Source: a virus
DNA: 34,533 nucleotides
Virus record (IMG/VR): IMGVR_UViG_3300017917_002038
Span: 1-34,533 of that record
Strand: one strand, 5' to 3'
The translations under genes were made by a program, and so were the position numbers. How positions within the stretch are numbered: position 1 is the stretch's first letter; every line of letters begins with the position of its first letter. Below are positions 1 to 34,533 of this stretch, piece after piece. The notes beneath the pieces are model-generated. The model was given only the letters and a program-made list of their open reading frames with translations. It searched no databases and was not told where the DNA came from.

Positions 1-801
1 ACCGCCACCGCCGGAATAAGGACGAGGGCCAGCCGCAGTGCCTGATCCACCATTAAAAGATGTTTGCGCAGTACCAGCTATTGACAGTCTACTAGCGCCG
101 CCGGGCCCACCTGGTGCACCACCCGAATTACTAGCTCCGCCTGTGCCATACTGTCCAACAAACACTTCAATTAAATCGCCTTTTTCAACTTCAAAGTTAG
201 TAGTATTATATAATCCTGGCGCACCAATCCCGCCAATTGATCCAGCATCCATTCCACCACCACCGCCGCCGGCGCCCCACGCATAAGCAGTTATTTTTGC
301 TTTAAAAGGCATGGTAACTTGATACCTTCCAACTGACTGCGTTCCCGGACTACGTGTGCTCCAAACTAAATCGCCAACTGAATAGTCGTATCCGCCCATA
401 CTGATACTAAGCAGTTTTTGTTCTGAAATAGTAACTGCTACGCCTCTTGGGCCGCCTGTATTGGTTGCACTAATTGTGATGGTCATTGGACCACCTTGGT
501 GATTTACTAAGGTGCTGTTACCAATTGACGTTCTTGATATATTTGCATTGTAGTTATATAAATTAATATTATATTGACCATTAATGTTCACCGATCCGTA
601 GTTGTCAACTGTACCAGTAACATAATAATTTCCAGCTTGAAGTACAATGCTTCGACGAATAGTTACACTGTCGCCGGCGCCCGAAGGCCATATTGCATAG
701 GTATTCATGTAGCTAGACCAAGAACCTGCTAGGGTAACAGCCGGTAATGTTTCGTAACCCTGTTCTACGGTAAATTCTCGTTGAATAATTCTTGTGGTCA
801 T
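1..801 (-). CDS. Glycine-rich tail fibre/adhesin protein, 3' end cut by window
   Basis: The open frame starts at the ATG at 801-799 and runs off the left edge after 267 codons, so the C-terminus is missing. The N-terminal part (about residues 1-170) looks like beta-structured virion protein. From about residue 175 it becomes extremely glycine-rich: AWGAGGGGGG is followed by GGIGAPG, GGAPGGPGGAS and a final GGGG at the edge. This pattern (a beta-strand, then 'AWGAGGGGG') is typical of the glycine-rich domains found at the tips of phage tail fibres and adhesins, where polyglycine segments present receptor-binding loops. It is the last visible gene of the tail cluster, and its start overlaps the stop of the preceding fibre gene by one base (TAATG), indicating translational coupling. 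Receptor binding is inferred from composition and position; I cannot name a specific homologue. Confidence 0.75.
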   Translation of the reverse strand, partial: MTTRIIQREFTVEQGYETLPAVTLAGSWSSYMNTYAIWPSGAGDSVTIRRSIVLQAGNYYVTGTVDNYGSVNINGQYNINLYNYNANISRTSIGNSTLVNHQGGPMTITISATNTGGPRGVAVTISEQKLLSISMGGYDYSVGDLVWSTRSPGTQSVGRYQVTMPFKAKITAYAWGAGGGGGGMDAGSIGGIGAPGLYNTTNFEVEKGDLIEVFVGQYGTGGASNSGGAPGGPGGASRLSIAGTAQTSFNGGSGTAAGPRPYSGGGG

Positions 802-1916
802 TATGGAATATATTTGAACCAGATATCGCCGTTGTCGCCGTCGCTAGCTGTTGGGTCTGCAGTACTTACAAATTTACGGCTACCGTCCCAAAACACAGAT
901 CTAGTCATTACATATTCAGTGGTAGCAATTTGCAGAGTATTTGTTCCAAATGCGGCTGTTGGAGCAGTTGGAACGCCAGATAATGCAGGACTTAGAGTAT
1001 CTGCCTTGAGTGCTAAATTTGTAGTTAATGCTATATCAACTGCTGTGTTGACCGAATCTAATCGGTTACTTAAATTTGTTATGTTGACATTGGCAGCGTT
1101 TACTCGGGCATTTGCAGCGGCAACATTAGCAATCATTGCTGTATTCACTGCCGAGGTTTGATCAACTCTGGCAGCTAAGTTAGAATAAATGGCATCCACA
1201 TTGGCTGTTAGTGCTGCATCAATGGCACTATTGATACTGTTAACCCTTGTGATTGTGTCTCTTAAAGCTATTTGCGCATTAGCAGCAGTAATATTTGCAC
1301 GTAGGTCGTTCTCTGCGTTTATTCTAGCAACCAAATTAGCATTTATTATAGCAACATTGGCTATTAGATTAGCATCGCCGTTTGTGGTTGCTCTTTGTAT
1401 CTCGCTGTCTACGTATATTTTAGTTGTAACACCAAAATTTGCTGTTGCATTTGCATCTACTTCTGCTAACCCGGTGGCGCCATTAAGATGAAGAACTCGA
1501 GTACTAACACCGTTGATGTTGCTATAAAAACTTATGTTTGCACCGTTCGTACTGTTTGTTACCTGTACATTACCGTCAAGATCTTTTACAGCGAATCCAT
1601 AAGGGCCAACTTCTAAGTTGCCACTGATATCAACATTGCCTTGAATTACACTACCCACAGTTACCCATGTATTAGCGGTAGTGTACGCTTTAATATTATT
1701 TGTATTTGTGTCAAACCACAACTGCCCTGTTATAGGGTTAGCAGGGCTGGTATTAAAACTAAAATTTTCTAGTAATCGAACAAAGTTTTCGTTTGTTTGA
1801 TCGCCATAATTTTGTACTAACCGCCCAAACAAAGTCAAACTTGTGCTAGTAGTATTTTTTGTACCATCTAGTACAACGATTACCGATCCGTCGGTTTTGT
1901 TTACAAAATATGACAT
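801..1916 (-). CDS. Tail fibre protein with coiled-coil shaft
   Basis: A 371-aa protein. Residues 1-90 form a compact N-terminal region containing GQLWFDTNTNNIKAY, a motif often seen in fibre proteins of large myoviruses and probably part of the virion-attachment domain. Residues about 165-310 are an Ala/Asn/Ile-rich heptad-like region (for example NLIANVAIINANLVARINAE) that should form a trimeric coiled-coil shaft. Residues about 315-345 carry LSGVPTAPTAAFGTNTLQIA, the short repeat-type motif common in phage tail fibres, followed by a short C-terminal domain ending GDIWFKYIP. An AGGAT ribosome site overlaps the end of the upstream gene, and the stop overlaps the start of the glycine-rich gene. 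Tail fibre is well supported by composition and position; which T4 fibre it corresponds to cannot be said. Confidence 0.8.
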   Translation of the reverse strand: MSYFVNKTDGSVIVVLDGTKNTTSTSLTLFGRLVQNYGDQTNENFVRLLENFSFNTSPANPITGQLWFDTNTNNIKAYTTANTWVTVGSVIQGNVDISGNLEVGPYGFAVKDLDGNVQVTNSTNGANISFYSNINGVSTRVLHLNGATGLAEVDANATANFGVTTKIYVDSEIQRATTNGDANLIANVAIINANLVARINAENDLRANITAANAQIALRDTITRVNSINSAIDAALTANVDAIYSNLAARVDQTSAVNTAMIANVAAANARVNAANVNITNLSNRLDSVNTAVDIALTTNLALKADTLSPALSGVPTAPTAAFGTNTLQIATTEYVMTRSVFWDGSRKFVSTADPTASDGDNGDIWFKYIP

Positions 1917-1920
1917 TATA

Positions 1921-2625
1921 TTATCCTATGCTACTTAAATTAGTTAAAGTCTGAATTCTTACTGTATAATCAATTTGAATTAAACGATTTAAACTTTTTT
2001 GCACTGGATGGAATATCACATGAGTTAACAATTTACCTGTAGTTGTTAATCCCGAACTGCCGTCCGTGCTCCTGGCTTTTAATCCCAATTCGTCGAATGT
2101 GTACGTATCTTCGAGATTAGTGCTGTTATCAAATGCGCTTTGTCCAGCTGGTTCACCATAATCCAACAAACAACTGATTACAATATCTGTGTAAATCCGA
2201 CCAGGTACATGTCTAATTTCCATTTTGTTCCTAGTTGGATCTGCGTTTAAGGCGCTGGTATTGTCGACAATTTTAGCGAATGTTGGGTTATACAGGTTAC
2301 TGTTACTGGTATTTACGTTTGGTGGCAAATAATTAATGATCCCAGTTGGATCAACTGAAGTTCCGCCATTACCAAAATGCATCTCGTAAATGTAATTTTG
2401 CCCTTTATTTGCTAGTGTGTATGCAATGGCTTCACTAATGTTTTCATAATGAATAGCATTACGTTTATCTATATAAACTTCGCCCGATTCAGGGTCAAAT
2501 ATTTTGATATGTCCCTGAACATGAATACCACCAACCTCATTGGGTTTTGCTTCTTTATCCATAGAATTTTCTTCCAAATCTTCCGTATTTTTATCCATAT
2601 TACTATTTAGTTGGTTATTGATCAT
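1921..2625 (-). CDS. Virion structural protein, baseplate/fibre region
   Basis: A 234-aa protein whose ATG overlaps the stop of the giant gene by four bases (ATGA). The first 30 residues are polar and acidic, with further in-frame Met codons at residues 10 and 21, so the true start could be slightly internal. The body contains IKIFDPESGEVYIDKRNAIH, then MHFGNGGTSVD, FDELGLKA and LLTHVIFHPV. This order (label-like beta domain, FGNGG, then FDELGLK and LLTHVIF) resembles structural proteins located between wedge and fibre genes in large T4-like phages. It might take the place of one of the missing T4 gp8, gp9, gp10 or gp11 genes, or act as a fibre adaptor; that is inferred from position only. 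No enzymatic motif is visible. Confidence 0.6.
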   Translation of the reverse strand: MINNQLNSNMDKNTEDLEENSMDKEAKPNEVGGIHVQGHIKIFDPESGEVYIDKRNAIHYENISEAIAYTLANKGQNYIYEMHFGNGGTSVDPTGIINYLPPNVNTSNSNLYNPTFAKIVDNTSALNADPTRNKMEIRHVPGRIYTDIVISCLLDYGEPAGQSAFDNSTNLEDTYTFDELGLKARSTDGSSGLTTTGKLLTHVIFHPVQKSLNRLIQIDYTVRIQTLTNLSSIG

Positions 2626-5600
2626 GGTATATAACTAGGCTCCGCTTTAATAAACTGGGCACCAATTGTGGTACTGTTTTGTAGTGTTGTTCCAAATTGT
2701 TCCCATATATTGCTTCGTAAAACCGGAACAGACGATAGAACAACATTTCCGTTTGAATTAACTGAACCCAATGTGCTTAAACTAATAACATTAGCATTTA
2801 CACTTGTTAATCCGCTAGTTAGGCTTACAAGATTAATTCTCGTACCTATGTTTGATGCTGTTTGGAATGTTCCAGTTACAAAATTAACTGGAACGATGGT
2901 ACCGTTTGTTACGCTTTGTAGCACTCTAGCGTTTCCAGTGTTAGCAAATTGTGTAATATAATCGCCAATGTTTGCTGTTATTGGTGAACTTAATACCAGC
3001 CTAAAAGTCACGTTAGAAGTAACTTTTACATTTCCATTAACGATAGTGGAACTAAAAATTTGTGCGTTTGGAACTAATTGTGCCGAGCTGCTGTCTGACA
3101 CCGTGTTCCCGGCCAATATTACATTTGCTACACCAGTACCATCAACTCCTCTTCTTATCTGGCTTAATGAGTTTAATGTTATTAACTGTATATTAGCTGA
3201 ATTTACATAAACATTGCTATTAGCATACACATTTCCAGTAGTAATATAAACATTACTATCTAAGGCTATCAATGTATTCAACGCAATATCTGTATTTGGT
3301 ACCCACGAAATAGCTGATGCATATTTTGTTGCATCGTATCGTTGATAGTAGTGAACTTTTTCTCCGTTAATAAACACTATACCAGGATTTCCAAGTGCAG
3401 CACTTGGCTCTGGTAACTTGCTAGCATCTGTTACTAAAATTTCGTCGTCGGTCAAATGTAAATCAGCCGACAATGTGGTAGTAGCATTGGCACTAATTCG
3501 AGTATACTCAACATTCGAACTTATTGGCTGGAACACTCTAAATCCGTATGTTGCAGTGTTCCCGATGGTATTACCAAATACACGCATCTCCATCGCATCA
3601 TACAATCTGCCAGGGATCAATTCTTCAGGTGCATGACTTACGTAAGCATCTAGGTATGCGCCACCAGATATGTTAATGTCTTGCGGTCTTGTGCCTAGTT
3701 CCGTATCTAAGTATGTACTGTAAATATTTGAATCTAGTACATTCTGTAAATTTAGAGACGAAATAGTTACATTTACATTACCGCCTGTGTTAATCTCTGC
3801 AATATTAGATCCAGTGGTGATGCCATTGATACTAATATTATTCGACGAAACAGCGAATTCCGGAACAGTGTACACAACATCAACAGTTATAGAATTTGTC
3901 ACAGACTGTAACACATACGCATTTGCTAACGTATTTGCTTGAGTAATGTAATCGCCAGAATTAGCAGTTATTGGACTATCTAGTAGAAGTTTATATGTTG
4001 TTTCAACCGGCTGGCCTGTTAGTACCATCGAATCTCTGTCAACTTCAACTACTGTAAAGTAACCGTTGTTTTGGAACTCAAACGGAACTAGTGCCTCAAT
4101 TCTGATAGTTTGATTAAGATCAAATCCTAGAGTCTGGAAATTAACTGCATCGACGTTACCGCTATTAATAGTTAATCCGGTGTAATTAAACGAAATAACA
4201 TTGCTGGTAATTTCAAATGCATTTGTTCTAAACTCCGGACCATCTACAGTAATTCCCGGATACTCTAATCCATTAATCAACTGTGTCAATGACTTACCAG
4301 GCATACCTGTTTCGGGTTCATAGTATGCAACTATTCTATCTGCTGCGTTTAGTAATACATTACCGCTGTCAATTCTAGTAAATCTAGTAAAGTCAAAAAT
4401 TGATTCTGTTGCAACATTGGCATTTGTAGCAAGATATGCTTGATTATTGTAGACAACAATATTTCCAGAAGTTATATAGATATTTCCAGAATCTACTAGA
4501 GTATTACCTGAAGTAATCACAGTGTTAGTATATGCAGTATTAGGTTGCCACAATACCAAGTTGCTAGTGTATGCAAATCTATCAAATTTAAGAGTTGATG
4601 TAACTGATCTAACAATGTTATAACTCAAGCTTGAATCATTTGCAAACCATTCGTTTTTCATTAATGGATATGCTGTTGCGCCAACCCCGTCACCATTGAT
4701 GAAGATATTAGGAACCGAAGTATAGCCCGAGCCCGGGTTAGTGACTGTGATTGATTTAACAGTACCGTTACCCCAAATACTAGTTATTGCTGTAGCTCCT
4801 GAGCCGCCACCGCCAGTGATTTCAACATTAGGTGGTAATGTATAGTTCAATCCAACATTGCCAATTATGTAATCTGTGATTTTAAATTTATAATTATTGG
4901 CCCACTCAGAATATAACTCTGTTTGAAACAATTCTGCATCATTGGGATTTGCTATATCTGGAATTCTAAATGTGTTATATCTTGAATCGTAAGAGCTGGG
5001 TAGATCAAAGTCCGTCCAGCTGCCTGCGGCTAGATCTTGTCTATAGTAACTAGGAACATACTCCCTAACTTGCGTTCTATACGGTTTTACTTCTTCAATA
5101 TAATCGTTATAGAAATTCTGATTGTCTCTTACATAATTTGGAAACTGCTCTAGTGTTCGTAAATTATGATATACATCGATAAAACTGGTCTTAAAGATCC
5201 AATCTGGATTTTTTTGTTCAGCAAAAATAAAGTTTATGATTGTTAAGAATAATCTGTTAAACTCAGTGCTTAAATTTCCAACCAATATTTCTCTATATAC
5301 ACTGTCGTAGATATTTTTTAATTCCTGAACAGCCTGTGGATCAAATCCTACGGAGTCATAAACTGCACTATCGTAACCGGCTCCAACTGTTACATCGTAT
5401 ACCTCTGTACTAACTTTAAAGGTACCATCCTCGGCGCCAATTAAACTTAGTGTGTTGTCTGCCTGCACTTCATATAAAAGCCATTTGCCTTGTCCGTTAT
5501 CCGATACCTTGATATAATCCCCTGCTTTTAAAGGTAAAGCTTGAATATCACTATAGATATTAACCACATAATTAATATCTTTTCCGTTTTGATATGTAGA

Positions 5601-8600
5601 ATCGTACCAGACAATGGGCTGCCAGAATAGAGTAGTTTTGTAACTTTGCAACTTAAACAATTCAAAGGATTTGTTTGTAGAGTTAAATTTGTAAATACTC
5701 CACTTTCCTTGGTAAGTTGAATCGCTAGGTATTAAAATTTTGTACCCATCGGGAAAAGCTTCAGTGTCTAAATAACTTAGATCAGTTACACTTTCTGTTC
5801 TAGCGTCAAACCCTGTGGTAGGCAGAGGATCTTCTAATAATAACGACGAAGGTGTAGTAATTAATAATATTGGGTAAGTTACTAGAATTGCGTTTAATGT
5901 TTCAACATATTCTTGAAGCGCCTTTAATCTATCCAACACCATTGTTTGGCGAGGAAAATTAAGTATTCCTAACCTGTCTTGTGCTTTTAATGCAGGGTCT
6001 GGGACTATTAAACCGTTATTATCAAATCCAACAATACTATCTTTTAATTTACTAATAGCCCTATTAGGAATAGATTCCGCGCCGGCATTTTGCTGTACTA
6101 ATTGCCATTCGCTATGCATCAAGTTACTGTTTCTAACCCCTGCAACATCCAAGTGAATAGCTACATCATTACCCACCAATTGGTCAGTTACATTATATAC
6201 TGCTACTGAGTTTGGTGCTAGCAATGCCAGGTACGGAATTCCTTGATCTTTAGGATTAGTAATGTAAGATTCTAATGACTTTACACTAACTGTTCTGCGA
6301 GCTCTGTTCACATCAACGCTTGTTTTTCCCGACACCCAGTAATAATATTTTTGATTTATTATACCGGTCGCAGGATCTACCACTGTGACAGAACTGTATG
6401 CAGTATCGTCAAGATATTTGGGAACACCGTCACCTACTGCTTCTACGTACTGACTAGGTAAGAAATCGCTTTCTACCCATTCATAAATTATTACTTGGCT
6501 TCCGGGGAATAAACTACCCCAATTTTTTATTCTATACTGAAGTATATCTTGTTCATAATCAATGAAACTTACCAACGACAAATCCCACCATGTTTTGCCA
6601 ACATGTCTATCTGCCCAATAGAAATCGGTATTGCTTATTGCCTCTGTTCTATTGGTTCTATTATAGCTTGCAGGATCATATTCTTCTTTGTAATCAAGTT
6701 CTTGATCCACGACTCCTAGCAATTTTCCTTTAGCTGGATCTAAGTAATCAAAGAAACTCAAAATGTTTTGAGAAACTGTATTGTAAAGGAATGCGCTATT
6801 TACTGCACCAATATCTACTCTAGCTTCTTTATATCTTGTTAAAGTCCATCCCGATTTGGCATTTTGATTATAATAATAATACAAGCTTCCGCCTTCAGGT
6901 ACGATGTCGAAGTCGTTTGAAACTCCAGCAATTAGATAATCTGATTTTAGATCAATTGCAGCACCAAAATTAAATCCAGTGTTTAAATTTGGACCAACTA
7001 ATTTTTGTGTAAATGCAAACAAGGACGGATTGTTAACATCTTCGTACGGGTTTGGCATTAAATTATAGATGTATACTGCGCCACTATCGGTAATCAAATC
7101 AATAAATTTAGTGCCATCACTATCAAAAGTAGTAGGAACAGCTAAAGTGGTATCAATATTAATTGGGATCTTAATATCTGCACCATCACTGCCAATAGCT
7201 AACGTTCCGCTATCTTGATCAACTTTTAAAGTTGACCCAAATGTTTCTCCTAAGGATTCTGGATGTCTTATTACTTGTACGTACCCATAATCTTCTATTC
7301 CTAGATCCTGTAACGGGGTTCCGGTGCCACCTGATACAATATTCAGTTTGCTTGCTGCAACAACTACATTGCTGTTAATTCTTAGTCGACCGTCAACTGC
7401 TTGTGCAGTTACACCAGGAATGTTTGATCCGTTGATATCAGAAACCACTCTAGAAAGACTTGTACCTGTAAATGTAACTACTCTGTCATTGATTACTATA
7501 CTTTCTCCTACTGTTACAGTAGGATTTTGCATAGTGCCAGTGACTGTACCGTATACGCGACCTACGTTTACATATCTAGTAACTAGGCCAAAACGGTAGT
7601 TTGCTTCTTTGTGTGCTGGACTTGCAACGTAAAGATTGCATCCAGTAGAACACATAGTAAGTTTTTCGCCGAATGAACCACCAGTTAAACCAGTTGTTTC
7701 TGGATAAATTGTCTGGTCTAAAATTAATTGATTACTCTCAACACGAAGTCTATTTCCGGCTGCTGGAATATCAAATCCAGCAAATTGAATGATATTTGTG
7801 CCAATTGTATAATAATCACTACCGTTCAACAACAACTTTCCGTTGTAATACACATAAAATATATTGCCTAAATTGTCAGGTAATGTGAATGTGTTTGTAA
7901 TACCATTAGTTACAAACTCTGTCACTGTTCTGTGGTAAACATAAACAGCACCGGAATTTTCTAAACCGTTTACTGTAGTTGCACTGGCACCAACAGCAAC
8001 AACCGATCCGTCTTGATTACATACCACTGCCGATCCAAATCTACTTCCTGCGTCAGATTCAGCTGACAAGGGCAAGGTATCCAACAGAGAATAGAAATAA
8101 GTTCTTTTTTGTACAGTAATACGCTCGCCAGTTACTGGCGCAACTGTAAATATAATTCGATTTGGGCCAGTTGCAACAGTGTAATCAATACCTGGCAAAT
8201 ATTCTGCTGATCGTAGTGGTGCGGTTACAATTATATCAGACGCATCAACTACTGGGAAACTCAAATTGAATGTATCAATGCCAGTTGAGCCAAAAATATT
8301 TTGAGTTACTTGTTCTCTTGGGTAATTTAGTGCGTAACAATACACTTTGTTAGCGCCTGGTGCACCAATGTACAAATATTTTGCATCGTTGCTTAATGCC
8401 ACCGATGTTCCAAACTCATCGCCGGCGCTGCCTGAACTATCTGATAAAATTTGAATTAGTACTTGATTTTCAAAAACATATACAACACCTTGTTTAGTAC
8501 CAGAGTCTGGCGCAGATACTACTAAGTAGCTAGTATTTCCGACTGTAGCTGTTGCAAGAGTTTTTCCAAAACTATCTAAGACCGGATTATTGCCCCACAA

Positions 8601-11600
8601 GAAGCCGTAGCTATCCCAGGTTTTGGCACTATTCCTTGCGTAAATGCTAACTCTTCCCGAAGAGCTATCTGGTGCACCTGCATATAGATACAATGCCGAA
8701 GGATCTAGCGCAATTGATCTACCAAAGTGATCATTGCCTGCATATTGACTTTCTCCCAGCTGAATTTTATCTTGGTAACCCCAAGGTTCTGTTTTTGTAT
8801 AAACTCCCCAATTTCCCTGACTATCTAAATTTTCAACCCAAATTTTATCATTGGTTATCCATCCTTCAGTTGGGGTATTTTCAATTACTGCTATAGGTGT
8901 TGGCAATTTGCTACTTTTTAGTTTATAAACTATTCCGTTTCCTAAAACAGCTTCGTTATCTATCAACGATTGCAAGTTGTTATAAATTGTTATTAAAAAT
9001 CTTGTACTGTCTATTATAGAGGCAACACGATAGATTCCATTATATCTTTGATCAAAATTTTTCAATGCTATTAAATCACCAGCTTCGAGTCCGTGTTCGG
9101 TGCTCATGACCAATTCTGCTTGTGAGTCAACATTGAATCTTAGTATAAAAGCTAATCCTGGTACATCAGTAGCTCGATAGACATTCCACTGACTATTAAA
9201 ATCTCGCGCAGTCCATATAGTATACCCAACACCCATATTATTAACAATGTTGGCATATTTGGTATAATCAGTTATGTTATAGATTGTGCTGTTTACATCG
9301 TCTAGGTTAACAAATCCGGCAACCGGGAAAGTCTTTAACTCAGCTGGTTGTGTAGTTGTTTCTGTACGTAAAAAATTAGCACTGAAAGCTCCGCTAATTT
9401 TGTAAACATCCAAGTCGCTGAAATTTGTAATGTCCGTTTGTGCTGTTACAGATTCGTCTGTTAACTGAAATACCGCAGGATTATTATCAAACTCAGATTC
9501 TGGCAAAACGAATTCATAGAACTGATTGATGTCTAATGCCCCGTATTCACCAACCCGAATTGCCCAGTTTTCAAAGAAATTTAATTCTGTATTGAGGTTG
9601 TTAAATTGCGCACCTTTAAGGGCATTAATGGCATTCTCGGTGCCGCCTTGTTTAATTAAACCTTGATAAAATTTACTTTGTGTAACAATGTCAATACCTA
9701 AGTTTGTAAAATATTGTCGTGGTCTGAAACCTATTAACCCGTTACTGAACAGCTGAATTTTTTCATCAAGAGGCTGATCATTGATGTCATAATATTTCAA
9801 CGATTGGCTAGCGTTTGTGGCAAAGTTGTTGATGACACCTGACCTTAATTCATCCTGTCCAATTTGTTTCCATGATATAGTTTGAAACTGGTCTGCGGCA
9901 GATACATTTTCTATTGCAGTGTAGAATCGCAATTTGTTGCTTACAATAGATCCTTTTAAGTAGTCCTTGCCTGGACGCCACTCGTCAATTTGGTCGCTAC
10001 TGTAGATGTAGCCAGGTAATTCTAAGCTGCCGTTCCAAAATCCTGTTTTAGCTCCAACTAATTTTAATCTATACTGTCGGTTTCCTGTTTCAGGAACATA
10101 TATGATATCTTTAAAGACCGTGGTGTTGTCTAGGATTAACAAATGTTCGTACTGTACTAAACTAAATTCTGCCAAACCTACAGTCTGCTCTGCTAGAGAC
10201 TTAAATGTAAACAGATTATTATCTCTAATGACTGTAAAATTATTCTTTTTGATAGGCTGATAATTTATATCAAGTACTTTACTTCCATTAGTAGTATTTG
10301 TAATTTCGTCGACTACTGCTGTTTCATTGAACACTTTCAGTGTGGTTGAAACAGGACTCAGAACAATAATATTTCCGGTTCGCCATCCCTGACTTGTCCA
10401 ATGTAAAAATTCTTTAGCACTTAATACCCAGTCTTTCTTTTCATTGAGTAAATTATCTCTATCCTCAAAAACAAATCCTTGCGCAACTAGATATCGTTGA
10501 TAACTAACTAAGAAATCTACAACTTGTTGTTTCGTATTAAATTCAAATCCGTACGGTATAGTAAATCTTTGATTTTTAAAATCCCGGTATATTGTACCTC
10601 GTTGACTGCTTACATCAATGGTATAAGCATTGTTATTTGGTAAACTAGGAATAATATAAAAATATGGATTAGTAGAATTGTATCCGCTAACTGTATAGCC
10701 GTTGGCGCTTTTTTCAACTATGACCGCAGAATATGTTACTTTGTTTAAAGGAGCTCCTTTATAAAGTTCTATACTGTAATTTTCCTCAGGAATTACAACG
10801 CTGTCGTTAATACTACTAGGGCTAACTTGTTCTGCTAACAGTTCTAAAAATCTTTTATCAGAATATCCTGCCATCTTATATGATAGCTGTACTGAAATTC
10901 TATCTAAGTTATTCTTAAGTACTGCGCCAGCATCAGAGATACCTAAGTTTTTAATATAGTCTCTAATCCAGTTTAAATATCCTGCACTACGTTCTACTTC
11001 GCCATCTGCTAGCGTGTATCCGTTGATTCGAAGAATACTGGGTTGTACATGTTGGTTATTAACCGTGTCAACAAATTGTCCAGTAATTGTACTTCGGTTA
11101 TATCTTTGTACATCGGCTAATAAAGAAAAATATCTAGCAGGTTTACCAATAGCCAATGCAAATTGCACTGCAAATGGATAATCGCTGCTTCTTCTCCAAG
11201 CCAGTTCCGTTGGGCCAATATCCCCAACTGCAAAACTTGTGTTAGCATTGGCACTATCAAAATCAGTTACTAAAAATTCCGCCGGACTGCGTAGATTTCC
11301 ATTATCGTCTACAGGTATTAACGAAGTCAACCCTGGTCTACTATATCTAAGATCAATACCTGCACGATCCCCAGCATGTATGTAGCCAGATTCCAAATCG
11401 CTCCATAAGATCATGTTTCCGCCAGTATAAGGTGCAGGACCGTATCTGTCGTTCCAGTAATCAGGTTTTTCGCTGAATCCTAACATTTCCCAAGGATGTG
11501 TATGTGGTCGATCTGTATCAAAGAAATATCTGAATACACTACGCCAGGTACCTGATAATGATTCGCCATTAACAACATCTCTAAATTTTTTATAATTCCA

Positions 11601-14600
11601 AGTAAATGCGTCTGACGCTTTGAATGTATTGTTAGTAGTAAAATCAACTCTATTGGTTCCTGCCCAACGTAAGAAACTCTGACTTAACAGTTGATTAACC
11701 TCTTGTCTTGTATAATCAAGTATTCTCCACTTACCAGGAATATAATCATTGATATTAAAGTTAACAGGATTATACTCCACTTTTATGTTGTTATAAATTC
11801 TTCTTTCAAGTTCCAATAGAAGATGATCGCGAAAATCACCAAACGCAGGGGTTAGGCTACCATCATGCCCTTGTATTACTTGGATTGGAGTTCTATACGT
11901 ATTATCTGTAAATATTTCCGGAATATATTTAGGATACAAACCCAGCTTTGTTGGGGTTTCAGGTACATAGCTTCCGTCTGTATTGTTATATTCCACAATA
12001 CTGATAATATCGTTGTATAATAAATTAAACGAATCTTGAATTATTACTGCCGGTCTATTCTGATCAAAGTAGTAATCTTGGCCTTTTACCAATAAAGTTG
12101 TAGTCGTAGTTCCGCTCAATGTTCTAGTCAAATAAACTAGCACTGCTTTGTTACTAACAACGCTATCTTGGAATATAGATGTTATTTCGTATGCTCGAAT
12201 ATCAGTATCAAACACTGTATAACTTGGTAACAATACTCTATCGTCGGCGCCGTGAGGTACCATATCGCTATAATGCCACGGGAAACTATCTGTTTTGACA
12301 CCATTTATTACCGACATTATTGTGTCAACACATTCTGCAATATTAGTCCTATCTAGTTCTAAGTTGGCTGCTAATTCTAAAAATTTAATTTTAAACTGAG
12401 AATATTCTCTTGCCGCCAATCTTAAAGAATCCACAAAATTCATTTCGGGGTGATTTAAGAACAAACCAGCGTAGATAACCGGAGCACTGTGTTGTAAAAT
12501 ACTGCCGCCGCGGTTGGTAAAACTAATATCTCTAATGTTGCTATTACCAGGAACATTGCCAATAATATCAAGACTATTATTTTTATATTCTATTAGATGA
12601 TTTCGAATTTGCCCAAGGGTTAATGTCTCGATATCTGTGTTAAGACTATTAATATCAAAATTTAGCGGTACTTGATAAAAGCCTTGCGCTGATGTATTTG
12701 TACTATTAAAAATACTAACAAAAACCACATCACCATTGGTTAATAAATTAGGATCAACTAGCACTGCTAATTTATCAACCACTTTAGTAATACCAAACTG
12801 TCCGTTGGCCACAGGACTATTGTTGACTACTACTTTGATATTTGGTATGTCAACACTCACGTCCGGTAAAATATCAACCGGGAACAAGTTTGTGGTACCG
12901 TCATAGGTAAAATTAAAAATCTGATATTGTTTACTAAAGTTCGAGTTAATTGCCCAGGTGTTTAATCTGGTGCTAGTAGTTCTGCTTAGATTTTTCTGGA
13001 TTAAACCAGTATTCACCGAAATGGTGTTAGTAATACCTGCACTTAAAATGTAGTCAAAGGTATCTAAGTCAAAATTATTATTGAATTGTATGTCGCCTTG
13101 AGTTACTAAATTTTTATAGCTTAACGGGAAACCTAATACAGGATCATTGGCACCGGTGCCCACTTTATATGAAAATATTTTGCTTCCAACAAATGTAGTA
13201 CCTGGATAGACCGAATTATCACCAAAGCTGATACCTTCCTGGTTAATGATATCAAATAACGGCGCTTGATTTACTTTAAGTTTTTGTTGGGCTTCTATCC
13301 AGATTGTGCCATTAAAATACCACTGTTTTTGTCCGTTGTCGCCGGCCTGCACAATAATAGTCTGTCCTTCTTCCACTGTGGCATCGGTTGCCTCTTTGAT
13401 ATACGCTCTGTAAATCAGCGGATCCGGTGCTTCTGTTGTAAGCTCTATACTAAAATCGTATATTTTATTTCTAACGTCAAGGTTCTCATCTTGACTAAAA
13501 ATAACTCGGTCGCCATTGGCTAACGTGACAGATTTTCCTTCTACTGTAATAGTTAACTCGGTGGGTATATCAGGAGCAATGAACGGGCAAATAACACCTT
13601 GCACTTGAGTATAGGCATTAGTAATAACATCATCTAAGATACTAACTGGATTTTTAGCTTCCGTTCCAAAATTAAACAGTTGTAAATTTGGTTTAAATTC
13701 AATTATTGGACGTTGGGCTCGATTGTTTTGATTTAGTACAAGGTCGTTATTGTTGTACTGTGCCGTTGCTTCAATGACCGCAACGTGGAACCATCGGTTA
13801 CTTCTTGACCAGCCGTTCAAATCGGCACTTCCGCGATTAATTGTTAGATAATCCGGTGTTGATAAATTATTACCCAATTCGGGACAAACAAGATCACTTA
13901 CAGGAACTAATGCTATTGATGTACCTACGCCTTCAACATAATATGTGTTGTTAGCGTATGGCTCAGTAGCCGAAGAATCAAATGTTACCTTTAGTCCATT
14001 TGTAAACACTATACCACTGGGACTAACATAGTTTGCCTGACCTATAATTTCAACCGCTGGATCAATTGTAGCTGCTGCAGGGTCAATTAGTTGTATTCCG
14101 CCTACTGCATTATCAGTCTGATCGCTCTGGTAATATAACAAATTAATTGGTGCGGTTATTGCTGGTACCTCATTGTAGATATCCAGTCTGCTATAAAATT
14201 CTTTACCTGAATTTGATGCCCCAGCAATTATTCTTACTTTTTGTTCGTTGTTTACGTTAAACTTACTTGTAAGATATATTCTGGCATTCCCCTCGCTATC
14301 ATCAAATACCGATATACTATAGATATTATTTCTCTCGTTGAATGGGACTAAAACATCTTGATCTAAGTAAATTGTATTATTTTGAATTCTAGCGGTATTG
14401 TGCCAGTAGGTATCATCAATAAATTCGTTATTAACAAAGATTACAGTAGCATCGGTAAGATTTAAAGTTAATCCATCTAATCCCCCAAGGACATCGTTGA
14501 GATCACTAACTAAACAACCTTGCAATGATTGGTAACTTAAACTAGTTGCATAATCTACGTTGTCAACAGTTGGCATACTTGTCCATTGCAATTGAGCAGA

Positions 14601-15326
14601 TTGCAACGGAACTTGAAAAATTGTTTCTCCTACATCTTGACCGTTTCCTGTTACTCCTAATACTGATCTGGTAGACAAGTTAGGTGCTGCAGGATCAGCA
14701 CCTATTGATCCCGGAAACGATTGAATATAGAATTTATTACCTGGCTCGTTGTTAATAAAAGTATACCTACCGCCTCTTGCCAATGTTAATATAGGATTCG
14801 GAGCATCCCCAAATCCACTAAATCTATAGGTTTGAGTAGTGATGTCAAATGTAACTGTAAATGTTTGTTCCAATGGAACAGTGCTAGCACTTACTATCAC
14901 CGAGTCTGGACCGTTTTCTAACCAATAGTATTGTGCAAAATTAACAAATTTGTCTAAATCAATTTGCGGGTCGTAGGAATAATATTCATTATCAAACAGC
15001 CTATTTTGATTGTCACCAAATCCGCCGTAGAAATTAATTTTGTTTACAATATCAGTATATGTTGTTGCGAAGGTTAACGTATCAGTAGTTGGATCTTTAA
15101 TAATAATACTAGGTTCTAGCTGATAGTCTTGTCTATCCTTGGTTGGTTCTGTGATATAGCTGTCTGATGTTTTGTATGACGGCGCCAATTTTCTACCAAT
15201 ATACCCATTGACCTTGATAAGATTTGGTTCACTTACCAATTGATCCATTGTAGCATTAAGAAATTTTCTATTTGTGTCTGTTCTGAAAATTTCAGGTAAA
15301 AACTGAAGTGTCTTAAAAGCTGCCAT
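2622..15326 (-). CDS. Giant 4234-aa baseplate-region protein with integrin-like beta-propeller
   Basis: One uninterrupted 12.7-kb frame, preceded by an AGGATAA ribosome site, directly after gp6 and so in the position of T4 gp7 (1032 aa in T4). The N-terminus (LPEIFRTDTNRKFLNATMDQ, then NGYIGRK and YQLEPSI) looks like a conserved anchoring segment. A conserved aromatic block lies at about residues 1270-1345 (RPHTHPWEMLGFS, YGPAPYTGGN, GIDLRYSRPGL). Residues about 2190-2830 contain seven FG-GAP motifs with Phe at 2201, 2253, 2305, 2430, 2552, 2696 and 2787: an integrin-alpha-like propeller. A glycine-rich GSGYTSVPNIFINGDG module is at about 3505-3555, and a 33-residue duplicated segment lies at 3779 and 4109. 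No protease or hydrolase signature was recognised. Likely a virion protein of the baseplate wedge or periphery; gp7-like function is inferred from gene order, and adhesion from the propeller. Its stop overlaps the next start (ATGA). Confidence 0.75.
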   Translation of the reverse strand: MAAFKTLQFLPEIFRTDTNRKFLNATMDQLVSEPNLIKVNGYIGRKLAPSYKTSDSYITEPTKDRQDYQLEPSIIIKDPTTDTLTFATTYTDIVNKINFYGGFGDNQNRLFDNEYYSYDPQIDLDKFVNFAQYYWLENGPDSVIVSASTVPLEQTFTVTFDITTQTYRFSGFGDAPNPILTLARGGRYTFINNEPGNKFYIQSFPGSIGADPAAPNLSTRSVLGVTGNGQDVGETIFQVPLQSAQLQWTSMPTVDNVDYATSLSYQSLQGCLVSDLNDVLGGLDGLTLNLTDATVIFVNNEFIDDTYWHNTARIQNNTIYLDQDVLVPFNERNNIYSISVFDDSEGNARIYLTSKFNVNNEQKVRIIAGASNSGKEFYSRLDIYNEVPAITAPINLLYYQSDQTDNAVGGIQLIDPAAATIDPAVEIIGQANYVSPSGIVFTNGLKVTFDSSATEPYANNTYYVEGVGTSIALVPVSDLVCPELGNNLSTPDYLTINRGSADLNGWSRSNRWFHVAVIEATAQYNNNDLVLNQNNRAQRPIIEFKPNLQLFNFGTEAKNPVSILDDVITNAYTQVQGVICPFIAPDIPTELTITVEGKSVTLANGDRVIFSQDENLDVRNKIYDFSIELTTEAPDPLIYRAYIKEATDATVEEGQTIIVQAGDNGQKQWYFNGTIWIEAQQKLKVNQAPLFDIINQEGISFGDNSVYPGTTFVGSKIFSYKVGTGANDPVLGFPLSYKNLVTQGDIQFNNNFDLDTFDYILSAGITNTISVNTGLIQKNLSRTTSTRLNTWAINSNFSKQYQIFNFTYDGTTNLFPVDILPDVSVDIPNIKVVVNNSPVANGQFGITKVVDKLAVLVDPNLLTNGDVVFVSIFNSTNTSAQGFYQVPLNFDINSLNTDIETLTLGQIRNHLIEYKNNSLDIIGNVPGNSNIRDISFTNRGGSILQHSAPVIYAGLFLNHPEMNFVDSLRLAAREYSQFKIKFLELAANLELDRTNIAECVDTIMSVINGVKTDSFPWHYSDMVPHGADDRVLLPSYTVFDTDIRAYEITSIFQDSVVSNKAVLVYLTRTLSGTTTTTLLVKGQDYYFDQNRPAVIIQDSFNLLYNDIISIVEYNNTDGSYVPETPTKLGLYPKYIPEIFTDNTYRTPIQVIQGHDGSLTPAFGDFRDHLLLELERRIYNNIKVEYNPVNFNINDYIPGKWRILDYTRQEVNQLLSQSFLRWAGTNRVDFTTNNTFKASDAFTWNYKKFRDVVNGESLSGTWRSVFRYFFDTDRPHTHPWEMLGFSEKPDYWNDRYGPAPYTGGNMILWSDLESGYIHAGDRAGIDLRYSRPGLTSLIPVDDNGNLRSPAEFLVTDFDSANANTSFAVGDIGPTELAWRRSSDYPFAVQFALAIGKPARYFSLLADVQRYNRSTITGQFVDTVNNQHVQPSILRINGYTLADGEVERSAGYLNWIRDYIKNLGISDAGAVLKNNLDRISVQLSYKMAGYSDKRFLELLAEQVSPSSINDSVVIPEENYSIELYKGAPLNKVTYSAVIVEKSANGYTVSGYNSTNPYFYIIPSLPNNNAYTIDVSSQRGTIYRDFKNQRFTIPYGFEFNTKQQVVDFLVSYQRYLVAQGFVFEDRDNLLNEKKDWVLSAKEFLHWTSQGWRTGNIIVLSPVSTTLKVFNETAVVDEITNTTNGSKVLDINYQPIKKNNFTVIRDNNLFTFKSLAEQTVGLAEFSLVQYEHLLILDNTTVFKDIIYVPETGNRQYRLKLVGAKTGFWNGSLELPGYIYSSDQIDEWRPGKDYLKGSIVSNKLRFYTAIENVSAADQFQTISWKQIGQDELRSGVINNFATNASQSLKYYDINDQPLDEKIQLFSNGLIGFRPRQYFTNLGIDIVTQSKFYQGLIKQGGTENAINALKGAQFNNLNTELNFFENWAIRVGEYGALDINQFYEFVLPESEFDNNPAVFQLTDESVTAQTDITNFSDLDVYKISGAFSANFLRTETTTQPAELKTFPVAGFVNLDDVNSTIYNITDYTKYANIVNNMGVGYTIWTARDFNSQWNVYRATDVPGLAFILRFNVDSQAELVMSTEHGLEAGDLIALKNFDQRYNGIYRVASIIDSTRFLITIYNNLQSLIDNEAVLGNGIVYKLKSSKLPTPIAVIENTPTEGWITNDKIWVENLDSQGNWGVYTKTEPWGYQDKIQLGESQYAGNDHFGRSIALDPSALYLYAGAPDSSSGRVSIYARNSAKTWDSYGFLWGNNPVLDSFGKTLATATVGNTSYLVVSAPDSGTKQGVVYVFENQVLIQILSDSSGSAGDEFGTSVALSNDAKYLYIGAPGANKVYCYALNYPREQVTQNIFGSTGIDTFNLSFPVVDASDIIVTAPLRSAEYLPGIDYTVATGPNRIIFTVAPVTGERITVQKRTYFYSLLDTLPLSAESDAGSRFGSAVVCNQDGSVVAVGASATTVNGLENSGAVYVYHRTVTEFVTNGITNTFTLPDNLGNIFYVYYNGKLLLNGSDYYTIGTNIIQFAGFDIPAAGNRLRVESNQLILDQTIYPETTGLTGGSFGEKLTMCSTGCNLYVASPAHKEANYRFGLVTRYVNVGRVYGTVTGTMQNPTVTVGESIVINDRVVTFTGTSLSRVVSDINGSNIPGVTAQAVDGRLRINSNVVVAASKLNIVSGGTGTPLQDLGIEDYGYVQVIRHPESLGETFGSTLKVDQDSGTLAIGSDGADIKIPINIDTTLAVPTTFDSDGTKFIDLITDSGAVYIYNLMPNPYEDVNNPSLFAFTQKLVGPNLNTGFNFGAAIDLKSDYLIAGVSNDFDIVPEGGSLYYYYNQNAKSGWTLTRYKEARVDIGAVNSAFLYNTVSQNILSFFDYLDPAKGKLLGVVDQELDYKEEYDPASYNRTNRTEAISNTDFYWADRHVGKTWWDLSLVSFIDYEQDILQYRIKNWGSLFPGSQVIIYEWVESDFLPSQYVEAVGDGVPKYLDDTAYSSVTVVDPATGIINQKYYYWVSGKTSVDVNRARRTVSVKSLESYITNPKDQGIPYLALLAPNSVAVYNVTDQLVGNDVAIHLDVAGVRNSNLMHSEWQLVQQNAGAESIPNRAISKLKDSIVGFDNNGLIVPDPALKAQDRLGILNFPRQTMVLDRLKALQEYVETLNAILVTYPILLITTPSSLLLEDPLPTTGFDARTESVTDLSYLDTEAFPDGYKILIPSDSTYQGKWSIYKFNSTNKSFELFKLQSYKTTLFWQPIVWYDSTYQNGKDINYVVNIYSDIQALPLKAGDYIKVSDNGQGKWLLYEVQADNTLSLIGAEDGTFKVSTEVYDVTVGAGYDSAVYDSVGFDPQAVQELKNIYDSVYREILVGNLSTEFNRLFLTIINFIFAEQKNPDWIFKTSFIDVYHNLRTLEQFPNYVRDNQNFYNDYIEEVKPYRTQVREYVPSYYRQDLAAGSWTDFDLPSSYDSRYNTFRIPDIANPNDAELFQTELYSEWANNYKFKITDYIIGNVGLNYTLPPNVEITGGGGSGATAITSIWGNGTVKSITVTNPGSGYTSVPNIFINGDGVGATAYPLMKNEWFANDSSLSYNIVRSVTSTLKFDRFAYTSNLVLWQPNTAYTNTVITSGNTLVDSGNIYITSGNIVVYNNQAYLATNANVATESIFDFTRFTRIDSGNVLLNAADRIVAYYEPETGMPGKSLTQLINGLEYPGITVDGPEFRTNAFEITSNVISFNYTGLTINSGNVDAVNFQTLGFDLNQTIRIEALVPFEFQNNGYFTVVEVDRDSMVLTGQPVETTYKLLLDSPITANSGDYITQANTLANAYVLQSVTNSITVDVVYTVPEFAVSSNNISINGITTGSNIAEINTGGNVNVTISSLNLQNVLDSNIYSTYLDTELGTRPQDINISGGAYLDAYVSHAPEELIPGRLYDAMEMRVFGNTIGNTATYGFRVFQPISSNVEYTRISANATTTLSADLHLTDDEILVTDASKLPEPSAALGNPGIVFINGEKVHYYQRYDATKYASAISWVPNTDIALNTLIALDSNVYITTGNVYANSNVYVNSANIQLITLNSLSQIRRGVDGTGVANVILAGNTVSDSSSAQLVPNAQIFSSTIVNGNVKVTSNVTFRLVLSSPITANIGDYITQFANTGNARVLQSVTNGTIVPVNFVTGTFQTASNIGTRINLVSLTSGLTSVNANVISLSTLGSVNSNGNVVLSSVPVLRSNIWEQFGTTLQNSTTIGAQFIKAEPSYIP
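2904..3002 (-). repeat. Second copy of a 33-codon repeat in the giant gene
   Basis: Encodes residues 4109-4141, beginning RLVLSSPITANIGDYITQ and ending VLQSVTN. By my count it matches the copy at 3894-3992 at 23 of 33 residues without gaps, and the DNA is also clearly similar (for example the GGCGATTA and TATTACA segments). It marks an internal duplication of a beta-structured module near the C-terminus. Confidence 0.8.
3894..3992 (-). repeat. First copy of a 33-codon repeat in the giant gene
   Basis: Encodes residues 3779-3811, beginning KLLLDSPITANSGDYITQ and ending VLQSVTN. It pairs with the copy at 2904-3002, about 1 kb further along the gene. The segments that follow both copies are rich in short Ser/Asn/Val strands (ISINGITTGSN, VNANVISLST), so the repeated unit may be longer than the part that aligns easily. 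Confidence 0.8.
6837..8759 (-). other. Region encoding seven FG-GAP propeller blades
   Basis: Within the giant protein, seven blade motifs are readable: DHFGRSIALD, DSFGKTLATA, DEFGTSVALS, SRFGSAVVCN, GSFGEKLTMC, ETFGSTLKVD and FNFGAAIDLK, each followed by a hydrophobic strand and in most cases a GAP-like turn (YAGAPD, VSAPD, IGAPG, VGAS, VASP, IGSDG). The first three are exactly 52 residues apart; later gaps are 125, 122, 144 and 91 residues, leaving room for inserted domains. Seven is the blade number of integrin alpha-subunit propellers. Several blades carry acidic loops (SNDAKY, NQDGSV, DQDSGT) resembling the Ca-binding loops of this family, though none is a perfect DxDxDG. Confidence 0.8.
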
Positions 15327-15337
15327 TGTTTATCCTA

Positions 15338-18300
15338 TTAACCTGTTATATTCAATTGAGCTGCTGTAATAGCAGTAATAATTTGCACATTGTCCACGGT
15401 AGCTGCACTCGTTAAAATTTCATCGGGGTCTGCATTAATTTGATATAGAGTCCCAAACTGACTGTCTACATTTGCAGGTACAATCACGATGCTGCTTACA
15501 TTAGGAACTAGTGTTGTATGTAAATATGCACTTAATTCACTGAAATAAAATGTTTCGCCAAAATCCCAATTATTGATATCAAAATAGGTGTTGATAGCAG
15601 CAACAACTTGACTTTTGATTTCGTTGTCGCTTACATTGACATTGGGGTTTTTAATTACTTTAAATGTGGCTCTCAATGCCGGATCTGCTTTTCTGCCAAA
15701 CAGCGGTTTAAAAACTGCTGGATTGTAAATTATGCTATCGCTGATAGTTTTGTAAGCTTCAATTGAACCAAATTCTGTTTTAAGATCGTCAATAGTAGGC
15801 ATCACTGGTTTAGATATTTTGCCGCTTGTGTCAGTGATATACGCAAAATAATCGTTAGCATAAGTCTTGGTAAGAATATAAAAGTCAATTAAGTTATTTG
15901 GACTTGGGTCAATTCTTCTATTATTAGGAGCATTATGCTTGTACTGGAACTGCAAATCTTGTCTACCAATACGTGCAACATAATTTGTTAGTACAGTTAA
16001 AGTTGTTCCTTGTGATTGATAAAACACATTGCTATTGGTCGCATAAAAAATAGTACCAGTTGCATATAGAGAGATATTTGTCAAAATATCTTGTTCTGTT
16101 GCATACGAACTTACTATTTCTATTTGATTAACTGGATCGTATTGTAAAAAATTATATTGGTTTGTTGATTCAATAAAATAGACATATTTGTTGTTAGTAT
16201 TGATTGATGGCGCAACTAATTCAACAAATAGATCAGGATCATCAGGAACTTCGTCAAGGTTATCGTCGGGGAAAGTAATCTTGATTTTTCTGTTATCATC
16301 AATCCCGTCAGGGCCTACTGCCCTGTCCCAAATTCTATAATTTTGACTATAAAATAGCGGGCTGCTAGAATCAGGTTCAGTATTAGTTCGTAAAACTCGA
16401 ATGCTATCTACTAGGGTAGTTGCTGTTCTACTATCGTATACACGAACATCAGGATCAAAATAAAATCTTGTTTCTCTTTCGCTTTGGAAGTAATAATTCA
16501 ATCCTCTGCTTATTGCAGTGTATTCGCCGTTAGAAAAACTAAGACTAATAAACCAACTGTTGTCTAATCCGGTACCAGCTGTACTTCCTGCATTGGTCAG
16601 GCCGAATGCCCCGGTTCCCAAGTTTTGACTTTCAACAATTTGCCACGACATTGACGGTATATCGTATCGTAGACCAAATGTTTTATAACTTAAAATTTGT
16701 AAGATAATGTTGTTAATTAGTGTTTCGGACCAGTCATTTGCAAACACTGGAATAATTTCACTTACGATTGCTCCAGTCGGAACTACAATACTCAACGTGG
16801 CTTCTGATGTTAGGCCAGGCGAATCGTAATTGATTATGCTGGCCCAAAGAACTGTTCTTTGAAATTCAGTTGTTGGTGTGCCTATTTGCAATTGATTCTG
16901 CGCATCAAAATATTGCCCAGCTGGCGCAACAAATTTAACTAAGCTACCTTGTACTAGGAATGTATAATTTGGACTGTTAAACGTGCCTGTACTACGGCTG
17001 CTACTGCTAGATAGTCTAGTCCAAACTGCCACTGTGGCTACTGTTCCGTTACCAGTAGCAGCACCGGTCGCAGTAAAAATTGTACCTACTGTGTTAGACG
17101 TTGCTCCAAAATTTGTGAATGTAGTAGACCCTACAGAAATAATTTTGTATACTGTCCCTGCTACCATACTGGTAGCATTGATAGTTGGCCCAACTGGACT
17201 ATTTCTAGTAGCGGTGTCGTAGTATAAATGTCGTGTAGTGATACCAGAAATTAAAGGTTTTATTGAATCTCGTACAATTGAATTGACTTCAATACTACTA
17301 GTAAACTGAAAATTTTCAGTCTCTTGATAATCTTCTTTGTAAATTATACCATCTTGTGCAAAAATATTAGTGCTAGAATATTTTCCAGTGGCGTCAATAA
17401 CATCTAGATATCTACTGATTCCAGAGCTGGTTCGATTTACTGCCTTAAGTTTTAGAATATTATTGAAAGAAGTATACGGCAAGACATTATAATCTTCGCC
17501 AGTGACCATTCTATTCTGAGTATAATATTGTTGCGGAGCCTTTGTACGAATGTCGTCAAGGCTCTCTCTTGATATGGCGTTTGTTACTGTGTATTGTAGA
17601 CTTGCACGAACAGTTAATGTTTCGGCCCGACCGGTCCTGCCAATATACGGAACATTAACTGTAATTCCGGACATTTCGTCCGGTGTAATTTTATAAGTTA
17701 AATTATTACTTACTCTATAATAGATTCTAAAATTGCCCACCGGAATGTTGGTAAAGGATCCGTCACCGAACACTAAATCAATTTGATCATTTGCTCTAGT
17801 TGCTACGCTGTATAAATTACGTGCGTTGGTGTTGTTGTAAATAACGTTGATACCGTTTACTGCTGGCACTTGAGTCCACAATTCATTTAATGTGCCACTT
17901 GACGTCAACGAATACAACCAAACGTCTGAATTATTGATATTATCAAAATTAATATTAACTATTCTATTTGGTAGACTTTCGGTAATTGAAAAATCTAAGC
18001 TTTTTAATTCTCCCTGCTTAAAATAGAAAAAATATCCAGTATTGTTACTAGCATTTCCTTGATTATCGTTTCTGTATAAAAAATTAAAAGCACTACCCGG
18101 ACTTGGGGTGGATTCGTATATATAATTCTGACTGTTGCTAGTTGCGCTTACTATTTCAAACGGATATGTTACACCAGCTATTGACGCACTAAACGGATAA
18201 GTGGGAGTGATTCCTTTAATTGCATCTATAGTATACTCGTCTGTTTTTACTCCGCTTAAATTCTTGGTTGCACCAGGTTTGCCAACGGCCTGCGTTGCTA

Positions 18301-18793
18301 GTAACGAAGCATTTAAAATGGTTGTAAATTGCTCCAACCAGTTTTCGTTGGTACTGTCATTCCAGCTAACAATAATGTTACTTAAATTAGTTCCTGTACT
18401 GTCAAAAATTGTTTCAGTTGTGCTTACACTGTCAAACTTTAAAAATCCAGTGGCAGGTATACTACGTTTTGGATTATAACTAACTAATCTTGCCAGTTTT
18501 AAAATACTGTCTCTTCGCTCAGCGGTGTCAATGAAATTTTCACGAGCGTTTAGATCGGCACGGAATGCTAAACTTTGTCCTAGAAAAGCAATAAGATCAA
18601 TTAATGCGATATATTCAGAACTTTCAGTGTAATCATTGAAATCTTCTGGATAATATGTACGCAAATATTCGATCATTGATTTTCGTAGAGTTTCGTAATC
18701 AAAACTCTGAAAATCAGCTTCTCTAAATGTTTGATAAATTTTAGTCCAATCTTGTTGAACTAGTAAACTGGTTTGTCTTGTAGTAATAGCCAT
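15338..18793 (-). CDS. 6: Baseplate wedge protein gp6-like, enlarged
   Basis: A 1151-aa protein, compared with 660 aa for T4 gp6. The N-terminus is characteristic of gp6-like wedge proteins: DWTKIYQTFREADFQSFDYE, then LRTYYPEDFNDYTESSEY, IALIDLIAFLGQSLAFRADL and NARENFIDTAERRDSI. The C-terminal part (FKVIKNPNVNVSDNEIKSQV followed by FYFSELSAYLHT) also matches the baseplate J-like fold at the end of this family. gp6 dimers build the continuous ring of wedges round the hub. A module at about residues 540-595 (YKIISVGSTTFTNFGA, then GTIFTATGAATGNGT) looks inserted and recurs in the 369-aa gene at 19230-20339. The gene follows gp25 after a 47-bp gap containing a late-promoter-like octamer, the same gp25-gp6 order as T4. 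An AGGT ribosome site precedes the ATG. Confidence 0.9.
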   Translation of the reverse strand: MAITTRQTSLLVQQDWTKIYQTFREADFQSFDYETLRKSMIEYLRTYYPEDFNDYTESSEYIALIDLIAFLGQSLAFRADLNARENFIDTAERRDSILKLARLVSYNPKRSIPATGFLKFDSVSTTETIFDSTGTNLSNIIVSWNDSTNENWLEQFTTILNASLLATQAVGKPGATKNLSGVKTDEYTIDAIKGITPTYPFSASIAGVTYPFEIVSATSNSQNYIYESTPSPGSAFNFLYRNDNQGNASNNTGYFFYFKQGELKSLDFSITESLPNRIVNINFDNINNSDVWLYSLTSSGTLNELWTQVPAVNGINVIYNNTNARNLYSVATRANDQIDLVFGDGSFTNIPVGNFRIYYRVSNNLTYKITPDEMSGITVNVPYIGRTGRAETLTVRASLQYTVTNAISRESLDDIRTKAPQQYYTQNRMVTGEDYNVLPYTSFNNILKLKAVNRTSSGISRYLDVIDATGKYSSTNIFAQDGIIYKEDYQETENFQFTSSIEVNSIVRDSIKPLISGITTRHLYYDTATRNSPVGPTINATSMVAGTVYKIISVGSTTFTNFGATSNTVGTIFTATGAATGNGTVATVAVWTRLSSSSSRSTGTFNSPNYTFLVQGSLVKFVAPAGQYFDAQNQLQIGTPTTEFQRTVLWASIINYDSPGLTSEATLSIVVPTGAIVSEIIPVFANDWSETLINNIILQILSYKTFGLRYDIPSMSWQIVESQNLGTGAFGLTNAGSTAGTGLDNSWFISLSFSNGEYTAISRGLNYYFQSERETRFYFDPDVRVYDSRTATTLVDSIRVLRTNTEPDSSSPLFYSQNYRIWDRAVGPDGIDDNRKIKITFPDDNLDEVPDDPDLFVELVAPSINTNNKYVYFIESTNQYNFLQYDPVNQIEIVSSYATEQDILTNISLYATGTIFYATNSNVFYQSQGTTLTVLTNYVARIGRQDLQFQYKHNAPNNRRIDPSPNNLIDFYILTKTYANDYFAYITDTSGKISKPVMPTIDDLKTEFGSIEAYKTISDSIIYNPAVFKPLFGRKADPALRATFKVIKNPNVNVSDNEIKSQVVAAINTYFDINNWDFGETFYFSELSAYLHTTLVPNVSSIVIVPANVDSQFGTLYQINADPDEILTSAATVDNVQIITAITAAQLNITG

Positions 18794-18812
18794 ATTAATA
18801 CCTGTGTTCTAG

Positions 18813-18820
18813 TATTTATT
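18813..18820 (-). promoter_or_regulatory. Late-promoter-like octamer upstream of gp6
   Basis: The minus strand reads AATAAATA here, 19 bases before the gp6-like ATG, in one of the few noncoding gaps (18794-18840). It matches T4 late promoters (TATAAATA) at seven of eight positions and the NATAAATA form seen in T4-like cyanophages. Late promoters of this type need only this -10 octamer and are recognised by RNA polymerase carrying gp55, which is encoded in this window. Confidence 0.65.
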
Positions 18821-18840
18821 GCAATTATAATCTGGTACTT

Positions 18841-19221
18841 TTATGCTGCTACTACTGTGTTAAGTTCTCTGTTGAATTGTAGATTTATGATATCGCTGTA
18901 ATTGTCGGGTAGCACTGTAACTTCAATTTGTACTTGCAACCCCATATCAAGTTGATCAACAAGCACATTATCTACTCTTATTCGTGGATCATACCCAACG
19001 ATTCTTTGAATATCGTCCACCACTAGTGCTTTTACATCAGCGGTCAAAGGCTCAAACATGATATTCCAAATAATACTACCAAACTCGGAATTCATTAGTT
19101 TTTCGCCTTTTCTAATAGCAAAATGATTTAGTAAATCTCGTTTAATCAGTTCGATGTCTGTTAAACGAAATTTTTTATTTTGATCAATGGTACTAAAACC
19201 TTTATATCTTACAATGGCCAT
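18841..19221 (-). CDS. 25: Baseplate wedge protein gp25
   Basis: A 126-aa protein, close to the 132 aa of T4 gp25 and to TssE/gpW-type wedge proteins of contractile systems. It shows the family pattern: DIELIKRDLLNHFAIRKGEK, then MNSEFGSIIWNIMFEPLT, where FGS...FEP is the conserved core motif (EPR-type in other members, here EPL), and a C-terminal half with VGYDPRIRVDNV followed by two beta-strands. gp25 joins the gp6-gp7-gp53 wedge core and helps anchor sheath assembly. It sits immediately before gp6, as in T4. The ribosome site is weak, and the stop of the previous gene is only a few bases upstream. Confidence 0.92.
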   Translation of the reverse strand: MAIVRYKGFSTIDQNKKFRLTDIELIKRDLLNHFAIRKGEKLMNSEFGSIIWNIMFEPLTADVKALVVDDIQRIVGYDPRIRVDNVLVDQLDMGLQVQIEVTVLPDNYSDIINLQFNRELNTVVAA

Positions 19222-19226
19222 AATTA

Positions 19227-19234
19227 TATTTATT
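19227..19234 (-). promoter_or_regulatory. Late-promoter-like octamer at the gp25 start
   Basis: The minus strand reads AATAAATA, overlapping the stop codon of the 369-aa gene and ending five bases before the gp25 ATG. The match is as good as the one upstream of gp6, but a transcript from it would begin at about the start codon, so it would be nearly leaderless for gp25. It may serve downstream genes or may be a chance AT-rich match. Confidence 0.35.
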
Positions 19235-20339
19235 CAGGCACATCGGCCCCTAGATTACGTATGGCATACTTTCCGGCATTAAAATAGATATGCCCAGGAC
19301 GCCCACGACTATCAACAGTTTGTCCTGTTTCTCTCCATACATTTGCACGAGAGGCAATTGAAAAATTTTCTAAATTTAGAGTACCGTCACTATTATAGAC
19401 AGTTTGTTTTAATGCAGGATTGCCCACGTCGTGATATTGATACGCTAATGCTAGCATACCTGCTATCACTTCTTTGCTGTCACCATCTCTTATTGCACCT
19501 TGTTTGATCAGTTCTTGATATTGATTTTGCAAAAAAGTGCCCATGATATTGTCTTGTACATCTGTTGCTGTCAGAAATACATCGTTTGAATCAACACCAT
19601 CTTTTGCTGCCCAACTACCGTCGCTGTTTTTATATCCAAGTTTGGTAAGCAAGTAATCTGAATTTTGATACTTTCCAAGTGCTAGCGGTGATACGTTAAA
19701 CAAAACGTCGCCGCTACCAGTATGATTACTTCCTAACATGATTTGGTTGTTAGTTAAGAATGCTGTACCAGTACCTGTTCCTACCGAATTAGCTACAAAA
19801 ACATTCCCAACAACTACATTTGCTACATTACCTTCAAGCCCACACAGTGTAAAATCTGTTGTACCAATGCTAGTTATAGTATATGTAAATCCAGGAACAA
19901 AATTTCCTGCAGTGATATTTCCGCCAACGGATTTTTTTATAACCATGGTGTTGCTACCAAATGATCCAGTACTGGGTAATTGTATGTTAGCTACCATACC
20001 CAACTGTATGTCACTATGGTCAGAATTAGTGATAGTAATTGTAGCTACATTAGCAAAATAGGTATTTGCATATGATACCACTGTATTTGCATTAATATTG
20101 GCTTTGAATGTTCCAATTTTTGGAACACCAACGTTAACGGTATTGGAATTTATATTACTCTCTAAGTTACTGAGCTGAATCAACAAACACTTTGTTTCAA
20201 ACTTTGTCAAAGTCTCTATATTGGCTTTAAATTTATCTATTGTGAATCCGCGTGGTGCTGAGATACTTTCTAGTGTTTGTCTACCAGCTGGGTTAAGTAC
20301 CACATTAGTTGCTGCATCAATAATTCCTCGATTTGACAT
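19230..20339 (-). CDS. Tail/baseplate protein of unknown role, between gp5 and gp25
   Basis: A 369-aa protein lying between the spike gene and gp25 and coupled to the spike gene by a TAATG overlap. Residues about 50-140 are beta-rich with Asn/Thr/Val strands. Residues 141-195 hold a module (TYTITSIGTTDFTLCGLEGN, then GTGTGTAFL) that also occurs in the gp6-like protein. The C-terminal half has LLTKLGYKNSDGSWAAKDGV, then QNQYQELIKQGAI, KEVIAGMLALAYQYHD and a final YFNAGKYAIRN. From memory this C-terminal arrangement (Gln-rich helix, GAI, EV.AGML, then GKYA) recurs in tail proteins of T4-like marine phages, sometimes next to cell-wall-degrading domains. I cannot point to catalytic residues, so a muramidase or hub role is only a possibility. 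Confidence 0.6.
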   Translation of the reverse strand: MSNRGIIDAATNVVLNPAGRQTLESISAPRGFTIDKFKANIETLTKFETKCLLIQLSNLESNINSNTVNVGVPKIGTFKANINANTVVSYANTYFANVATITITNSDHSDIQLGMVANIQLPSTGSFGSNTMVIKKSVGGNITAGNFVPGFTYTITSIGTTDFTLCGLEGNVANVVVGNVFVANSVGTGTGTAFLTNNQIMLGSNHTGSGDVLFNVSPLALGKYQNSDYLLTKLGYKNSDGSWAAKDGVDSNDVFLTATDVQDNIMGTFLQNQYQELIKQGAIRDGDSKEVIAGMLALAYQYHDVGNPALKQTVYNSDGTLNLENFSIASRANVWRETGQTVDSRGRPGHIYFNAGKYAIRNLGADVPE

Positions 20340-21823
20340 TATTTCTTCCTGGGTGTTTGCGGCATTGGGGGTACAACTTTACCGTTATTTTTTTTAAGTT
20401 TTCCGGTTTGTCTTGTCCACGGTTCGTGTGTAGGAGCGAATGGTGCTAAACTTTCAAACGGAGTTGAAGAAGCTTTCCATAACTTTGCGGCATTATCATA
20501 TGTTACATTGGCTTGCTGATAAAATTCCAATGGTGCATTAGTTAGTGGCGAATCAGGTGTGGAAGTGTTTAAAAATATTTTTCTTCCTTTTAGTACTAGA
20601 TCAGCTGAAGTTTTCCAGCCGCCAGTAACTGACTGCATTAACAAACTGGTACCACTCTTTATCCCAACATTGCCTGCATTAATTGAAGCATTTTTTGTTG
20701 CAGTTAACTGATAACTTTCTGTTTGATTTAAAAAATATTTTTCAGCATACATTTTAATCGTGTTACCGCTGTGAAAATTAATATTTTTATCAGCATGAAA
20801 ATTGATATCTTGCTGTGCTCGTATGCTTACATTACTTCCGCTAAAAATGTTAACGCTCCCGTCTGGGGTTAATTCAATCCAGGTAGTGCCGCGACTGTTA
20901 CTGATATACATTAAATCCTCGGTGTCGTGCATTAGAATCTGGTGACCGGCACTACTTCTTAAGCGAAGTAGTCTACTTTGCCCGTAAATATCGCCATCAT
21001 CCATTACCAATGAATGACCACCTTTCCTATTAGGAAAAGTTTGTACTGCTGCTATTTTTAAAGTTTGATTTTTTAAAAGTTCTTCAAGGTTAGGAAAGTC
21101 TGCTGTGTCTGGAGAAGTTCTACCAGGACTACTCAAGCCAACAACATAACTAGGAGTTTCTCGTTGACTACTACTAGTAATGGTTCCACGTATCGGATCT
21201 TTGTCTAGTCCTTGTTCGATAACAATATTGGCCTGCCACGTGTGTACCACAGTGGGCAAATCATAAAATTTTGGATTAGTTTCAAATATCTTTTTTTCGT
21301 AGACCAATTCTGAGGTAGGAAGATAACTGTTGCTAGAAATTCGCCCGGCGCCAAAATTTGGATCTGGATTAATTTTTGAATTTCCTACAATGTCTCCGTT
21401 TGGTCGAGCCAGCCCGGGAACCATGTGCATGGTTTGCAAATTAGGCACACATGCGAACCAGTAACCTCTAGTGGGATCTCCCATGACAAATGTGATTAGA
21501 ACTAAATTTCCTATGTCAGGCGGAACTGCCCAAAATCCATATGTTTGTTGCGAATAAGAAAAGTTTTTAGTATCGTCAGATCCTGGCAAGCCTAGCGTAC
21601 TACCAAAGAAAGGGCTAGCGTATCTAACAACAAACCACTTGGTAGAGTCGTTTTCATCACCACCAATATCTGGCACCCAGACAGCCAATCGTCCTTGTCT
21701 AGCTGGATCGGCATTGTTTTTGATTACTCCAATAAACGGACCAGATTCTAGTTTAATTCCCGTGGGTTTATAATTACCTGCCCAATCTGGAATTTTGTTT
21801 GTACTTTGTTTATTTGTGGCCAT
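20339..21823 (-). CDS. 5: Baseplate hub spike protein gp5-like (OB fold plus beta-helix)
   Basis: A 494-aa protein. The N-terminal part (about residues 25-135) fits the OB fold of gp5/VgrG spikes: GPFIGVIKNNADPARQGRLA, VWVPDIGG, VRYASPFFG, then YGFWAVPPDIGNLVLITFVM with the characteristic 'P.IGNLV' strand. The C-terminal part (about residues 270-400) fits the gp5/VgrG beta-helix needle, with GHQILMHDTEDLMYISNSRG and a run of short octad-like strands such as INFHADKNINFHSGNTIKMY. T4 gp5 (575 aa) has a lysozyme domain between the two; here the roughly 130 intervening residues show no lysozyme catalytic pattern that I recognise. The protein should form the central membrane-piercing trimer. It overlaps both neighbours by one base (TAATG). 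Confidence 0.85.
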   Translation of the reverse strand: MATNKQSTNKIPDWAGNYKPTGIKLESGPFIGVIKNNADPARQGRLAVWVPDIGGDENDSTKWFVVRYASPFFGSTLGLPGSDDTKNFSYSQQTYGFWAVPPDIGNLVLITFVMGDPTRGYWFACVPNLQTMHMVPGLARPNGDIVGNSKINPDPNFGAGRISSNSYLPTSELVYEKKIFETNPKFYDLPTVVHTWQANIVIEQGLDKDPIRGTITSSSQRETPSYVVGLSSPGRTSPDTADFPNLEELLKNQTLKIAAVQTFPNRKGGHSLVMDDGDIYGQSRLLRLRSSAGHQILMHDTEDLMYISNSRGTTWIELTPDGSVNIFSGSNVSIRAQQDINFHADKNINFHSGNTIKMYAEKYFLNQTESYQLTATKNASINAGNVGIKSGTSLLMQSVTGGWKTSADLVLKGRKIFLNTSTPDSPLTNAPLEFYQQANVTYDNAAKLWKASSTPFESLAPFAPTHEPWTRQTGKLKKNNGKVVPPMPQTPRKK

Positions 21824-24450
21824 TATTGATTAGCTCCGGGGTATACTGGAGTTGGGTTTGCGACATATGGTTCATTTTGATAATTCGTTTGATACAATTT
21901 GCCGCGCCACTCAAACACTCCCCCAGGTCTATTTCCAAAATCTTTTCTTGCTTGCTTAAATGCGTCTTGATATGTCCAGCCTGCTGAATTTTGCGGGGCG
22001 ATATTTTGTTCGTTATTTGCATTAGCCGGAGACCCTAGTAGATTTTGCGCTGGTTGATTCGATGCTGTAACTAACGACTCCGAAGGAACGCTTGCTGATT
22101 GTGCTTGATTCACGCTGTTGGCCAATTTGGGTTTTCCTGATCCTAGAAATTCCGATGTATCTGTTCCACTTGCTGCATACGCCGCTGCTGGTTTATCTGC
22201 GACCGGGGTTTTAGGTTTTGGCAATGCGTCGGGCATCCTTACTAAGTCAAGAATCTGCGTAAATTGTCCTCGATTAAATTCACTCTGTACTGTTAACACT
22301 TTATAAATGCCCGAAAAAGTACCATTTGTACTGCGGCCATTGCGTAAAATTTCTTGCTTGTTTACAATACCCAACGAATCGTCAATGTCTACTGCATTTT
22401 TAAAATTTACCTCTACAAAAATCTGTTGCATATCAAAATAGATTTGCCCGGTGGTAGGATTCATAGGAACCGTCTGAGATCCGCGGGATCCCACCAATTT
22501 AGTAAATTCACTGTACTCTTTGGTACTACCTGGATTGTAGTAAACATCATCCTGTTTTATGAATCCAGGATCTCCCACAATTTGCAATTTGATATTTAAT
22601 GCGTCACCGCGTTGAGCTGTATATATGCTCTTTTTTAAGTCTGCAATTATCTTTTCTTTTGGATTCGTAGCAGTGTTCATGCCAGTACTATCAGCGTTTG
22701 AACCTACATATTCTATAGACACCGGTGGATTTTGTATCTGTACATTACCACTAGTGGCTTGTTCTGTTACAGGAATATCATTCTGATCGTTGGATGCATT
22801 TTGTCCAGATCTGGCTACTTGATTTCTATAAGTTGATATTTGTGTGTAATAGGTATTGTCAAAGTCAATGTCTAATTTAATAATGTCTTGATTTTTACCA
22901 GTGTAAAGGTAGTTATAAGTTCTCACAATAGAATCAGCTACACTCTGCGCAGTTCCTTTGGGAAAATTTGGATGATAAGCATTTATTGCTGTATACGGTA
23001 AAATATTATACAAAACAGTTTTGCTATAGTTGTTTCTAGTAAAATCAAAATCGTTAAGTGCTACTGTTGGAACAATTTTATACCATTTGAGATCTCTTGG
23101 TTTCTGGGTATCATTTGCTCTTTCGTTATTACCGGCGTACTCTGCCTTGGCTTGATTTGTGTCGTTCAATTTAGCTTGGGTATCTAACTGATTTTTGATA
23201 TAATCACTTTTTCCCATAACCATATCAATGACATCAATTATACTTGTTCCTCTGTTTACACTGAATGACTGAGTGATTCTTAACTGCGAATCTTGCTGGC
23301 TGACACCTGCTGCAGGATCAATTAATCTAGCGTCTGAATTTTGAGCTAACTCATCTACTATAGGCGAATTGATAAATTCTTTAGCTACATTAAAAGCAAT
23401 TTTAGTTGGGGGTAGTGTGGACAATTGTAAATCTTTTGATATACTTTCCATGTACACATTATATGCAGCAGTAAAACTTTTAGATTTAAATTCCAACGAA
23501 TTTCGTAATGCACGTCGTCTATTTTCTATTTCTGCAGCAGTTGGAGCTACACCTCCAACGTTTGTTACTTCATCAATATATTTTTTTAAATCGCTTTCTA
23601 ATCGCTCTTCATTTACTTTTACATCGTCAAACAGTTTAGCAATGTCTTCGGCACCACCAAAAAATTCTCCCACAGTTCCTGCTTCAACATTAAATGGCAC
23701 CGGGACTGCTGCTACAGTCATATTAAACGCGGTATGATTGTAAGGAATGGCTCTAATGGCATAAGTTGTACCGCTGCCTGTGGGCCTGATTTTCATTTCT
23801 AGCAATTTGATCGGTATTCTTTTTCTGTCAATCAAATTGTTTGTCTGTTTCATTCTTGATAGTTGTTCGTCTGTGGGACTGGCCAATATGTCAATCTGTA
23901 ACAGATATGGTTGAGACATATAATTGGGGTGCTTGTCTTCGGAAGTTTCGCAGGCACTAAGTAGACGATCTAATAGACTAAGTCCGTACGGTTCAACAAT
24001 ATTAAATGATATATCAATGGCATTTGATGCTTTGGTTTTGGCATTTAATCCCACAACTGTAGTCATTTGTAAATTGTCGATGAAAAAATCAGTTCTGAAA
24101 TCTGGATGTCTAATAGTATCTACCAAAACTGCTGTTTGATCTTCGACTTTTACACTTATTGATTGTCCGCTTTTTGCTGCGTACCCGGCGCCGCTACTCA
24201 CAAGAGAATATTTTGGTTCAAATGTGCTAGGGCTGGCTGCTAAATTATTATAATCTTCTTTGGTAAGAAAAAATAATGTCAATCTGTAAGTGTAACTGGT
24301 ATAATCGTGCAACTTGTTCTTAGGTTGCCCGTATCCTGCTATAAGAGTTGTCTGATAATCTGATTTTTTTCCTGTTACATCTTTACCAATCACGGAGTCA
24401 GATTGATTAGAAGCTGAAGGTTCAGTGTAAAATGATTCGGCTTTAGTCAC
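21823..24450 (-). CDS. Large tail/baseplate hub candidate, GTG start
   Basis: An 875-aa protein directly upstream of the gp5-like spike gene. The frame begins with GTG, not ATG; a GGGAG ribosome site eight bases upstream supports this start. The N-terminal region (YTSYTYRLTLFFLTKEDYNN) and the segments LQMTTVVGLNAKTKASNA and FNIVEPYGLSLLDRLLSA resemble the start of hub proteins of large myoviruses. A middle region follows with KPRDLKWYKIVPTVALNDFD and LGIVNKQEILRNGRSTNGTF. The last 55 residues hold YQDAFKQARKDFGN...VFEWRGKLYQTNYQ, a short C-terminal motif (AF..AR..G...F.W.GK.Y.T) seen at the ends of many phage hub/tail proteins. Position next to gp5 suggests a gp27-like hub partner, about twice the length of T4 gp27 (391 aa). 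No enzyme motif seen. Confidence 0.65.
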   Translation of the reverse strand: MTKAESFYTEPSASNQSDSVIGKDVTGKKSDYQTTLIAGYGQPKNKLHDYTSYTYRLTLFFLTKEDYNNLAASPSTFEPKYSLVSSGAGYAAKSGQSISVKVEDQTAVLVDTIRHPDFRTDFFIDNLQMTTVVGLNAKTKASNAIDISFNIVEPYGLSLLDRLLSACETSEDKHPNYMSQPYLLQIDILASPTDEQLSRMKQTNNLIDRKRIPIKLLEMKIRPTGSGTTYAIRAIPYNHTAFNMTVAAVPVPFNVEAGTVGEFFGGAEDIAKLFDDVKVNEERLESDLKKYIDEVTNVGGVAPTAAEIENRRRALRNSLEFKSKSFTAAYNVYMESISKDLQLSTLPPTKIAFNVAKEFINSPIVDELAQNSDARLIDPAAGVSQQDSQLRITQSFSVNRGTSIIDVIDMVMGKSDYIKNQLDTQAKLNDTNQAKAEYAGNNERANDTQKPRDLKWYKIVPTVALNDFDFTRNNYSKTVLYNILPYTAINAYHPNFPKGTAQSVADSIVRTYNYLYTGKNQDIIKLDIDFDNTYYTQISTYRNQVARSGQNASNDQNDIPVTEQATSGNVQIQNPPVSIEYVGSNADSTGMNTATNPKEKIIADLKKSIYTAQRGDALNIKLQIVGDPGFIKQDDVYYNPGSTKEYSEFTKLVGSRGSQTVPMNPTTGQIYFDMQQIFVEVNFKNAVDIDDSLGIVNKQEILRNGRSTNGTFSGIYKVLTVQSEFNRGQFTQILDLVRMPDALPKPKTPVADKPAAAYAASGTDTSEFLGSGKPKLANSVNQAQSASVPSESLVTASNQPAQNLLGSPANANNEQNIAPQNSAGWTYQDAFKQARKDFGNRPGGVFEWRGKLYQTNYQNEPYVANPTPVYPGANQ

Positions 24451-24453
24451 TAA

Positions 24454-24759
24454 TTACACTCCCAAATCTTGTTTTAGAGTGCTTAATTTTGGTATGTATA
24501 TTCTTGCGCCAGCAACAAAATCCATTAAGGGATCAACCAATACGTTGGGATTTCTCTGTGCAAATACCCACCACAATGCACTAGATCCGTACAGATCGGC
24601 CGCTAATAAGTCTGGTCTGTATTCATATACGCTGTCAATTTCGTATAGCACATCATCGGGCAATTTTGATATTGATCGATTAGTCATAACATCTAGAAAG
24701 ATACCAAATGTTCCAGTTTTGAAATACGGGCTAGCTGACGAATAATTAACTTGTGCCAT
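24454..24759 (-). CDS. 53: Baseplate wedge protein gp53-like (LysM-like)
   Basis: A 101-aa protein with the gp53 core: VYEYRPDLLAADLYGSSALW, WVFAQRNPN, then VDPLMDFVAGARIYIPKLS. The pattern 'YRPDLLA..LYG...LWWVFA..N....DP..DF.AG..I.IP' is the LysM-like fold of phage gp53 and related wedge proteins, in which 'AG..I.IP' is the final strand. It is shorter than T4 gp53 (196 aa), so only the core domain is kept. In the T4 baseplate gp53 clamps adjacent wedges together. The ATG overlaps the upstream stop (TAATG), and the gene is followed three bases later by the GTG of the hub candidate. Confidence 0.88.
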   Translation of the reverse strand: MAQVNYSSASPYFKTGTFGIFLDVMTNRSISKLPDDVLYEIDSVYEYRPDLLAADLYGSSALWWVFAQRNPNVLVDPLMDFVAGARIYIPKLSTLKQDLGV

Positions 24760-25775
24760 TATAAGAATCCTCCACTGAACAAGCTGTCTTTACCCACAAT
24801 TAATCCGCCACGTGCGAATTCCCGATAATCAAAATTCATTGCTTGTGTTCTACTAATAATTGGTTGTAGGGTTAAATTAAATGTACTAGCAGTAGGAACT
24901 CTATTAAATGCAGTATTGATAGTCTGTGTTAAAATTTCGCTGCCTGCATTAGTTCCTCTAACTGAAGGCAAAGTTATAGTTCCCATAGCACCGGTTGTTG
25001 TTCTACTAGTTCTGGTTTCAGTTACTGATTGTGGAGTATTAACTTCCAAGTAGTCTACATCGTTTGGCATAGTATGACTAAAGTTTGTGATTACGCACGG
25101 TACATGCGGTAAATAATGCTGCCCGTACCCGTCAAGGTATACAATAGGTGGTGGACTTCCTTGATATTCTCCGCTAAGTCCGTAAAACATTTTCGTACAA
25201 GCTCTAAAAAAATAAATGCCAGCTAAAAAATATTTTGCTTCGTCTATATTTTGTACAGTAAAGTCGCCACTGATGTTGATAGCCGCGACTGAGCTAGATT
25301 CATAAAAATACTGGGCATAATTAGAGTGAGTCAACGGCACAGATGAATAACTTGCACTATGCGTTACTGAAACTTGGGGCACGTAAGGAAAAATAAAACC
25401 GTCGGTTACTTTTAACGGTGCCAACAAACCTGGAGAATTACCTGTCGCAGACGGATCCCAGTATAATATTTTGCTGTTAGGGTTGATGCTTATTTTTACT
25501 CGCCAGTCGTTACCCGAATCGTCTGTTGTTCCAAATTGTGTATTTGGACTGGTTGTGTTTGATGCGGGCACATTTGCGCCGCCAGCTGATAATTTTGCTT
25601 TTCCTAGTCGAGCATCTTTAGGGTCAATACTTCCGGCAGTGGTCGTTTGGTTGCCGTTATTGGGGCTAAAAATTCCCCCGTTGGCAAACTTTAATGCTTC
25701 TGCATTACTGCGTTCACTTGAGCCTTGATTATATGCTGCATTTTTGGTATATGCCACTTGTTGTACTACTGCCAT
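24759..25775 (-). CDS. Tail-tube cap/baseplate structural protein candidate
   Basis: A 338-aa protein, the first gene of the minus-strand late unit. It is preceded by a strong ribosome site (AGAGGAA) and a late-promoter-like octamer. The first 80 residues are low-complexity Asn/Ser/Gly/Ala. The core contains DGFIFPYVPQVSVTHSASYS, then INISGDFTVQNIDEAKYFLA and a C-terminal glycine-bounded segment (EFARGGLIVGKDSLFSGG). The size is close to T4 gp48 (364 aa) and gp54 (320 aa), the tube-baseplate junction proteins, and the position at the head of the baseplate genes would fit. I cannot distinguish this from another baseplate protein by sequence alone. Confidence 0.55.
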   Translation of the reverse strand: MAVVQQVAYTKNAAYNQGSSERSNAEALKFANGGIFSPNNGNQTTTAGSIDPKDARLGKAKLSAGGANVPASNTTSPNTQFGTTDDSGNDWRVKISINPNSKILYWDPSATGNSPGLLAPLKVTDGFIFPYVPQVSVTHSASYSSVPLTHSNYAQYFYESSSVAAINISGDFTVQNIDEAKYFLAGIYFFRACTKMFYGLSGEYQGSPPPIVYLDGYGQHYLPHVPCVITNFSHTMPNDVDYLEVNTPQSVTETRTSRTTTGAMGTITLPSVRGTNAGSEILTQTINTAFNRVPTASTFNLTLQPIISRTQAMNFDYREFARGGLIVGKDSLFSGGFL

Positions 25776-25798
25776 AAAGATTCCTCTTGCTTTTTTAT

Positions 25799-25806
25799 TA
25801 TTTATT
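25799..25806 (-). promoter_or_regulatory. Late-promoter-like octamer heading the tail gene unit
   Basis: The minus strand reads AATAAATA in the 63-bp divergent gap, 23 bases before the ATG of the first structural gene and upstream of its AGAGGAA ribosome site. That spacing suits a gp55-dependent late promoter with a short leader. It is the best placed of the three octamers and would transcribe the whole tail cluster leftwards. No separate terminator is visible in the gap. Confidence 0.7.
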
Positions 25807-25807
25807 T

Positions 25808-25818
25808 GTTAAATTAAC
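25808..25818. promoter_or_regulatory. Short palindrome between the divergent units
   Basis: GTTAA-A-TTAAC, two 5-base arms round one base, lies immediately beside the late-promoter octamer and 20 bases before the gp55 start. It could be an operator for either unit, but in such AT-rich DNA a palindrome of this size can easily arise by chance. I found no clear sigma70-type promoter for gp55 in this gap. Confidence 0.2.
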
Positions 25819-25838
25819 TACGTATTTTAAGGATTATA

Positions 25839-26723
25839 ATGAAACACAACTATCTAAACAACAGAGACATTCTTAAAGAAATACACAAAAGTAAAATTAC
25901 ATATTGCTCGTTTTTAACGCCCGACGATGCATATTATGATATAATTTTGCCTAGTGTTGATAAGATTAACAAAAAAAACATTGCCGAAGGGCGCAAACTG
26001 CGTGCCGAACGATTGGGAAGAGCTGCATATGATGAAGCGCAGGCTGCTAGTGCAACCAAGTTAAAATTAGATGATTTTGCTGTTAAACCTAGCAAAATTG
26101 CTGCCACGGACATTGTATTTCGAGTTATGACATGGGATCACGTGCCTGTAGATAATTCCAAACCTAAGAAATCCAAAGCACAAATAATTGACGACGAAGT
26201 TGACCCAACAACCGAATACGACGACGGTATTGACATACCCGCAGCAACCAAATATACAAAAGTGAATTTTCCTCCGTTTCAACATTTTAAAATCAACGAA
26301 GACGGGACACCTTATTGTGTAGGGAAAAGCCACTGGAAGGGTGATTTAGAAAAAGGAAGTTTTTGCAAAGATCACGGAACGATGACCAATAAGTTGGCTC
26401 ATATGTTCATGAAACTGTGTGAGCGGTATGCCACTCGCAGTAACTGGAGAGGTTATACGTATAACGACGAAATGCGATCACAGGCACTACTACAACTTTC
26501 GCAGATTGGGTTGCAATTTGATGAAAGCAAGAGTCAAAATCCTTTTGCTTATTACACTGCTGCTATTACCAATAGTTTTACTCGAGTTCTTAATATCGAA
26601 AAGCGTAATCAAAACTTACGAGACGATATTCTTGAAATGAACGGGTTAACACCTAGCTATACTCGACAAGGCATGGGTAGCTGGGGAGGAAATCCTACAA
26701 CGGGCGATTATAACGACGATTGA
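25839..26723 (+). CDS. 55: Late transcription sigma factor gp55, N-terminally extended
   Basis: A 294-aa protein with an AAGGA ribosome site six bases before the ATG. The C-terminal third is the gp55 core: YATRSNWRGYTYNDEMRSQA, then LLQLSQIGLQFDESKSQNPF and AYYTAAITNSFTRVLNIEKR followed by NQNLRDDILEMNG. This is a minimal sigma region 2-like domain that binds host RNA polymerase and reads the late -10 octamer. T4 gp55 is 185 aa; here the extra length is N-terminal, with a Lys/Ala-rich stretch (residues about 45-90) and an acidic one (about 115-140). A segment with two cysteines lies at about residues 160-185 (GTPYCVGKSHWKG, FCKDHG). The gene begins the plus-strand unit and faces the late promoters it should activate. 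Confidence 0.92.
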   Translation: MKHNYLNNRDILKEIHKSKITYCSFLTPDDAYYDIILPSVDKINKKNIAEGRKLRAERLGRAAYDEAQAASATKLKLDDFAVKPSKIAATDIVFRVMTWDHVPVDNSKPKKSKAQIIDDEVDPTTEYDDGIDIPAATKYTKVNFPPFQHFKINEDGTPYCVGKSHWKGDLEKGSFCKDHGTMTNKLAHMFMKLCERYATRSNWRGYTYNDEMRSQALLQLSQIGLQFDESKSQNPFAYYTAAITNSFTRVLNIEKRNQNLRDDILEMNGLTPSYTRQGMGSWGGNPTTGDYNDD

Positions 26724-26725
26724 AC

Positions 26726-26757
26726 TTGACCTTGCTATTAGTTAAAGTGTAAACTAA
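26726..26757 (+). promoter_or_regulatory. Possible promoter and inverted repeat before gp47
   Basis: The 38-bp gap between gp55 and gp47 contains TTGACC (26726-26731) and, 18 bases on, TAAACT (26750-26755), a weak sigma70-like pair. It also holds a 6-bp inverted repeat, TTAGTT (26738-26743) and AACTAA (26752-26757). A transcript from this pair would begin at about the gp47 ATG, and no good ribosome site is present, so the assignment is tentative. The repeat is too AT-rich and short to be a terminator. Confidence 0.2.
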
Positions 26758-26761
26758 CAAG

Positions 26762-27781
26762 ATGTCTAATCTATTTAAAAAAGCAGCAATCTGCACAGAT
26801 ATACATTTTGGATTAAAGAGCAACAGTCAAACACACAACGACGATTGCTTGAATTTTATCAAATGGTTCACTGCTAAGGCCAAGGAGGAGGGGTGTGAAA
26901 CAGCGTTCTTTTTGGGCGACTGGCATAACAATCGTGCTAGTATCAATATTGTCACTCTTAACTATAGCCTCCGGGCACTGGAGCACCTCAATGCCAATTT
27001 TGAGCGTGTTTACTTTATTCCTGGTAATCATGACTTATATTATCGCGACAAACGCGATGTCCAAAGTGTGGAGTGGGCTAGACATTTGCCGAACGTGGTT
27101 ATATGTAACGATTGGTTACACGACGGTGATGTTGTTGTGGCTCCATGGCTAGTAGGTGACGATTACAAGCGTATTCCCAAACTAAACGCTCAATATATGT
27201 TTGGGCATTTTGAACTGCCGCACTTTTACATGAATGCCATGGTGCAAATGCCTGATCACGGTGAAGTCAAAAGAGAAGATTTTGGCGGTATTGGGCATGT
27301 GTTTTCGGGTCATTTTCATAAGCGTCAGAATCACAAAAACATTACCTACATTGGTAACTGCTTCCCGCACAACTACGCAGACAATCACGACGACGAGCGT
27401 GGTATGATGATTTTAGACTGGGGCAAAGAGCCCGAATATCATGCCTGGCCCGATCAGCCTAGGTATCGTGTGTACCAACTCAGTGATGTATTACAAAACA
27501 CAGATGCATTGCTGCATCGGGGTATGCATGTGCGTGTGAATCTTGATGTAGATATTAGTTACGAAGAAGCAACATTCATTAAAGAAACTTTTGTAAATAC
27601 ATATAATCTCAGAGAAATTACACTTATCCCACAAAAAGTTGTTGGTGAAGATATCAACTATGATATTACTGGCAACATTATGTTTGAAAGTGTAGACACT
27701 ATTGTTACCAATCAACTAACAAATATTCAAAGCGAACAATATAATAAAAATTTACTCCTGGATATCTACAGGAATCTCTAA
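26762..27781 (+). CDS. 47: Recombination nuclease subunit gp47 (Mre11/SbcD-like)
   Basis: A 339-aa protein, the same length as T4 gp47. All metallophosphoesterase motifs are present: DIHFG (D13, H15), GDWHNN (D53, H55), PGNHD (N89, H90, D91), then GHFELPH and SGHFHKRQ in the middle third. These residues bind the two Mn ions of Mre11-family nucleases. With gp46 it forms the exonuclease complex that resects double-strand ends for phage recombination and recombination-dependent replication. The stop and the gp46 start overlap as TAATG, so the two subunits are translationally coupled. Confidence 0.95.
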   Translation: MSNLFKKAAICTDIHFGLKSNSQTHNDDCLNFIKWFTAKAKEEGCETAFFLGDWHNNRASINIVTLNYSLRALEHLNANFERVYFIPGNHDLYYRDKRDVQSVEWARHLPNVVICNDWLHDGDVVVAPWLVGDDYKRIPKLNAQYMFGHFELPHFYMNAMVQMPDHGEVKREDFGGIGHVFSGHFHKRQNHKNITYIGNCFPHNYADNHDDERGMMILDWGKEPEYHAWPDQPRYRVYQLSDVLQNTDALLHRGMHVRVNLDVDISYEEATFIKETFVNTYNLREITLIPQKVVGEDINYDITGNIMFESVDTIVTNQLTNIQSEQYNKNLLLDIYRNL

Positions 27782-29550
27782 TGTTTAAAATTAAAACACT
27801 TGCTGTAAAGAATTTTATGAGCGTGGGTAATGCTACTCAGGCTGTTCAATTTGATCGTAAAGATTTAACTCTTGTACTAGGACAAAATTTGGACCTAGGC
27901 GGAGACGACACAGGAGCCAGGAATGGAACTGGCAAAACAACCATTATTAATGCACTAAGCTATGCTTTATACGGCGCCGCATTAACCAATATCAAGAAAG
28001 ACAATCTTATCAATAAAACAAATGGTAAGAACATGTTGGTTACTATTGAGTTCGAAAAGGATGGTATTGACTATCGGATCGAACGTGGTCGCAAGCCCAA
28101 CACCATGGCATTCTACGTGGGCGGCCAAGAGCAAGAGATCACCGACGAATCGCAAGGTGATAGCAGAGAAACACAAGCAGAGATTGAGCGTATGCTTGGT
28201 ATGAGCCACGACATGTTCAAACATATTGTGGCACTTAATACCTATACCGAACCGTTTCTTTCCTTAAAAGCCAATGAGCAGCGCACTATCATTGAACAGT
28301 TACTCGGCATTACTATGCTAAGTGACAAAGCTGATGCTCTTAAAGAGCAATTAAAAGCAACCAAGGATGCTATTACACAAGAAGAATACAGAATCAAAGC
28401 TGTAACTGATGCAAATGCCAGAATTCAAGAACAAATTGAAGCAACACGGCGTCGTCAAACATTGTGGAATACCAAACGTTTGAACGAAATAGTAGAGTTG
28501 GAGCGAGCATTAGGTGTTGTTGGCGACTTGGATATTGAAACAGAGCTTGCCAATCACAATGCCCTTGACGAATACAACGAAAAAGTCAAAGCAATTAAAG
28601 AAATCACCCGGTGGAAAATTGCTTGCGAATCCGAGCAAGTAAAACTACTTAAAACACTAGATAAACTCAAAAGCGAAATAGAAAAATTAGAGAAACACGA
28701 ATGTTATGCCTGCGGTCAGGCTATACACGATTCAAAATATGAAGAAGTGTTAACAGAAAAGCGTAACACATTAAAAGAAACTTCTTTACAGTATCTTGCC
28801 AATGACGAGCAATTAGGTTCGCATATCGGTGCGTTAGACCTGCTAGGCGAACCTGGACCTGTACCTACGGTGTTTTATGACAAGAAGGAAGATGCTATCA
28901 ATCATAAAAACACTGTAGCAAACTTACAGCAACAACTTGCTGCAAAACAAGCAGAAGCAGATCCTTATGGCGAGCAAATTCGAGAAATGGAAACACAAGC
29001 TCTTGAAGAAATTGACTATGATACAATCAATGAACTTACTAATGTCAAAGAGCATCAAGACTTCTTGCTTAAACTATTAACCAACAAAGATAGTTTTATT
29101 CGTAAAAGAATAATTGATCAAAATCTAAGCTATTTGAATTCTCGTTTGAGTCAGTATTTAGATAGAATTGGACTGCCGCATACTGTCAAGTTCAACAATG
29201 ATTTAACTGTAAGTATTGAAGAACTAGGTCGCGAATTAGACTTTGACAACTTGAGCAGGGGCGAGCGTAACAGATTGATTCTAAGTCTAAGTTGGGCTTT
29301 CCGTGATGTCTGGGAAAGTTTGTATCAACCTATTAACTTATTGTTCATCGACGAAGTCATTGATACTGGTATGGACAGTTCGGGCGTAGAAAACAGTTTG
29401 GCTATTCTTAAGAAGATGAGTAGAGAGGGTAACCGTAGTGTATGGCTAGTCAGTCATAAAGATGAGCTGGCTGGTCGAGTTAACAATGTCCTATCTGTTA
29501 TTAAAGAAAACGGATTTACTACCTACAACACCGATGTTGAAATATCCTAA
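27781..29550 (+). CDS. 46: Recombination nuclease ATPase subunit gp46 (Rad50/SbcC-like)
   Basis: A 589-aa protein, near T4 gp46 (560 aa). The N-terminal ABC half has Walker A GARNGTGKT (residues 45-53), followed by NALSYALYG. Two long charged coiled-coil arms flank the zinc hook CYACGQ (C308, C311). The C-terminal half has the ABC signature DNLSRGERNRLILSLS and Walker B INLLFIDEVIDTGMD, then WLVSHKDEL with the switch His. The complex uses ATP to gate the gp47 nuclease on DNA ends. An AGGAA ribosome site and the TAATG overlap with gp47 support the start. The last 17 bases overlap the next gene. Confidence 0.95.
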   Translation: MFKIKTLAVKNFMSVGNATQAVQFDRKDLTLVLGQNLDLGGDDTGARNGTGKTTIINALSYALYGAALTNIKKDNLINKTNGKNMLVTIEFEKDGIDYRIERGRKPNTMAFYVGGQEQEITDESQGDSRETQAEIERMLGMSHDMFKHIVALNTYTEPFLSLKANEQRTIIEQLLGITMLSDKADALKEQLKATKDAITQEEYRIKAVTDANARIQEQIEATRRRQTLWNTKRLNEIVELERALGVVGDLDIETELANHNALDEYNEKVKAIKEITRWKIACESEQVKLLKTLDKLKSEIEKLEKHECYACGQAIHDSKYEEVLTEKRNTLKETSLQYLANDEQLGSHIGALDLLGEPGPVPTVFYDKKEDAINHKNTVANLQQQLAAKQAEADPYGEQIREMETQALEEIDYDTINELTNVKEHQDFLLKLLTNKDSFIRKRIIDQNLSYLNSRLSQYLDRIGLPHTVKFNNDLTVSIEELGRELDFDNLSRGERNRLILSLSWAFRDVWESLYQPINLLFIDEVIDTGMDSSGVENSLAILKKMSREGNRSVWLVSHKDELAGRVNNVLSVIKENGFTTYNTDVEIS

Positions 29551-30430
29551 AGTACTTCATTTAGAAGTAACAGATGTGTGCCAAGCTGCATGCCCACAAT
29601 GCGGCCGCGAAGTTGATCCTGCATTTGATAAAAAGCAAAAACATCACCTTACTGTTGAACAACTTAAATCTATGTTTAGCGAAGATTTTATTCGCAATCT
29701 AGATAAAATGTTTATGTGCGGTAACTACGGCGATCCTGCCGCAAGCCCGCACACCATTGAAATTTTTAAATATTTTAGAAGTATTAATCCTAATTTAACA
29801 TTGGGGATGAATACCAATGGTGCTATTAATAACAAAGATTGGTGGATTAAATTAGCCAATGTTTTAACTGGTCCCACAGATTTTGTTGTGTTTAGCATTG
29901 ACGGATTAGAAGATACCAATCACATTTATAGAAAAAATGTAGTTTGGGCCAAGCTAATAGAAAATGCTGCGGCATTTATTAATGCCGGGGGTCCTGCACA
30001 GTGGGAAATGCTGATTTACGAACACAACCAGCATCAGGTTAATGCTGCTGAAGAGTTAGCACGTTCAATGGGATTTTTTTGGTTTAGGACCAAAGTTAGC
30101 AAAAGATTTACCACTGCGCCGATTACTTTCTTAAATCCGCCTAAAAATTACAATCTACCAAACGTTAAAAAATTGCAAAAAATTGACTGTCATGCTCTCA
30201 ATGAGCAAAGTGTTTATGTATCGGCAACCGGTCGATTACTTCCATGTTGTTGGTTTGGTGCCGAAGTGTTTTCTCTAGACGATCATGCAGAGCAATTGCT
30301 ATCGGACTGGAATAAAATTCCAACAAGTTGGGATTCAAACCCGCATCGTATTTGCACTAATACATGCGGACTTGACGAAAGCGGCACAAGTTTTTCAAAG
30401 CAATGGCAAATACAAAAACAACTAAAATGA
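29534..30430 (+). CDS. Radical SAM protein with Twitch-type C-terminal cluster (first paralogue)
   Basis: A 298-aa protein. I chose the ATG at 29534 because it begins immediately before the first strand (KVLHLEVTDVCQAACPQC); an in-frame ATG at 29462 would overlap gp46 by 89 bases. CxxxCxxC (C16, C20, C23) binds the 4Fe-4S cluster that cleaves S-adenosylmethionine, and CGNYGDP supplies the GGE-like SAM-binding loop. The C-terminal part has C219-x13-G-x4-C238, exactly the CX9-15GX4C pattern of Twitch/SPASM domains, followed by CTNTC (C274, C278), enough for one auxiliary cluster. SIDGLEDTNHIYRKNV is shared almost word for word with the paralogue at 32440-33555. The substrate is unknown. The ribosome site is weak, and translation is probably coupled to gp46. 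Confidence 0.85.
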   Translation: MLKYPKVLHLEVTDVCQAACPQCGREVDPAFDKKQKHHLTVEQLKSMFSEDFIRNLDKMFMCGNYGDPAASPHTIEIFKYFRSINPNLTLGMNTNGAINNKDWWIKLANVLTGPTDFVVFSIDGLEDTNHIYRKNVVWAKLIENAAAFINAGGPAQWEMLIYEHNQHQVNAAEELARSMGFFWFRTKVSKRFTTAPITFLNPPKNYNLPNVKKLQKIDCHALNEQSVYVSATGRLLPCCWFGAEVFSLDDHAEQLLSDWNKIPTSWDSNPHRICTNTCGLDESGTSFSKQWQIQKQLK

Positions 30431-31923
30431 AAAAAGATATTGTGATTTTAAGTGTTCCACGTATTGCTCCTGTACGTCCAAGTTCTGCTCCTGCTATGCT
30501 CAAAGCCATGTGCAGCCAAGCAGGCAAGGATAGTCAAGTGCTTGATTTAAATCACGATTTTTTTATTAATTTTTCAAAAACGCATTCGTTAGTTGCCAAA
30601 GAAGTAGATGACTACTTTATTCAATTTAACTTGCAACTTAACGAAACAGCAAAGGAAGAATACCATCAATGGATACAATCATGGATTGAAAAAGTACTAA
30701 GCTATACACCGGACATTGTGGCTATCAGTGTGTTTAGTTGGCAAAGTCAACGATTTGTATTAGATTTATTAGAACGTCTAAGACCGGTCTACGATGGGAC
30801 AATTATCGTCGGAGGACAAGGCTTAGTTGATAGCCAAAACATGAGCAGTCACTGGACTTCCCCTACTTATGCGCAAGCCTTATTAGATAAAGGATTAATC
30901 AATTACTATCTTAAAGGGGAATCCGAAGAAACATTTCCACGTTTTTTATCAGGCGAAAGAAATTTGCCAGGTCTCAATAACAGCGAAAATGTTGTATTAG
31001 AAGATCTAAATACAGCTCCGTTAATGGACTTTAGTGATGTTGATGTAAACAATTACCAAAACGGTTACGAAGGCGGTGTACTTCCGGTTGAGTCTTGTAG
31101 GGGTTGTGTGCGCAGTTGTGCTTTTTGTGAAATGAGTTCTGAGCACGGTTATTATAGACGCAAGAGCGGCGACTTGCTGGCGAAAGAAATTATTCACTAT
31201 CACACAACAACTGGTGCCAGACATTTTTATTTTCATGACGATTTGATTAATGGAAATTTAAAAGATTTTAATCAATTTCTCGATTGTATAATTGCCTACT
31301 ATAAAGAAAACAATTTACCTAATAGGTATTTTACTTTTAGCGGCTATTGGATTATCAGATCTGAAAAGCAGTTCAACATGGCTGCATTTGAACGTTTTTA
31401 CCAAGCTGGCGGAGAGACCCTAGTTACCGGAGTAGAAACTGGCAGCGATCGTTTACGTAAAATTATGCGCAAAGGCTTTACAAACAAGGATTTAGAATTT
31501 AATCTAGAGTGCATAAGTCGTTTAAAAATGAAGTTTTATTTCATGCTTATTGCTGGGTTACCCGGAGAACGTTTGGAAGATTTTAACGAAACATTGCATG
31601 CATTAACTAAATGGCAAAAATACGTAGCAACAGGTGCAATTATTGGAATTAATTTAGGAACTACTGCTACTATCGAACCCGGTACAGACATTTACAATAA
31701 CTATCAAAAATATAATCTAGTAGGACTCAAGGGCAAGAGACCGTTTGGTATCAACTGGATGTGTACTGAAACTCCAGAATTAGATTACAAAGAGCGTGTG
31801 CGTAGACGAGTCGCCTTGCAAGAACATGTATTAAACTTAAAGTACCCTCTTTGGAAAGGCGACGACCATTTACGTATTATCATTGACAAGTACAAAGAAA
31901 ATATTGAAGTATGGGAAGAATAA
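30427..31923 (+). CDS. Radical SAM protein with N-terminal cobalamin-binding-like domain
   Basis: A 498-aa protein from the ATG at 30427, which overlaps the previous stop as ATGA; an in-frame ATG at 30403 is the alternative. Residues 1-150 look like a B12-binding Rossmann domain (VRPSSAPAMLKAM, VLDLNHDFF, PDIVAISVFSWQSQR, IIVGGQG), although the classical DxHxxG is absent, as in many class B radical SAM enzymes. The segment YLKGESEETFPRFLSG is typical of the linker. The radical SAM core has CxxxCxxC at C227, C231 and C234, then TGVETGSDRLRKIMRKGFT and LIAGLPGERLEDF. Members of this type methylate or rearrange unactivated carbons or build cofactors; nothing here identifies the substrate. No sign of truncation. 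Confidence 0.85.
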   Translation: MKKDIVILSVPRIAPVRPSSAPAMLKAMCSQAGKDSQVLDLNHDFFINFSKTHSLVAKEVDDYFIQFNLQLNETAKEEYHQWIQSWIEKVLSYTPDIVAISVFSWQSQRFVLDLLERLRPVYDGTIIVGGQGLVDSQNMSSHWTSPTYAQALLDKGLINYYLKGESEETFPRFLSGERNLPGLNNSENVVLEDLNTAPLMDFSDVDVNNYQNGYEGGVLPVESCRGCVRSCAFCEMSSEHGYYRRKSGDLLAKEIIHYHTTTGARHFYFHDDLINGNLKDFNQFLDCIIAYYKENNLPNRYFTFSGYWIIRSEKQFNMAAFERFYQAGGETLVTGVETGSDRLRKIMRKGFTNKDLEFNLECISRLKMKFYFMLIAGLPGERLEDFNETLHALTKWQKYVATGAIIGINLGTTATIEPGTDIYNNYQKYNLVGLKGKRPFGINWMCTETPELDYKERVRRRVALQEHVLNLKYPLWKGDDHLRIIIDKYKENIEVWEE

Positions 31924-32447
31924 TGCAAGTTAGTATAGATTTTGAATATGTTGATAAATTTGGTTGTCCTCAAATTGCAGTCCTAGTGGACGATCAAGTA
32001 TTATATAGTGGCAATGTACAACGTAATGTAACTGTAAATTGCAGTATCAAAGACGGACGTCATCATCTTAAAATAGTACACAGCGAAAAGAAAATTGATG
32101 ATTATGACGACTTGCACGACAGACATGTTGTAATAAAGAAAATAATGTTCGATGGTGTGGACTTAGATCAAACCATGTATTGCCCATTAACCCATCGTGG
32201 ACGATTTTATCCTGAGTATGAAGAAAGTTATATTGTAACTTGCAAAGAACAAGGAGTGGAGTTACCTGAGTATATTAGCCCTAATCATTATTTAGGACAC
32301 AATGGTACTTGGATTTTAGCCTTCGAATCTCCTGCTTACACCTGGATTATACAAGAACAGAAGCCCAGCGGAATCAATTTAGAAGATACTATATTTTCTA
32401 CTGGTAACGAAACCCTTAACGAAGTTAAATCATTTTTTAATGTTTGA
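31923..32447 (+). CDS. Small protein of unknown function within the radical SAM cassette
   Basis: A 174-aa protein from the ATG at 31923, overlapping the previous stop (TAATG), with GGGAAG a few bases upstream. I do not recognise a named family. Alternating hydrophobic strands (VSIDFEYVDKFG, QIAVLVDDQVLYSG, HHLKIVHSEKK, HVVIKKIMFDGVDLDQ) predict an all-beta sandwich, and the middle contains YCPLTHRGRFYPEYEESYIV. There is no signal peptide or membrane segment, and no cysteine motif beyond scattered Cys. From memory, similar small beta proteins occur in large phages, some with carbohydrate-binding-like folds. Its place between two radical SAM genes suggests it is a substrate carrier, partner or recognition module for them; that is inference. 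Confidence 0.6.
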   Translation: MQVSIDFEYVDKFGCPQIAVLVDDQVLYSGNVQRNVTVNCSIKDGRHHLKIVHSEKKIDDYDDLHDRHVVIKKIMFDGVDLDQTMYCPLTHRGRFYPEYEESYIVTCKEQGVELPEYISPNHYLGHNGTWILAFESPAYTWIIQEQKPSGINLEDTIFSTGNETLNEVKSFFNV

Positions 32448-33555
32448 TTACAAAAAAATAGACGAATATCAACTGGAAATTACAACTTATTGTAATGCTG
32501 CCTGTCCTCAATGTCCAAGAAACATACAAGGTTCAGGATTAAATCCTTACATGCCCTTGATTCATTTAGATCGTGAGACTATTGATGCAGCATTCAGTGT
32601 TGATCATTGTAGGCAACTGAGACAAATATTTTTCTGTGGCAGTTACGGTGATCCCATTATGCATCCGGATTTTCTTGATATACTTCAAGACTTTAGGCGC
32701 AAAAACCCAACTCTGTGGTTATACATTCATACCAACGGTGGTGTACACGACGAACGTTATTGGGAAGAAATTGCTACCATAATGAACGGTTACGGCCAAA
32801 TTGATTTTGGCTTTGACGGCTTAGAAGATACTTTACATCTGTACCGTCGTAACGTAAAATACACAGTTGCAATGCGTAATGCTCGAGGTTTCATTCGTGC
32901 TGGTGGTAGAGCGCAATGGAACTATATTGTTTTTAAACATAACGAGCATCAAGTTGAACAAGCAAGACAGCTGAGTAAAGAATACGGTTTCTTCAATTTT
33001 TTGCCAAGAAAGACCGGACGCTTTTATAATCACGAAAGCGAAACTGCTTATTTGACTTGGCCAGTGCTAGATAAAAAAGGTAATGTAGAATATCACTTAG
33101 AGCAGCCAACTAACAACGAATGGTGTAATCCTAGCGTACAAAAAGTTGAAATTATTAAAAAGATGCACGGCAGTTTTCGCAAGTACCTAGAACAGACTCC
33201 AATTAAGTGTGATGCATTATTAGGAAACAAAGTTGTTATTGCAGCTACAGGATTGGTCTTACCGTGTAATTTCTTCGAACATAACTTATACGATGCTAGA
33301 TTTCACAAAGCCGGATATATGCCCGAAGCAAATGCTGCTAGTTTTATCAATGGTAGAAATCAGGTTCAAGAATTAGTAAGAACATTTGCAGATGAATTAA
33401 ACATAAAAACTCACAGATTAGAACATGTTTTTCAATCAGACTTTTGGAGAGCATTAGTTCTTGGATGGTCTGGTACAGGAAAGATTATGGAATGTGCAAT
33501 GACTTGTGGAGAAAAATTTACCAAGGTATGGGATCAAGGAGGATCCATTAGATGA
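32440..33555 (+). CDS. Radical SAM protein with Twitch-type C-terminal cluster (second paralogue)
   Basis: A 371-aa protein overlapping the end of the 174-aa gene by eight bases. LEITTYCNAACPQCPRN gives CxxxCxxC at C18, C22 and C25, and CGSYGDP is the SAM-binding loop. The C-terminal half has C257-x13-G-x4-C276 and CAMTC (C352, C356), the same auxiliary-cluster pattern and spacing as the protein at 29534-30430. The two also share FDGLEDTLHLYRRNV versus SIDGLEDTNHIYRKNV and HNEHQVEQA versus HNQHQVNAA, so they are paralogues. This copy is about 70 residues longer, mainly through extra segments before C257 and between C276 and C352. Both catalytic and auxiliary cysteines are intact, so both copies should be active. 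Substrate unknown. Confidence 0.85.
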   Translation: MFDYKKIDEYQLEITTYCNAACPQCPRNIQGSGLNPYMPLIHLDRETIDAAFSVDHCRQLRQIFFCGSYGDPIMHPDFLDILQDFRRKNPTLWLYIHTNGGVHDERYWEEIATIMNGYGQIDFGFDGLEDTLHLYRRNVKYTVAMRNARGFIRAGGRAQWNYIVFKHNEHQVEQARQLSKEYGFFNFLPRKTGRFYNHESETAYLTWPVLDKKGNVEYHLEQPTNNEWCNPSVQKVEIIKKMHGSFRKYLEQTPIKCDALLGNKVVIAATGLVLPCNFFEHNLYDARFHKAGYMPEANAASFINGRNQVQELVRTFADELNIKTHRLEHVFQSDFWRALVLGWSGTGKIMECAMTCGEKFTKVWDQGGSIR

Positions 33556-34136
33556 AAGTTTTAGTCACAGGCGGTAACAGAGGGCTAGGTAAACACCTAG
33601 TTGAAACATTTAACGGTGTCAGTATTAGTCGCACAAACGGCATTGACATCACAAAAGACTATGCGGCTATTGCTAATATGAGCTTAGAGTACGATGTGTT
33701 TATTAATAACGCTTTTGACGGGCCGCCCCAGGAAGAGTGGGCCAATTTTGGACAAGTACATGTGTTAGAAGCTGTGTATGACGCATGGAGTAAACACAAC
33801 AAGCAAGGATATATTTTTAATATTGGTAGCACAGGCGAAAAGCATGTTGTTGCCCGAGAACCCAGCTTTGAAACATATCGTATAGCAAAAGCAGCGTTGG
33901 CACACGCAAGCAAACAATGCACTGCCTCGTTTAAAGCAAATCTAGTACCATTCAAAACTACACTGGTTACACTGGATCGTTTAGATACGGAACTTAGTAG
34001 AAGTCGCCCGACGTGGACAGGGAATGGTATTAACTTAAACGAAGTATCAAATTTTATAAAATATGCCAAAACTTTAGGTAACAATACCTGTATAGATGAA
34101 ATAACATTTTATTGTAACCTTGACTATAAGGCATAA
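33552..34136 (+). CDS. Short-chain dehydrogenase/reductase (SDR)
   Basis: A 194-aa protein coupled to the previous gene (ATGA overlap) and preceded by a near-consensus AAGGAGGA ribosome site, the strongest in the cassette. It has the NAD(P)-binding TGGNRGLG (residues 6-13), the structural NNA (52-54), a catalytic Ser in NIGSTG (S93) and YRIAK (Y109, K113). It is therefore a complete classical SDR active site in a protein shorter than the usual 250 aa; the C-terminal substrate loop is reduced. It probably oxidises or reduces a hydroxyl or keto group on the same unknown substrate as the radical SAM enzymes, as inferred from the operon. Confidence 0.88.
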   Translation: MKVLVTGGNRGLGKHLVETFNGVSISRTNGIDITKDYAAIANMSLEYDVFINNAFDGPPQEEWANFGQVHVLEAVYDAWSKHNKQGYIFNIGSTGEKHVVAREPSFETYRIAKAALAHASKQCTASFKANLVPFKTTLVTLDRLDTELSRSRPTWTGNGINLNEVSNFIKYAKTLGNNTCIDEITFYCNLDYKA

Positions 34137-34146
34137 TTAATGCTGT

Positions 34147-34533
34147 ATGTCATGGCTATTCGAATCCACTCTTGTGGAATCACTTCCCGAAGATTGCGTG
34201 GGATTTGTGTATTTGATAACAAATACAGTCTCTGGGCGCAAGTACATAGGAAAAAAACTAGCCAAATTTTCAAAAACTACAGTAAAAACGGTAAAACTTA
34301 AAAACGGCACTAAGAAAAAAAAGAAGATCAGAAGCAAAATAGACTCAGATTGGCAAGATTATTATGGCTCAAACGACGAACTCAAAAAAGACATACAAAC
34401 ACTAGGCCCAGAAAAATTTACTAGAGAAATACTTTTTTACTGCAAATCAAAAGCTGAATGTTCATATATTGAAGCAAGAGAACAATTCCGACACCAAGTC
34501 TTAGAATCAGATGATTATTATAACGGACATATA
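34147..34533 (+). CDS. GIY-YIG nuclease, SegE-like, cut by window end
   Basis: An open frame from the ATG at 34147 to the right edge (129 codons, no stop). The N-terminal motif GFVYLITNTVSGRKYIGKKL is the GIY-YIG core in its VYL...YIG form. It is followed by a lysine-rich loop, DWQDYYGSNDELKKDI, FTREILFYCKSKAECSYIEA and YYNGHI at the edge, an order typical of the phage SegE-type family, where the final YYNG lies close to the C-terminus; little is probably missing. These are freestanding homing-type endonucleases, or DNA-cleaving proteins of unknown role, common as isolated genes in T4-like genomes. An ATG at 34140 is out of frame with the domain and was not used. Confidence 0.82.
   Translation, partial: MSWLFESTLVESLPEDCVGFVYLITNTVSGRKYIGKKLAKFSKTTVKTVKLKNGTKKKKKIRSKIDSDWQDYYGSNDELKKDIQTLGPEKFTREILFYCKSKAECSYIEAREQFRHQVLESDDYYNGHI

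Follow-up and report, generated by a model that had tools for sequence, protein, structure and literature searches.

Radical SAM and short-chain dehydrogenase genes in an exchange slot of a T4-like giant phage: a selected, modular island most likely serving sugar or glycan tailoring

Radical SAM modules have been known in T4-like phages since 2010, without a function. The Campylobacter phages CP220 and CPt10 (Firehammervirus) carry an interchangeable module of five radical SAM genes together with a putative amidinotransferase gene (Timms et al. 2010, PMC2853527), and two nucleotide-diphospho-sugar transferase genes adjoin this module in CP220. In pelagimyophages, radical SAM cassettes are located in hypervariable islands, and LPS-related genes were taken as an indication of O-chain modification (PMC7029224, 2020). 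Eight radical SAM genes are present between structural genes in Aeromonas phage 332-Vera (PMC12390700), and Vibrio phage K566 is another cultured phage rich in such genes. For the chemistry, a precedent is AprD4/AprD3, a radical SAM diol dehydratase and an NADPH-dependent reductase that accomplish the C3 deoxygenation in apramycin biosynthesis (PMC5461906). An earlier note on the DNA analysed here had proposed a five-gene cassette of radical SAM enzymes and a short-chain dehydrogenase/reductase (SDR) as a candidate undescribed modification pathway. The five-gene architecture is new, no named pathway fits the set, and a literature search for the combination of radical SAM enzyme, carbohydrate-binding module, SDR and phage yielded no report; exchangeable radical SAM modules as such, however, had been described in T4-like phages in 2010 (PMC2853527) and 2020 (PMC7029224).

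The window, i.e., the whole stretch of DNA that was analysed, is an IMG/VR virus fragment of 34.5 kb (34,533 nucleotides) encoding T4-type gp55, gp47 and gp46. Its gp47 is nearest to that of PA5oct-type Pseudomonas jumbo phages (52 %); the carrier is an uncultivated T4-like giant phage. Five intact, overlapping open reading frames, designated A to E, are flanked by two genes, and all seven are encoded on the plus strand. The left border of the slot is gp46, the SbcC-like recombination nuclease subunit (27781..29550; phrog_77, 1.7e-102), the right border a segE-like GIY-YIG endonuclease gene that is clipped by the contig end (34147..34533; PF19835, 3.9e-34). All five genes which the earlier note had placed at 29534-34136 were found there as open reading frames. 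With its choice of start codons, including internal starts at 30427 for B (4-base overlap) and at 31923 for C (1-base overlap), the overlaps from gp46 through E are indeed 17, 4, 1, 8 and 4 bases. A scan for promoters and terminators gave a result no better than shuffled sequences.

All five genes are under purifying selection. The median dN/dS in close pairs was 0.171 for A (4 pairs), 0.066 for B (72 pairs), 0.087 for C (65 pairs), 0.086 for D (138 pairs) and 0.083 for E (125 pairs), and thus in a range of 0.066-0.17 for the entire set, which had been presumed to be maintained by selection. Of the residues read as intact in the single sequence, the cluster cysteines of D and the SDR Tyr/Lys of E are invariant in the alignments of relatives. 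Inactivating changes in close homologues had been named as a finding that would speak against such maintenance; over all phage loci the CX3CX2C cluster motif was kept in 35 of 35 A, 217 of 217 B and 256 of 257 D proteins, and the motifs of E in 258 of 258. Taken together, the five-gene arrangement, the kept motifs and the low dN/dS far exceed chance.

Matches in IMG/VR numbered 111 for D, 308 for E, 109 for C and 109 for B, and 80 per query were taken forward. For B, the alignment scan retrieved these 109 matches versus 0 in a single-protein scan, the patterns of which were overly specific; for C the ratio was 109 versus 1. The loci obtained were reduced to 120 non-redundant ones, a set that is biased because it was retrieved through D, E, B or C. 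Its commonest slot was gp46-B-C-D-E-GIY (26 loci); the order A-B-C-D-E occurred in 6 loci and in one more with D and E fused, hence in at least seven distinct contigs, and two further loci had all five genes in a different order. As an unbiased set, a gp46-centred sample comprised 68 complete slots, from gp46 to the GIY-YIG right border. Twenty-two of these slots were empty; A occupied 30 slots, C 11, B 6, D 5 and E 3, and none of the 68 held all five genes together. B was tied to C (Fisher p = 2.4e-4), A was independent of B (Fisher p = 1.0), and D always adjoined an SDR gene, which was E in three slots and another SDR in two. Occupancy and linkage in this sample therefore define the slot as an exchange hot spot, and the cassette consists of three swappable blocks: the independent A, the linked B-C, and D-E. 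A dedicated five-gene pathway is ruled out by the gp46-centred set, with no slot holding all five genes and A independent of B. Of the earlier proposal, the maintained set of radical enzymes plus an oxidoreductase stands, and seven or more separate contigs show the five genes in one order; the five genes are not kept together in unbiased slots and their blocks exchange.

Such a slot might also gather unrelated auxiliary genes by chance, as a homing-endonuclease hot spot in which every gene would serve host metabolism separately, outside any common pathway. The slot is hypervariable, many other gene types enter and leave it, the independence of A and B fits a random collection, and Timms et al. 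(2010, PMC2853527) regarded the comparable module of CP220 as interchangeable and probably dispensable. The other cargo included a GDP-Man-dehydratase-like epimerase, DegT, a sulfotransferase and a 2OG oxygenase; an amidinotransferase-like protein was read by eye in two loci (L045:2748-3956 and L192:541-1590), for which Pfam gives no match, as for most accessory genes of the slot. The segE-like GIY-YIG gene is a possible driver of the cassette exchange. A chance collection is nevertheless rather unlikely in view of the total linkage of D and E with two fusions, the strong linkage of B and C in the gp46-centred set, the recurrence of C next to several enzyme classes and the repeated order A-B-C-D-E.

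A (29534..30430, 298 aa; Pfam Radical_SAM 3.6e-8), B (30403..31923, 506 aa from the longest start; 4.4e-10) and D (32440..33555, 371 aa; 2.9e-10) are assigned to the radical SAM superfamily on the basis of PF04055 matches above the cut-off and the CX3CX2C motif. A and D are paralogues with 41 % identity over residues 6-196 and a profile-profile probability of 100. Invariant in the alignments of relatives are, in A, the Twitch cysteines C219, C238/C239, C274 and C278 and, in D, the CX3CX2C cysteines C18, C22 and C25 as well as the Twitch cysteines C257, C276, C352 and C356. Both are thus predicted from their sequences to be Twitch-type enzymes, in which the C-terminal cysteines would ligate one auxiliary [4Fe-4S] cluster; the curated cut-off of 170 for NF033640 (N_Twi_rSAM) was missed by A (39.1 bits) and by D (23.3 bits). 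B is a putative B12-fold-type enzyme. The B12-binding family PF02310 was matched below the threshold (0.0034, 17.6 bits versus a cut-off of 32.1), a GG.G loop is conserved, and weak matches to many cobalamin radical SAM families were obtained, none reaching its cut-off. In the PDB the profile of B matched AprD4 (6fd2) weakly (E 0.0028). AprD4 illustrates that a B12-like fold need not mean cobalamin binding.

In the model of the D-E pair (pLDDT 86.5) the D domain had BlsE (7vob) as top Foldseek match, and Z scores of 17.5-19 were shared among SuiB (19), SkfB (18.3), BlsE (17.7), anSME and MoaA. This spread over several enzymes leaves the substrate unfixed. A sequence profile of D against the PDB gave nothing useful, including no match to AprD4 (6fd2). 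SuiB and SkfB are peptide maturases, and the top NCBIfam match of B was a RiPP C-methyltransferase, although with 69.8 bits it remained far from the cut-off of 281.85. These matches are consistent with a peptide or protein maturation, in which A and D would modify a RiPP-like peptide or a protein and E and B would add further changes. The radical SAM core of D, however, starts at about residue 9 and leaves no N-terminal peptide-recognition domain; the core of A is likewise N-terminal, and Pfam finds no recognition domain. Because the genes overlap, there is no space for a precursor gene, and a small precursor-like gene conserved with the blocks was not found among the listed open reading frames, which exclude those under 60-70 aa. 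A role in peptide or protein maturation is therefore quite unlikely.

E (33552..34136, 194 aa) is a short classical SDR. The Pfam family adh_short was matched with 9.7e-5 and 22.4 bits, under the cut-off of 26.6, yet the motifs TG.N.GLG and NNA and the residues S93, Y109 and K113 are invariant (16 of 16 aligned sequences), and in the D-E model the Rossmann fold superimposes on a FabG-like SDR with a Z score of 19; motifs and fold place E in the short-chain dehydrogenases/reductases. The 258 E genes in phage loci were fused to D in 29 cases and followed D directly in 228, one stood at a contig start, and none was found elsewhere. Phage D proteins form one clade in the D tree with the D of a Bacteriovoracales MAG as sister, and this MAG also has E near D (D-106 aa-E). 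Fusion of D and E required two Fitch changes on the tree, with supports of 0.985 and 1.0, thus the two genes were fused at least twice independently. We propose that D-E is one functional unit. Other SDRs also adjoin A or D-like radical SAM enzymes, namely SDR-A in loci L330 and L342 and SDR-D' in L331 and L368.

The partner of B is C (31911..32447), a 178-aa beta-sandwich protein. The earlier note had listed it as an unknown beta-rich protein; its predicted model (pLDDT 87) now places it in the fold of the calcium-dependent sugar-binding module CBM60, with Z scores of 10.6 (over 103 residues) and 10.5 against 2xfd and 2xhh, versus 5.8 for the next-best structure. The identity to the CBM60 structures is 12-13 %, and a sugar-binding role of C, not proven by the predicted fold alone, is a suggestion. 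On the sequence level, C had no Pfam match to CBM60 (PF16841) and an hhalign probability of 1.3 % against a template of 3 sequences, no PHROGs family, no convincing Pfam or NCBIfam-type family match, and nothing useful in a profile search of the PDB. By eye, the aspartate of the CBM60 'DRNL' motif seems kept in C with an invariant lysine nearby, a lead only. B precedes C in 78 of 95 non-redundant C copies. Relatives of C stand beside N_Twi-type radical SAM enzymes in loci L344, L367 and L401 (the L344 protein reaches 230 bits with NF033640), and in L281, L389 and L395 they are located between paired proteins of ~340-370 aa that stand in for D-E. These paired proteins are likely PLP enzymes, because they match the Aminotran_1_2 structure 7n79 (E 3.5e-4). 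The C-type protein may thus be a common sugar-presenting subunit onto which unrelated enzymes, B12-type radical SAM, Twitch radical SAM or paired PLP aminotransferase-like proteins, are swapped, a combinatorial platform for glycan tailoring in one slot; we regard this extension as doubtful.

Bacterial relatives of D (E 1e-40) were present in 21 of 291 genomes in the phylum of the Bacteriovoracales MAG, and also in cyanobacteria, Nitrospirales, Myxococcales and others. Among their 96 neighbours were 34 radical SAM genes, 7 GT2 glycosyltransferases and 2 sulfotransferases; no glycan genes adjoined the bacterial D-E locus L083. Nine related phage contigs contained 4-16 radical SAM genes each, and seven of the nine had 1-4 genes for NDP-sugar enzymes of PF01370. 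In these phages a second radical SAM cluster is situated close to tail-fibre-like genes and is accompanied by genes for UDPG/GDP-Man dehydrogenase, epimerase and carbamoyltransferase; DegT aminotransferases are encoded elsewhere in the same contigs, apart from this cluster. GT2 enzymes were absent or below the threshold in the related phage contigs, so that attaching the sugar would fall to enzymes of the host or to glycosyltransferases that escaped recognition. In the earlier note, nothing within the window decided on the target. The predicted fold of C, the glycosyltransferases near bacterial D relatives, and the NDP-sugar epimerases, aminotransferases and carbamoyltransferase of the phages now favour a sugar or glycan over a peptide or a nucleobase as the putative substrate. 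The epimerase, DegT, sulfotransferase and 2OG oxygenase found in the slot and the two nucleotide-diphospho-sugar transferase genes of the CP220 module also belong to this sugar context.

Radical SAM and PLP enzymes take part in thymidine hypermodification. The radical SAM, SDR and PLP-like enzymes of the slot could accordingly hypermodify nucleobases of the phage DNA, before or after replication, and shield it from host nucleases. The overlap with gp46/gp47 makes a co-transcription with replication and recombination genes probable, QueD- and QueE-like genes were read from the sequence elsewhere in related phages, and thymidylate synthase-family genes were found in two of nine contigs, a search that left this explanation undecided. 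A varying cassette content among close relatives, with 22 of 68 slots empty, would be odd for a base modification of the whole replicon, and the carbohydrate-binding fold of the C model and the glycosyltransferases adjoining bacterial D relatives point to another substrate. A role in base modification is thus quite unlikely.

Sugar or glycan tailoring is the most likely role of this real, selected and modular island. We infer that the three blocks are catalytic, can be exchanged and act on a sugar early in infection to tailor it, with D-E and B-C working as units, and assign this reading a probability of roughly 45 %; the target would most likely be a host-surface or phage-linked glycan or a nucleotide-sugar precursor. 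The early timing is suggested by the overlap of A with gp46. D would generate the 5'-deoxyadenosyl radical, abstract a hydrogen atom from one carbon of the sugar and, aided by the extra iron-sulfur cluster, oxidise or dehydrate the sugar to a keto sugar. E might then reduce the ketone with NAD(P)H, so that a hydroxyl group would be inverted or removed. In the second unit the CBM60-like C may recognise and hold the sugar during a radical alteration by B, e.g., a C-methylation, while A could serve as an optional third radical dehydrogenase. The altered glycan might block rival phages or evade the host. The obligate, twice-fused D-E pair is a defined two-enzyme unit open to expression and assay, and the CBM60-like fold predicted for C names a candidate substrate class. 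If the reading is correct, oxygen-sensitive radical enzymes are used by many jumbo phages of aquatic habitats to alter sugars in the course of infection. Competition between phage and host, and among phages, would then include a layer that has hardly been explored.

In comparison to the known systems, Campylobacter phages CP220 and CPt10 likewise are T4-like phages with an exchangeable multi-radical SAM block. In 50,697 phage records, matches to D and A were limited to Campylobacter phages CP220/F379 and Pelagibacter phage Mosig (22-27 % identity), the only cultured phages with homologues of D and A. The identity to D and A in CP220 is only ~22-23 %, and homologues of B, C and E were found neither there nor anywhere in these records (E 1e-5; 0.1 for C). 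Pelagimyophages and Mosig share with our phage the T4-like type, the aquatic origin and radical SAM cassettes in hypervariable islands, and an ArnB-like aminotransferase and a carbamoyltransferase are annotated near the cassette of Mosig; their cassettes are situated in the host recognition cluster, unlike the gp46 slot, the D homologue of Mosig has 26.7 % identity over half of the D length, and neither a D-E nor a B-C pair was seen. CBM60 (2xfd, 2xhh) shares its fold with the C model, but CBM60 modules are part of a glycoside hydrolase, whereas C stands alone and has no sequence-level link. BlsE of blasticidin S biosynthesis acts on cytosylglucuronate, a sugar-nucleoside substrate; it is the top fold match of the D domain (7vob), yet with 14 % identity and tied with peptide maturases, and we know of no SDR partner of BlsE. 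AprD4/AprD3, in which a radical SAM enzyme and its own reductase partner act on a sugar, provides a conceptual model for D-E. D is of the Twitch type and has no sequence match to AprD4, but the characteristic trait of this system, a radical SAM enzyme with an obligate reductase partner, is present in D-E, where E occurs only with D and the two were fused twice.

In almost every relative the exchange slot was bordered by the segE-like GIY-YIG gene (window 34147-34533), whose activity may underlie the exchange of cassettes. Four loci presented two paralogous aminotransferase-like proteins at the position of D (Twitch-type radical SAM) and E (SDR), with a copy of the beta-sandwich protein C between both (L281:8050-10581, L268:7172-9703, L389:4529-7100 and L395). 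On the Bacteriovoracales chromosome-like contig L083, D and E were found together with a 106-aa ORF between them (9947-12220), and this D was the sister of all phage D.

Related jumbo-phage contigs carried 4-16 radical SAM genes each (G001-G009; also L414, L415 and L418-L420), including a second, N_Twi-type cluster near tail-fibre-like genes that was accompanied by nucleotide-sugar and carbamoyltransferase genes. A glycosyltransferase-like 'YDEP...DGDN' family without Pfam match was common to phage radical SAM clusters and Bacteriovoracaceae radical SAM loci (L415:1823-2749, L085:7051-8007, L086 and L092). Some related phages (L417, L423, L424) carried genes resembling QueD and QueE, which suggest a separate 7-deazaguanine pathway. 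In the window, a single ORF of 4234 aa on the minus strand (2622-15326) likely encodes a giant structural or tail protein.

Outside the gp46 slot, B-C-D-E (B, a B12-fold-type radical SAM gene) was located on L065 (5936-9688), a contig that also carries curli-like genes and a gene for a QueD-like PTPS. Such genes have been reported for the pelagimyophages, T4-like aquatic phages with radical SAM cassettes in hypervariable islands (PMC7029224).
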